Origin: Eublepharis macularius
Lineage: Eukaryota; Chordata; Lepidosauria; Squamata; Eublepharidae
NCBI RefSeq assembly: GCF_028583425.1
Contig: NC_072799.1
Location: 86,228,217-86,292,216, forward strand
Direction: 5' to 3'
DNA length: 64,000 nucleotides
The notes under the pieces were generated by a model, which was given only the letters and a program-made list of their open reading frames with translations, was not told the origin of the DNA and did not search any database. Shown one piece after another: positions 1 to 64,000 of this stretch; the stretch's first letter is position 1; every line of letters begins with the position of its first letter. Position numbers and translations under genes: made by a program.

Positions 1-273
1 GCACAGGCAAACAGAGCATTAGTGGTCACATAATTCCTTTGCCCAACCCAAGCAAAATCTCAAGAGTTTCAGTCTCTGTAACAAATGCATAATTTAACTA
101 ATGAAAATATAATGAAAGCATCACATCTACATCCCCTAATGGAAGACTTTATCAGCAGAAACTTCTGGAAATACTTTTGTGTTCTTGTTGCCATTTAAGA
201 AAGCAAGAAGGTGTCTGATATTTGCCTCCACAACACAAAACTGAAAACAAGGAAATACTGGTTAGAAACTTAC

Positions 274-379
274 CAAACTTCTTTCCTTCCTTGGTTGCAC
301 CTGTCATTTTAATCTTGGCCACTTCAAAAAAATCCTTTATTTCCCTTTCATATAATCTTGATAAATAATCCATATAATT
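274..379 (-). CDS. EXOC1: EXOC1 exon 11 (last in window)
   Basis: 106 nt, residues 416-450 plus one base ([20 protein letters not shown] to TKEGKKF). Acceptor TTTTTCTTTAAG, donor TTTG/GTAAGT. The next exon lies left of the window; positions 1-273 are intron with no feature I recognise. Confidence 0.95.
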
Positions 380-2088
380 CTTAAAGAAAAACAAATACAG
401 AATTGTAGGTAAATCTCAAAACATCAACGAGCATCACAAAGAAAATTCACAGCAACTACATGAGACAGATATTGTTCCCCTGACATGAAATTTCGAGAAA
501 TTAAAAAGAATAAGCTAACAGAGATGGTGTACGAGTGGTGGGAATCAACAGATATATCTTTCCTATCATCCAAGAGTTAGTAGCCCATGCATTGACTCAC
601 GTTGCCATCTTAATTAGCAAGCTTGTCTAATTTTGCTAACTAGCACTCTAAGATTGGATTCTACCAGATTTTCTACTGGCAACTAGGGATGTGCGCTTCA
701 GATATCCAAATCAGATTTTTAACCCGAATTGGACCCAATTCCAAAAGATTCGGTATTCGGATTTGGAAATACCAAAGCAAAGCTTTCCAAAGCGATTCGT
801 GTTAGTTCGGAAAGCTTTGGGGCATCTGCAAACAGCTGGCAAAGTTCTGCTACAAATTCAAGCTTCCCGCACTTTCTTAGGAGAGCAGGAGGGAGAAGGA
901 GGGAGTGACTCACTTACAGCCTCCTCCTTACCTTTCCCATCTTGTAAAAAAAGGCAGGAAGCTTGAATGTGCTTCAGAACTTTGCTGGCTGTTTGCAATG
1001 CAATGCAAACAGCCAGCAAAGTCTGCAGAGATTCCTGCTTAATTTACAGAGTGGGAGGGGTGAGTGAATACAAGGGGGAGGAGGGGGATCAGGGAAGGGA
1101 GGGAGGAGTTAGGAGTGTCCAATTCCACTGCTGCATCCTTCCAGCCAATGGATTCTCTGGAAGGAGATGCAGCAGGGGATTTAAACTGGAGGCTTGCCTT
1201 TTGGCCAGCCCACAATTTTCCTTGGCCTATAGAGACACTGAGAGTGAGACTTCCACTGCTGGTGGGTAGACTTTCTGTCTCCATTGTTGGCTGGCCTGCT
1301 GGACTTGGAGGACTTCACTGAGGAGGACCTCACTTCACCTGGAGGATTCCTGCCTGCCTGCCTCACTGCTGGACCTCAGGACTGGTGAGAGAGTCAGTGA
1401 CTCACGGGGTTTTCTCTGAGGGGGGGGGTTGCTTGTCTGGGTGGGTGGGTAGGTGGGAAGGGGAGGGATTTTTTTTAAAAAGTTAATTTAAAATAATCTT
1501 TATTTTGGGGGTGGGAGGGATTCTTGCCTCTGTGTGGGTGGGTGTGGGGGGGAGGGCCTTTGTTGGTGTGAGCAGCTTCTGGCTGGGGCATTTGTTTGGG
1601 GGGGAGGCTGGTCTTTATTTGCAGTTTTAAATTTTGGGAAGGTTTAAATTTTTTCCTGCTGCTGGTATGTGTGGGGAGGGGGGAGGAATACTGTTCCTGT
1701 TTTGAGTTGTGTGTCTTGTTTTGAAGTTCACTTTTTCCTGCTGTTGTTGGGTAGGGGGAACTGTTCAAGCTTTTTGCTATTTAAAAGTTTCCTGTTGGGG
1801 TTTTAAATTTTTTTACTGCGGGTAAACTATTTCAAAACAGAAATGGTTTACTGGTGTGTGGGTAGCTGTGGTACTGTCTAGGAGACTGTTGTGACGTGCC
1901 TTCCATGCTGTGTAACAAAGCCAAGAAATAAAATGTTTTTGCAAGCAATTATGTGTGTGTGTTTGTGATTCTCTGGTGTGTGGGTAGCTGTGGTACTGTC
2001 TAGGAGACTTTGTGATGTGATACTAGTGTCATCATGTGCCTTTAATGCTGTAACTGAAAGCTAAAAAATTTTTAAAAATTTAACTTAA

Positions 2089-2128
<40 letters not shown>

Positions 2129-5100
2129 GTGTGTGTTATTCTCTGGTGTGAAGGTAAGCTCCCATCATAGGGAACAATGCAGAGTGGCTGGTCAGCCAGC
2201 TCTGGGGGTGGTGGGGAATTTGGGGGTGCGTGTCTGTGGTTCAGGTGTGCTTTCCCAGGTGTGAGCTTGCACTCAGGAATGTGCCCTCCACTGTGGGCAC
2301 ACCCTGGGAAAGGCAGTTTGAAATTTCCCAACATAGGGAACAATGGAAAGTGGCTGACCAACCTGCTCCCGGGGGGGGGGGGGGATTTGGGGGTGCATGT
2401 CTGTGGGTCTCTGGGGCTGCTGGGAGGTAGATTGAAAGAGAGATTGTGCCTGTGGCCATGGATGCCACATTCCATGTGTTCCTGCTGTTGGAGTCTGGAT
2501 TTTCCCACAACAGGAACCAATGGAGAGTAGCTGGCCAGTTACTGCAGGAGTGGTTAGTTTTTTGGGGGTGAGGGGAAGGGTGGTTCTGATAGGCTGTTTG
2601 GGGTGTGTGGTATAGCCAGACTGTGGCTGCTGCAGTCATTAGCAGCCACAATCCATGTGTTTCTGCTGTGTGTGTGTCTTCCCCATAGTAGAAATAAATG
2701 GTGTGATGGGAAAACCACTTTTGGGAGGCCATAAAATGCCCCCCCAAGTGAAATCTCCCTGAAACTTGGGAGAGGGTGGGAGGATAGGTAGGAGCAGGTC
2801 CCCTGAAATTTGGGTGCATTTTGCTTGTTTTTCCCCATAGGGAATAATGGAGAGTGGAGGAGGATAGGGGCACCTTCTTTTGGGGGCCATAACATGGCCC
2901 CCCTAAAGTCCAATCATTCTGAAACTTGGGGGGGTCATTAGAGGAGAGTCAGGAGAAGGTCCCCACCAAGTTTGGTTTGCTTCGTAAAGAAAATGGCCCT
3001 CCCCAGTTTCCCAGAAATCCAGGAACATATTCCCCATTGAAAATAACAGCTGAATCTTTACGAAGCAAACCTGAATCAATCCGAAGCGGTAATTCCGCTT
3101 CGGAATTCCTTTTATTCCGAATTTTCCCCCTGATTTGGGTAAACCAAATCAGGAAAACCGAATCACCCTGGCCGTGCACACCCCTACTGGCAACCATTGG
3201 TGACAACCTGAAAGGCCGAGGATCATTAGAGCCACATGGACAAAAGCCACACAAGATAGAGGCTGAATTGAAGAGACTGAGAGCTAAAACATACGAGATG
3301 AATTACACAAGGACACTTAAGTGAAGGGAGATGCAATTTTAGCTAGGAAGCTGAGTTCTAAAAGACAGATTGGAAGGCTTTGTCAATTTCCCCTCTCTAC
3401 AGAGCCAAAGAGATTACTCTTCAGAGAGTGTGTTTATTTCATCTTAACCTCCCAAAGGCTCTGTCAGTTTCACCTCCCCTTCTGGGGGGCAAGATGAAAT
3501 AAACTCTCTGAGGAGCATTCTCCCTGGCTCTGTGGAGAGGGGAAATTGACAAAGCTTTCTGATTTGTCTTTTAGAACTCAGCTTCCTGGCTAACATTGTG
3601 TCCCCCTTCACTTGAGCATCCTCATGTAATTCATCTCCTGTGTTTTAGCACTAAGGCAAGATAGAATAGAAAAGCTAGCAGGAATAAAACCTATAATCAC
3701 CCTTCCTGTGCTTCGGATCAAGTTTTCCATTCTGAGTAACTCACCTTTGTCAGTCCCTCATATTTTCCATAATCTGTGTTCTTTAACCACTCCATCAGTT
3801 TAGCATAGCGGAGCAAGTCTCTGTGAAAGGGATGGTGATTTGGCAGTGTTAACTCCACAGAATGCTGAGCAAGAGTAGAACTCTGATCATGACCCTTGAC
3901 AGAAGACAACAGAAGAAAACTGTTTATGTGAACATGCCAGTAGCTTTGCAAACATATATTATACCTTGAGAAAGTGCCACACTTTTATCAGATATAAACA
4001 ATATTATTTGCCATTTGCTAAAGTATATCTTTCCAGCTGTTTGGTGTTTCTATCAGTTTTGAAAGACAGAAAAACGTTAATACAAAGTTCAGAAAACAAA
4101 GGTTTAAAGGACAAAATGCTGAGTTACATTGAGTGTTAGGAATCATTTTGTGCAACCACAATGCATTCTCATTAGGAGTTGCTTTTCTGCTTGAAATTTC
4201 AAGATCATTCTCCTTTACCTTGTGCTTCAGAGATAAAATACTTTCCCTCTTGAAACACAGTGAATTTACCTATGCCTCAGCCAGTCCCTTGCAACCAGTT
4301 TTTAGTCACTTGTCAGAGAAACAAATGAAATATTTTTATGGTATTTTGTATTTTTCATTGAGCCAGATTTTCCAGAAAGCTTTTGTTTTAAAGAAAAGGT
4401 AATTCAACAAACATTACAAGCAGAAAATCCACAAAGAGCATCTTGTTTTCCCCACTGTATCCCTCTCCCATACCATTTCCTTCATTACTCCTTAGCTGCC
4501 CCCAAAACCTCTCCTTCTTGCACTCTCCTTCCTACCCATCAACCAACCTACCTTTATTTTCCTCCCACTATTAAGTGTTCACTCCTTCTCTGCCCGGGCA
4601 GCCTTTCCCCCTTTCTTCTTACTACCCTTTTCGATTTTCCCCTTTCAGCTTCTCTTCCTTTTCTTTCCCTGCTTCCTTCCCTCCCACCTTTTACCCTTTT
4701 CAGTCTCTTCTCCTGTACCTTTCACTTGACAAAATCAAATATTGGCAATGTTGTTATGATTGCCCAGCAACACCCCCAAAATGCCCACCAAGATCTCAGA
4801 ACACAGCCCCTTCTAGATCTCAGTGGAAATTCACATTTTGAAGTTAGAGGTGTTGCTTGCACCTGTTTTAAAAAGCTCAGATTTTTCTGCATTCTCATTG
4901 GGAGGAAGCTGAAGAATTTCCCCTCAGGTTAATAGACGACCCCCCCCCCCCCGGCAGTCCTTGGCTCCACTGTGTGGATTTTTTTATCTAGGGCATGATT
5001 CAACATTTAATATAATGATTTAAATCAGTAGCACTCTCTGTTCAGCTCACAGAGAGCCACACCATCAACCAAAAGAGCTATATTTATTTTTACACCTCAA

Positions 5101-8100
5101 GGAGCCTCACAGCTTGCTTATTGTTCTGGTGATGGCTGTTTCAAGGTGGGAACCACCTGTCAACCACAAGCCCCACCAGGGCACGGACCTGGCACACTTT
5201 CTGAAACATGGGATAGATGCTCAGAAGAGCCACCAGTGGCATGTGAAAGAGCCACAAGAGGCTCCTAAGCTACTGTGTATCACTGATTTAAATCATTCAG
5301 CTGCCTACAGAGACATCTGATAATGGTAACACCAAATACAGGTCCAAGAGATTCAGGGTTGCAACATCACGGTTGCACACAATTTATAATGAGTTTCATC
5401 GCTTCTCCAATTAAATTGAAATAAATAAATAAATGTGTATTTTTATACACACACATACCCTTCCACCCTCTATCAGGACCATTTAGTTACTTTTTACTAT
5501 CAAAAATAAAATCCTGTCCCTGGCAGGGTTTTCATGACAAGAGAGTATCAGAGGTGGTTGGCCATTGCCTGCCTCTGCAACCCTGGACTTCTTTGGAGGT
5601 CTCCCATCCAATTACTAACCAAAGTCGACCCTGCTTGGCTTCTGAGATCTGATGACATCAGGCTCTCCTGGGCTATCCAGGTGTATAAGAGAAGATGCAA
5701 AATTTGGAAAAGACTTAAGAACAACTTTGTTCTGTACCTACAGCACTAGAGGTGCCTGTCCTTTTTCGTCACTCCTCACCCCAACTTGATTCAGATTTAA
5801 TGCAATCATGCACAGACATTTACTACAAACTGAAACTCTTAAGTACTTCCATGTTACTTGAATATTTCCTTGTCTTCATTGTGCAGTCTTATAAAACATA
5901 TTAATCACAAAAGGAGGAAGCTTTAGAGATGAGGGAGCAACTTGGAGGATTTGATCCCTTAATTTACAAGGCATATTTTCTATTTAGTTGAGGCAACACT
6001 GCAGGGTGGTTAGGGTTAGCAAGCTTTGTTTAAAAAAAAAGAGAGAGGCTCAGTATGATAAAGCTGCTCCATTCAAACGTTCTGTACTCACAGGAACTGA
6101 AAGACAGTAGGACCTGTTATAGAGCTGGAGAAGAGTCTCAGTAAACTATTTGGAGATAAAATACAGGGATAAACACTGGATTGAGTAGAGAAGCCCGAAC
6201 AACCAACAACCAGAGATTAAACTGTGAATACACCACATTAAGGACTCAAGGACAGCACTGAAGTCAGCCCATATCTATTAACATGCATAAGAGGCATAAG
6301 AAAATACATGCATAGGTATAAAGCAGAAGGAACATGAAGGTACACCATACTGCATATTCTCATCCTCTGTCTGACACCTAAGTGAACCAGAACATGCAAG
6401 CCAGTCAAGCAGGCTCCATCAAAGTAGTGGATTGGTTTTGCATTAGGAGGGTGGACTGCGGTATCATAGCATGACTTCCACCTCTGTGGACCATCCTCAT
6501 ACCATACTCACTGCTATTAGTAATGTAGATAGGGGATGACCTCAGGGTAGACAGGTCAGCCCAAGCACCAAAGGCACATGCTTTGTAAACTACTCTGAGG
6601 GGGCATTAAGTTGTCCTGAAGGGTGGTATATAAATCAAATGTTATTATTATTACCTTTCTCTCTTCAAAACTGCCAACAGGATATGATTGAACGGTGCAG
6701 TCCTAAGCAGAGGTATCCCCTTCTAAGACCATTGACTTCAACAGACTTAGAAGGATATAATTCATCTTAGGATTTTAATGTAAATCACAGTTCAAAATGC
6801 AATTGAATTGAAACCCCCCTCTTTAATTGAAATACAGAGGAGTTTTTGCACAGTAGAGTCCCAGTACTGAAATATAAGTACTTTTTTAAAATTAATGAGT
6901 GTGGCCAATGGCTGGTTAATATCATGACATTTTCTAGGTTTCACTGACTGAGGTAATGACAGATCACTGCCTGTAAACATGGAAACCTGTCACGTGGCAT
7001 AAAAAAAAGCTCTTATAAAAATATAGTCACTCAAAAGCTATGAAGACCCAACAATGAAAAGTTAAAAGATACCTGCTGAACAAATACATTGTTCAGATGG
7101 CTGGCCAGTCTCCGTGCAAACTGCTCTCGGAGGTCACTGAATCGCTGCTGCTGTTGCTTGACTGCATGGAGCATGTCATGCCCTTGAATCAGAAAAGTGA
7201 AAGAAATTACTAGGATTTGTGAAAAGAAAGAGACCTTTAAAAAGGAGCCAGAATGCTCCAGGTGCTAAAAAAAATCATCTGTTTTTAGAAAATAATCTTA
7301 CCTGGCTGAAGAGCTACATTCATACATTGCAAGAGAGCATCTGCTGCATTAGTGCAAGCTTCAATGCCACGAGAGGATGAGAGGTCTCCTTCCTGGAGGG
7401 CCTTGATGTGACCTTTTGCCAAATCCATATGGTTCTGTGAAAACAAATATTTACTTTTTAAAGCTCCTTTTATGTTCCAGACTTTAAGAAAAAGTGAATA
7501 ATTTTTTAAAACAAATTCAGAAACAGGGAAATTTTAATCCATGATTTGGGAAACTGAGCTCCATGTTAGCATTTTATGTGAATAAATTAGATTTAGGAAT
7601 ACTGTACCTCCTAGATCGAGTATAGGCAAAAAGAACGAGGCTGTATCCAAACGTCACAAACTCACTCAGGTTTATTCAAAATGAGAATGAACTTGGCTGG
7701 CTCAGCCTGCACATTCCTTTCTTCCTTCATGCTTGGAGACAAAACTGAGGACATCCTGATTTAGGAAATCTTTGATCTAATCATGAGAAAACCCATTCCA
7801 CAAGCAGATCTCTACCTACGATTCACTGGAACCTGCCCTATGTTCTAGCAGTTAAGTCACATTTCCACCCATTTCTGATGTACTTTTAAATGACTGTATT
7901 GCTCTCTAAACTGGTGGGATGGGGTGGGCTACAGGTGCAAACGAACAAATTTGCTAGCACAGACAAGAAAGGGGAGAAAAACCAATAATCCTGCAGCAGA
8001 AGAGTAACCAAATAGGTTTGAACAAAAAAAGAAGTAAAAATGTGATACAGACAATTAAAACACTGGTATATAATTTAACAAATAAAAATACATAAGTCTG

Positions 8101-11100
8101 ATAAGTGATCAAACTTGTGCACTTTTATTTGTTTTAATTATTTGTACCACATTTTTACTTATACTTAATTCTTTTTTGTTGTTGTTTTGTTCCAAATCTG
8201 CTAGCACTTCACAAATATGTTAATACTTACAACGAGAAACTCTATCTCAGACAGCAGCTTCAGGTTATTAGTGTTGCTGAGATGAATGAGATGGTTACTT
8301 TCTGAGATCTGGTCCATTTGTTCTTTCACGCTCTGAAGCATTTCCTCATAACTGCTCAGCTTCACTTCAATTTGGTCTACTTCCTTAAGTGCCTCGTCCA
8401 ACAGTTTCATTAGGATGTTAACCTGTTTCTCAGAGGCCATAATTGATTGAATGTTTGCCTACAAAGCAAATTGTATAATTAGTCAGTGGGTAGACACTGA
8501 ATTGTTTAAAATCCCTTTACAACTTTTATTCATTATTTTATTCTAGGGAAATCTGTTTAAAGATGGAGATGAATACAGAAATACAATGACCTCATCTTGA
8601 AACACAGCTTATTTATTTATTTTTAAATGGAAGACATTGCTTCCTTAGAATCATTATACTTTACGCTTATGAAGTGGCAATAATGCCAAATTGCAGAACA
8701 GGAGTACCAGAAAAAACCTCTACCAGTTCAAAATTCGAAAGCTCATTATGGAATGAATCCCAAAGTTCCTGCCCCAGGTCCAAACTCAACCACACACTAC
8801 TTAGATAACTTTTCAGAACCTCTTGAGAACTAAAGGAAACTTATTCCTATTTACAAAAAGTTCCTTACCCCATCTAACACCTGAAGCTCCCTGGAGAGCT
8901 TATCTGCAAAGGCTTCAGCGTTAGAGATGGCATATTCACAGCCTTCCATCATTATTTCAATGTCTTGTTCCTCCCTTGCATTTAACTCTTGATATTCATC
9001 CACCACCTCTTCATCTCCCCCAGCCACATTCTGATTCTCTCCACTTGGAACAGATTCTTGAGAGAGGACATAAAAGGGATCACAAAACATGGACACAGTT
9101 CTACAGACCATGTAGGTCACAGACCAATTGACTAGTCAATGTATCAAAATAAATGCGTATGTGCCAAAAGCCCCATGAGACATCTTATATTGTTCTATTT
9201 TAAAAGGACTTTTTAAATAATGAAGATGTGCTCATATTAAATAGGTTATCGGGATTTGATGGCTAATATATTCAAAGATTCTCATGTTCCACTGGTGTTA
9301 AGGTATTGACCAAACATCTGAAATCTATTTTGAAAATCAAATAGAACATTTACGCTTACTATTTTAGAATTCTGTATATTGAATTTATACACAGAGATTT
9401 CTCGGTAATGTTGAACATGTTGTCTAAAATGTTATACCACTTTAGTAGCTGAAATACTATCCGCATGAGTTTTCCTTATGTAGCAGGGTTCTCTTTACCC
9501 CTCATTCTGAGCCAAGTTTCTAGGATATGATTAACGTTACAAGTGTCAAAACAAGATGTTTAATCTCTTATGGCAGTTCTCTTAATCAGGATTTTTTTTA
9601 AAAAAAATCAAATTACCACATCAAACGGTAAAGCAATTTGCTGGATCTAATTTCAGAACTGGTTACTCTCTTGCACTGTGATCCTATGCAGAACTACACC
9701 CTTTCTTAGTCCACTAAAACCAATGGGCTTACACTGGAGTAACAGCACAGAACTGCACAGCTAGATACCAGCTCACTAAATATTAAAATTATTAAACTAT
9801 ATATAAATCCCTATCCAATTCATTAAGTCCAGATTCAATCAATTCATTCAATAATTCATTGAATCCAGTTTCAGTAAATTAATTGACTAAGAAAAGGAAA
9901 TTTAATTTATCACACTATGATGCAATATACTTCCTTCCAGTAATTTCATTTCAAGTTCAATATTAATTCAGTTTGTTAGTGGCTTCCATTAAACTTCCTC
10001 CACTCTTTTTCCTTCTCAATAGGCAGCTTGTAAGGAATTAGTATTCCTCTGGCTTTTGCTGTACCTGAATGACTCTTCCCAGCACCCTCCTCCTACCAAT
10101 AAAAAAATACATAAGACAAATTCTCAGTCACAGTGCTCTACTCCCACCAGTAGATTTCCAAAGCATGATACCAAAGGGTGCAGTCAGCAATCACATTATG
10201 TACAATCGCCTTACTGTGGCCTTCAGTACTCCAGAGTACCTGTGAGGGAGGGAGTGAAAGTTCCTCCCCCTCTCCCCTCCTCCTAACACACACACAAGAT
10301 TGCTGGCCTCCCAGTTCTCAGGGGAACTGAAGTTTTGGTATCTACAGGGTGGGTGGGGGGAGGTGGAACCAGTAGGAACTGATGGGCCATTTATCTGCTC
10401 CTACCACAATCTCTTCTGCCTCTGCAGCCACATGATTTTAATAGTTACAGCCCTTTTGTAGGCAAAGATGATGAGAATCCCTACAAACATTCAGTTTACA
10501 GGAGTGTGATTTTTTAAAATTATGTAACATTAAAAACAATTTAAGGGGTAGCAACAGTTGAGGAACAAGCTCTTTCAAGTAACTTCCTACAACATTATGA
10601 AGATGTGCCATAGGCAGAACTCCCAAACAACTTTCACAGCAGATCTTTATCTTCAGAACCTTCAAAAACTGCCTCAAATCTCTGCCTGCTGAAGGAAGTG
10701 ATGCTAAGCCTTCTTTACTGTTACAGTACAAGCAGCATCTGGCCAAGAGGGCTTTCAGGTATCAGCTTACCAATGACTAGGGTTGCCAGGCCCCCTCAAT
10801 CTCCCAGCGGGGGACAGGGGCCTGGCACTGATCTCTGGGGAGAGGGGGGTGTACGCATGTGGAGCGCGCGCGCCCCCACAGGCACGATGTCACTTCAGGG
10901 GTGACGTCATCATGCGGCCCCAGGCACTGCAGAACGTGCCTGAAACGGGCCGTTCTGCCACAGATCGGGCCCATTTTTGAGGCACTGCGGAGCACAGGAA
11001 TGCTCCTGCGCTCCGCAGCGCCTCAAAACAGGCCCGATTTGCAGCAGAATGGGCCCGGTTTGGGCGCTGTGGAGCACAGGAGCGCTCCTGCGCTCTGCAG

Positions 11101-14100
11101 CTGCTGAAAACGGGCCCATTTGTAGAGCCAGTTTGGTGTAGTGGTTAAGAGCACGGGACTCTAATCTGGAGAGCCGGGTTTGATTCCCCACTCCTCCACT
11201 TGAAGCCAGCTGGGTGACCTTGGGCAAGTCACAGTTCTCTGGAGCTCTCTCAGCCCCACCCACCTCACAGGGTGATTGTTGTGGGGTAATAATAGCATAC
11301 TTTGTAAACCGCTCTGAGTGGGCATTAAGTTGTCCTGAAGGGTGGTATATAAATCGAATGTTGTTGATGATGATGATGATAATAATATTATACATCGGGC
11401 CTGTTTTGAGCATTGTGGAGCGCAGGAGTGCTCCTGCGCTCCACAGCAGCCCCGATCCGGGCCAAAACAGGCCCGATCCCACCAACTGCGGTGCACGGGA
11501 GCGTGCTGCACCACAGGGGAGTGCGCAAGGAAGGTGTGCCCCCCACTGCTCAGGTAAGTGGGGGCGGGGTGTGGGGAGCGGGGGCGGGAGATCCTCCACC
11601 CCCACCAGGGGTCTGGGACCCCTACCAATGACTATAGCTGCAAACTTGGATATGAAAAAGGATATAGCAGAAAATGCCAACACCGCAAGTTCTGATTAGC
11701 CACAAGAGCAATATGATTTCTGAAGAAAGCTAAAACATCCAAAAGGCTTTCTAATGCAATCTATACACACATTTTACACGTATAGGACTGTTTATAAATT
11801 AGCTTGGCAATTCCCACTTCATCATTTGCAAGTATGATCCAGGCAACTTTCTCCTATAGAACTATTTAATCAACACTTCTCCCAAGATCTCATTATTCAA
11901 GCAGCTCTACAACTATGCCATGCATCAATAAAAACGGCACTGAAGAGCCTGATTTTCAACCTCAACTAGACTGCACTTCCGAACTGCAGGGTTATTGTGT
12001 TTTATTTCTATTCTATTATTCTAAGTTTCAGTGACCAAGGATCTCTGCAACAGCTTAAAAGTCAATGCACTTGGCCTTCTCTTTCCTGGAACAGTTAGCC
12101 AGTTAGCACAGTCCCGGTGAAAGCTACCTGTAACTGATGAACTTAAGAATTTCTGACATTTTGTCAACATGCTTAAGCTAACCTAAAATGAAATCATGAG
12201 ACTTGGAACTATTAAGCTTAAGACAAGCTAAAAACACAATCAGGCAAATGCTGATTTTAAGGATAGTCAAAATAACTGCATGAAACGCTATGTATTATTC
12301 CCCGCCTCCCAATAATTTAGTGTAAGAAAAGCTAAAAGTAATTTAGACTAATTACTTTGGAATAATGTTTAATGTATACCAAAAATTAAAAACTTTCAGC
12401 ACAGAGGTATTTTAAAAGAAACATTTTGAAAATGGTCCAGTTTCAAAAGTTTCAAATACAGGGCTGTTTGGCAATCCAAAATGTGATTATCTCAGTAACA
12501 CGGAGAGATTGATAGAAACTTTAGATGAACATTTTTAGTTTTAAGAGTCGTTTGGTTGTAGCAGCAGGGACTGTACTTCATGATGCAGATTTTGAAAATT
12601 CAGATACATCCAGAATATTAGATACATGTTTTATACATAGCTACCCACATTTTGAAACAGTTTTTCCTTAAAGCATGAAGATTTTTGAAGCACTATTTAT
12701 TTCAAAACTCTTTTAAGTAATATTTTCAATACATTCCTAACCAAAAACATAGTTAATAGACAATTTTAACAAAAGAATAACCAACTGAGGTAGTCAAACA
12801 GTAGGGGAGAAAAAGGAAGGAAAAAGGTGTTACGCACCTTCTGCAACTTTAGGCAGTTCTGGAGAGTTTAAAGGTATAAGAGAAGCAGAAGAAAGGAAGC
12901 AAAGAATATTAGCTAAGCAGAGAATGAACACAATACTTTTAATGGCAACATGTTTTGAGAGGAATGCCCTCAAGGGTTTGAAAAGTTGAGAATTTTAAAG
13001 AAAATTACAAAAAAACCCAAATCATAACTATGCATGAACAATGCTTGGGAGGCTACAGGATTTGAACTTAGTTAATTATTATGTTATAGGCATGCCAGCA
13101 TGCAAGTTTTATCACTATTATAAACAATCTGTGAGACCCTTCAGTACTCTGAACATTCATTCTGTGGTTATTCTAAGAATAAACAAGTTAGACCTGACAA
13201 ATAACACAGATTTATCTGTTTACTCAAACCATATTTAAAATGAAATGTTGTCTTTCTCGGCAAAGGAGTCAAGGCACCAACTAGAACATCCTTAATAGCA
13301 TTTATAAAATACTGCAGCACTCTCAGGAACCACTGATTCCAATGGCATTTCCAATAGAGTCAATGCATGAATCATTCATTCATTTCATATGCATAAACAG
13401 GCATTCCCTACTGCCAAATAAGGAGCAATCTGCTTAGAGAGATTTATCTATCACAGGCCCAAGAATGAATGGCGCTAACTGCCTCAACAACCCTGCAGCT
13501 TGTTTCTTGGATCGGGGCATCAAAAACAAAAAGTATCTCTCAACTGTATCAATTATCAGCTTGCTTGCAGGCTCGATTTAAGGTGCTGCTTAGTACTTTT
13601 ACAAGCCCTAAATGCCCTGGACTTTCTAAAGAACATCTCTCTATATCAAACAACCTTTCCCCTCACACACACTTTGCTGTTTGTGCTCCATGTGTGCCTG
13701 AAGCATGATCAGCTGCTGTGCAAGGCAGATATGTTTCCATTTTGGAGAGGATGAAAATGCAGAACTCTCCCCGCACTGCACCTGCAAAGATCGGCCAAAG
13801 CTTACTCCTTTTCCTTTTTAGGAGACATGAGCGACTGCTTGGCAAGTATTATGTTTTGCTAACTCTGACAGATTGTTTTACTGACTGATAAATTTATGCT
13901 ATGATTTTAATGATTAGTCATTTTACAAGCGCTAGTGTGAAATGATGGACCAAGTGTTAAGACATGAGCCAAAGAATCTTATCTTCTACTCAGCCATGCT
14001 CACTAGGCAACCCTGGGCCAGCCATTATCTCTCAGCCCAACACACTACCACACACTGTTATTGCAAGGATAAAGTGGAAAATTATTTGTATTATTATTGC

Positions 14101-17100
14101 TACTCTTCCTAATACACTGCCCTAAGACCCTTGGAGGACAGGCAAGTACAAATGTAATAAAAATTATTTCAATCAATCTGAAGCTTCTTCTTTAAAATTA
14201 ATAAATAAAAAAGCAGCAGGCAAGGGCAATGCCCCACCGAAACCACTCCAGTGCATTCAAGGTAAGAGGGAAGGACATATAAAAGCTAAAAATAAACCTT
14301 ACCTACTGTTAGGATTCATTCCCTCATTCATGCATTTAAGAATACCGTTTTTTTAAAAAAAAACTTTATCATGGTGTGCTGTGAAAAAATTTAGTCTAAA
14401 CGTTTTACCTTCCAAAAGCTGAGAACTAACATTTATGAAGTCAATCTTCTTTCGAAGATACCGCTGATTGAGTTTCCAAATACATGAAATGAAAGTGTTC
14501 TTTTCTGCAGTGCTGCTGGCAACCCATTTGTACACTTTGTCAAAATGTAGGTCAAATTCTGGATTTTCCTACAACCAGGCAAGAAACAAGACAATGTTAT
14601 GGAAAACTGTAGAGTATTTTGAATAGTAACAGTATACAAGATGCTGCCCATGTGACATGGAAACAAGATAGTTCCGTCCCAAAAAAGAGAACAAAGATTT
14701 AATAGTTCCATAGAAAAGTCAATGAAAGGCTGGCCATTAGAATTCTTGAATTCTAGACAAGCCCGATCTTGTCAGACCTTGGAAAGGTTGGCTCAATAGG
14801 GTCGGCTCTAGATGGGAAACTGCCAAGGAAGCCAGCAGGCCAAGGCCGCCCCCACCATTTCTGAGGCCAACCATCCCCCTTGCTGCTGCACTCACAATGA
14901 GGGGCAAAGCCCTGCTCAGGCAGGCATGCCCTCGGGCACTCACTTCCAGAGCATCCCTGAGCAAGCCCTGCTGTGCCACTCTCCCAGAGGGAAGGTCAAG
15001 CACTGCCTGCCTGAACAGGCGCGCATTTGGTGCTTGCTCCCTGCTGCCCTGTGTTCCTGGGGAGGGAGCAAAGCACTGCCCGTCTCAGAGGCACTTGCTC
15101 AGCCCTGGTTTCCAGGGCGCCTCTTGCCAACCCTGCAGCCAGCCGGCCTCACTCCCCGGTGCTCCCAGTGAGGGAACAGGGCCCTGCCTGCACAAGCAGG
15201 TGCACCCTACACACCAGTTACCAGAGCGCCTTCCACAAGCCCTGTGGCCAGCGAGCCCTGCCGCTGCCATGCTCCCAAGAGGGAGCAAAGCACTATCTGC
15301 TTAAGCAGGCGCACACAGAGGTGCATGTAACTAGGGTGCCCCCCACCAGCCCCACGGCCAGCAAGCCTCGCTGCTCTGTACTGCTAGGGAGGAAGCAAAC
15401 CCAGCCTGCTGGAGCCGACGCACACTGAGGTGCTTGTTACCAGAGCACCTCCCCCGCCAGCCCCACAACTGGCAAGCCTCACTTGCGCTGCACTGCTAAG
15501 GAGGAAGCAAGGCCCTGCCTGATGTAGCAAGCACACTGAGCCCCCCCACCACCACCTCGTGCTGGCAAACCTTACTGCTCTGTGCTATGAGGAAGGGAGC
15601 AAGGCCCTACCTGCTGAAGCAGGCACCAGCCCCTCGCACCGGCAAGCCTCACTGCTCTGCATTGCCAGGGAGGGATCCCACCTTTCCATCAGGGCCCACT
15701 GCTGCGGTCACTGCATGGGATTCGCTATGCAGAGACAGGCAATGTCAAACCACCTCTCTTGCCTTGAAAACCCAATTGGGTTGCCACACTTCAGCTGTAA
15801 CTTGACAGCACTTTCCACCACAAACAAGCACACTTCTTAAAAGCATCACACAAACTGAAACAGGCTGCTATTCAGAAGAAAAGTTCTAAGTAATGCTTCA
15901 TCATTATCCAGTAGAAAAGTCTTGTTTTGTAAGCAGAAGCAAAGAAAACAACTGTCCAAACTAGCACTGCATAGTCCCTCCAAAAGAGGCTATCTTTTGA
16001 ACTGATTACATATGAAGTGAGTCCCACTACAATCCATGAGAGTTATTTCCCCAGGTAAACATTCACAGGATTGCAACACTGATCTCAAAGCTAAGTGGCA
16101 AATTCAGAACTTCAACAGAATTAAGATTCTGCAACACAGGTGATTACAACTAATACATACTTTGATGGCATCTTTGGCATCAACAACTGCAAGCTCTCGA
16201 AGTGCCCATGCAGTCTGCCTCTTGTAGAAATCTCCTTTATCAGATTTTTTCACCTTTACCACATTGACCTGCACTGGGCGTTCAGTCGTCACTGTAAAGA
16301 ACGTAAGTCATAATTAATCTCCAAAGTCATAATTAACCAACATAAGCAGAGATTGCATTTCTTCCTCCTTAACACAATTGGGAAATCATCATAATCTTTA
16401 AAACAACCTCCCCCAGCTCTCCAACCCTATGAGCTTTACATTTTTATATACGAGACAGACTGACCACAGGCTTCAAATACCACTTCAGGTGTACTATGAT
16501 TTCAGTGAAATGTAGATGGCATCTGTAAGAAGTCTCCATGTAACAAACAGGGCTTGAAAAATTCTGGCCTGTAAAATGTTGGTGTTCAAGGATATGGCAT
16601 TTTCTGCTATCTCTGAATTTGGATGATGATTAAGACTCATAGGTTTTGCAGTCCAGTATTCGCAGTCAATGTATTGCTTTCCTCAACTTTCCATAAATGG
16701 ACAAGAATCTGTTCTACAAGTAATAGAAGTGAAGTATGTACTACGGTTTTGTGTGTTCCTCTAAACCACAACCTACCCATTGACCTTAAATGATGACATT
16801 CCAAACTAGCTTTCACAGGAAGGACTTCTAATTGAAACTATAAAATAAACTACTGTACACAAGTACCCATATACTTTTCCCCATCAAACTAGGGTATTAT
16901 TTTATATTGTGTCATCAATGTAGCTAGAACATGTAGTGTTCCCTGTACCACGTAAAAGGCAGATTCATTCTAAGCTTTAGAAATAACTTCAACTGTTCAA
17001 CAGTCAGAAGAGCCGCAAGAAAGTGCTTGCCCAGGTTTCAAAAACTCATACCTGTAGCACACAAAAAGCAGTTTCTCTTCTTCTTTCCTGCTTTGCAAAC

Positions 17101-17175
17101 ATTAACAATGCTTAATAAGCGTTCATCATTTGGAGTGAAAATATCCCTCTGTAAGGCATGCTTGATTGCAGTCAT
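274..17175 (-). CDS. EXOC1: EXOC1 (exocyst complex component 1, Sec3), N-terminal half, 10 coding exons
   Basis: Spliced minus-strand gene. Coding exons are 17175-17052, 16291-16161, 14568-14409, 12858-12838, 9056-8869, 8458-8231, 7434-7302, 7182-7073, 3894-3745 and 379-274; all have GT donors and AG acceptors and the frame stays open throughout. Together they encode about 450 residues, half of the roughly 894 usual for EXOC1; the rest lies left of the window. Recognisable segments include [20 protein letters not shown] at the start, [49 protein letters not shown] and [10 protein letters not shown]. Family knowledge: EXOC1 is the Sec3 subunit of the octameric exocyst that tethers secretory vesicles to the plasma membrane, and its N-terminal PH-like domain binds PI(4,5)P2 and Rho-type GTPases. 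Here residues 1 to about 138 form that domain, then comes an acidic linker and coiled coil (about 145-330), then the start of the helical core. Nothing suggests a pseudogene. Confidence 0.97.
684..3186. mobile_element. Non-autonomous hAT element, 2.5 kb, with exact 8-bp TSD
   Basis: Flanked by the perfect 8-bp duplication CTGGCAAC (676-683 and 3187-3194). Termini are near-inverted: TAGGGATGTGCGC at the left, TAGGGGTGTGCAC read inward from the right. TAG ends and an 8-bp TSD are hAT hallmarks. No transposase frame remains. The interior holds a (GT)n run at about 2091-2137 and several copies of an ATAGGGAANAATGG motif. It sits in EXOC1 intron 10. Confidence 0.85.
2091..2137. repeat. (GT)n microsatellite
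   Basis: About 18 TG units, then a slightly interrupted tail, inside the hAT element at 684-3186. Confidence 0.95.
3283..3648. repeat. Foldback (long inverted repeat) element, about 365 bp
   Basis: The left arm starts GCTAAAACATACGAGATGAA and the right arm ends with its near-complement. Matching inner landmarks include AGCTGAGTTCTAAAAGACA against TTTTAGAACTCAGCTTCC, and GGGAAATTGACAAAG against CTTTGTCAATTTCCC. Arms are about 160 bp around a short spacer. A MITE-like structure; superfamily not assigned. Confidence 0.75.
3745..3894 (-). CDS. EXOC1: EXOC1 exon 10
   Basis: 150 nt, exactly 50 codons, residues 366-415 ([20 protein letters not shown] to KYEGLTK). Acceptor CTTCTGTCAAG, donor AAAG/GTGAGT. 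Confidence 0.96.
3895..5510. other. EXOC1 intron 9, distal part
   Basis: AT-rich intron with a C/T-rich tract (about 4450-4730) and a short C homopolymer near 4940. No exon or repeat family recognised. Confidence 0.6.
5512..5690 (-). mobile_element. 5S rRNA-derived SINE, minus strand
   Basis: Read on the minus strand it shows the 5S rRNA internal promoter region (AGATCTCAGAAGCCAAGCAG, then TTGGTTAGTAATTGGATGGG and AGACC), followed by the SINE body (GTTGCAGAGGCAGGCAATGG). Confidence 0.8.
5700..7072. other. EXOC1 intron 9, proximal part with SINE tail
   Basis: Mostly unremarkable AT-rich intron. At about 6570-6655 lies the 3' tail of a tRNA-derived SINE on the plus strand (CATTAAGTTGTCCTGAAGGG, then a TATTATTATTA tail). 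Confidence 0.65.
7073..7182 (-). CDS. EXOC1: EXOC1 exon 9
   Basis: 110 nt, residues 329-365 ([20 protein letters not shown] to NNVFVQQ). Acceptor TCTGATTCAAG, donor CAGCAG/GTATCT. The CAG-rich run encodes QQQQ. Confidence 0.95.
7302..7434 (-). CDS. EXOC1: EXOC1 exon 8
   Basis: 133 nt, residues 285-329 ([20 protein letters not shown] to NVALQPG). Acceptor GTTTTCACAG, donor GCCAG/GTAAGA. It leaves in phase 1. Confidence 0.95.
7435..8230. other. EXOC1 intron 7
   Basis: About 800 bp of AT-rich intron. I see no exon and no repeat family in it. Confidence 0.6.
8231..8458 (-). CDS. EXOC1: EXOC1 exon 7
   Basis: 228 nt, residues 209-284, [12 protein letters not shown] to LLSEIEFLV. Strongly heptad-patterned coiled coil ([20 protein letters not shown]). 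Acceptor TGCTTTGTAG, donor CGTT/GTAAGT; phase 0 at both ends. The internal ATG is not the protein start, since the frame is open upstream and continues exon 6. Confidence 0.96.
8869..9056 (-). CDS. EXOC1: EXOC1 exon 6
   Basis: 188 nt, residues 146-208: an acidic linker ([20 protein letters not shown]) followed by the first coiled coil ([18 protein letters not shown]). Acceptor CTCTCTCAAG, donor ATGGG/GTAAGG. Confidence 0.96.
9057..10769. other. EXOC1 intron 5, distal part
   Basis: AT-rich intron with short A/T runs near 9592. No gene or identifiable element recognised; open frames around 10056-10746 are short and featureless. Confidence 0.6.
10778..11624. mobile_element. Non-autonomous hAT element with exact 8-bp TSD, hosting a nested SINE
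   Basis: The perfect duplication CCAATGAC occurs at 10770-10777 and 11625-11632. Ends are TAGGGTTGCCAGG at the left and TAGGGGTCCCAGA read inward from the right. The GC-rich interior carries repeated CGGGCC and GCAGGAGYGCTCCTGCGCTC hairpins. A tRNA-derived SINE (11127-11398) is nested within it. Long open frames here, including a 257-codon minus frame, are GC-content artefacts. Confidence 0.85.
11127..11398 (+). mobile_element. tRNA-derived SINE (Sauria-type), near full length
   Basis: Head AGCCAGTTTGGTGTAGTGGT with box A-like sequence, box B-like GGGTTTGATTCCCC, the body motif TCAGCCCCACCCACCTCACA, and tail GTGGTATATAAATCGAATGT running into (GATGAT/AATAAT)n. This is a lizard-type tRNA SINE. 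Confidence 0.85.
11633..12837. other. EXOC1 intron 5, proximal part
   Basis: AT-rich intron, nothing recognised before the microexon at 12838-12858. Confidence 0.6.
12838..12858 (-). CDS. EXOC1: EXOC1 microexon 5 (21 nt)
   Basis: A 21-nt exon encoding ELPKVAE between LLE and ESVPSGEN. Acceptor AAACTCTCCAG with an upstream pyrimidine-rich tract, donor GAAG/GTGCGT. Phase 1 on both sides, so inclusion or skipping keeps the frame. The peptide matches the LPKVAE segment I recall from vertebrate EXOC1 at this position. Confidence 0.9.
12859..13955. other. EXOC1 intron 4, distal part
   Basis: AT-rich intron without a recognised exon or repeat. Confidence 0.6.
13960..14175 (+). mobile_element. Degenerate tRNA-derived SINE
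   Basis: Landmarks shared with other copies in the window: CCCTGGGCCAGCCATTATCT, GGATAAAGTGGAAAA and a TAATAAAAATT tail. Diverged. Confidence 0.5.
14409..14568 (-). CDS. EXOC1: EXOC1 exon 4
   Basis: 160 nt, residues 86-138, from ENPEFDLHF to VSSQLLE, completing the PH-like domain. Acceptor TGGTTGTAG, donor GGAAG/GTAAAA. The exon ends in phase 1. Confidence 0.96.
14750..15835 (+). mobile_element. 5S rRNA-derived SINE split by a GC-rich minisatellite
   Basis: The 5' portion (GCCCGATCTTGTCAGACCTT to GATGGGAAACTGCCAAGGAA) is at about 14755-14830. The matching 3' portion (ATGCAGAGACAGGCAATGTC, then CTTGCCTTGAAAACCCAATT and GTAACTTGACAGCAC) resumes at about 15727. Between them lies the tandem array described separately. 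In other 5S SINE copies here these two parts are nearly adjacent. Confidence 0.7.
14830..15700. repeat. GC-rich minisatellite, about 85-110-bp period
   Basis: Successive imperfect copies of a unit containing GAGGGAGCAAAGCACTGCC, a CAGGCGCACA-like motif, GCTTGTTACCAGAGCGCC, then CCAGCCCCACGGCCAGCAAG and CCTCACTGCTCTGCACTGC. The AAGC(A/C)CTGCCTG motif recurs every roughly 85-110 bp from about 14900 to 15640. The overlapping long open frames come from this GC-rich repetition. Confidence 0.75.
16104..17051. other. EXOC1 exon 3 flank and intron 2
   Basis: Apart from exon 3 (16161-16291) this is AT-rich intron with no recognised repeat. Confidence 0.55.
16161..16291 (-). CDS. EXOC1: EXOC1 exon 3
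   Basis: 131 nt, residues 42-85 ([20 protein letters not shown] to DAKDAIK). Acceptor CTTTACAG, donor AAA/GTATGT. It enters in phase 1 and leaves in phase 0. The basic KVKKSDKG stretch lies in the PH-like, phosphoinositide-binding domain. The exon has the same length and phases as EXOC1L exon 2. Confidence 0.96.
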
Positions 17176-17232
17176 TTTCTCAGATAATGCTCAGATCGCT
17201 GCAGCTGAGTATGTTCTGCTTGTTTAATTCAT
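17052..17232 (-). CDS. EXOC1: EXOC1 exon 2 (first coding exon)
   Basis: The start codon is at 17175-17173 and the coding part is 124 nt (residues 1-41, ending in phase 1 after LCAT). The donor is ACAG/GTATGAG. The likely acceptor is TTGTTTTGTAG, putting the 5' edge at 17232 with about 57 nt of 5' UTR. The first base of that UTR begins an ATG followed two codons later by a stop, a tiny upstream ORF. The ATG at 17175 is chosen because it matches the known EXOC1 start [11 protein letters not shown]. Confidence 0.93.
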
Positions 17233-17457
17233 CTACAAAACAATCTAGCCTCCTAGTAATCAAAGAAAGAACTGCCCAGATGTATGTACGCTTGAAGTTC
17301 AAAACTAAACGCCACAACTTGTAATTACTCTGAAACACAAAAGCATAAAACTCTTAACATTAAGTACAACTGAACAGTTGAATGAATACTAAATTTTTAG
17401 AGAAATACTAGTCATTCATACTTTTTTTTCTCAGAGGCATAATACATGGGGAAATAC

Positions 17458-17675
17458 TGGGAAGGAGCCCTGGCTCAGCAGTAGTGTCTCTGCTTGGCAT
17501 GCAAAAGGAACCAGAGGTTAAGTCCCTGGCATCTTCAGTAAAAAAGGATTTAAGAGTAGGTGGTGTAAAAGACTTCTGCCTCAGATCTTAGAAAGCCACT
17601 GTTCGTCTGAGTAGACAATACTGACTTTAGTAGAGCAAGGGTCTAATTTAGTATAAGACAGCTTCATCTGTTCAA
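17458..17675 (+). mobile_element. tRNA-derived SINE, second type
   Basis: Begins GAGCCCTGGCTCAGCAGTAG (box A-like), then TCTGCTTGGCATGCAAAAGG and box B-like AGAGGTTAAGTCCC. The body is GAGTAGACAATACTGACTTT and ends GTATAAGACAGCTTCATCTG. The head resembles tRNA-Ala. Confidence 0.75.
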
Positions 17676-17864
17676 ATACCAGTTTCACACACCCAGTGTA
17701 GTACTGCAGAGAGGCCTCTTACACATATTAAGAAGGCAGAGACAGACAGTTTTTTCACTCAATCTAACCCAACTCCCCTCTTTACTATAGCCACATATAG
17801 CTTCCAAGATTCCCAGTATAGACTTTTTGTTTATCAACTTAACCTCCCTTTTTAACCAATGGAA

Positions 17865-18130
17865 AAACTGATTAGATGCAACCCAGAGGTTACTGCCTCT
17901 GAACGTGGAGGTTTTCTTTAGTCATCTTGAACAGTACCCACTGATGTTCCTGTCCTCCATGAATCTGCCTAATCCTCTTGAAAAGCCAAATATACCAGCA
18001 GCCATCACCACATCCACTGTCAGTGAATTCCACAATTTAACAATTCCTCAAGTAAAGAAATGATTTCATTTTGTTCACCCTTAATCTACTGCCTATCAAC
18101 TTCACTGTATGTCATCAAGTTCTAGTATTA
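17865..18130 (-). mobile_element. CR1/L3-like LINE 3' fragment
   Basis: The sequence around GTGAATTCCACAATTTAACA and the following CTGTATGTCATCAAGTTCTA resembles CR1-group 3' ends read on the minus strand. Diverged, with no intact frame. Confidence 0.45.
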
Positions 18131-18153
18131 CAGGAGAAAAGAGCAAGACAGAG

Positions 18154-18372
18154 TCAGTTTGGAGTGGTGGTTAGGAGCAGCGAGACTAATCTGGAGAACA
18201 GGGTTTGATTCCCCACTCCTCCACTTGAAGGTCAGTCACAGCTCTCTCAGCCCCACCCACCTCACAAGGTGATTGTTGCAGGGATAATAACACACTTTGT
18301 AAGTTGCTCTGAGTGGGTGTTAAGTTGTCCTGAAGGGTGGTATATAAATTGAATGTTGTTATTATTGTCATT
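18154..18372 (+). mobile_element. tRNA-derived SINE (Sauria-type)
   Basis: AGTCAGTTTGGAGTGGTGGT head, GGGTTTGATTCCCCACTCCT, CTCAGCCCCACCCACCTCAC and the GGTGGTATATAAATTGAATG tail with (TTATTATTG)n. Followed at about 18370-18465 by a single arm of the foldback family and at 18795-18910 by a minus-strand SINE tail. Confidence 0.8.
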
Positions 18373-18935
18373 ATTGTTAATGAGAGTCCAGTAGCACCTC
18401 TCAGACCAACAGAATTTGTGTTAGGATATGAGTTTTTGTGAGTCACAGCTCACTTCTACAGATAAGATTAAAGGAGACAGAGAAAAGGTTCTCTGTATCC
18501 ACTTTCTCCATCCCATGCCTATTTCCATAAACCTTAATAACCCTCCCCACCAGTCACCTTTTTCTCCTGTGAGGATGAATTGAGAATGGGAAAACCACAC
18601 ATGGAAGGGAAGAATAAGAAGGTACTCAACAGGTAGAGAAATACTGAATTTCATGGGGGTCTGCTCTCAAGCGAATATGAATAGGCTTGAGCCATCCAAA
18701 AGAGATTGCTCAGAAACTAAAATGAAACAAAACTCTTAGTAGCACTTGACAAACTAACAACATTTATTTCAATAAGAGAAAACATACGGGAACTCTTTTA
18801 TTTAACATTCAATTTACATACCAACCGTTCAGGACAATTTAACACCCACTCAGAGCAGTTTACAAAGTATGTTGTTATTATTAACCCCACAACAATCACT
18901 TATGGGAAAGACTGAGGGTAGGAGGGGAGTTAATT

Positions 18936-19151
18936 AGGGTTGCCAACTCATGTTTGTGAAACACCTGGAGATCTGGGGCCGGAGCCTGGAGAGGGTGGGG
19001 TCTCAGGAGGGGAGAGATCTCAGCGGGGTATAAGGCCAGAGCGTCTCCCCTCCAAAGCAGCCCTTTTCTTCAGGGGAGCTGATCGCTGTGCCCTGGAAAT
19101 CTGTTGTCATTCCGAGCGCTCTCCAGCCCCGCCCCCGAGATTGGCAGTCCC
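18936..19151 (+). mobile_element. GTTGCCA-type MITE abutting the EXOC1 promoter
   Basis: Starts AGGGTTGCCAACTC and ends near TTGGCAGTCCC. It shares CCTGGAGA, GGGGTATAAGGCC and CTCCCCTCCAAAGCAGCC with the other copies in the window. Confidence 0.75.
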
Positions 19152-19500
19152 AATACAAACGAGGGGGAGGGGAACAGGTAGAAAGGCGAGGCGTGAATCC
19201 CGTCGCGCTTCTGCCTCAAGGGGACCGTCGCCGTCAAGACCCCCGAACCTCCAGCCCGCACCGCTCGCCGCTACTCGCCACAAACCTGAAGCCGGAGCCA
19301 AGACCCTTCCCGAGCCGCTCCTCCTCAGCTGCCGCCCACGGCCGAGCTCTCCAGCACTTCCTGCTTCCGTTCACGTGACAAAACCGGACCGAGATGGAAC
19401 GTGCACATGCGCCGTAGAGGCTGAACCGGTCACGGGTGGCGAAAGGGACAGAAAAGCGTCGACACGGAGAGCGCGCCCTCTAGAGGCCGGGAGGGGAATT
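19152..19500 (-). promoter_or_regulatory. EXOC1: CpG-rich promoter region and probable 5' UTR exon 1 of EXOC1
   Basis: GC- and CpG-rich stretch upstream of the first coding exon, with no TATA box. It holds a palindromic E-box TCACGTGA at 19371-19378 (the USF/TFE-type site) beside two ETS-like cores, CACTTCCTG (19355-19363) and GCTTCCG (19363-19369). On the minus strand a possible donor CTTCAG/GTTTGT at 19286 would end a non-coding exon 1 starting just downstream of these sites. The long plus-strand open frame here is a by-product of GC content. Exact start sites are inferred. Confidence 0.65.
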
Positions 19501-19639
19501 TTCTTGCGCGTTGGCGCTTCCTCGCAGCGTGGGAAGGAACCCTGTGGAGATGTATTGGCATTTCGTGGTTATGAATCCCGAGCAATAATCTGTTTTGCTC
19601 CCAGCCTCTTGGTTCTCTGCTTAGAGCTGCTGTAGAAGG

Positions 19640-20040
19640 CTTTTCTTTGCCAGGTGTCCTGACCTGGATAGCCCAAGTTCTGCCATGGAAGCTTACTGGG
19701 TGACCTTGGGCCAGCCTAACTAGGGTTGCAGCTCCAGGTTAGGAAATTTCTGGAGATTTTGAGGGTGGAACTTGGAGTGGGGAGGGGGTTGGGAAGAGGA
19801 AGGACCTCAGCAGGGTATAATCCCAAAGACTTCACCCTACAAAGCAGACATTTTCTCCAGTGGAGATCAGTTGTAATTCCTGGAGCTCTCCAACCACTAC
19901 CTGGAGGCTGGCAACCCTGCCTACCTGCCAGGGTTGTTGTTGTAAGGATAAAATGGTGGAGGGGAGATTGATGCTGTAAGCCACTTTGAGTTGCCATGGG
20001 GGAGAAAAGCAGGGTATAAATATTTAACATAAATAAACAC
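19640..20040 (+). mobile_element. tRNA-derived SINE interrupted by a MITE
   Basis: The left part ends ACCTTGGGCCAGCCTAACT. The right part resumes GCCTACCTGCCAGGGTTGTT and runs through GTAAGCCACTTTGAGTTGCC to GGTATAAATATTTAACATAA. The MITE at 19727-19918 splits it. Confidence 0.7.
19727..19918 (+). mobile_element. GTTGCCA-type MITE (hAT-like), 8-bp imperfect TSD
   Basis: Ends are AGGGTTGCAGC and GCTGGCAACCCT, an imperfect terminal inverted repeat. Flanks are GCCTAACT and GCCTACCT, an 8-bp TSD with one mismatch. The body has TTCTGGAGATTTTGAGGG, GGGTATAATCCCA and CTCCAGTGGAGATCAGTTGT. TSD length and ends suggest hAT. Confidence 0.75.
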
Positions 20041-20061
20041 CTTCTATGTAACTACCTGCCC

Positions 20062-20268
20062 TGTCCTGCCCTGCCCTGGATAGCCCAGGTGAGTCTGATC
20101 TCATCAGATTTCAGAAGCTAAGCAGGGTCAGCCTTGGTTAGTAATTGGATGGGAGACCTCCAAGGAAGACGGGTTGCAGAGGCAGGTAATGGTAAACCAT
20201 CTCCCTGCTAGGTGTTGCCATAAATCAGCTATGACTTGAGGGCATTCTCTGCTGCTTTCTTTACCAGG
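20062..20268 (+). mobile_element. 5S rRNA-derived SINE
   Basis: CCTGGATAGCCCAGGTGAG leader, then the 5S-like GATTTCAGAAGCTAAGCAGG and TTGGTTAGTAATTGGATGGG AGACC, then GTTGCAGAGGCAGGTAATGG and TATGACTTGAGGGCATTCTC. Near full length. Confidence 0.88.
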
Positions 20269-20449
20269 TGCATGACAGAAATAAATCAGTGCAGCTTTCC
20301 CCATCACAGTCAAGAAGAGCTCCAGCTGCAGATTTTGGTCTGTTCCCCTATAGAGAGGAGAAAGGTGGCATCCGTCTTCATAAGCATGAATTGAAAGGAT
20401 ATTCCCACCTCGACTAAGAAAGTGACTGTAAATGAAGCTGCTCTTAGCA

Positions 20450-20695
20450 GGACAGAATCCATGGGAGTTTATTGCAGCACCAGCTTTTGTGAGTCAGGGG
20501 CTAGCTCACTTCATCAGATGCAATGAAGTGTACATCTCTGGGAGATACATATATATATTTCCTATGGTTGGACATTCCATGTATCTGATGAACTGGATTC
20601 TGACTCACAAAAGCTCATGCTGGAATAAATTGTGTTAGTCGTATAAGGTGCTACTGGACTCCTGTTTTCTTTTGTTGCTACAGGCTTACATGGCT
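20450..20695. repeat. Foldback repeat family, subtype 2 (GTGAG stem), both arms
   Basis: The left arm on the minus strand reads CTGATGA, GTGAG...CTCAC, then AAAA. The right arm has GACTCACAAAAGCTCATGCT and AAGGTGCTACTGGACTC. See the finding on this family. Confidence 0.75.
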
Positions 20696-20878
20696 ACCCG
20701 TCAGGAACTAGAATGCACTAAGGAACCTCTGTACCAGTATGTATTATCGTATCCCACTTCTCCAAGCAGAGATAAGTTCCAGCAGCTAGCACTTAGGTTG
20801 GTTCGCTTGGAAGAAGGAGAGTTGTGGAGTGGTTGTAGGACTGGCTTCATTTTACAAATTAGAGATAAAGCACAGGTA

Positions 20879-21075
20879 GAGTTGCCAACAGCACCTTAGG
20901 AAATTCCTGGATTGGGGGTGGTGCCAGGGGATGGTGGTCTTTGGAAAGAAGAGGGAGCTTCCTGGGCATGGAATGTAAAGGTGTCTCCCTTCCAAAGCTG
21001 CCACTCCAGAGGTACACATCTATGTAGTCTGGAGACCAGTTGTATTTCTGGAAGATCTCCAGGTGTCACTAAGCA
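20879..21075 (+). mobile_element. GTTGCCA-type MITE, diverged
   Basis: AGAGTTGCCAACAGCACC start, GGAAATTCCTGGATTGGGGG, GTCTCCCTTCCAAAGCTGCC and GGAGACCAGTTGTATTTCTG. The right end has decayed. Confidence 0.6.
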
Positions 21076-21293
21076 CAGATGGAGGCACAAAGGTAACAGA
21101 GCAACAGATTCACTACCTCAAATCAGATCCGCAGAGAGAGAGAGACATCTTGAATCCTAAGATGCTGTAGCCGATTTCACAACGGTTGAGTGTGTAGGAC
21201 AGGACCACTCAGTTTTCCAGTTAGGCTTCCAGTGGGCAATATTCTGGGGCAACCTGAGAAAGTGCACACTGAGTGCACTTCCAATGGGATACA

Positions 21294-21321
21294 ATGACAT
21301 CACTTCCGGAAGTGATGTCAT
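21294..21321. promoter_or_regulatory. 28-bp perfect palindrome with ETS/CRE-like half-sites
   Basis: ATGACATCACTTCC followed immediately by its exact complement GGAAGTGATGTCAT. Each half contains CACTTCCGG (ETS-like) next to TGACATCA (CRE-like). Regulatory activity is only a possibility; the hAT element at 28.2-29.8 kb carries similar CACTTCCGGTGATGTCA-like sequence, so this may be a repeat remnant. Confidence 0.5.
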
Positions 21322-21439
21322 CGGGCCAATTTGGCTCCAAATGGGCTGAATTAGCCCCACGCAAAGCAATGGCTGAATAATCCAGTTACAGAAAATTGGT
21401 GTACCAACATGGTAGAATTGGCTTCTAAGGACAGTTTAA

Positions 21440-22198
21440 CCTTTAAGTTACTCTCTCCGACATCTTCTTCAAAATAGCTAACTAGAGTTTGTGATCAGGG
21501 TGTGATCCCTGACTCACTGACATGGTTCCACTGAAATCAGTGGATTTTATTTCTTATAAACTGAGGTAGGGTCTGTCCTATGCATCACCAGTTTCCATTT
21601 CGTAGTTTTAACTTTGCAACTTGTGTAATAATAATACTCCCCCCTCCCCACAGTGGGGTCACACCATCCTTTAACCATGGGAGGATGGGAAGAAGGATCT
21701 TTCAAATCACAGTCTCTGACTTCCAGAAAGCGCACCCAACCCACATTCTTACAAATCCTATGCAGGTCTACTCAGAAGAAAGTCATTTTATTCAGTGGGC
21801 TTACTCTCAGGAAAATGTTCTTAGGATCACTGTCAGATACACCTCCAGCATATCTGCCATGTGTTACGCATTTCTTGCTGCAGTGTGTAGTGTACCTCTG
21901 AGAACATGCAGAGGGGACCTGTTTTACTGACTGGTTGCTAGCTGCTTATCTTGCAGGTGTTTTGGTTACCATTTCCTGGCTGGCTTGTGAATGTGGCCTT
22001 GAAATTCCAGCTGAGACCGCATCCTCCTAAGAGACTGAGCAGAACTCATCCTTTCCCTCCTCCCTTCTCTCCTGGCTCCATGACCCAGCGCACCAAAATC
22101 CTAATGGTCTTTCTTTCCCATTGGGGGCGGGGAGTTTGTCTTATAATTAACTTAGCTTTGCTACCTTGTGAGCTGTTAAATTGACTAAATAAGCGGCT
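21440..22198. other. Intergenic, nothing recognised
   Basis: Between EXOC1 and EXOC1L; no conserved frame or repeat family recognised. Confidence 0.5.
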
Positions 22199-22203
22199 CT
22201 GGC

Positions 22204-22628
22204 TGTCAGGCTACGGCGTTCCAGACACAATAGTCTGTCTAACTCCCTTTTGCAAGAAGACAAGGTCTTTTGGTTTCAAAAGGTTTTATTTTGAAAGACA
22301 GCATTCAGGCCCAGACGACCATAATCTAGGATTTGAGACCCTAGCTGAACAAGGCATTGTTAGGAATGAGACACAGAATAGAAGTTGTTACATTTCACAC
22401 TCTCAGAGCCCAGCCTCCCCCCAGAGATCACATAGCAGGAGAGTTCTCTGTGGGAACACTATTCAAGGTCAACTCTGCTGGCAGAAAAGATAAGGCAGTG
22501 CCTTCTCCCATGGAACCGGCTCCTCGCAGATGGGGCCTAGAGGAAAAAGGAGACTAAACAACTAAAGAATTAAACATGGCATTAGTCAGGTTGCTTCCTG
22601 TCAGGTAACATACAATCAGACCCTGACA
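22204..22628 (-). mobile_element. Solo LTR, 425 bp, 5-bp TSD
   Basis: Starts TGTCAGGCTACGG and ends CAGACCCTGACA, so the ends are inverted (TGTCAGG and CCTGACA). The 5-bp duplication CTGGC lies at 22199-22203 and 22629-22633. A minus-strand AATAAAA at about 22283-22290 suggests orientation. No coding sequence. A solo LTR left by recombination is the simplest reading. Confidence 0.75.
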
Positions 22629-22639
22629 CTGGCATGGTC

Positions 22640-23610
22640 TTTTGTTATGGTTTTGTACCATGGGGCAACCTTTTGGTGGAAGATTATGGAATTATCAATT
22701 ATGATGTCCCCTTTAAATACCCATTCCTGACTTTGCTGTAGTAATAAACACAAAGATGCCTGAGCTAACATGCAAAGAATGCTTAAACAAAGCTCCCTTT
22801 CACACTAGGCAGACATGTCCATATTATACCACCTTTTCATTGGAGAAGTATTTAAGGTATACACTGTATTATTGTGTTTTCTGGGACATATACCGTTTTT
22901 TTCTAGCTACCTTGAACTCATGGAAGGTGAAGGATGTACATTTTTAGATAAATAAATCCTTCCCCAATCCAGAGCAAAAGTAGTTGTATGTAACAAATTA
23001 TTCTTCAGTACAAAAATGTCTGTCAGGCAGTGCTATCCTCAGCCCCACTGGTGCAGGGACACAGCCGCCCGCGTAACTTTGGTACTGTGGGGGGAGCATG
23101 AATGGGTGCTGGGGAGGGGGATCCTCCAGGGTGTTTGGGCAGGGCACCAATGAGCTATGCCATCTTTTTCATGGTGTAACTTTTTGCGGCAGTTGGAGGT
23201 GTTTCCAAGGCTGGAGCAGCTTAGGCAGCAGGCTATCTCCCTCTCCACTCCCTGGCCCACCCCCTGCCCCTCCGACGCTCCAGACCCTCTGCAGCCCTCT
23301 GCCCTCATGAAACCCAGGTGGGGCTCCACCAGCATAGCTGGGGTTTATGATGACATAAGTGCCAGATACGCTGTCATAGGACCTAGTTGAGTGCCTAAGT
23401 ATGCCCCCTCCTTCGGACTGAACAGAAAGGATACTCATTTCATAAGGAATAATGATCGTTTACATTTGGCTTGTTCGTTCATTTAATTCTTAGAAATGGA
23501 ATTTCTCCTGTAGTGGCCTGTACTTCCTCAAGCCCTATTAAATACAAAATTGATGGTTCTAAGGAGCTGCCAGACTATTTTTCAAAGTGAAGCTTTTATT
23601 TTCCATGCTT
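22640..23610. other. Intergenic, nothing firmly recognised
   Basis: Contains a GC-rich stretch at about 23040-23340 with short open frames on both strands; no domain recognised. Confidence 0.5.
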
Positions 23611-23617
23611 GTAATTT

Positions 23618-23815
23618 TGGTCCCGGTCTCATTAGATTTTGATCTGCTAAGCAGGATCGGCCCTGGTCAGTGTTTGGATGGGAGCCCACCAAGGAAGGCC
23701 AGGGTCGCTACACAGAGGCAGGCAATGGCAAACCACCTCTGAATGGCAACTTATGGCAACCTATAGGGTTGCCATACGTTGGCTGCGACTTGATGGCACG
23801 CACAAAAATATTGAA
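23618..23815 (+). mobile_element. 5S rRNA-derived SINE, diverged head
   Basis: GGTCCCGGTCTCATTAGATT, GATCTGCTAAGCAGGATCGG, TGTTTGGATGGGAGCC, CAGAGGCAGGCAATGGCAAA and GGCTGCGACTTGATGGCA follow the family order. Confidence 0.8.
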
Positions 23816-24045
23816 CAAAGAGTTGGTGTTGAAGCAGCTCTCCTTGTGCTTTCTGTCTTACAGCATCTTCAACATTCTCCCATTCCAGAAGGGTAGCCGT
23901 ATAAAAACAATGAAGAGTCATGTGACTCTTTGCAGACTACTCTAGACCCATTTCAGCAGATCCAGGGAGTAGGCAAACACTTGAGCTTTCACATATGTGA
24001 AAGGCTAAAATACGTTTCTAGAATGAAAATTTCATTTAGAATCTA

Positions 24046-24500
24046 GGGCTCCCAGATGGAGTCTGGAATAATACCAGGCCCTGGGAGGGGAGGGGGAGGA
24101 ACTAACCTTTTTTTTTCATACTTGCGCACTAGCACAGCTGGCACATGCATGGGGTAGGCTGGCTTGCTGCCTCTGCCAACGCCACACAGGAGACCAAATG
24201 CTCGTACTGGCACTGTGCAGCCGTAGAAGGCTTGCTGGGTGGGGTAGCTGGCCACTGCTGCCAGCACTGCACAGGAGGCCAGGCTCCTGGGCTGGCTGGC
24301 CACTTTTCTGTGCGGACAGTGGCAGCACGCCACCACTAGCAGCTGAGCAATAAAGCAGGGAAAATGGCAGGGGACAGGTATCTGGTATTTGGGGAACGTT
24401 TCCCCTGTACAGTCTCCACAAATATCGGACAGTCCAGATGAATACCGGACTATTGGAATAGCCTATTGGAATCAGGTAATCTACCAACTCCACCACTGAA
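24046..24500. repeat. Probable interspersed repeat, unclassified
   Basis: Starts TAGGGCTCCCAGATGG, a TAGGG-type start like the hAT elements here, followed by a GC-rich body and ATACCGGAC-like sequence near 24445. No matching right end found. Confidence 0.35.
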
Positions 24501-24650
24501 ATAAAGGTCTTCAGGAAATGATAGAACATAACCTTTTCCACCTACAGCATACAGTTCCCTAACTGGAGGCACTGGGAAACCTGAAAGGCCAATACATACT
24601 CAGCCATTGAACTATACTATCTTACAGAATAACTACACTGTAGGAAATAA

Positions 24651-25150
24651 AATCAAAAAGAGTCCTGTAGCACCTTTAAGACTAACCAATTTTATTGTAG
24701 CCTGGGGGAGCCCAGTGGCGCCTGGCGTGGGCTTTCGGGGACCACAGTTCTCTTTGTCAGATGCATCTGACGGGGAGAGCTGTGGTTATCGAAGGCTTAT
24801 ACTACATAGGAATTGGATGGTCTAGCTGTTTTACTGCTGCAAACTAACACGGCAAACTCCTTTGAAGCCTCACCCAAGCCAACTGACCCCCACACCAAAA
24901 GGAGATGTTTACATTTACTAGCAAAGGAATGTTTTGGTTGCACCCTCCCTCTCCCCCCCAACTGCATCTTCTCTCTCCTCCCCTCCTCCCCCCTCCTCTT
25001 CTATATTTGACCAGTTTCTGTACTATGCATCTGACGAAGAGAACTTGATTCTCGAAAGCTTATGCTACAATAAAATTGGTTAGTCTTAAAGGTGCTACTG
25101 GACTCTTTTTGATTTTGCTACTACAGACTAACACGGCTAACTCCTCTGGA
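24651..25150. repeat. Foldback repeat family, subtype 1, long-loop copy, 12-bp TSD
   Basis: Flanked by the perfect duplication TGTAGGAAATAA (24639-24650 and 25151-25162). The left arm has GTAGCACCTTTAAGACTAAC. The right arm has CTGACGAAGAGAA, TTCTCGAAAGCTTATGCTAC, then GGTTAGTCTTAAAGGTGCTA and ends TAACACGGCTAACTCCTCT. A pyrimidine-rich loop of about 180 bp separates the arms. Confidence 0.85.
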
Positions 25151-25389
25151 TGTAGGAAATAAGTTATGTTTTATTCAACAATACATAAGCAAAAGTGTTG
25201 ACTGTCATAATATAAGAAGCTTACTTAGACCTTGTTTTAAAAATCTGCTAAATCTACATCACAACTAGCTGCAATCCAGATTTAATGGGAATGTTTTTGT
25301 TATAGCCTAACCCTGCACAGTTTGCAATCAACAAAGTCGAAGCCAAATTCAGCCTACCAGTCATGCTTTGTGCTCTCCCAGGTTCCAGA

Positions 25390-26560
25390 CAAAAGGCTGT
25401 TTTCGGCCTTTTGGGGCCCATTTTGGCCTGGATCAGGGCTAAAACAGCCGGGATCGGGGCCGAAACAGCCAGTATCCAGTCGGTGCCAGGCTGGGGAGGG
25501 TTCCCCTGCCAGGCACCGACCTGATCCCAGCCGTTTCAGCCCTGAACTGGACCAAAATGGGCCCCAAATGGCCATTTTAAGTCTTTTGGGGCACATTTCA
25601 GTGGGATCGGGCCCATTTTAGGCTTTTGGGGCCCATTTTGGCCTGGATTGGAGCCAATCCAGGCTGAAACGGGCCTAAAATGGCTATTTTAGGCCTTTTG
25701 GGGCCCATTTTGCCCTGAATTGGGGCAAAAACGGCCCAGATTGGCGCCAAAATGGCCCAGATCTGGTCAGTGCCGGGTGGGGGAACCCTCCCCCACCCAG
25801 CACTGACAAGGTCCAGGTTATTTTGGCCCTGATCCAGGCCCAAACAGGCCCCAAATGGCCATTTCTGGCCCTCTGGGGCCTGTTTTGGCTGGGGTCAGGG
25901 CCAAAACCACCAGGATTGGGTCCGTGTCTAGCATTTTGGGCCCGTTTCAGCCTGGATTGGAGCCAAAATGGCCCTGATCTGGCCACTGCCAGGTGTGGGA
26001 ACACTCCCTCATGGTCAGCTGGCACTGCTGCAGCCTGCAATGCTCATCCTCCCAGCCTACAGTTTGGTGGAGGCGGAGCACGGCCCACGGCAGCCCCCAG
26101 AGCTGGCATCCGGCACCGCTGCAGCCTGTGCTGCCCATCATCCCGGCCTGCAGGCCAGTTGTGGCAGACAGCGGCCCACAGCAGTCTCCGGTGCCCGTCC
26201 TCCCAGCCTGCAAGCAGTGAGTATATCTTCTCTCCCCACCCCCGGTGTATTTTGCTGGCTTTGTTGTCTGTGTGGAGCTGCTCTAATCTGTCTTGAAACA
26301 CGCTCTTCTTGAATGTTACTATATGTCCCCCTTCCCCAGATGTACAGTGTGCACTGGAATTTTTAATTTAAAAATCTGTGCTTTGCTGACTTTGTTGACT
26401 GTGTGGAACTGCTCTAATCTGTCTAGAAAAGCATAGAAACACAATGTTTTTGAATGTTACTGTATGTCCCCCCTCCCCAGATGTACAGAGTGCACTGGCA
26501 ACATTAATTTTTATTTTAAAATCTGTGCTTTGCTGGCTTTGTTGTCTGTGTTGCCCAGTT
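25390..26560. repeat. Copy of the 28.2-29.8 kb hAT interior, termini missing
   Basis: Near-identical blocks are shared with 28440-29660: the GGCTGGGGAGGGTTCCCCTG module, TTTTGGCCTTTTGGGGCCC units, the CAGCTGGCACTGCTGCAGCC segment and the TTTGCTGGCTTTGTTGTCTG tail. The interior is built from short GGCC/TTTTGG modules, so long open frames on both strands (about 157 codons) are composition artefacts. Confidence 0.75.
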
Positions 26561-26598
26561 TTATATACTCCTAGGCTTGCAACAGAGGCAAGTTTATC

Positions 26599-27016
26599 AG
26601 AGAGCCAGTTTTGTGTAGTGTTAAGAGCATGGGACTCTCTAATCTGGAGAACCGGGTCTGATTCCCCACTCCTCCACTTGAAGGCAGCTGGGTGACCTTG
26701 GGTCAGTCACAGCTAGACAGGGGCATGATCCAAAAAAAAAATACCGATCAAGCTGTTCGTGGATCTGCGCTGGTAACGACCCCAGATCACCGATTCACTC
26801 CGATCAAGTCCCGTTTCCGATCTGGAATCTGGGATTGGAGGGGCGGCCCCCCTCACACAAACACACTTAGAGCAGATGGGGAAAAAAGTTTTTAACCCAG
26901 CGACAAGCTGCCTCCCCTCAGGGAGGGGACGTTTTCACACACACACACACTTAGAGCAGGGGGGGGGAAGTTTTTAACCCAGCAACGAGCCGCCTCCCCT
27001 CAGGGAGGGGACGTTT

Positions 27017-27049
<33 letters not shown>

Positions 27050-27948
27050 TGCACTTAGAGCAGAGGGGGGAAGTTTTTAACCCGTACCTGCCTCTCCAAA
27101 TAGAGAGAGAGAGACCCCGTCAACAAGTTTCAGCCAGCTTTTTTTAAAAAGCAGGGATAGAATCTCCATTCCTCCCCACCCGATTTTAAAAGCAAGCAGC
27201 CAGTCTTCCAAAAGCATATTTTAAACAGGAAGAAAGTAAAACCAGGATCCACACAGATCCTCGCGGATCCTATGGTTTTTTAAATAGGAAAAACACAAAT
27301 GAAACATCAAATCACGTATCAACTTCTTGCAAAAAGCAGGCACTGGGCTGAGAAGCCAAGAGGAGAGAGATATCTCTTTTCAGTGTTAACTCTTTCAACG
27401 CACTGAATGAACTCAGGAGGAGCGCAAAACAGCTTCTGCTGATAGCCACACTCAAAGTTTTCTCTCTCTCTTAACCCCTTCCTCTCCCAATCGCTTTGCT
27501 TATATTTTTTCAGGAAGCCACCTTTTCACTCACAATTGTTTGCTTTTCCTCGCTAGGGGAAATATTATCAAGTTTCAAACAGAGCTCAGGCATTCCCCTG
27601 CCTCCCTTGGCAGGGGAATATATTGTTGGCATCTGAATGTCTAGCTTTCCGATCCTATCACGATCGCCCCGTCCAGCCCCGGTCCAGCCCCCTCCTGACC
27701 GCTGGATCGTTTGCCGTGGAAGACAACGATCCACCAGGTCCCAATTGTGCAAATGCCATTATCGTGGGGTTTTTTTGATCGTAATGCAGATCATGCCCAT
27801 CTCTAGTCACAGCTTCTAGCTCTCTCAGCCCCAGCCACCTCACAGGGTGTTTTGTTCTGGGGATAATGATATCATACTCTGTAAACCACCCTGAGTGGGC
27901 GTTAAATCATCCTGAAGGGCAGTATATAAATCAAATGTTGTTGTTGTT
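26599..27948 (+). mobile_element. tRNA-derived SINE split by a hAT insertion
   Basis: The left part is 26599-26713 (GAGCCAGTTTTGTGTAGTGT, GGTCTGATTCCCCACTCCTC). The right part is 27806-27948 (CTCTCAGCCCCAGCCACCTC, GTATATAAATCAAATGTTG). The two parts join without loss apart from the duplicated 8 bp. Confidence 0.85.
26714..27805. mobile_element. Non-autonomous hAT element, 1,092 bp, exact 8-bp TSD
   Basis: The perfect duplication GTCACAGC lies at 26706-26713 and 27806-27813. Ends are TAGACAGGGGCATGATC and, read inward from the right, TAGAGATGGGCATGATC. The interior has (CA)n runs at about 26936 and 27017-27049 and paired GGGAGGGGACGTTTTC modules. No transposase. A second terminus of this type starts at 62517. 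Confidence 0.9.
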
Positions 27949-28210
27949 TTCTTGCTTCTGATGTACCACAAGTTGTGCAGATGCTGCAGTCACAAATAAA
28001 TGACTATGCATTGCATCCTAAGATGTTAGAAGAACCACAGGAATCAGATATGGAAAATTTATCTGTAACAAATATTACCTCCTCCAATATATTTCACTGC
28101 CTGCACAACATGCTAGGAAGAGCAGCTTCTGCCTCCCTAAGCACCACTTCACACTTAGCATCTTTACCAAACTACAGTTCCCAGAATTCTTCAGGATAGA
28201 TAGATAGATA

Positions 28211-29837
28211 CAGGGCTCATTTGGAGGGGGAACGCACCGGAACACCGTTCCAGCAGTTCCCCCAACAGTCATGTGGCCCTGCCCACCTGACTTGAGGCCA
28301 TTTTCAGCCATTTCAGCCTCAATTTGGGCCTAAACAGCCTGGACTGGGGTGAAAATGGCCCACATTGGATCAATGCCAAGGGGGGGAACCCTCCCCTGAT
28401 CCCAGCTGTTTCGGCCCAAATCCCAGCCGAAATGGGCCCCAAATGGGCCAAAACGGCCGGGATTGGGGCCGAAACATCCAGTATCCAGTCGGTGCCAGGC
28501 TGGGGAGGGTTCCCCTGCCAGGCACCAACCTGATCCCAGCCGTTTCAGCCCTGATCTGGGCCAAAATGGGCCCCAAATGGCCATTTTAAGTCTTTTGGGG
28601 CACATTTCAGCGGGATTGGGCCCATTTTAGGCCTTTTGGGCCCATTTTGGCCTGGATTGGGGCCAAAATGGCCAGGATCGGGGCCGAGATGGCCAGGATC
28701 AGGTCGGTGCCAGGTGGGGAAGCCCTCCCTTGTCCACCATGGCCCGGTCCCGGATGTTACGGCCCCAATCCAGGCTGAAACGGGCCTAAAATGGCTATTT
28801 TAGGCCTTTTGGGGCCCATTTTGCCCTGAATTGGGGCAAAAACGGCCCAGATTGGCGCCAAAATGGCCCAGATCTGGTCAGTGCCGGGTGGGGGAACCCT
28901 CCCCCACCCAGCACTGACAAGGTCCAGGTTATTTTGGCCCTGATCCAGGCCCAAACAGGCCCCAAATGGCCATTTCTGGCCCTCTGGGGCCTGTTTTGGC
29001 TGGGGTCAGGGCCAAAACCACCAGGATTGGGTCCGTGTCTAGCATTTTGGGCCCATTTCGGCCTGGATTGGAGCCAAAATGGCCCTGATCTGGCCACTGC
29101 CAGGTGTGGGAACACTCCCTCATGGTCAGCTGGCACTGCTGCAGCCTGCAATGCTCATCCTCCCAGCCTACAGGTTGGTTGAGGAGGAGCGCGGCCCACG
29201 GCGGCCTCCAGAGCTGGCATCCGGCACTGCTGCGGCCTGTGCTGCCCATCATCCTGGCCTGCAGGCCAGTTGTGGCAGACAGCGGCCCACGGCAGTCTCC
29301 GGCGCCCGTCCTCCCAGCCTGCAAGCAGTGAGTATATCTTCTCTCTCCACCCCGGTGTATTTGCTGGCTTTGTTGTCTGTGTGGAGCTGCTCTAATCTGT
29401 CTTGAAATGCATACAAACACACTCTTCTTGAATGTTACTTTATGTCCCCCTTCCCCAGATGCGCACTGGAATTTTTAATTTAAAAATCTGTGCTTTGCTG
29501 ACTTTGTTGACTGTGTGGAACTGCTCTAATCTGTCTAGAAAAGCATAGAAACACAATGTTTTTGAATGTTGCTGTATGTCCCCCCTCCCCAGATGTACAG
29601 AGTGCACTGGCAACATTAATTTTTATTTTAAAATCTGTGCTTTGCTGGCTTTGTTGTCTTTGTCAGTGTTGCCTTCTGATGCACTTCTGGTGATGTCAGG
29701 GGATGTGGCACATGCAAACCAGTTATGCCAATGACACACTTCCGGTGATGTCAAGGGGCGTGGCAAATGCTAATGAGTTATCCTAATGAGTTATGCTAAT
29801 GAGTTCCTGCAGCTCTTTTTCTACAAAATGACCCCTG
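28211..29837. mobile_element. Non-autonomous hAT element, 1.63 kb, 8-bp TSD
   Basis: Starts CAGGGCTCATTTGGA and ends AAAATGACCCCTG, giving a CAGGG-TCATTT terminal inverted repeat typical of hAT. Flanks are GATAGATA and GATAGACA (7 of 8 match; the left copy is in a GATA run). The interior consists of GGCC/TTTTGG modules, the CAGCTGGCACTGCTGCAG segment and a right part with CACTTCCGGTGATGTCA-like sequence. No transposase. Confidence 0.8.
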
Positions 29838-29945
29838 GATAGACATGAAATAAGGTTGTAGTGTAGATGTCAACCGACACATGTGATTCATGGTGTTGAA
29901 ATCAGTAGTTCGAAATTTAGTATTTAAGCACTATATATTGTAAAG

Positions 29946-30184
29946 ATAGGAGTTAGCCGTGTTAGTGTGTAGTTGCAAAATAGTAAAGAGTCCAGCAGCA
30001 CCTTTAAGACTAACCCACTTTATTGTAGCATAAGCTTTAGAGGACCACAGCTCTCTTTGTCAGAGAGATGAAGCATGAAGCCGGAGGCCTCACTGGAGCA
30101 TCTGATGAAGAGAGCTGTGGCTCTCAAAAGCTTATGCTGCAATAAAGTGGGTTAGTCTTAAAGGTGCTACTGGACTGTTTACTA
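29946..30184. repeat. Foldback repeat family, subtype 1, 13-bp TSD
   Basis: Perfect 13-bp duplication ATATATTGTAAAG at 29933-29945 and 30185-30197. The left arm GGAGTTAGCCGTGTTAGTGT and CACCTTTAAGACTAACCCAC is answered by GTGGGTTAGTCTTAAAGGTG on the right; the centre is ATCTGATGAAGAGAGCTGTG and GCTCTCAAAAGCTTATGCTG. Confidence 0.88.
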
Positions 30185-30199
30185 ATATATTGTAAAGGT

Positions 30200-30900
30200 T
30201 TTTTTTTTGAGATAACAAATACTTAAACCAGGGGGTGTCAGACTCATTTGTTATGAGGGCTGGATCTGAAATAAATGTTACTATCTCCAGCCAGGCCAAG
30301 TGTACCATAAAATTTAATGCCAGGTACCAGAAATATAAACTGTATAAAGTACAAAGGCAAACCCAATTAATGATATAATTCTTGACACAACATACAAACA
30401 TGCTTAAAACATTAACACTTTTATAGTATTTCCTTTATTTCACAACCTTTGATAACTGACACTTCTTGCTTTGAACTATAAAAATCTGGAGTTAAAGTCT
30501 GTGCCTTAGCAATTTTGAGTATGCTGTTCAGTTGTGTGAGGCCTGAGACATCTGTGTCCCTGAATCTCCCCCCACCCCACCCCACCACCACCAGATTCAG
30601 CTTGTTAAAGAGTTCTGGGGAGCTCAAAAACGTGCAGACTGTTTTGTGTCGTTTCAGTTGTTTTTAATGAAAGATATTATATAGGCATGTGTTCCATATT
30701 CCCTTTCCTTCACTGCTGCGATCCTCCAAATTAAGCCCATATCCATCCATTTCCAGATATATCTTCTCCAATGGATGAGAGTGCCTGCTCTAAAGGCCCG
30801 TCCTGGGAATAGGAGAAAGTTATCAATGAAAGAACACCTCTGAGCCTTCCGCCCCCTGACATTAACCACCTCTATTACATGAAGAATTGGCTATTTGTCA
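30200..30900. other. Intergenic, nothing recognised
   Basis: AT-rich, no domain-bearing frame and no firmly recognised repeat. Confidence 0.5.
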
Positions 30901-30905
30901 TCTCC

Positions 30906-31395
30906 AGGTTGAGAAATTCCTAGCAGTTTGGGGCTGGAGAGCCAGGGGTGGGCACCCAACAGGGTATAATGCCATGGGGTCCACCCTCCAAAGCGGCCGT
31001 TGTTTCCAGGGGAACTAAGCTTTGTCATTTGGAGATCAGCTGCAATTCTGGGAGATCTCCAGGCCCCTCCTGTAGGATGGCGAACCTATGCCTGTTCCAA
31101 ACCATGTTTACTCACACATGCCACATCCAAATGCACCGGGGACCTCCTTCGTAGCTGGCAGTGTTTGCTTTCCCAACAGGGTTGCCAGGTCCAAGTTGGG
31201 AAATTCCTGGAGATTTTGGGAGTGGAGCCTGGAGAGAGCGGGTTTTGGAGAGGGGAGGTGCCTCAGTGGGGTATAATGCCATAGAGATCACCCTTCAGAG
31301 CAGCCATTTTCTCTAGGAGAACTGATCTCTGTTGCCTGGAGATTGGTTGTAATTCTGGGAGATCTCCAGCTACCACCTGGAGGTTGGCAAGCCTA
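30906..31395 (+). mobile_element. Two tandem GTTGCCA-type MITEs
   Basis: First copy about 30906-31090 (CAGGTTGAGAAATTCCTAGC, GGTATAATGCCATGGGGTCC, GGAGATCTCCAGGCCCCTCC). Second about 31188-31395 (AGGGTTGCCAGGTCC, GGTATAATGCCATAGAGATC, ending GGAGGTTGGCAAGCCT). No convincing exact TSD for either. Confidence 0.75.
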
Positions 31396-31502
31396 TTCCT
31401 CAACCAAGAGCATCCGCTTGCCCCTCAGCTAGAAACACAGCCCCTCAATGATGGTTGTTGTGGATTTTCCAGGCTGTATCGTCATGGTCTTGGCATTGTA
31501 GT

Positions 31503-31544
31503 TCCTGACGTTTCGCCAGCAGCTGTGACTGGCATCTTCAGAGG
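31503..31544 (-). ncRNA. Hammerhead ribozyme-like motif in PLE terminus
   Basis: On the minus strand: CCT, CTGAAGA, one base, GCCAG...CTGGC (stem II), GAAA, CGTC, AGG. CCT/AGG can form stem I, and A-C/G-T would give a 2-bp stem III before the GTC cleavage triplet, the minimal form known from Penelope elements. One unpaired base between CTGAAGA and stem II departs from the consensus. The plus-strand copy at 34588-34629 has CAAA instead of CGAA, so its core is mutated. Confidence 0.5.
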
Positions 31545-31682
31545 TGTAGCACCGAAAGACAGAGATCTCTCAGTGTCAAACTGTGGAGAAGATGTTAGCA
31601 GGTAATTTATATCTACTCAGTAAGGTGGGTTTGGGTTGCGTCATCCTGTAAGAGTTTCCCAGGGTGGAATGCTAATGGAATG

Positions 31683-33788
31683 CTAATGCTTCACTGTATC
31701 CTGAGGAGGTTCTTTTGCATATGGATTGGTGCTTGATATGCTAATCTTATCTGCAGGGCTATTGTAAGATGTAGAGTATTTTGTTAGCCTGGTGTTTTTC
31801 AGGACTGGAAACCATGCTCTATTCATTCTTAAAGTATCCTCTTTCCTGTTGAAGTTGTGCTTATGCTTATGAATTTCAATGGCTTCCCTGTGCAATCTGA
31901 CAAAGTAGTGGGAAGTGTTGTCCAGTATTTTGGTGTCCTGGAATAAGATACTGTGTCCTGTTTGAGTTAGGCTATGTTCAGCCGCTGCTGATTTTTCAGG
32001 TTGGCCAAGTCTGCAGTGTCTTTCATGTTCTTTTATTCTTGTCTGGATGCTACACTGTGTGATCCCGATGTAAACTTGTCCACAGCTGCAGGGTATGTGG
32101 TATACTCCTGCAGAGGTGAGGGGGTCTCTACTGTCTTTTGCTGATCGTAGCATCTGTTGTATTTTTCTGGTGGGTCTGAATACTGTTTGTAGGTTGTGCT
32201 TTTTCATAAGCTTTCCCATCTGATCAGTAATTCCTTTGAAATATGGCAAAAACACTTTTCCTGTGGGAGACTGTTTTTCCTTAGTTGTTTGATTTATCCT
32301 TGGTTTAATTGCTCTTCTGATTTCATTTCTGGAGTAGCCATTTGCTTGAAGTGCATGGTTTAGATTATTAATTTCCTCGTTGAGAAAGTGCGGTTCACAT
32401 ATCTGCCTTGCACGGTCTACTAATGTTTTTATTATGCCTCTTTTCAGTCGAGGGTGGTGATTGGAGTTTTTGTGTAAGTACCGATCTGTGTGAGTTGGTT
32501 TCCTGTAGACCTTATGACCTAACTGAAAGTTTGCTTCACGGATGACCAAGGTATCTAGAAATGGGAGTTTACCCTCGATTTCTTTCTCCATTGTGAATTG
32601 TATGTTCAGGCGGATATTGTTGAGGTGGTTTAAAAACTCCATCAATTCTTCCTCACCATGGCTCCAAATGATAAAGGTATCATCCACGAACCGGAACCAG
32701 ACTATAGGTTTGTGGGGTGCTGATTCTAGAGCTGTTTTTCCAAAATGTTCCATGTAGAAGTTTGCTATAACTGGGCTGAGAGGGCTTCCCATGGCCACCC
32801 CATCCATCTGTTCATAGAATTCGTTATCCCATTGGAAGTAACTGGTTGTCAGACAATGGTGGAATAAGGCTGTTACATCCTCTGGAAAAATCTGATTAAT
32901 AAGTGTGATTGTGTCTTTTACTGGAACCTTAACCTTAGTAAACAGGGATACAACATCAAAACTGACGAGTATGTCCAGTGGATTGAGTTTCAGAGAACTG
33001 ATTTTGTTGATGAAATGTGCTGAATCTTTAATGTAAGACGTGGTTTTTCCGATGTGGTCCTGTAGAAGATTGGCCAGATGTTTAGCAAATTCATATGTCG
33101 GTGAACCAATGGCACTCACAATGGATCGGAGTGGGACTGGATCCTTATGAATTTTAGGAAGTCCATATAGTCATGGTGGCTGTGCTTCTGTCTTGCATAG
33201 TTTTCTGTGTGTGTCGGGATGAAGTGAGGAATTCTTGATCAGCGCATTTGTTAGCCTGGTGATTTTGCAGGTTGGATCTCGTTTTAGTGTATTGTAGGTG
33301 GAAGGGTCCAGGAGTTCCTTAATCTTCCTTTTGTATTCTGTTTTCATGATCACTGTGGCATTGCCTTTGTCAGCTGATAGAATAATGATGTCTGGATCCG
33401 CATCAAGGGTCTTGATGGCATTCCACTCCTTGCATGTTATATTGCTGGTGGGAAGCTTTGCCTTTTGTAGAATCCTGGCCATCTCTCCTCTTATTTCCTC
33501 AGCTTCCTCTTAAGGTAGATGACAAATGGCAGCTTCTACATTTGCAATGATGTCTTCCACAGGAATTTTGGTGGGGGTGACTGCAAAGTTTCCTCCCTTA
33601 GCCAAGATGGAGGTTTCTTCTGGTGAGAGTTGACGATCCATCAGCATTGTCGAGCATTGGGTTTGTCTGTCTTTTTTCCTGTAATTTATTAAACTTCTGC
33701 TTCTGTCTGGGAGTGTGGCTGGTAAACACCTGTTCCATCTTTCTGTAGGTGAGATTATCAATCTTGTCCCAATCATGACTTGGGTCAC
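31683..33788 (-). pseudogene. Penelope-like reverse transcriptase / GIY-YIG endonuclease, two stops
   Basis: The minus-strand frame from 33788 to 31683 is one reading frame broken by a TAA at about 33510-33512 and a TGA at about 33168-33170. The downstream 478-codon part shows RT landmarks: LVSFDVVSLFTKV, MGSPLSPVIANFYME and the catalytic FVDDTF. A C-terminal GIY-YIG nuclease follows ([17 protein letters not shown], then [10 protein letters not shown]). The N-terminal end is missing at 33790, where the inverted arm begins. PLEs copy RNA by target-primed reverse transcription using the linked nuclease. Two nonsense codons and 5' truncation make this copy non-autonomous. The TGA could be CGA decay. 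Confidence 0.92.
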
Positions 33789-33794
33789 CCAATG

Positions 33795-34685
33795 GCTACT
33801 CCAGAAATGAAATCAGAAGAGCAATTAAACCAAGGATAAATCAAACAACTAAGGAAAAACAGTCTCCCACAGGAAAAGTGTTTTTGCCATATATCAAAGG
33901 AATCACTGATCAGATGGGAAAGCTTATGAAAAAGCACAACCTATAAACAGTATTCAGACCCACCAGAAAAATACAACAGATGCTACGATCAGCAAAAGAC
34001 AGTAGAGACCCCCTCACCTCTGCAGGAGTATACCACATACCCTGCAGCTGTGGACAAGTTTACATCGGGATCACACAGCGTAGCATCCAGACAAGAATAA
34101 AAGAACATGAAAGACACTGCAGACTTGGCCAACCTGAAAAATCAGCAGTGGCTGAACATAGCCTAACTCAAACAGGACACAGTATCTTATTCCAGGACAC
34201 CAAAATACTGGACAACACTTCCCACTACTTTGTCAGATTGCACAGGGAAGCCATTGAAATTCATAAGCATAAGCACAACTTCAACAGGAAAGAGGATACT
34301 TTAAGAATGAATAGAGCATGGTTTCCAGTCCTGAAAAACACCAGGCTAACAAAATACTCTACATCTTACAATAGCCCTGCAGATAAGATTAGCATATCAA
34401 GCACCAATCCATATGCAAAAGAACCTCCCCAGGATACAGTGAAGCATTAGCATTCCATTAGCATTCCACCCTGGGAAACTCTTACAGGATGACGCAACCC
34501 AAACCCACCTTACTGAGTAGATATAAATTACCTGCTAACATCTTCTCCACAGTTTGACACTGAGAGATCTCTGTCTTTCGGTGCTACACCTCTGAAGATG
34601 CCAGTCACAGCTGCTGGCAAAACGTCAGGAACTACAATGCCAAGACCATGACGATACAGCCTGGAAAATCCACAACAACCATCAT
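33795..34685 (+). pseudogene. Inverted partial PLE copy (GIY-YIG end)
   Basis: A plus-strand open frame 33980-34450 repeats the C-terminus of the minus-strand ORF with only a few changes (ITQRS for ITQCS, SAVAEH for SAAAEH). It starts inside the RT-endonuclease linker and lacks the polymerase, so it cannot encode a full enzyme. Confidence 0.9.
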
Positions 34686-34712
34686 TCTCCAGCCGTGAAA
34701 GCCTTCGACAAT

Positions 34713-35110
34713 ACAGCCCCTCACCTTCTTGAAACAGCCCTTGGAAGTGGCCACTTGCCCAGGTGGGACATGGATGTAGAGAGGCCTCCAGCCGAATTCG
34801 TTCCTTGCTCTGGCAACCAGCTAGGCACAGAGCAAGAGAAGGCATTGCTTGGCAGCAGCTAACACTCTGCCTCCAGTGGCCCCTGACCAGCAAAGTGTGC
34901 AGATGGCTGTGTAAATGTGGCTGGCTGGGCAGCTGGCAGTTCTGAGAAGCAGGCGGTGCCCCATGCCATCCATCATGCCAGGCCGTTCCCGCTGCTGAGC
35001 CTCAGCTAGCGCCAGTGGACATGGCGAAGAGCAGGTGCCTCCAGGTGCTTCTACCAGCTGGCACTTCCCCTCCCTCCCCATTGCATGCATTTTTGCCAGG
35101 TGAGCCTCCC
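34713..35110. other. Intergenic, nothing recognised
   Basis: Moderately GC-rich; no feature identified. Confidence 0.45.
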
Positions 35111-35112
35111 TT

Positions 35113-35310
35113 AGAGTTGCCATCCTCCAGTGGTGGCTGGAGATCTGGAATTACCACTGATCCCTAGGCCACAAAGATCAGTTTCCCTGGAGAAAATGGC
35201 TGCTTTGGAAGGTGGAATCTGTGACATTGTATCCTGCTGAGGTCCCCACCCTCTCCAGCTCCACCCCCCAAATCTCCCAGAATTTCCCAACCTGGAGCTG
35301 ACAATCCTAC
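35113..35310 (-). mobile_element. GTTGCCA-type MITE, reverse
   Basis: Starts AGAGTTGCCATCCTCC and ends GAGCTGACAATCCT. The reverse strand shows the family order, including CCTTCCAAAGCAGCCATTTT and CTCCAGGGAAACTGATC. Confidence 0.7.
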
Positions 35311-35629
35311 TCCCCATGCGTGCTGATCCCCAGCAGCCAGTATGGAGCTGGAGTCCTCACTGGAGCAAAACCTGCTTCTGTTGGGAAGTCTTCACAGCCA
35401 GCACTGAAGCCACCATCGGCATGGTCAGAGAGAAGAAGATGGTGGAGATTGAGGGTGAGCATATCAAGGTGAAGCTAGGGAGCAAGCTTTTCCCCACTTG
35501 CTCATAGGCCAGGTAAGAGCCTTGGAAGGGCCAGATCTGGCCAATCTGGAAGGGCCAGATTGAAATGATTGTGAAATGATACAGTACTTAATGCTTGTTG
35601 GAAATTTTGTCCAAAAGAATAATAGTTTC

Positions 35630-35899
35630 TCACCCTATCGGCAGAGGACATAGAGACAGACAAAGAAGGTTGGACGCATAGAAGCAGATCCTCATAAGAA
35701 CCAAGCAGTCCCCATTGTTGGATGACCAGAATGAATCATCGTTGATGTAGGTAAAATCAAAGTTCACAATCTTCAGGTCCTTCTGGAGGTACATCTCATT
35801 CAGTTTATTTAATGTTCGTGCAAAGGCATATTTAGATGCACAGCTGTAAGCTTCCCAGCTGTAGACTTTCTTGAAATGCATATCAAACCATGGATTATC
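35630..35899 (-). CDS. EXOC1L: EXOC1L exon 3 (terminal coding exon)
   Basis: Begins [20 protein letters not shown], aligned with ENPEFDLHF of EXOC1 exon 4, and continues 89 codons to a TGA at 35632-35630. Acceptor ATCTTTAAAG. The tail [17 protein letters not shown] has no counterpart in EXOC1 exon 4: the paralogue reads on where EXOC1 splices. Confidence 0.95.
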
Positions 35900-38800
35900 C
35901 TTTAAAGATAACGAGGAGAAAATAATCATTAATTGTATTACAGCACTGAAAAGCTGTATTGTGCTATACACAGCCAGCTGGTAGCCTTTGGCTCATTGTT
36001 GTAGATTCATAAAGAATTTATTAAGCCAAAACAGATTTTGGATATATTTCCAAAGCTTGAGCTGTTGCCATGCCAGTCCTTGACAAGAGAGAAATATACA
36101 CTTATAGAAGTCAGCAGTATTTTTGCTGATGTAGACATTTTGGCTCCTTAAATAGTTATAATGTGCTCCTAAAATGTACTATGCTAATAACACTCTGGGG
36201 GAAAATGTAGTTAAGTTGTTATCTTTTTAGGACAGCACCTGCTGCTGATAATTATTTTCTATTTTTCTGAAATCTCATTAATCATGCCAACAGAACCTGG
36301 TTACTGTTTACTACCTATATTACCACAACTAGAAGCAGAATAACACTGGACTGGACTTGCAACAGAGGTCTAATAGGATCAGGCTCTAACCATACAATAC
36401 GGATAGAAAGATCTGTGTGTGCGATGATTAGGCCCAGTTGACACAAACCCAGAAGATGCTCTGAACTCGCGGTGGATTCCTATCATGCTGCGCTCGGACA
36501 TGAGATAGAGCAGTAGCCTGTATGCTTTTTCTTGGGGCCAGATGAATTTTCATCGCAAGTGCAGAGCCATCATCATCTTTCTACTCTCATCATTGCACAG
36601 TGAAATGGATTGATAGAAGAAACAACTAGCTGAAGGGGTGGTGGGAGCACTACATTGCTTTTTAGTCACACTTGCTATTTTAGAGGATGTAACCTTTCCA
36701 GACTCTACTCTTTGGAGTATTAAGGATCAATGTTGGTATCATCACCATCACATCTGGCTGAGTCAAAATAGCTGACACTTTAAAAACACACATACACACT
36801 TAGGTCTAGAATTGCATGTTGTTCCCTAGATTTCCCTAGATTTCTGCAATCTTAGGGTAAAGATAATTGTCCGAGGGGCGCCAACCCCGCGCCCTTGGTC
36901 TGGGCCCCCCCCCACCCCCGCCGGCAGCCCTGCGCCCGCTGGCACCTACCTGAAGCCTGGAGCGGGCGCCGGGAGTCGCTCCGCCAGAAGCGGCGGGGGC
37001 GGCGGGGAGGAGGGCACCCGCCAACCCGTCGGGCCACCGCTCGGCCGCGAGGGGAGGCAGAACGGCCCGCCCGAGCTGACGGCCGCGGCCGCCATTGCAG
37101 GCCCGCCCGAGGCCGGACGCCAGAGGCCGGAAGGCAGGGCCAGGCGGGATGAGACGGAGGCCGCGGCGCCCGGGGAGGAGGCCGCTGAGGGAGGAGTGCC
37201 GGGACCGGGCAGCGAGGCCGGCGCCGCAGGCCAGGCAGACAGCCCACGGCCAGACGACCACGCTGTCGCTGCAAGCCAGCCCAGCCTACAACCACCAGAA
37301 GGCACCAGGAGGGGGCGGGAGCGGTGGGTTGATGGACAGCCAGCTCGTCCATCTCCCTGAGCCGGTGCTGAGCCAGGGGCGGGTCCAGGAGGAAGACAGG
37401 CGGGAGCAGGGATGGGAGAGCGAATGGGGCCAGGCCAGCTGGGGCGGGCGGATGTGGCCGCACCTAGCGCAGGTGGTGGGGATGGCTCTAGGGGCGGGGA
37501 CCGGATGGGAAGGGTGGAGGTGGCACTAACAAGGGGAGGTATTTATGGAAGGGAAGCCCAGAGGCAGAGGAGGATTGCTCACAACTGCGTTTGCAGTAGC
37601 GAGACCAACCAGTCCTGAAGTGAAGGAGTGTGCTGGGACAGGTGGAGCCAAGTGCTGGCTGGCCAGGCCAGACCAGACGGAGGCCGCCTGGCTGACGCCT
37701 ACTGAGGACCCCTCCTCCTCCCCCTCCCCCTCTTGACGCCCTGGCAAGGGCCAAGCCGGCCCCCCCTGAGCCCTAGCCCCAGCATGGACCCGCCGAGGGA
37801 GCCCCCTGCCGCTCCGCCCTCCGACCCGCCGCCAGGGGGCGCCCTCCCACCTGACAAAGTGGTGGAGAATGCAGGCACGGATCCCGCTGTGAGATGGCCC
37901 CGCCCCCACTTGCCCACCCCCGCAGGGTGGACACGAGCACGCAGCTACCTACGGCCAGCAACCCTCCATCCGCCAACCCCGCCCGACCCGGCCAGCCCGC
38001 GGGTCGACCACCTGGAACCCATGGACCAAGCCGCCGCCGCCGCTGCCGGCACGCCGCTGGGGCCCGCCAATCCCCCAGCGATGGACCTGGGACAGCTAGG
38101 CCAATGGATGGCCGAACAGCAGATGCGGCTCCTGAGAGACCTGACGGCGCAGCAACAAGAGTCCCAAGCCACCCTCCTACGGGGGCTGGCGCAGGCCCTA
38201 GGCAGTGCCCCGGCGGGGCCCCCGCTCGGTCCTGGACGAGGGGTCCCTTTCCAGTTGACGAAGTTGGGTGAGGCGGACGAAATTGACGCCTACCTGGAGG
38301 CCTTCGAACGGACGGCCGAAGCAGCCCAGTGGCCCAGAGATCAGTGGGCCTTCATCCTCGGGCCCTACCTGACTGGCGAGGCCCAGGCGGCCTTATGGGC
38401 CCTGCCCAAGGAGGAGAGCGCCGACTACCGTCTGCTGAAGGCGGCCATCCTCGACCGCTATGAGGTGACCCCGGACTCCTATCGCCTCAAGTTCCGGACC
38501 ATCACGTATAAGAAGGCCGAGCGACCCCGAGCCCTGGTCAATGCGCTGCGGGATGCCGCCTATCGCTGGCTACGGCCCACCACGGAGGGGGAAAAGGGCA
38601 TTGCGGACCAGGTCGTGCTAGAACAGCTGCTAAATATCCTCCCGCCCAAGGCCCGCCAGTGGGTGGCCTGCAGCCGCCCCGCAAGCCTGAAGGAGGCCTC
38701 AGCGCTCCTCGAGAATTTTGCGGCCGCAGCGGATCCCCGGGAGCCGCCAAAGGACCTCGGAGGGAGCGGACGACCCAGCAACCAGGCCCCCCGCCCGACG

Positions 38801-41800
38801 GAGACACCCCGCCCTGGGAGGGCCAGGTCAGGCGCCCGGGAGGGAACCAGCGGCCTTGGCCGGTCACACCCGCTCATCCCGTCCCGAGAGGGAGCGTGGG
38901 GTCGCCTACCCCCAGGCCCCAGCCGAGATGCAGTGCCGAAGGGGACCCGCAAGGGCAAAGACCGTGGCCCCTGCTACAAGTGCGGGCAGAGGGGTCATTA
39001 TATTCGCGACTGCCCGTTAATGGAATGTGATGCGGGCTGGGAGGAGGCGTTCCCCGCCATGGCCCAGGCAAGCCGGGCCCCCCCCGCTCTTGACCCTCGT
39101 GGAGGTAGCCGGCCGGCGCCTCTCCGCCTTCCTAGACAGCGGCAGCTCCATGTCCATGATACGCACCCGACTGCTCCCCGCAGGATTACCCGTTGTCCGC
39201 ACAGCCACGGTGGCTTGCTTCCATGGCCACTCAGAGACCTACCCGGTGGTCCGCGTGCCCCTCTCATGCCGAGGACAGACCTGGGAGGTCGAGTTGGCCC
39301 GGGTTCCGGCCCTCCCGTACCCAGTGCTGCTGGGCCGTGACGCCCCAGAATTCCACCACCACCTGCAGGCCACCCGCGGTCCAGAAGAAGCCCTCCCGGC
39401 ACGAGAGGTCGCCCCGGGCCCAGCACCCCCGCCCGGGCCGGATCTCCCCCACTGGCCAACCGACCCAAGGTTCATCGCCCGCCAAGCAGAGGACCCGACC
39501 CGTGAGAAACTCCGGGATTCCAGGGCGGTAAGTGAGGGGATCGTGAGAGACTCTAGGCGGGCGGGGAGGCTGCCGCGGATAATCCAGGAAGGGGGCGTGT
39601 GGTACCGCATTACGACGGAACGGGGGAAGGAAGCCTGACAGCTACTAATCCCCCAGGAGTATCGGGAAACTGTCCTCCTCCACAGGCACGATCACAGTTG
39701 GGCCGGGCCCCAGGGCCCCAGCAACACACTGGCGTGAGTCCTGAGCCGTTTCTTCTGGCCCGGAGTGGACCAGGATGTCAAAAAGCACTGCCAGACCTGC
39801 GAGACCTGCCAGCGGACTTCCGGGCGGCCGCCCCCACGGGCACCCCTGGCACCCCTACCGGTGATCCGCACGCCCTTCGAGAGGGTGGCCATGGACTTTG
39901 TGGGGCCCCTGCCCAAGACGGCCCGAGGGCACCAGTTCATCCTGGTCCTCATGGACTACGCCACCCGCTACCCCCGAGGCCATCCCACTACGAACCATGC
40001 AGGCGCCGGGGGTAGCCCGTGCCCTCATCCACTTCTTTGCCCAGGTAGGCTTGCCTCGCGAGCTCCTCACCGACTGCGGGACCCCCTTCACTGCCACCGT
40101 CACCCGCCAACTGTGTCGGACCATGGGGATACGACAGATCTTTTCATCAATTTACCACCCCCAGACTGATGGCCTAGTGGAGAGATTTAACCAAACCTTG
40201 AAGCAGATGCTCCGGAAGCTCGCCCACGACCGACCCGCCCAGTGGGACCTGTTCGTGGACCCCCTCCTTTTTGCCGTAAGGGAGTCCCCCCAGGCGTCGA
40301 CGGGGTTCTCCCCCTTTGAGCTGTTGTATGGACGCAACCCCCGGGAAATCCTAAAGGTGATGGAGGAGCGATGGTCCCCAGCAGCCCCCGAGGCCGGGCA
40401 GCCGGCACCAGAATACGTCCGCGACCTCCAAGAACGCCTCGGAGCCGCCCGGGCGTTGGCCGGGCAGAATTTGGAGAAGGCCCAGGCCACCCAGAAAACC
40501 CGTTACGACCGGGGAACCCGTCTCCGGACGCTCCAGCAAGGTGACCAGGTCTTGGTCAACCACCGCATCTTTGGCCCCACGAAGTCGGGGGACCCTTGGC
40601 AGGGGCCCTTTCGGGTCAGCCGGGTGTTGGGGTCGCACTCGTACGAAGTCCAGTGTGGCCCGACCGCCCGACAAGTCAAGCGTCTGCATATCAATGACCT
40701 GAAAGCGTGGCAAGGACGGACAGCCAGGGAATGCCAGCTGGCCGAGGATCGCTTGGAACCAACAGAGGGAGAACTCCCCTGGACGTCACGACAACCCGAG
40801 GAGGTCACCCCGGGGATAGATGCTGGCTTGAGTCCCCAACAGCGGGAGCAGCTCCAGAACCTCCTAAGCAGCCTTCCTTGCTTCTTCTCGAGCCGGCCCG
40901 GGCGTACCCATCTCACGGAACATGCCATCCCCACGGCGCCAGGACAAGTCGCTCGGGCCACTTGGAGGCCGCTCCCCCGGAAACAATGGGACGCCGTAGC
41001 CCGAGAAGTGGAGGAGATGCTGCGCCTGGGGGTGATCCGGCCCTCGACCAGCGAGTGGCGGAGCCCCATCGTGCTGGTCCCCAAGCCGGACAGCTCGGTG
41101 CGTTTCTGTGTTGACTACCGGGAGGTCAACCACATGGCCAAGTTCGATGCCTACCCGATGCCCAGGGCAGAGGTCCTGATCGACCAGCTAGGCACAGCTC
41201 GGTACCTCTCGGCCCTGGACCTCACCAAAGGGTATTGGCAGGTCCCCATGGCCCCTGACGACCAGGAAAAGACCGCATTCGCCACACCCCAGGGCCTGTT
41301 CGAGTTCCAGGTCATGCCGTTTGGACTTCACGGGGCGGCGGCAACTTTCCAGCGGTTGGTGGACCGAGCCTTAGCCCAATGCCAGGGGTTCGCCACCGCT
41401 TACATAGATGATATCCTTATCTACAGTCCGGATTGGCCGTCTCATCTCCGACACCTGCAGATGGTACTCCGGGCCCTCCGGGATGCCGGCCTCAAAGCCA
41501 ACCCGTCCAAAAGTCGTCTCGGCTTCCAGGAGCTTAAGTATCTCGGGTTTCTCGTGGGCCGTGGACAGCTGCGGCCCCTCCCCGACAAGGTAGCCTCCTT
41601 GGAGGCCTGCCCCCGTCCCCAGACGAAGAAGCAACTGTGGGGCTTCTTGGGCCTTGCCGGGTATTATAGCAAATTCATCCCGCGCTACGCCAGCCGGGCC
41701 AGCCCTTTAACAGACTGTCTGTGGAAAGACCAGCCCAATCGGATCTCGTGGACGCCCCTCTGTCAGCAGGCCTTCGAGGACCTCAAGACCGCCCTGTCAG

Positions 41801-44800
41801 GCGCACCCGTCCTCCGCAACCCCGATTTCAACAAGCCGTTCATATTACAGACGGACGCATCAGACACTGGCCTTGGGGCAGGAACACCCCATCCTTTTCA
41901 TTAGCCAGAAATTACAACCCTCCGAGAAGAAGTACGCCGTCGTGGAGAAGGAAGCCCTAGCAGTCAAATGGGCCATCGGGGCCCTCCAGTACTACCTAGT
42001 TAACAACCCCTTCACCCTCGTGACAGACCACGCCCCCCTTCTGTGGATGTCCCGGCTGAAGGACCATAACGCCAGGGTCTTACGTTGGTACCTCTCTCTT
42101 CTCCCCTTCAGCTTTACGACCCGCCACCGACCAGGCCGCCTGCACGCCAACGCCGACTTCCTTTCCCGGATGTTCGCCAGCGACCCCAAGGACGACGCAG
42201 AGCAAAGGGGGGGTGTGTCCGAGGGGCGCCAACCCCGCGCCCTCGGTCTGGGCCCTCCCCACCCCCGCCAGCAGCCCTGCGCCCACTGGCACCTACCTGA
42301 AGCCCGGAGCGGGCGCCGGGAGTCGCTCCGCCAGAAGCGACGGGGCCGGCGGGGAGGAGGGCACCCGCCAACCCGTCGGGCCGCCGCGAGGGGAGGCAGA
42401 ACGGCCCGCCCGAGCTGACGGCCGCGGCCGCCATTGCAGGCCCGCCCGCGGAGGGCCCGAGGCCGGACGCCAGAGGCCGGAAGGCAGGGCCAGGCGGGAT
42501 GAGACGGAGGCCGCGGCGCCCGGGGAGGAGGCCGCTGAGGGAGGAGCGCCGGGACCGGGCAGCGAGGCCGTCGCCGCAGGCCAGGCAGACAGCCCACGGC
42601 CAGACGCCCACGCCGTCGCTGCAAGCCAGCCCAGCCTACAACCCCCAGAAGGCAACGGGAGGGGGCGGGAGCGGTGGGTTGACGGACAGCCAGCTCATCC
42701 ATCTCCCTGAGCCGGTGCTGAGCCAGGGGCGGGTCCAGGAGGAAGACAGGCGGGAGCAGGGATGGGAGAGCGAATGGGGCCAGGCCAGCTGGGGCGGGCG
42801 GATGTGGCCGCACCTAGCGCAGGTGGTGGGGATGGCTCTAGGGACCAGCCAGTCCTGAAGTGAAGGAGTGTGCTGGGACAGGTGGAGCCAAGTGCTGGCT
42901 GGCCAGGCCAGACCAGACGGAGGCCGCCTGGCTGAGGCCTACTGAGGACCCCTCCTCCTCCCCCTCCCCCTCTTGACGCCCTGGCAAGGGCCAAGCCGGG
43001 CCCCCCTGAGCCCTAGCCCCAGCACGGACCCGCCGAGGGAGCCCCCTGCCGCTCTGCCCTCCGACCCGCCGCCAGGGGGCGCCCTCCCGCCTGACAATAA
43101 TCATAACATTCTTAATAGATCTAGAGGAGTTAGCCATGTTAGTCTGTAGTTGCAAAATAGTAAAGAGTCCAGTAGCACCTTTAAGACTAATCAGCTTTAT
43201 TGTAGCATAAACTTTTGAGAACATCTGACAAAGAGAGCTGTGGTTCTCGAAAGCTTATGCTACAGTAATGTTGGTTAGTCCTAAATGTGCTACTAGACTC
43301 TTTACTATTCTTAATAGAAGCTCCATGGGTTTACCCGAGGAATTTGATCATCGATTGAAGACACTGGAATAGTTTAGTTCACTATCCTTGCAGAGTATTG
43401 CATTCACCTTGTCATTCTGGCATTCTCAAATCAGGTCATCTCCTAACTCCTCTGTTTTTTCCCTCCCCTCCACTGTTTGCTCTGTCAGGAAAAGGAGGGG
43501 GGCAGGGCCCTTTTCAAGGCTGTTTTGGCCTTTGAGGGAGGACTCAGTGGGGCCAGGCCCAGAAGCAACCAGTAGGTGACTTGATATTACATGACTTCCA
43601 TGACTCACCCAGGCCAGGCTGCTGGCTGCTGTTCAAGCTGAAAGGATTTATTGAAATTTTTTTAGATCCCTACAGGTTTCGCTTTATGCTTCATTGGGGG
43701 ATTATCTATGGAGTATTTCATCAGGTGAAACATGAAATACTCCATAGAAGATCCCCTGATGAAGCATAAAATGTGTAGGGATCTAAAAACCTTTAATAAA
43801 TCCTTTCACTTTGCATCTGGTTCTACTTCTTTCTTTCGCTCTCTTTCTTGTGCAGCCATTGTTTCTCCTGTTTGCAACTGTTCAACAGCAGCCAACCACT
43901 ACACTACACTGGCTTGTGGGGGGGGGGGCACAAGCCAGTGTAGTGTAGTGGTTGGTAGGATGTGGGAGACAGTCACAGACTGTCAGCCTAACCTACCTTT
44001 CAGGGTTGTTGTGTGGATACTGTGGAGGCAAGGCAAGCTGCTTTGGGTCCCCATTGTGGAGAAAGGCCGTATGTAAATGAAGAAAATTAAGAAATGTAGG
44101 TGATTGTGGGAGGGGCAAATAGAATATGGTTAATGGCATGGAGGCTGCCAGGAGGAGAGAAAATGTGGGGAAGGGGATAACAGGGAAAAGTGAAGTACTC
44201 CCCGCAAGTCCTTACATGTTTCCCACCAGGCAACTGTGTCTGGCCCAGCCGGCACCACAGAACTGAGCCATAGGGGGGGAGAGTGAAGATGAAGACGGGG
44301 GAGGGTGCAAACAAAGGTGAATAAAAGGGGGGGGGGAGGAAGCAGGAAAAGGAGGAGAGGCTATGGGGGCCAGGGAAGGGAAACAGGACATGGTGAGGGA
44401 GGGGAAAATGAGATACTCCTGCAAGTCCTTTCGGGTCCCCACCTGTAACACTCCTATTTTCTTGTTAGAATGCCCAGTTTGTTCATAGAAGTCATTTTGT
44501 TCTAAGCAGCTGTATTAGCATGGTCTCTGGAGACTGAGTATGTGTGTGTGTGTCGTCTGTATCTAAGCTTTATGGAGTCCAGAGCAACCGTAAAAGGATT
44601 TTTTTGACAGGCACTTTCCCCTCTGTGTCCTAGACTGTACATTTAGCAACCATAGTACAGAGAAATATTGAGCCTGAAATCCTACAATGCCATTTTAACA
44701 TAATAACTTCTTACATTAGTTCTGTGCTCGAACAACTGCATCACAAACTGAAGACCAACTGTGTCTTATAAATAAAATGCAGCACTTACAGCATCAGCTT

Positions 44801-47800
44801 CTTTTCCATCAATCATCTCCAGGTCATCAAGAAACCATTTTTCAGAGATTTCATACTTCTCATCAAGGCCTATTCTAAAATGTTTCACCATAGATATTTG
44901 TACTTCTTCACCTTTGGTCACTGCAGGAGAAAAACAAGAAAACTGAAAATGGATTCTTTATTAAAAACATGATATGACAACTGGTGTGCAGAAGGTTTTG
45001 CAACTTGTTGTGCTTGGTGACTTTTAGCAAACTGTATTCTGTATATCTGTGATTTTTATTAACAAAAAGTATAAGCAGCAATACATAATGTAAATAGCTT
45101 TTTAAAAGATGGTAAAAAGTGAATGGTTAATTGAGAGCCCGCCTTGAGTCTTTTTTGGAGAAAAACAAATTAAATAAATGGTTAGTATTTTTTTAAATAA
45201 AAACAAGCAAATTTACTGGAGAGATTTTACTTGGAACATAGTTAAATACATATAAGTTTTGGTCTTGTTTAGCCTCTCCCCTTCCTGGACATTGTCATAA
45301 TCTTTCCATTTATACTATTAAAAACTGCAAAGAAGAATTAGAACTGTTGCACCCATATTATTGATTTCTTTATTAACAAAATGTATTGAATGATTTATAA
45401 AGAAGGTTTTTAAAGATTTATAAAGAGCCAGGATACTTTATTATTTGGGAGACAGGAAAGGAATGGGTGGCAAACATGCATAAGAAACTGTTACATTACA
45501 TTCAGGGGTGGAGAAGGAGGATAAAGAATGCGCACATAGAAACTATGATGAGATTGGTACCATGGCTGTGGTGGAGAAAAAGATGCAATCAAAGATTTCT
45601 GGGCTTTAACGTACTCTAAAACTTCTGCAGTCCCAAAAAGTCAAACTGAACTGATTTTTGTGGATGGAATGAGATATGCTGTTGCAGTTATTTAACTGTC
45701 TATATCCTGCTTTCCTCCCCAATGAGAACCCAAAGCTGCATACAACCTTGTCCCCTTCTCTATTTCATCCTCACAACAACCTTGTGAGGAAGGTTAGGTT
45801 GAGAGAGGGTGACTGACTCATGGTCACCCAGCAAACTTCCAGATCCCCCAGGATGCTGCAGATCCTATTCTCATACTCTAAGCACCAGGCAACACTAGTT
45901 TGAAGAAATGTTTCTTAACATGGCAAATTTTGGGTACAACTGTATGAAAGATATGTCCTGTTCTAAAAAGCTTGCTGTGCACATTCCAGTTATTGGGTAT
46001 GCACCCCCAGAATTTCCTGTTTCCTTTTCCTCCCCCTTCAGCTCCCTGCATTCCAACAGCTCCTCTAACAATTGGGAACTCTTTATTAAGCAGTTGAAGG
46101 GATTGCTTTTTGAAAATGGGGGAGAGCTGGTTGCAGAAGTTGTGCTATGGAATCTGTTCATCATGAAGCCTTTGGGATCATAACCAACACCAAGAAGACA
46201 TTTCCTAATTAGCTACCCTCTTCCTTTTCATCATTAAATTATGGGACAATATGGGCCATTTCCACACACGTTGAATAATGCACTTTCAATGCACTTTCGC
46301 AATCCTTTTGAAGTGGATTTTTTGTTCCACACATGGAAAATCAGTTTCAAATGTTCACTAAAGAGTATTGAAAGTGGATTATCCAACGTGTGTGGAAGCA
46401 GCCATTGTGTGCTGATTTCAGCTAAGTGCAAACACAAGAGAACAATTTGTTGGAAAAAAACCATGCAGTCTTCAGTTCTGGCATAGCGTATTAATTTCAA
46501 TGCAATGTGAAAATGTAATATAATGAAATTTTGGTTCAGTCATACATTTGAGTTTGAGGGTGCTAAAGCTTTTGTAAAGTGATTTTCTTCCTATGCATGT
46601 TATCAGACAGTGTGCTATCGTAGTTTAATAGTTTATCTGTTGCACTTATGGATTATATTTTCCATGCTATATTTTTGACTAACCTGCAATTTTTCTTTTG
46701 AATTAGTACAGAATTGCTAATATTGAACATGCATACCCACTAAACTTTTGCAAGTGCGTATATTACTGCCTAAACTCAAGCATAAATGGAGCTATCCAGC
46801 ATGCTGACTGAAGCTTATGGGCAGGTACACTGGTAAGAAGATGAGTGTTTTTATTGGGGCACACTTCATGGGCTGTCTTCTGAGACATACAACAAGCTGA
46901 AGGGATATAGATTTTAATTACTTTCAAGTAAATTTATTTAATAGTGAACCAATTGACATTTGGAGCAAGGCTATTCTTTTTACATGTGTTTAAAGAGCAA
47001 CAAGCAGAATTCTGAAGGAACTGGGGACCTTTTTTTTTGGGATGGGGTCCTAATTCATGGTCTAAACTCCTGATTAAATGATTTTCTGGAACAGCCCAAA
47101 GGGTCATCTAGTCTCGTACCTTAGGATTTTCCATCAGTGGACTCGAATTTTACTGCCTCCCCCTTCCCACTGCAGCCTAGTCATCTCTATGAAATGCTAG
47201 CTCAAAGGGGACTTTACCATGCGCAGAAAAGACTTAGGAGCTAATTTACTTAGTGAGCACATGGTTATGTTCACTGGCCCCACTTTGATGCATTCTTTCT
47301 AATCTGTGTACAGAACCTGCCCTTGCACGATTTTGTGCATGCATAGATTTTGCCATGTGATCAGAAACTGTATTTTATGTGCTCTGAACAGAACCCTGTT
47401 GCATGGACTTAATGCAGCTGTGGTGAAGCCAGTAGTCATGAGCTCCCCTACACATTTCTACACAGACAAGCACGTGAACTAAGCTATAGACCTTAGAGCC
47501 AAACTAAAAGTGACGTCTTACACAGGTTGGACACTAGTCGGCTTCCCTCAAGTTTTGATGGGAAATGTAGGCATCCTGGTCTTGCAGCTGTAATGGAGAG
47601 CCAAGCTGTAAAACCAGGGCGCCTACATTTCCCATCAAAACTTGAGGGAAGCCGACTACTGTCCAACCTGTGTAAGACATCACTTGTAGTTTGGCTCTCA
47701 GTGACCCAAGGCAATCTAATTTACTCGGATTTTACCCATTTTAGACTTAATACAGCAAAAAGTACAACTAACCATGCAATGCTAAGAAGAGTTATACCCT

Positions 47801-50800
47801 TCTAAACCATCAATGGACTTAGATCTGCTTAGGATTGGATTGATTTGGGGGGCCTTACACCCTCCCCAAAATACATTTATTTTAAGGTAAATTTCATTCA
47901 TTTCAGTGGGACGGATGTTTAGATTAATAGGAGATTTTTTTATTATTTAATGAGCCTACAAAGAGGTATCAATCTGTTTTTGTCTACATACATATCCTTG
48001 ATCATAGGCATATATTTGTGTTTCAACAATTAAATATTTTCAAGCCAGCATTATTTACAACAATCCTCAATCTGCATTATGAATTTTAGGGGGATATTAA
48101 AATGAAGAATATTTACAGAGTGAAAATTGTTCTTATTAATATTATATTATGCACATTATTTTAATGTTCAAAGAGCTGGTTTTTGTCTGCTGTGAAGAAT
48201 TTTCCTTTGTACACATAGCTATTGGGGAAATGTTACTTTGATGGTGTTATGAAATATGTATTGATCAGAGTTACACAACACGAGCATTGGAAATCAGTTT
48301 TGAGCAAACACTGGGTAATGTCCTATTGGACAATATAATTAGTGCAGTCTTTTCTTCCTGTTTTATTTATTTTTAAGTTGGTATTTATAAGACTGCCCTG
48401 ACCTGGATGCCCAGGCAAGCCCAATCTTGTCAGCTCTTGAAAGCAAAGCAAGGTCAGACTTGATTAGTAATTGGATGTCCAACCAATAATAATAATAATA
48501 ATAACAACATTCGATTTATATACCACCCTTCAGGACAACTGAAGGACAACTCAGAGTGGTTTACAAAGTGTGATTATTATCCCCACAACAATCACCTTGT
48601 GAGGTGGATTGGGCTGAGAGAACTCTGAGAGAACTGTGACTGACCCAAGGTCACCCAGCTGGCTTCAAGCGGAGGAGTGGGGGATCAAACCTGGTTCTCC
48701 AGATTAGTGTCTTGCCACTCTTAACCACTACACCAAACTGGCTCTGCAACCAGGGTTGCAGAGGCAGGCAATGGCAACCCCCCTCTGTTAGTCTCTTGCC
48801 TTGAAAACCCCACCAGGGGTAGTTGTAAGTCAGCTATGTCTTGAGGGCAGGATTTCATTTCATTCACCCTGACCTGGATAAGCCCTGGTAAGCCTAATTT
48901 ATCAGGGAAGCTAAGCAGGGTTGGCCTTGGTTAGTAATCTAATGGGAGACCTCCAACAAAGACTGCAGTTGCAGAGGCAGGCAATGGCAAACCACCTCTG
49001 TAAGTCTCTTACTACATCTGTTGGAGGTGGTTGCAGGGTGGGCCTTGGAATACCCCAGGTTGATGGTGCTGGGGGATTTCAACGTCCATGTAAATGATGC
49101 CACCTCTATACAGGCTGCGGACCTGGTGTCAGCCATGGCAACACTGGAACTCTCCCAGTTTGTATAGGCACCCACACATGAAGTGGACCACACGCTGGAT
49201 TAGATCTTCGGGATGCCCTCCTATGCAGATGCTGTTGTCCATAATTTATACTTCATATATTTGTTCTGGGAAGAACTGCTGTACAGAATGCCAAATTTAA
49301 ACTATGTGCTGCCTCTTTATATGAAATTTTTATATCTACATAGTTGTAATTTTAATGATTAGATGTAGAGCTTTTAAAGATTTTAGTGATATTTAATATG
49401 TTGAATTGTTGTTATCCGTCCTGAGCCCACTGATGCGGTGAGGGCGGAATATAAATGTAATAAATTAAATTAAAATTAAATTAAATTCTCCAAATGACAG
49501 CCTTTCAAATATTTAAAGAGAGCAATCATGTCCCCCCTCGATCTCCTTTTCTTATGTGGGTGTTTTAAAAGTAAAATCCCGAAGGCTAGTCTGAGCATTT
49601 TCCTTGATCCTAGTCACCACTTGAAAGGTAGAAATTTCAGTTCATTGGGGTTCACTTCTGCTTAGAACAGGGGTGTACAACTTTTTTAAAAATCCCAATA
49701 GTATACACAAATTACCCTAACCTGGAGAATCCATGCAAGTATGATGTTGTCAGATGTTGGAAACTAAGCAAGAAACTAAGTAATTGGATGGGAGACCTCC
49801 AAGGAAGACCAGGGTTGCAGAGGCAGGCAATGGCAAACCACCTCTGTTAGTCTCTTGCCTTAAAAAAACCAGAAAGAGTTGCCATAAGTCAGTTATGACT
49901 TGATGGCATTTTCCACCACCACCATGTGCAAATTACACCACCACCATGTGCAAATTACCTGTTGAAAGCAAACTCCATAAGACAAGAATACTTTGTATTG
50001 TTAAAGGAAAATTGAGTGACAATGCTGCCTTGATACCGTAACACTCCCCAATCCAATTTTAATTTTAAACAATTTAAAAGGCCATCCTTATACTGTTTAC
50101 GGGGCTGTTTAAGATATGATCTTCCTTTTGACATGATTTTGGAACAAAAACTGATTTTGAAATGATTTTGGAACAAAAGAATATTACATAATACAACCAT
50201 GCTGTCAAGTATATTGATTGAAATTTAATCCCCTTTGAAATTTAATGGTAGTATTGATGCCAGGTGACATACTTAGTAAAGCAATTTGAAGAATGTAAAT
50301 AGCCATTTGGATTTCAGCAATATAGGCAGGTTCTGAAATTACTAGTGAACGTCCCACTTTTTGCTTAAGCACCAGTCACTTTTGCTCAACAAGCAAACAC
50401 CAGGTGTAAATGAGAAGTGTGCAGACATTAAAGGAAAGAAGAGTGATGAACTAATAGCCTCTTTTAAGCCTACAAAACAACAAAAACACAACCAAATACA
50501 TGAGTGAGCTGGGCCAGGAACAACAAATGAAGTTTTTTTAGGAGCAGACATCCCTAAACATGGGCCGTTTCCACACGGCTTACCTTATTCTGCAAAATAG
50601 CGAAATCTCGCGAGAAGACGCTGTTATCGCGCGAGAAGACGCAATAACAGTGTCTTCTCGTGAGATTTCGCTCTTTTGCAGAATAAGGTAAGCTGTGTGG
50701 AAACGGCCATGGCTAGGAATTTCATGTAATTAGTTACAGATCTACAGTAAAATGCACAGATTTTTTTCCAGCCACCTGTTTTTACACAGCTCTGTCCTCT

Positions 50801-52369
50801 ATCACTGTTTAAGGAGAAAGCCATCTTTTTACACACCCTTTTGGTTTTACATTTTATTTGGAAATACCTAGCAAGACAGAATTGGTACTTCTTTAATTAC
50901 ATATCCTCACCAAGATTTTGTCACATTGAGGCACCTGTTTTAAACTATAGAGCATTGTGAAATAATGCAATTGAAATGATCAATGTCTTTATATCCTTGG
51001 ATATAGTATAGGGTGTTTTATGTCTGTGCCATGATTTAACATGTTGTTGAGTTAGGAGAACAGAAAAAAATGTTTTTCTTATGAAGAAGAAAATCTCTTT
51101 TCATAAGACATTTTGCATACTCAAATACCCAGACAAATGCACACAGATATTCTCCCAAAGTACTTCCAATTATTCTCTCTGCAGCATTATCAAAATGACT
51201 TGATTTTTGGTAACATATAGGGATAAATTACTGTGAAGTGTTTTATTTCTGTTCTTGAACCTCAAAATATAAGGGACCAAACAGTGTATTAAACATCTAA
51301 ACAAGTGTGCAGCCTTATTGAAATCAGAAGCAAAAGCAAAAAAAAAAAACCCAACAAATTCTGCAGTTATTACCAGAAATGTAATGCCTACAGTGCAAAC
51401 AAAACCCACAGACTAACAGTTCCAGGAAATTACTTTGTCTGAGTGTATTACATACTGCAGCAAACAAAATGCACCTGATCTATTTAAACAAATCTATATA
51501 ACTTTCTGTTTCTTTGAAATTTGCGTCTTAAGGGGGAAATAATTATTAACTCCATATAGTTAACTATAGTTCCCACCAATTTGAAAATACAAGGAAACTA
51601 TAAATTCTGTTAAGTTTAGCTGTGGACAGCACTTTGTAAAACTGATAAGTTAACTCTGAGCTCACTGGCCTGAAAATAAATCCCACTGAACACATTACCA
51701 ATTGCTTCCATAGAAATATATTTCATTGTGCAGGCAACAGTCAAGAACTGGCTGCCTCCCTATATCTCACATAGTGGGATGCAATGAATAAACATTTCCA
51801 ATAAATATAAGTTTTGCAGATGGAGGGGAATGGAGTATTTAACCTTAAAAAGATTTATAGCCAAATCTCAATCACTTGATTTTGGAAATTTATTTACTCC
51901 AGTGGATCTTGCTTCCAAGTAAATATATTGCTGACTTTTTAACTTATAAATAAATTCCAGTTGAAAATCATACAGGATCACAGCTTCTACCTGTGTACAG
52001 ACCCTACCAATAAGAGTTAAAACTTATATAAAATGCTTTAAAACACATCACAAACATTATTTCAGTCCTTTGTTTCAATGACTTTATAAGGTAGGTCAGT
52101 ATTAGCATCTCCCCATCACAGAATAGTAGAATTGGTCAGTTTCTGACCAATGTGAACTCTGAACAAGTACTTCCTGACTCCCAACTTGCAGAATGGACAC
52201 TGGATCTTGGAACTAGTTAGCCCTCCCCTTTAGACCTGTGCTATTTACCTGAGGCACAAAGGTAGAAGCGGTCCTGGCCTGAGCATTCAACTTCAATGAA
52301 GTCATACAAGCTCTGCCCGAGGCATTTGAACAGCTTCTTGTTAAGGTCCTCCTTTACCAACGATGACAT
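35630..52369 (-). CDS. EXOC1L: EXOC1L (exocyst complex component 1-like), complete, 3 coding exons
   Basis: Minus-strand exons 52369-52249 (121 nt), 44920-44790 (131 nt) and 35899-35630 (270 nt with TGA stop) give a 173-residue protein beginning [20 protein letters not shown] and ending [11 protein letters not shown]. Length and sequence match vertebrate EXOC1L (about 172 residues), which adjoins EXOC1 in other vertebrates. The protein is essentially the Sec3-type PH-like (PIP2-binding) domain without the helical exocyst core. Its cellular role is poorly known; binding of membrane phosphoinositide is inferred from the domain. Introns are large (about 7.3 and 8.9 kb), and the proximal one carries a Ty3/gypsy element in antisense. 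No AATAAA was noticed just after the stop. Confidence 0.95.
35900..36867. other. EXOC1L intron 2, left of the Ty3/gypsy element
   Basis: AT-rich intron with no recognised feature. Confidence 0.55.
36868..37856 (+). repeat. 5' LTR of the Gmr1-like element (989 bp)
   Basis: Begins TGTCCGAGGGGCGCCAACCC and ends CCCACCTGACA (TG...CA). It retains a TATA-like GGTATTTATGG at about 37537-37547 inside a segment of about 124 bp that is absent from the 3' LTR. Confidence 0.9.
37860..37883 (+). promoter_or_regulatory. Primer-binding site resembling tRNA-Ala 3' end
   Basis: TGGTGGAGAATGC starts three bases after the 5' LTR. The complement of the tRNA-Ala 3' end reads TGGTGGAGATGC, so the match has one extra A; GGATC further on also fits. 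Primer identity is inferred. Confidence 0.6.
38021..39085 (+). pseudogene. Gag of the Gmr1-like element
   Basis: A plus-strand frame that begins upstream in the LTR; the first Met after the PBS is at 38021 ([17 protein letters not shown]). The capsid-like region includes [20 protein letters not shown] and [13 protein letters not shown]. The nucleocapsid CCHC knuckle [14 protein letters not shown] is at 38972-39013 (CX2CX4HX4C). Gag coats element RNA and forms particles. After the knuckle the frame must shift by +1 to reach protease, at or near a run of eight C residues (39078-39085). That may be an indel in the C run or a frameshift site; I cannot tell which. Confidence 0.88.
39060..39638 (+). 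pseudogene. Aspartic protease of the Gmr1-like element
   Basis: The frame shows [20 protein letters not shown] with the catalytic DSG at 39135 and a later [12 protein letters not shown], matching the retropepsin LLG(R/M)D motif. It cleaves the polyprotein. A TGA at 39636-39638 interrupts the frame before integrase. Confidence 0.85.
39639..40720 (+). pseudogene. Integrase of the Gmr1-like element
   Basis: The N-terminal zinc-binding part is HRHDHSWAG and, after a TGA at about 39735, HCQTCETC. The catalytic D,D-35-E residues lie in [19 protein letters not shown] and [20 protein letters not shown]. The C-terminal GPY/F-like segment is [14 protein letters not shown]. There is a frame change at a C run near 39972-39978, after LMDYATRYP. 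The domain inserts the cDNA and lies upstream of RT. Confidence 0.9.
40740..41850 (+). pseudogene. Reverse transcriptase of the Gmr1-like element
   Basis: Open, in frame with the second half of integrase. Shows [65 protein letters not shown] and the catalytic YIDDILIYS (YIDD at 41401-41412), then LKYLGFLVG and [19 protein letters not shown]. Typical Ty3/gypsy RT with all landmark motifs present. Confidence 0.93.
41851..42199 (+). pseudogene. RNase H of the Gmr1-like element, frame-broken
   Basis: Begins [12 protein letters not shown]. The frame breaks near 41880, where some codons seem deleted, and resumes in another frame as [43 protein letters not shown] and [17 protein letters not shown]. 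It ends just before the polypurine tract. No integrase follows it. Confidence 0.9.
42216..43096 (+). repeat. 3' LTR of the Gmr1-like element (881 bp)
   Basis: TGTCCGAGGGGCGCC to CCCGCCTGACA. Lacks about 124 bp present in the 5' LTR between GATGGCTCTAGGG and CCAGTCCTGAAG, including the TATA-like box. It has a small extra GCGGAGGGCCC block near 42450. Confidence 0.9.
43120..43306. repeat. Foldback repeat family, subtype 1, 12-bp TSD
   Basis: Perfect 12-bp duplication ATTCTTAATAGA at 43108-43119 and 43307-43318. Left arm GAGGAGTTAGCCATGTTAGT to ATTGTAGCATAAAC; right arm CTGACAAAGAGAGCTGTGGT, TCTCGAAAGCTTATGCTACA. Confidence 0.88.
43644..43803. repeat. Imperfect foldback, about 160 bp
   Basis: GGATTTATTGAAA...TTTAGATCCCTACA...TGGAGTATTTCAT is mirrored by ATGAAATACTCCA...TGTAGGGATCTAAA...TTTAATAAATCC. 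MITE-like; family not known to me. Confidence 0.7.
43892..43955. repeat. Head-to-head SINE heads forming a perfect hairpin
   Basis: A 27-bp arm starting CCAACCACTACACTACACTG is followed by a G-rich spacer and its exact complement ending CAGTGTAGTGTAGTGGTTGG. The right arm continues into a tRNA-derived SINE to about 44095 (GCCTAACCTACCTTTCAGGG, GCTGCTTTGGGTCCCCATTG). Confidence 0.8.
44100..44780. other. EXOC1L intron 2, distal segment
   Basis: Purine-rich stretch to about 44430 (GGGGGGAGGA runs), then AT-rich intron. No gene recognised. Confidence 0.5.
44790..44920 (-). CDS. EXOC1L: EXOC1L exon 2
   Basis: 131 nt encoding [20 protein letters not shown] to MIDGKEADA. Acceptor TTTCTCCTGCAG, donor GCT/GTAAGT. 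Same length and phases (1 in, 0 out) as EXOC1 exon 3. Confidence 0.95.
45690..45895 (-). mobile_element. Degenerate tRNA-derived SINE, reverse
   Basis: TATATCCTGCTTTCCTCCCC, CATCCTCACAACAACCTTGT and GTGACTGACTCATGGTCACC are the reverse of the SINE body seen at 43930-44095. Confidence 0.6.
46253..46403. repeat. Foldback MITE (GGCCATTTCCACAC type)
   Basis: GGCCATTTCCACACACGTTG at the left, CAACGTGTGTGGAAGCAGCC at the right, with a further inverted match TGCACTTTCAATGC against ATTGAAAGTGGA. Related by its ends to the element at 50562-50708. Confidence 0.75.
46410..47490. other. EXOC1L intron 1, nothing recognised
   Basis: AT-rich intron without recognised features. Confidence 0.55.
47495..47698. 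repeat. Foldback MITE, arms about 78 bp
   Basis: AGAGCCAAACTA...GTCTTACACAGGTTGGACA...CTCAAGTTTTGATGGGAAAT is answered by ATTTCCCATCAAAACTTGAG...TGTCCAACCTGTGTAAGAC...TAGTTTGGCTCT. Arms are highly similar, suggesting a fairly recent copy. Confidence 0.85.
47710..48388. other. EXOC1L intron 1, nothing recognised
   Basis: AT-rich, no feature identified. Confidence 0.5.
48390..48868 (+). mobile_element. 5S rRNA-derived SINE interrupted by a reverse tRNA-SINE
   Basis: The 5S part is CCTGACCTGGATGCCCAGGC to TTAGTAATTGGATG. The tRNA SINE (about 48483-48747) lies in reverse, from AATAATAATA tail to ACTACACCAAACTGGCTCTG. The 5S SINE then resumes CAGGGTTGCAGAGGCAGGCA. AACCA flanks both junctions, a possible short TSD. 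Confidence 0.85.
48870..49016 (+). mobile_element. 5S rRNA-derived SINE, truncated 3'
   Basis: CCTGACCTGGATAAGCCCTG, GGAAGCTAAGCAGGGTTGGC, TTGGTTAGTAATCTAATGGG and AGAGGCAGGCAATGGCAAAC; it stops at CTCTT before the usual 3' part. Confidence 0.85.
49018..49490 (+). mobile_element. L2-like LINE fragment: endonuclease remnant plus 3' end
   Basis: Plus-strand translation at about 49063-49207 reads [20 protein letters not shown], then [13 protein letters not shown], a stop, and [11 protein letters not shown]: the C-terminal APE-endonuclease motifs (GDFN, DH) of L2-type LINEs. Further on, TCCTGAGCCCACTGATGCGG and GGGCGGAATATAAATGTAAT match an L2-type 3' end. RT is deleted between them. Confidence 0.75.
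49491..49565 (-). mobile_element. Short CR1 fragment
   Basis: CCAAATGACAGCCTTTCAAA and AGCAATCATGTCCCCCCTCG match the CR1 at 57884-58650 over about 70 bp. Confidence 0.8.
49722..49918 (+). mobile_element. 5S rRNA-derived SINE
   Basis: TAACCTGGAGAATCCATGC, AATTGGATGGGAGACCTCCA, GGTTGCAGAGGCAGGCAATG and GTCAGTTATGACTTGATGGC. A small duplication lies in the 5S part (GAAACTAAGCAAGAAACTAA). Confidence 0.85.
50562..50708. repeat. Foldback MITE with CpG-rich centre
   Basis: GGGCCGTTTCCACACGGCTT, ACCTTATTCTGCAAAA and GCGAAATCTCGCGAGAAGAC are mirrored by GTCTTCTCGTGAGATTTCGC, TTTTGCAGAATAAGGT and GTGTGGAAACGGCC. Arms are over 60 bp with few mismatches; the centre contains TCGCGAG and TCGCGCGAG. Confidence 0.88.
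50720..52240. other. EXOC1L intron 1, proximal part
   Basis: AT-rich intron; no exon or repeat family recognised. Confidence 0.55.
52249..52369 (-). CDS. EXOC1L: EXOC1L exon 1 (coding part)
   Basis: The ATG is at 52369-52367; 40 codons plus one base, MSSLVKEDL to RFYLCAS. Donor TCAG/GTAAAT. Ends in phase 1 after LCAS, matching EXOC1 exon 2, which ends in phase 1 after LCAT. The 5' UTR and promoter upstream are not resolved. Confidence 0.94.
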
Positions 52370-52379
52370 TGCCTTGTCT

Positions 52380-54340
52380 TCTGTCAAGGCCAATGCTGCT
52401 TGATTTTCTTCCTTCTTGGGTCCCCCCCAGGAATTAGTTATTTGACTCCGTCACACAGTGATCAGACGACAGTCCTCAGCTTTGAATTTTTCCACTTGCT
52501 GGTCAGAGGAGAAGGAGCAACCCTATTCAACATCCAGCCAAACAAAAAAACCTTAGCTGTTTTTCCATCATTTGCCAGGGTGGCAAGAGATTCCTTCCTG
52601 TGGGTCTTATCAGCCCCCCAACTATCACAGTGCAGAGGCATCTTTAATACCAAAGCAGCAAGAAAGCTCCGTTCGCACTAACTCATTTTGATTCCATTAT
52701 CCCAGTCAGTTAACAGCTGCCTGGAGATATTGATTGGGATGATCCTTCCATTAAGGATATTATCACTGGCACAAGAGGAGACAGGAGCAGGCGCTACATC
52801 TCCTCACCCGCCCCCATCTGCAGCACTGCCGCTGTTCCCAAACACTTAACTTTCCCCACAAGTCCACGTGCATCACTTGAGGAGCGCAGAAGAACCAGCC
52901 AGCACTTGCTCTAAAATCACCTGCCAGTTCAGAAAGAACTTCAGCACTAAATCCAGATATTTGTTCTCTGATATAGGGCAGGAGTAGGGGAATACAAGCC
53001 ATCATGGAGCTATAGTGTTGAGGACAGCCAATATTTCCCTATGTGTAACCCTTTTCCTGCTAAAATTTTATACCCACATTGTACCTGGGGTTCAAAGCAT
53101 TTTATATAAATTAATCTAGTTTACCTTCCCACCAAAGCAGAAAACGAGTCATTTCCTCAAACATTTTCTGAACCACTTATCTTTTATCTGCAATCTTAAT
53201 GATTCATTTCCTCCACATTTCTATATTTTTGCATCTTACATTTAACAAACTTGTCTGTTTCAAGAGGAATAGCAGCAAGTCCTTGTGCGGGGGGAGGGGG
53301 ATGGAAATGGCTAGAAGTGCTAGATTGGCACGCTACCCTAAGCTGGCCATCTGAGCCTAGCAAGTACAATTTGGAAAGAGCATCTGCATACATACACTAT
53401 TGATTTCGAATAATATCTTTCATTCATCTTGCTCATTAGTAGGACTGCTTTTATTTCTTCTGATTTGTCTCCTCCCACCCACATGCACTTGGAGATCCTT
53501 AGCAACACACAGCCACTTAAGGCTATTTTCATAAGTGATGGTTAAATCAGCTCTGCACTTCCCGTACCTGTAATTCAAATGTAAAATGTATATTGGCTAG
53601 AATGCATGTTCCATTTTAAAGTAGTTGTCTTCCACTTTCTATTCTGCATTAATAACATTAACACATGCACAGGAAACTCAAATACACTTTTAGGCATCTT
53701 TGAGCACAATTACTAGTTAGTCCCATTGGACTCAAGGCCACTCTGTGACTAAATAACTCTATCACACAGTTGTATGTACATATGTATGTATTAGATGTTT
53801 TAAATACATGTTTAAGCTTTTTAATATTATTCTAAATGATTATTAAGTTCTGTAATTTGAAAATGTAAAACAGCTGATAGGAAAGAACTGCTATTATATG
53901 ACTGGTATGTGGATTTCTGGTCTTTTCGTGTGCATCGGACCCCATTTATATTCTTTTACTTTCAAAGTGCCTTTTTTGTCCTCACACAGTAAACCTGTGA
54001 ATATGCTCAGAAATCTGATTTTTAAACTGGTAGACAGCCGTTCAGGTAAGTGGGTACACATTTGCATTTCAGGCAGCATGTTCTTTTTTTGGGTTAATTT
54101 GTGTACAAATAGGCTTTTCCCAAGATCATGAATATTTCAAATTTAAAAGACTGACATAAATGATAAATAGAAGTATATTACTGCATTCTCTCTTAATCAC
54201 CACATACTTAACTGTAATTAATAGTTTGAGAAGTTTCCCTTTCTTTGGGTCCCTGGTGTTAGAGAATTCGAACCAGGATTCCTCCCAAATTTAAATGCAG
54301 CAACAAGGAGCTGTAAAAAGGGTAGCTGTTTTAGTCTAAG
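52380..54340. other. Upstream of EXOC1L, nothing firmly recognised
   Basis: The EXOC1L promoter must lie here, but I see no clear CpG island or TATA box. Open frames near 52400-52681 have no recognisable domain. Confidence 0.45.
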
Positions 54341-54343
54341 ATC

Positions 54344-54735
54344 AAGAAGGGTAGCGGTGTTTGTCTGTAGCAGTAGAAAAGAGCATGAGTCCAGTAGCAC
54401 CTATAAGACTAACAAAATTTGTGGTAGGGGATGAGTTTTCATGAGTCACAGAAGTGAGCTCACTTCTGTGACTCGCTTTTGTGAATCACAGGTCATTTCT
54501 TCAGATACCTGAAGAAAGGACCTGTGACTCACAAAAGCTCATATCCTACCACAAATTTTGTTAGCCTTATAGGTGCTATCAGATTCTTGCTCTTTTCTAC
54601 TGTGTTAGTCTGTTATTGCAAAAAAAAACATTTAAAAGCCCAGTAGCACTTTCAAGACTTAACCACATTTATTTCAATATGAGGTTTGGTGAGTCACTGC
54701 TTACTTTGTCAGATATGCGAAAATCAAATTGGGAA
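54344..54735. repeat. Foldback repeat family, subtype 2, one full and one half copy
   Basis: Full copy about 54344-54610: GTCCAGTAGCACCTATAAGA...CTGAAGAAAGG...GACTCACAAAAGCTCATATC...GGTGCTATCAGATTC. A second arm follows to about 54735 (CCAGTAGCACTTTCAAGACT, GGTGAGTCACTGC). Confidence 0.75.
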
Positions 54736-54769
54736 TCCTGCTGAAATGGAAGGTTGAGGACCTTGTTGG

Positions 54770-54975
54770 GTTAGGGTTAGAGATCTCCTGGAATTACAAC
54801 TCATCTCCAGGCCGTAGAGATCAGTTCCGCTGGAGAAAATAGCTGCTGGGGGGGGGGGACTCTGTGGCATTATACCACGCTGAGGTCCCTCCCCAAACCC
54901 TGCCTTGTCCAGGCTTCACCCCCCTCCCCCCGCAAGTCTCCAGGAACTTCCCAATCTGGAGCTGGCAACTCTTAA
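54770..54975 (-). mobile_element. GTTGCCA-type MITE, reverse
   Basis: GAGATCTCCTGGAATTACAA, GATCAGTTCCGCTGGAGAAA, GGCATTATACCACGCTGAGG and CCAATCTGGAGCTGGCAACT are the family landmarks in reverse. Confidence 0.75.
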
Positions 54976-55063
54976 GTTACAGAACTTTAAGGGGGGGGAG
55001 GATGGGCAGCCTTTCCTATATTTAATTTTTTCCCCTGCCCTTCCTTCGGTGCGATAGATCTAA

Positions 55064-55250
55064 ATAGGTAGCCCTGTTTGTCTGTAGCAATAGAAAAGAG
55101 TAAGAGTCCAGCAGTGCCTATAAGACTAACAAAATTGATGGTAGGGTATGAGCTTTCATGAGACACAGCTTACTTCTTCAGATACCAGAGGTGGCTTGCT
55201 CTACCACTAATTTTGTGAGTCTTAGAGGTGCTACTGGACTCTTTCTTTTT
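55064..55250. repeat. Foldback repeat family, subtype 2
   Basis: AAGAGTCCAGCAGTGCCTAT, GGGTATGAGCTTTCATGAGA and CTTCTTCAGATACC on the left; GTCTTAGAGGTGCTACTGGA on the right. On the minus strand the left arm reads CTGAAGA...GAAAGCTCATACC. Confidence 0.75.
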
Positions 55251-55859
55251 TATATTCCTTCTGGGAGTTTAGGGTGGTGTATTTCCCCTGTTCTGCTCAG
55301 TTCCCTGCAGAGCCCAGTTCAGATTATGACTGAAGTATGTGTGGAGAAAGGGTGTCAGCCTCCCCTCCCAATTTTCTGACAGAAGGGAGGCAATATTCAG
55401 CCTCTTGCCAAACCCGTTATTGTGGGTTTCCACACTGGGCAAATCAGTGCATGTTTGGGGCTGCTGTGGGGATTTGAACTTAGCCCGACAGTTCCTTTAG
55501 CAGGTACCCCATGTCACTCCATGTTCTGGCCCTTGTTTATCCTGAGGAGGGAAAAGAAAACAGCTCCTCTCCTGCCTTATAGTTTTGGCTTTGCCACCAC
55601 ATGAACCAGCGGGCCAAGGATGAACTGTCACAAGGCTGCCGTTGCTAGAGATTTGAGTTATGGAGGCTGCTAAGAACGCTGAGGTAAACCTTTGGGCAGC
55701 CTTCAGGCCTCGCCTTGCCTGAGGTCACGGAACTCTCCATCCTCCCCATCCACGACGGTCACTCATCTCTGCGGGCTGATCCTGAAAAGCAAAAGATAAT
55801 GCAGCCTCCATAGTCACAAGCCTGAAGGTCAAATTTTTGGGACATACTAAAACTAAGTA

Positions 55860-56043
55860 CAGCGATTGCCCATAGACAATACATGATTGCCCATAGAGAA
55901 TGCATGATTGCCAATAGGGAATAATGAAGTGTAAGATTGCCAGTAGGGAATAATGAAGTGCAAGATTACCAATAGGGAATAATGGAGAATTTTCTTGCCC
56001 ATAGAGAATAATGGAAATCGTGCTTGCCCATAGGGAATAATGG
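55860..56043. repeat. Tandem CCATAGGGAATAATGG array, part 1
   Basis: Diverged units such as GATTGCCCATAGAGAATGC and GATTGCCAATAGGGAATAATG, period about 29 bp (higher-order about 58 bp). Continues at 57600-57880 and 59545-59812. Confidence 0.85.
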
Positions 56044-57599
56044 TGTCATGGCCCAGTCGTAGAGTGAGGTCTCCTCTGGAGGAGCCTCTGGAGGAGAGGA
56101 GCCAGGACTCCTCAGGAGAAGAAGAGTTCTGTGTAGCCAGCCCTAGCCCTGACTCAGCAGAAGCCGGCAATCAGGAGCAGCAGCTGCTGGCTGATCAAAG
56201 CTCACAGCCAGCAGCTGAGACACCAGCACCCTCTAGCCCCAATACCACAGGGGAAGCTCAGCCAGGAACTTCCACAGGGGAAGCTCAGTCAGGGACTGCC
56301 AGCACCACAGGGGAAGCCCAGCCACGTTGCCCATGCCTGCTTTTGGACCTGACACTATCGGTAACTGACCTTGGACTGCGCCTGACCTTGCTCTTGGACT
56401 CTGGACTCACTCCTGGCGTTATCTCGTGCTCTGACCACCGGTTTGACCTGGCTTTCGCTCTTGGAACTCCCCTTATACTTTGGCATTAAGGCTTGGACTT
56501 GAGCCACCCTGCTTGGACTAGCCCAGCCCATGACAGATTGCTTCCACCCAAACTTCCCGGCATGGACGCGGCAACGCCCACCCCGGGGAGCCTGGCAATG
56601 CTGCAGAACCAGGTACAGCAACTAACTCAAGCACTGGTGGCGCTGCAGCAGCAGATTGCTACTCTCCTTGTTGCCCCTGCTGCACCTCAGCCTGTTAAAG
56701 GGGCAGGCAGCAAGATGGGCAACACCCTTGTTACTGGCCAAATCCCCTTTGCTGGGGGATTTTCCAAACTTTGTGGCTCACATCACCGCCGCCTTCACTA
56801 ACCCCCTGAAAGCCATCAAAGCTAACCAGAGAATCTGCTCCCTCACCCAGGGGGATGGGACCATAGCCCAATATACCACAGAATTTCGGTTACTGGCGCA
56901 GGACTTGGACTGGAATGAAGCAGCCCTGGTCGACCAGTACCTGGAAAGACTGTCTGACGAAGTGTTGGATGAAGTGGCCTGATCCGAACGACCAGGAGAA
57001 CTGCAAGCGCTCATTCTCCTATGTCTCTGCATTGATGGATGACTGGAGAGCCGGAGACAAGCGCATGCGCTAAGGCCTTCACCCCGGTCCTTGCCTGAAA
57101 AGATGGCTGAACCCACGCCAGTGGGGGTGTCTTGCAACCACTTGCCCCCAGAGGAAAAGGAGAGGCTCCGCACCCATAACCTCTGCTGGTATTGTGGTGC
57201 GGTGGGCCATTATGCCGATGGCTGCCCTGCCAAAAGAAGGACTCTAGCCATAAGCCTGGAGCAGGCACACCCTAAACAACTTGTGGAAGCAGCCAATGCC
57301 TCCGGTGACCTCCCCGAACCATTCCTTGTGCCAGTAAAGTTGTGCCTGCCTGATGGACGTTGGCTATTTGTCCTCTGTGTTCTGTGGATCTTGCCTGTGC
57401 CTGCTTTTGGACCTGACACTATTAGTAACTGACCTTGGACTGTGCCTGACCTTGCTCTTGGACTCTGGACTCACTCCTGGCATTATCTCATGCTCTGACC
57501 ACCGGTTTGACCTGGCTTTCACTCTTGGAACTCCCCTTAGACTTTGGCATTAAGGCTTGGACTTGAGCCACCCTGCTTGGGCTAGCCCAGCCCATGACA
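56044..57599 (+). mobile_element. Truncated LTR retroelement with Ty3/gypsy-type gag, 5-bp TSD
   Basis: The 5' LTR (56044-56535) runs TGTCATGGCCCAG to AGCCCATGACA with inverted ends TGTCATGG and CCATGACA. The last roughly 209 bp of the LTR recur at 57391-57599. TSD AATGG (56039-56043 and 57600-57604). Protease, RT, RNase H, integrase and the 5' half of the 3' LTR are missing, so the copy is internally deleted. It sits inside the CCATAGGGAATAATGG array. Confidence 0.85.
56562..57390 (+). pseudogene. Gag-like remnant with CCHC knuckle
   Basis: Met at 56562 (MDAATPTPGSLAMLQNQVQQ), coiled LTQALVALQQQIATLL, then a frame change to FPNFVAHITAAFTNPLKAIK and EFRLLAQDLDWNEAALVDQY in the capsid. After a stop, a nucleocapsid knuckle [14 protein letters not shown] appears near 57185-57226. 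The layout resembles Ty3/gypsy gag of the group from which the PEG10/RTL genes derive (by general similarity only). The frame is broken at least twice, and protease is lost at the junction near 57390. Confidence 0.8.
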
Positions 57600-57880
57600 A
57601 ATGGGGACAGCGATTGCCCATAGGGAATAATGGAAAGCACGCTTACCCATAGGGAATAATGGGAACAGTGATTGCCCATAGGGAATAATAGGAACAACAA
57701 TTGCCCATAGGAACTATTGGGAACAGTGATTGCCCATAGGGAATAAAGGAAACCATGCTTGCCCATAGGGAATAATGCAGACAGCGATTGCCCATAGGGA
57801 ATAATGGAGACAGCGATTGCTCATAGGGAATAATGGAAAGCATGCTTGCTCATAGGGAATAATGAAAACAGCAATTGTTA
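57600..57880. repeat. Tandem CCATAGGGAATAATGG array, part 2
   Basis: About ten units alternating GGGGACAGCGATTGCCCATA and GAAAGCATGCTTGCCCATAG with GGGAATAATG. Short minus open frames rich in IIPYGQ are shadows of this repeat. Confidence 0.92.
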
Positions 57881-57883
57881 GAA

Positions 57884-58650
57884 TCATAGAGTTGGAAGGG
57901 GTCTTACAAACCATCTAGTCCAACCCCCTGCCTTGTGCAGGATCAGCCTAAAGCATCTCTGACACATATTGATCCAGCCTCTTCTTGAAAACTGCCAGTG
58001 AGGGGGAGCTCACCATCTCCCTAGGCAGCTGATTCCACTTTTGAACTACTCTGACCATGAAAAAGTTTTTCCTAATAAACTTTGTGCATGTAATTTAAGC
58101 CCATTGCTTCGGGTCCTATCCTCTGCTGCCAACTGGAACAGCTCCTTGCCCTCCTCCAAATGACAGCCTTTCAAATATTTAAAGAGAACAATCATGTCCC
58201 CCCTCAACCTCCTCTTCTCCAAACTAAACATTCCCAAGGACCTCAGCCTTTCCTTGTAGGGCTCAGTCTCCAGACCCCTGATCATCCTTGTCGCTCTCCT
58301 CTGCACCCTCTCGATTTTGTCCACATCCTTTTTGAAGTGAGGCCTCCAGAACTGCACACAATACTCCAGGTGTGGCCTGACCAAGGCTACTGCCTTGGGG
58401 CTATGACCTCCTGCGATTTCGACGCTATGGCCCTTTTGATACAACCCAAGATTGAATTAGCCTTTTTTGCCACCGCATCGCACTGGGCCACTGACTGCTC
58501 ATATTTAGTTTACAGTCCACTCTTACCCCAAGATCCCTTTCACATATACTACTGCCCAGAAGTGTATCCCGCATCCAGTATTTGTGCTTCCCATTTTTGT
58601 GGCCCAGATGTAATACTGTGCACTTGTCTTTGTTGAAACCCAGAAGTTGC
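57884..58650 (-). mobile_element. CR1 LINE 3' end (RT C-terminus and 3' UTR)
   Basis: The minus strand ends CAACTCTATGATTCT, the CR1 3' terminus. Its translated frames read [55 protein letters not shown] and [19 protein letters not shown], the CR1 RT C-terminal region. A frame break occurs near 58430. 5'-truncated, as most CR1 copies are. Confidence 0.93.
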
Positions 58651-58910
58651 ATCATCCTTGGGCCCTTTGCTGTGGATCTTGGCCCCCTTCCCCTTTCCTT
58701 CTTGCTCCAATAAAGTTTGGATCCTATTCAGAGGCAGTATCTCTATTCTCTTTGACTTGCCCATATCCCCTCTTCCTTGATTCTGCTGCCAGGGAAGACA
58801 TTTGTCCTGTATTTTATAATCTGGTTCTTTCACCCCCTTCTTTTTCAGTCCTGTTTGGCTTGGTACATTTTTCACGTGAGTAGCTTTCCTCCCAGACTCC
58901 CCTCTGCTCC

Positions 58911-59109
58911 ATAGTAAAGTGTCCAGTAGCACCTTTAAGACTAACCAACTTCATTGTAGCATAAGCTTTCGAGAGCCACAGCTCTCTTCATCAGATGCAT
59001 CTGACGAAGAGAGCTGTGGCTCTCAAAAGCTTATGCTACAATGAAGTTGGTTAGTCTTAAAGGTGCTACTGGACTATACTATTTTGCTACTATGGCTAAC
59101 TCCTCTGGA
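58911..59109. repeat. Foldback repeat family, subtype 1, 11-bp TSD, best core
   Basis: Perfect 11-bp duplication CCCTCTGCTCC at 58900-58910 and 59110-59120. The left arm read on the minus strand gives CTGATGA, A, GAGAGC-TGTG-GCTCTC, GAAA, GCTTATGCTA (58956-58994). The right arm has CTGACGAAGAGAGCTGTGGC and TCTCAAAAGCTTATGCTACA. Confidence 0.9.
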
Positions 59110-59119
59110 CCCTCTGCTC

Positions 59120-59540
59120 CAGCCTCCTTTGGCTCAATATCAATAAAATACCAGTGTTTTCAAATTCTGGAAAACAGAGAAAGGAAGAAGAGAGAATTTA
59201 AATTGAAAGTCTCTGTAATGAAATGTGACTTATGTTTACAAGTATAATGTATAAAACATTCTTTAAAAACATGCTTAAAATACAGTTTAAAAATTAATTC
59301 TCAGATATTTATAAGGTTGTGGTTATAAGCTTCTACAAACTGGTTTATGTGGTAGCCAAATGTTTGTATGTTTGTAGATTGCAATTTTTTTTCTAAAAAG
59401 GCGCTCTCAAAAATTTTATGCAAGTCAGCTCACAAAATACATTTTTGGCTCACAGCACTGCACATCTTAGAGGGAACATTGGGGCCCACCCAATATCCAC
59501 TCGCGACCCACCAGTGGGCCACGACCCATACTTTGGGAAA
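59120..59540. other. Intergenic, nothing firmly recognised
   Basis: AT-rich, ending in a short GC-rich stretch (CCACTCGCGACCCACCAGTG) that looks like a repeat fragment. Confidence 0.45.
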
Positions 59541-59544
59541 CAGC

Positions 59545-59812
59545 GCCATAGGGAATAATAGAAACCATGCTTGTTCATAGGGAATAATGACAGTGAATGC
59601 CCATAGGGAATAATGAAAAGCATGCTTATTCATAGGGAATAATAAGGACAGCAAATCTCCATAGGAAATAATGGAAAGCATGCTTGTTCCTAGGGAATAA
59701 TAAGGAAAGCGATTGCTCATAGAGAATAATGGAAATCATACTTGACTACAGGGAATAATGCAGACACTGATTTCCCATAGGGAATAATGGGGACAGCGAT
59801 TGCCTATAGGGA
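59545..59812. repeat. Tandem CCATAGGGAATAATGG array, part 3
   Basis: GCCATAGGGAATAATAG, CATGCTTGTTCATAGGG and GCGATTGCTCATAGAG units, more diverged than part 2. Confidence 0.88.
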
Positions 59813-59814
59813 CA

Positions 59815-59990
59815 GAGGAGTTAGCCGTGTTAGTCTGTGGTAGCAAAATCAAAAAGAGTCCAGTAGCACCTTTAAGACTAACCAATTTTATTGTAGCATA
59901 AGCTTTCGAGAATCAAGTTCTCTTCGTCAGATGCATGGTACAGAAACTGGTCAAATATAGAAGAGGAGGGGGGAGAAGGGGAGGCCTAAA
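59815..59990. repeat. Foldback repeat family, subtype 1, half copy
   Basis: AGGAGTTAGCCGTGTTAGTC to GTAGCATAAGCTTTCGAGAA, TCTTCGTCAGATGCATGG and part of the long loop also seen at 24850-25025 (ACAGAAACTGGTCAAATATA, GAAGAGGAGG). Confidence 0.8.
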
Positions 59991-59993
59991 AGT

Positions 59994-60105
59994 TTGTGGT
60001 GGTTCGTCAGAAATGAGTTCTGTCGAACCACCAGGTTTGCAAACCACGAACTGGCTCGGTTCGTGCCGAATTTTGGTTCATATTTTGGTTTGTGCCCATA
60101 TCTAA
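59994..60105. mobile_element. hAT right-end fragment
   Basis: Ends GGTTTGTGCCCATATCTA, which reads inward as TAGATATGGGCAC, matching the TAGA-ATGGGCA ends of the elements at 26714 and 62517. Interior GGTTCGT/ACGAACC repeats. Left end lost. Confidence 0.6.
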
Positions 60106-60345
60106 TTTACAGACACGACCATAGGCTATGTAACATAAAAAGTAACACAAATGAAAGCTCACAAACATCTCCAATGAAAGCAAAATTCTAATTGCTTAGT
60201 CCGACATGCTGACAATTATACCACATTAGTTTTAGAGATACATGTGATCAGTTTTTAATTGCTTGCAAAATCATACTCTTACACTGAAATATGCTGGCAT
60301 GTCTGACTCTACAGATGATATTTTCAAAGTTTTTTTTACTTTCAG

Positions 60346-60485
60346 ACTATCTCACAGAATCCTTTTTATGTAGATACATTGAACGGAGTCCAGTATTGCA
60401 GTGGGCAACATTTTACCTGAAGAGGCAGATGAACTTCAAAAGCGACCTCAAGTTCAATATCAGTGATTATTCTAAAAAACAGTTT
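60346..60485 (+). other. Candidate internal exon, unidentified
   Basis: 140 nt open stretch preceded by a strong pyrimidine tract ending TTTACTTTCAG and followed by TTT/GTGAGT. In the open frame it encodes LCRYIERSPVLQWATFYLKR and QMNFKSDLKFNISDYSKKQF, entering in phase 1 and leaving in phase 0. I do not recognise the protein. NMU would be the expected plus-strand neighbour from vertebrate gene order, but the peptide does not look like neuromedin U precursor. It may be a chance open frame. Confidence 0.25.
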
Positions 60486-60825
60486 GTGAGTATTTATGAT
60501 ATTTCATGAGTGTTTAGTCTCTGAAGTCCCTGGGACTTTTGCTTGATGGCCTAAGGTAAGCTTTAGCCTCTCACCTCCAACATGGAGATAGTAATATTGT
60601 AGTATTGGGCTCTCTTATAAGATGGCTATAAGGATTACTGAGAACATATCTGTGAAGTGCATGGAACTCTTGAAATGTAATAGATAGATATGCTAATTAT
60701 TATTACTGAAGTGTATGATAGACACATAGACCACTCAAAGCACTGTTTAGAGTTTGGATACTGAATATATTACTTATTGTTATTTTCATTTACTTCATTT
60801 ATACTCCCCCCTTCTCTCCAATACC

Positions 60826-61028
60826 CTAACCTGGATAGCCCAGGTGAGCCTGGTCTTGTCAGATCTCAGAAGCTAAGCAGCATCAGCCTTGGTTAGTAAT
60901 TGGATGGGAGACCTGCAAACAAGACAAGGGTTGCAATGGCAAAACACTTCTGTTAGTCTCTTGCCATGATAACGCCATCAGGGGTCACCATAAGTCAGCT
61001 ATGACTTGAGGGCACTCTCTACCACCAC
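60826..61028 (+). mobile_element. 5S rRNA-derived SINE
   Basis: TAACCTGGATAGCCCAGGTG, CAGATCTCAGAAGCTAAGCA, GGTTAGTAATTGGATGGGAG and GTCAGCTATGACTTGAGGGC; the central CAGAGGCAGG block is partly deleted. Confidence 0.88.
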
Positions 61029-61222
61029 CTTCTCCCCAGTGGAGACCCAAAGTGGCTCACATCATTCTCTACTTCTCCATTTTACCTTCTCAACAACCCT
61101 GAGAAGTAGGTTAGGCTGAGTGTGTGTGACTAGCCCAAGGTCACCCAGTAAGTTTCCATGGCAGAAGGGAGATTTGAACCTGCATTTCCCAGATTCTAAC
61201 TACTACGCCACACTGGCTTCAT
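61029..61222 (-). mobile_element. tRNA-derived SINE, reverse
   Basis: CTCCCCAGTGGAGACCCAAA, CTTCTCAACAACCCTGAGAA, TAGCCCAAGGTCACCCAGTA and TACTACGCCACACTGGC are the reverse of the tRNA-SINE body and head. Confidence 0.75.
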
Positions 61223-61229
61223 TTGAGAG

Positions 61230-62510
61230 GTGATGAGGCACAATATACAATATTTTGTCTTAAGAATTCTGTGAATCTTTTTATTCAGATCAAATAATTA
61301 TATACTATTTAGTTTCACTTCAGTATTTGGTTGCTCATGTGAAATCCCACAGAAACTGTACACTGAACAGTAGTTACTACACTATTTTGTTAAAATACTT
61401 GTCAAACCTGAAGAGGTATTTTAGCTTGCAACTGGCACATCTCAAGTGTTGAAAGTGGACCCAGGAAAAAATGTTTCAGTACCTGTTGTAATAATTGACA
61501 CCAGCCTGTCAGCAGTGAAATATAACATTGTAACAGCACACACCTAGTGATAGATAACATACCTAATATGAAGCATGTATTTTTCTTGGGCAGCAAATTA
61601 AATAATCAAAGTGCTATATTAATAATAAACATTTGTTAATTAAATGTATAACTTGTTAATATATTTTTAAACATCAAAATGTCCTTGATGAATTAATTTC
61701 CCCCCCTTTGGCTATTTTGATCTTAATGTGAAAACATAGAGTATGTTAAGGGGAATAGTTTTTGTTCAAGAACAAGGTGCTCAGCATCTCACAGAATAAG
61801 ACCTTAAATTGGATGTGTTTCCAGGAACCTAATTATGGCTTTGATCCAATGAGCCTTTTGATGAGCAGAAGGTACTTCTGTTTCCACTGACACTTCACTA
61901 CATGCTGTAGTCCCTTGTGCCACACTGTATACCATTCCAGAGGGTCCCTTGATATCTTCTCAGGGATCGCATGGAAGAGAAAGGAAAGTCCTATTGTGCA
62001 AGTAGAGTTGCCTTTGAAATTTTCTGTGTCCAAACCCATGAATTAGAGGGGGAAATCCTGGAGAAACTACAGAACGTTGTTACCAGAGTTGTTACTAGAT
62101 GTCAGGTTCTGACTGTGTTTCATATGTGTTCAAACCAAAGAGACTCCATTTTAATCCTGTCAGTGTTTTAAGTGCTTCTTTTGCAGGTGGCAAGCAGTTC
62201 AGTAGAAGATAACTTAGAGAAGAGGAATGTTTTGACTACAACCGTTCCAGTCTTGGGAAGCTTTCATTTTCTCAGCCTCGGGCCAATTGTTTTGAGAACT
62301 GTGGGGGAGGATGGGGCCTGCAGGGATTGCTATTCCGCACCTTAGCCTTTGCCTGTCATTCGTAACAATATTCATGTATCAGCCAAGATCTTGTACCTTG
62401 GATAGTGGACTATAATGGTTGTTTATCTTCAGTAAATCTTTTGAAATCAATGGACTCATGTCTCATTGCAAGAGATAGTCTGGATTGCAACTTTTAGTAA
62501 GTCACAGTCT
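61230..62510. other. Intergenic, nothing recognised
   Basis: AT-rich; short open frames on both strands lack recognisable domains or clear splice context. Confidence 0.5.
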
Positions 62511-62516
62511 GACACT

Positions 62517-64000
62517 AGACATGGGCACGAACGGGAAAAAAACCCCAGGCTGTTCGTTGTTCGTTCCCAACAACAAACATGAACAAACGAATGGAAACCA
62601 ACCTTAACTCTCAGGATGGGGGGTCTGGCCGCTTGCCAGCAGCACCCCCCATGTGCCCACCCACCAGGCCTTTGGGTGGGAGGCCACTTATCCACTCATG
62701 CAGCAAGGTGGTTGATGACTGTGGCCACTGGGCCTGGCCAGCTCAGGGAGGTAGTGGTGGGCTGCCTCCCCTCTCAGGGGCAGGAGGGTCTGGCTGCTCA
62801 CCAGTGGCACCACCTATGTGCCCACCTGCCAGGCCTCCCACCACCTTCCGGAAGGTATAGAAGGTGGATGATGTCATTGGTCACCCCAGACCAAAATGAC
62901 CCAGCCACAGTCTGCTAAGAAAATCCTCCAGTAAGACAAGTTGGCATATGTGGAGGTCTCGTACACACAAACACACAACCTGGAGGGTCAGACATAGACA
63001 TACATTCACCAGATGGGGTACTTCACAGCATCGGGGCCAATAGTGTTGTCTGCACCTCGCGTGTTGTAGAGTCTGGACAAAGCACACCAGTTGGACATGC
63101 ATAGAGCATTGGACGCCCCTCCAATGTCAAAGCAGAGGCTGCCTCCAAGATGACCCACCATCCTGCCTTTGTGGAAAGGACATGAGTTGTGGTGGGATCG
63201 ATTCCCCCAGGTCAGAGGGGAGAGCAGGTGCCATGGACAGGGGGCACTGAGTTGCACTAACATATGCACAACAGCAGCTGAGCTGGCCCTGTTGCTCAGG
63301 CGGCTCCAGCAGAAACCAACCATGTTCCTGTATTCACGGAAAGGACAGGATGAACGGGACAGATAAGAGAAGTCCCCTAAGGGTTGGTGTGGTTCCACAG
63401 AGGGGGAGGGAGAAACAGTGACCATGAAATTGTCAAGGGGAAAGGGGGACAGGAACAGGAAGACCCCGATCCATCAGCAGCTGCTGGCATCAACCACCTC
63501 CCTGCTGTCATGGAAAGGAGGGGACAGGGCGGTGCAAGTCTTTGGGAAAGGTCGTGGCAGTACCTGAGTGGGAGAGGAGGAAAGAGGGAAGATGAAGTGG
63601 TCAGGGAGAGAGGGACCAAGGAGTTCGAGCCGCAGCAAGGATCCAGACGTAGAAGATTCAGCAACAGGGATGGGAAGAACCTGAATCAGCGGCTGCTGGC
63701 ATGAACCACCTCCTTACAATCACAGAAAGGAGGGGACGAGGTGATGCAAGTGGTTGGGAAAGGTCGTGGCAGTACCTGAGAGGGAGAGGTATGGACTGGG
63801 AACTGGAAAGCTACCAAGCATTGTGAGTCCTCATCCATGGAACCCACAGAGGTACTCTGCGGTGACAGCTAACATCACCCACCTTCCTGCATGAGTGGAA
63901 AGGTTGGGATGGATGGGAGAGGAGAGGTAGTTGGGAGAGGTCAGAGGGGTCTCAGAGAGGGAGAGGAAGAAATAGGGCAGCGGCGGCAGCTGCCATTGCC
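62517..64000. mobile_element. hAT left end, element running off the window
   Basis: Starts TAGACATGGGCACGAACG after TCTGACAC, with inverted CTGTTCGTTGTTCGTTCCC and ACGAACGG just inside. The right end is outside, so the TSD cannot be tested. The interior is GC-rich with CACCCCCCATGTGCCCACCC-like duplicates at about 62640 and 62805. Confidence 0.6.
63380..64000. repeat. Imperfect tandem repeat, about 210-bp period
   Basis: Units share AGCTGCTGGCATCAACCACC, GGAAAGGAGGGGACAGGGCG and GGTCGTGGCAGTACCTGAGT; clear copies at about 63475, 63685 and (weaker) 63865. Open frames on both strands across it are repeat artefacts. Confidence 0.7.

Follow-up and report, generated by a model that had tools for sequence, protein, structure and literature searches.

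Lopsided foldback repeats with minimal hammerhead cores in a 64-kb window of Eublepharis macularius DNA are probably products of Penelope-like elements

We analyzed a stretch of 64,000 nucleotides of Eublepharis macularius DNA (contig NC_072799.1, positions 86,228,217 to 86,292,216), which is called the window below. An arm-profile search of the window gave 19 arm matches at E up to 1. The foldbacks of this family are A, B, C and D, together with the more diverged S, T and U; E, V and W are single arms. Foldback arms are arranged head to head and inverted, with their 3′ ends outward. A sequence-only reading had placed copies at 24651, 29946, 43120 and 58911, and a foldback copy is present at each. 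The members of the family, with their target-site duplications (TSDs), are as follows:

18362 to 18471, minus strand: single subtype-2 arm V, untailed
20456 to 20707: subtype-2 foldback S; left arm stops just past the core, right arm tailed; no TSD
24651 to 25150: copy A, with perfect 12-bp TSD TGTAGGAAATAA at 24639-24650 and 25151-25162; arms A1 (inverted outer, untailed), A2 (diverged direct inner, tailed) and A3 (direct outer, tailed); interior of ~160 nt
25002: TATATTT in A3, 29 nt upstream of C3 (25031)
25026 to 25071, plus strand: arm A3, minimal hammerhead core, intact; cut predicted at 25061/25062
29946 to 30184: foldback B, with perfect 13-bp TSD ATATATTGTAAAG at 29933-29945 and 30185-30197; tail on the left arm only, 36 nt separating the arms
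43120 to 43306: foldback C, with perfect 12-bp TSD ATTCTTAATAGA at 43108-43119 and 43307-43318; left arm tailed, right arm untailed
54346 to 54602: subtype-2 foldback T; left arm with tail and internal rearrangement, right-arm end close to the untailed site
54597 to 54722, minus strand: single arm W, tailed
55063 to 55249: subtype-2 foldback U; left arm with tail, right-arm end close to the untailed site
58911 to 59109: foldback D, with perfect 12-bp TSD CCCTCTGCTCCA at 58900-58911 and 59110-59121 (one base common with the element by ambiguity); left arm antisense and untailed, right arm sense and tailed; no spacer, palindrome TCAGATGCATCTGA at the joint between the two arms
58953 to 58999, minus strand: arm D1, minimal hammerhead core that the strict descriptor finds intact
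58996 to 59042, plus strand: arm D2, minimal hammerhead core with GAAA decayed to AAAA; cut predicted at 59032/59033
59083 to 59109, plus strand: 27-nt tail of arm D2, internally deleted when compared with the other tails
59816 to 59984, minus strand: single tailed arm E, with an intact hammerhead at 59890-59935

TSDs of 11-13 bp flank five of the eight foldbacks (A, B, C, D and a Penelope-like element, or PLE, described below). In a chance control, a match of at least 11 was seen in 2 of 4000 random flank pairs. The duplications of 12, 13 and 12 bp read earlier at A, B and C were recovered, and the one at D, read as 11 bp, came out at 12 bp. No TSD was detected for the subtype-2 foldbacks S, T and U, the longest flank matches being 5, 7 and 4; the ends of T and U were placed from homology. 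D and A1/A2 have an identical spacer-free junction, whereas the junctions of B, C, S, T and U differ, and a spacer of about 57 nt separates the arms of S. Copy A also contains an older, decayed inner palindrome, and it only roughly resembles the canonical PLE layout, in which two direct pseudo-LTRs, or pLTRs, accompany an inverted one (PMC3846280, partial text). By eye, 10 of the 19 arms (A1, A2, B1, B2, C2, D1, D2, U1, V and W) begin about 1-6 nt upstream of CUGA. A3, E and S2 extend further upstream, with the upstream sequence, including a TATATTT, common to A3 and E; C1 and U2 start further downstream, and the starts of S1 and of the pieces of T are ambiguous. The proposal that the two arms of one insertion are more alike than outside arms found no overall support: among six insertions tested, the arms were closest to each other only in B.

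Several other repeats were observed in the window. A repeat block occurs twice, about 3.1 kb apart (25418-26551 and 28308-29663), with 90-99% identity over longer stretches. Two stretches, 37105-37857 and 42455-43097, form another pair with 97-98% identity and a spacing of about 5.3 kb; the latter ends just before foldback C. Three arrays of a related 29-bp tandem repeat lie at 55876-56071, 57548-57945 and 59560-59870. Two other inverted repeats, at 47492-47701 (98-nt arms, 92%) and 3277-3655 (159-nt arms, 84%), gave no arm-profile match. 5S-rRNA-like stretches at 5572-5688 (minus strand, 37 bits), 20070-20187 (plus, 36.1) and 60822-60939 (plus, 28.5) fall below the Rfam gathering score of 38 and are perhaps 5S-derived SINEs.

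The PLE of the window is itself a foldback and has the following parts:

31448 to 34712: PLE insertion, with perfect 11-bp TSD ACAGCCCCTCA at 31437-31447 and 34713-34723
31683 to 33170, minus strand: open frame for reverse transcriptase (PF00078) with a C-terminal GIY-YIG-like region
33947 to 34450, plus strand: second C-terminal endonuclease-like region, in the right arm; 72% identity to the Anolis protein over 134 aa
34592 to 34638, plus strand: right-arm hammerhead, GAAA decayed to AAAA; ATG at 34598, predicted cut 34626/34627
34686 to 34712, plus strand: right-arm tail, 27 nt; the left arm is without tail

A long minus-strand copy, with its untailed 3′ end at 31448, faces a 5′-truncated plus-strand copy whose tailed 3′ end is at 34712. 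Both 3′ ends point outward, the inverted arms measure 896 bp at 99% complementarity, and the joint lies away from the hammerhead. Over 93% of the query, the reverse transcriptase frame shows 73% identity to an Anolis carolinensis protein of 836 aa, a closeness that points to a squamate source. This was the best match among the 120 listed of 3451 relatives and is not necessarily the published PAc protein. By eye, the N-terminus of that protein aligns with the window frame over the stretch that starts at the hammerhead ATG and stops where the tail ends. The endonuclease region did not match the Pfam GIY-YIG model, and in the right arm it gave a sub-threshold Pfam match only (T5orf172, E 0.012). 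We take the region to be GIY-YIG from its motif, and the naming also rests on a relative (P0086) that matches PF01541. The pLTR of this PLE resembles the foldback arms in core and geometry only, and no autonomous PLE carrying the foldback arm sequence was found in the 64-kb window.

An open frame runs through the tail in all five tailed subtype-1 arms (59005-59109, 25035-25150, 29946-30059, 43120-43215 and 59816-59926), encoding a peptide that includes NTANSSG; in A3 and E the frame opens only after a stop near helix II. An open run of about 33 codons is not rare, and these copies are related to one another, but the arms could be the start of the coding frame of a further PLE.

We compared the outer ends of the two arms in each insertion. 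Exactly one outer arm is tailed in all five TSD-bearing foldbacks (A, B, C, D and the PLE), and this arm is 27-39 nt longer than its partner. The tailed side differs between copies, being the left in B and C and the right in D. T and U fit the pattern, without TSDs; S is an exception, as its left arm ends early, and copy A has the additional tailed inner arm A2. If the two arms chose their tails independently, the probability of exactly one tail in five of five insertions would be at most 1/32. The TSD-anchored tailed ends lie 89 (A3), 86 (B1), 89 (C1) and 77 nt (D2) after the predicted cut, and 86 nt in the PLE; the short distance in D2 goes with its internal deletion. The TSD-anchored untailed ends lie at 51 (B), 50 (C) and 52 nt (D), and at 59 nt in the PLE, A1 being an arm from which no such distance is obtainable. 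Ends set by homology and by eye fall at 86 (T1), 87 (U1) and 58 nt (T2).

Counted from the ATG of its open reading frame, the PLE ends at +88 and +115, with the predicted cut at +29, 26 bp after the start codon. Reverse transcription by the Anolis PLE has a published start at 111-118 (PMC11167929), and the two ends lie near published start positions, so their positions are those expected from the published enzyme. In rotifer Penelope, a pair of inverted pLTRs is known in which one member carries a 31-bp tail (PMC3846280, partial text). The one-sided tail is thus already known; the count and its reading as paired start sites are new here. For the Anolis PLE, no overall difference in start site between the two strands was apparent (PMC11167929), a result compatible with a pairing inside each insertion rather than a demonstration of it. 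PLE mobilization had been proposed from the length of the TSDs. We arrived at the same agent from the one-sided tail, the ends near two published start sites and the similar geometry of the window PLE, and the tail and end-position evidence is better than TSD length.

The arms had also been described as carrying a hammerhead-like core. The core was retained with a corrected fold, that of a minimal PLE hammerhead, and the cores are partly decayed. A strict descriptor (in order, helix I with 3 bp or more, CTGANGA, helix II with 4 bp or more, GAAA and NNUH) found four places in the window: 25031 (plus), 59930 (minus) and 58994 (minus) in foldback arms, and 31541 (minus) in the PLE left arm. The same descriptor found none in 60 first-order Markov windows of 64 kb and none in 870,810 bases of prokaryote DNA. 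A loose descriptor gave nine window places, all in the foldback family or the PLE, and none in the 870,810 prokaryote bases. The earlier statement that each arm reads CTGANGA to GAAA is correct for the arms found by the strict descriptor; other arms read CTGACAA, CAAAAGC and so on.

In the corrected fold, helix I is formed by the bases before CUGA and those after the cut, which are GCAU/AUGC in subtype 1, GGUAU/AUACC in U1, GUAU/AUGC in S2 (a wobble intermediate) and CCU/AGG in the PLE. Helix II is GAGAG/CUCUC, and its compensatory changes between subtypes were seen in our alignment as they had been described. A helix III would be possible only between two RNAs, via the palindrome AGCU, and cleavage is predicted at GAAAGCUU/AUGC. 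Among 17 cores, a helix I pair was CG in 7, UA in 4, UG in 2 and other in 1, and a helix II pair was AU in 7, UA in 6, CG in 1 and other in 2; the presence of GTAT/ATAC beside GCAT/ATGC adds covariation support to helix I. Pairing is seen in 80% of the cells of the 17-row alignment. Percent paired and the covariation score were above all 500 shuffles and every slid version, while the number of both-sided-change pairs was reached by 7 of 500 shuffles and the number of pair types by 126 of 500. With the PLE row removed, percent paired and the covariation score held, and the other two counts were not significant (155/500 and 473/500, respectively). The rows are related, so that the independent covariation events are few, perhaps three or four. 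Covariation as expected of a selected RNA fold, claimed for stem II in the sequence-only reading, was found in the window for helices I and II and not for the AGC-loop-GCT hairpin.

That hairpin was rejected as helix III. Its inner pair fails in 6 of 14 sequences, with a both-sided change in one cell only. It competes with helix I for the same bases, and subtype 2 cannot form the inner pair. Folding of two subtype-1 cores and U1 picks helix I instead; that of the PLE core does not. A cut at GCUA/C falls together with this fold. Free-energy folding of four single cores gave helices I and II for the two subtype-1 cores (one being a composite of the arms of D), helix I without helix II for U1, and helix II without the proposed helix I for the PLE core. 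The bases after GAA are AGCT in 11 of the 17 cores and ACGT in the PLE, both self-complementary. They are weak candidates for an intermolecular helix III, since a quarter of four-base words with A and U ends are self-complementary, and the proposed dimer helix III did not form in two-strand folding.

The Rfam hammerhead covariance models, a check suggested along with the first reading, matched neither the foldbacks nor the window PLE hammerhead. Rfam thus also misses a PLE hammerhead whose Anolis counterpart has published protein-assisted activity, and its silence is uninformative. A covariance model built from 16 foldback cores recovered those 16 and a partial core in T1 (E 0.17). Seven further matches had E of 2.3-9.6 and none was the PLE hammerhead, which was absent at E up to 10. 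Rfam microRNA matches (mir-3160, MIR821 and others) were below the gathering score and were read as long foldback hairpins, and a Hovlinc ribozyme match over the PLE arm (13.1 vs. 42.3 bits) was sub-threshold and taken as chance.

We consider it likely that the foldbacks are head-to-head inverted pLTR pieces of PLEs, made by the PLE reverse transcriptase/GIY-YIG protein through two-sided target-primed reverse transcription. A TATATTT lies 29 nt before C3 in A3, and this TATA-like motif would place the start of the PLE RNA close to helix I of the minimal hammerhead. The protein would bind the 5′ region of the RNA and begin reverse transcription internally at one of two adjacent sites. In vivo it would cut both target strands about 12 bp apart, as judged from the TSDs, and prime on both. 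Starting at such 5′-proximal sites, it would produce cDNAs of only about 85-125 nt that stop at the RNA 5′ end, the tailed one begun at the distal site and the untailed one at the proximal site. Head-to-head joining of the two cDNAs would follow, which in D and A took place at the self-complementary ATGCAT of helix I, and repair would then leave the direct TSD. Cutting and extension on both strands and two start sites have been published for the Anolis PLE (PMC11167929). The arms hold both sides of the predicted cut, which indicates that their templates were not cleaved there. With the Anolis PLE in vitro, unprocessed RNA was the main substrate, the hammerhead needed protein, hammerhead mutants were without effect on insertion and no RNA ends at the cut were found (PMC11167929).

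The model favored for PLE inverted repeats is self-priming (PMC3846280, partial text), in which an antisense template or cDNA snaps back and is copied into a palindrome. The palindromic junctions of D and A1/A2 would suit it. Arm T1 holds a perfect 32-nt palindrome (54443-54474) that repeats helix II sequence; it resembles the product of snap-back synthesis and suggests either that or a rearrangement. However, simple snap-back synthesis would be expected to duplicate the tail as well and to continue into the target, whereas here the second arm ends at its own site and the TSDs are direct. The spacers between the arms of B and S also speak against self-priming, and we regard it as an unlikely source of these foldbacks. 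The junction common to D and A1/A2, and the occurrence of several similar copies within 64 kb, could alternatively point to a stable non-autonomous element, transcribed as one hairpin RNA and reinserted whole by the PLE protein. Against such an element, these copies vary in their other junctions and in the tailed side, and the PLE with its 896-bp inverted arms has the same one-tail anatomy; we give this explanation a slim chance. The separate class of non-autonomous elements put forward in the sequence-only reading is not needed, since paired inverted pLTRs, solo pLTRs and a one-sided tail are already known for PLEs (PMC3846280, partial text).

Two further explanations start from the general form of the copies. 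Inverted arms with short direct duplications would be expected of a MITE or foldback DNA transposon, which we consider hardly credible here: the TSD length is not fixed but ranges over 11-13 bp, and the termini are not mirror images, one arm being longer by a tail in every TSD-bearing copy. Animal retrozymes, which spread via small circular RNAs, are likewise short and hammerhead-bearing with TSDs longer than 4 bp, and PLEs have been proposed to mobilize them (PMC7229834, partial text). Retrozymes are tandem repeats with canonical type I hammerheads, while the arms described here are inverted, with no intramolecular helix III supported and no Rfam hammerhead match, and the foldback cDNAs include both sides of the cut. 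A retrozyme origin is very improbable.

Within two-sided target-primed reverse transcription by PLEs, the hammerhead may have a further part. A speculative extension, to which we give little credence, is that the dimer-type hammerhead serves as an RNA-RNA interface (helix I AUGCAU, helix III AGCU/ACGU) that couples two PLE templates on a protein dimer forced to start one cDNA per strand, using the tail site for one of them and the proximal site for its partner. If true, the interface would account for the single tailed outer arm in every TSD-bearing foldback, for the joining of D and A at helix I, and for a ribozyme fold that is kept though cleavage is dispensable for insertion in vitro.

We also looked for relatives outside the window. 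The viral contigs scanned gave no matches. For the prokaryote contigs the 15-base search pattern was too short, and the 116 stretches it returned, about chance level, were reused as a real-DNA control; the arm profile found three weak matches in them (E 0.0001-0.0007), two of which overlap the searched word. No paper was found with the letters of the tail sequence, and the foldback family was not found among the titles listed on non-autonomous reptile PLEs, foldbacks, lizard Poseidon/Neptune elements, solo pseudo-LTRs and squamate retrozymes (two of the lists covering 15 of 24 and 10 of 46 titles), in a search mostly of literature free of subscription.

How PLEs transpose is still little understood. 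A short foldback preserves a compact trace of the way insertion proceeded, and the two ends, the two start sites and the joint can all be read from it. The lopsided ends appear to reflect an enzyme that begins copying on both strands of a DNA break. If the one-tail rule is true genome-wide, two-sided priming with unequal start sites becomes a countable test of PLE mechanism, and the rule would hint at the nature of many of the minimal hammerheads dispersed in animal genomes.

Among the closest known systems is the PLE of Anolis carolinensis (PAc, Penelope/Poseidon clade; PMC11167929); the PLE protein of the window is 73% identical to an Anolis protein. The foldback arm sequences differ from PAc, and in PMC11167929 start sites are given per strand and not as pairs within one insertion; the word "inverted" appears once in its main text, for an end block. 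Rotifer Penelope (PMC3846280, partial text) resembles the foldbacks in its head-to-head inverted pLTRs with the tail on one of them, in its palindromic junctions and solo pLTRs, and in the unrelated sequence between pLTRs. Its TSDs are 8-10 bp vs. 11-13 bp here, and self-priming was proposed there, whereas here we see many short pairs and favor a different mechanism. Animal retrozymes (PMC7229834, partial text) are similar as short hammerhead-bearing repeats possibly moved by PLEs, and differ in being tandem with canonical hammerheads, as opposed to inverted pairs with minimal ones. Minimal, probably dimeric PLE hammerheads have been known since 2014/2017 (including Lunse et al., 2017; PMC7761336, partial text), and PLE hammerheads without helix III, possibly cutting as dimers, are also described in PMC6155905 (partial text). 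Minimal type I hammerheads without helix III, for which dimeric cleavage was proposed and which are dispersed by the thousands in animal genomes (PMC7761336, partial text), are of the same type as the foldback cores. Little differs between the two, and what is added here is a place where such motifs can lie, in paired pLTRs with TSDs.
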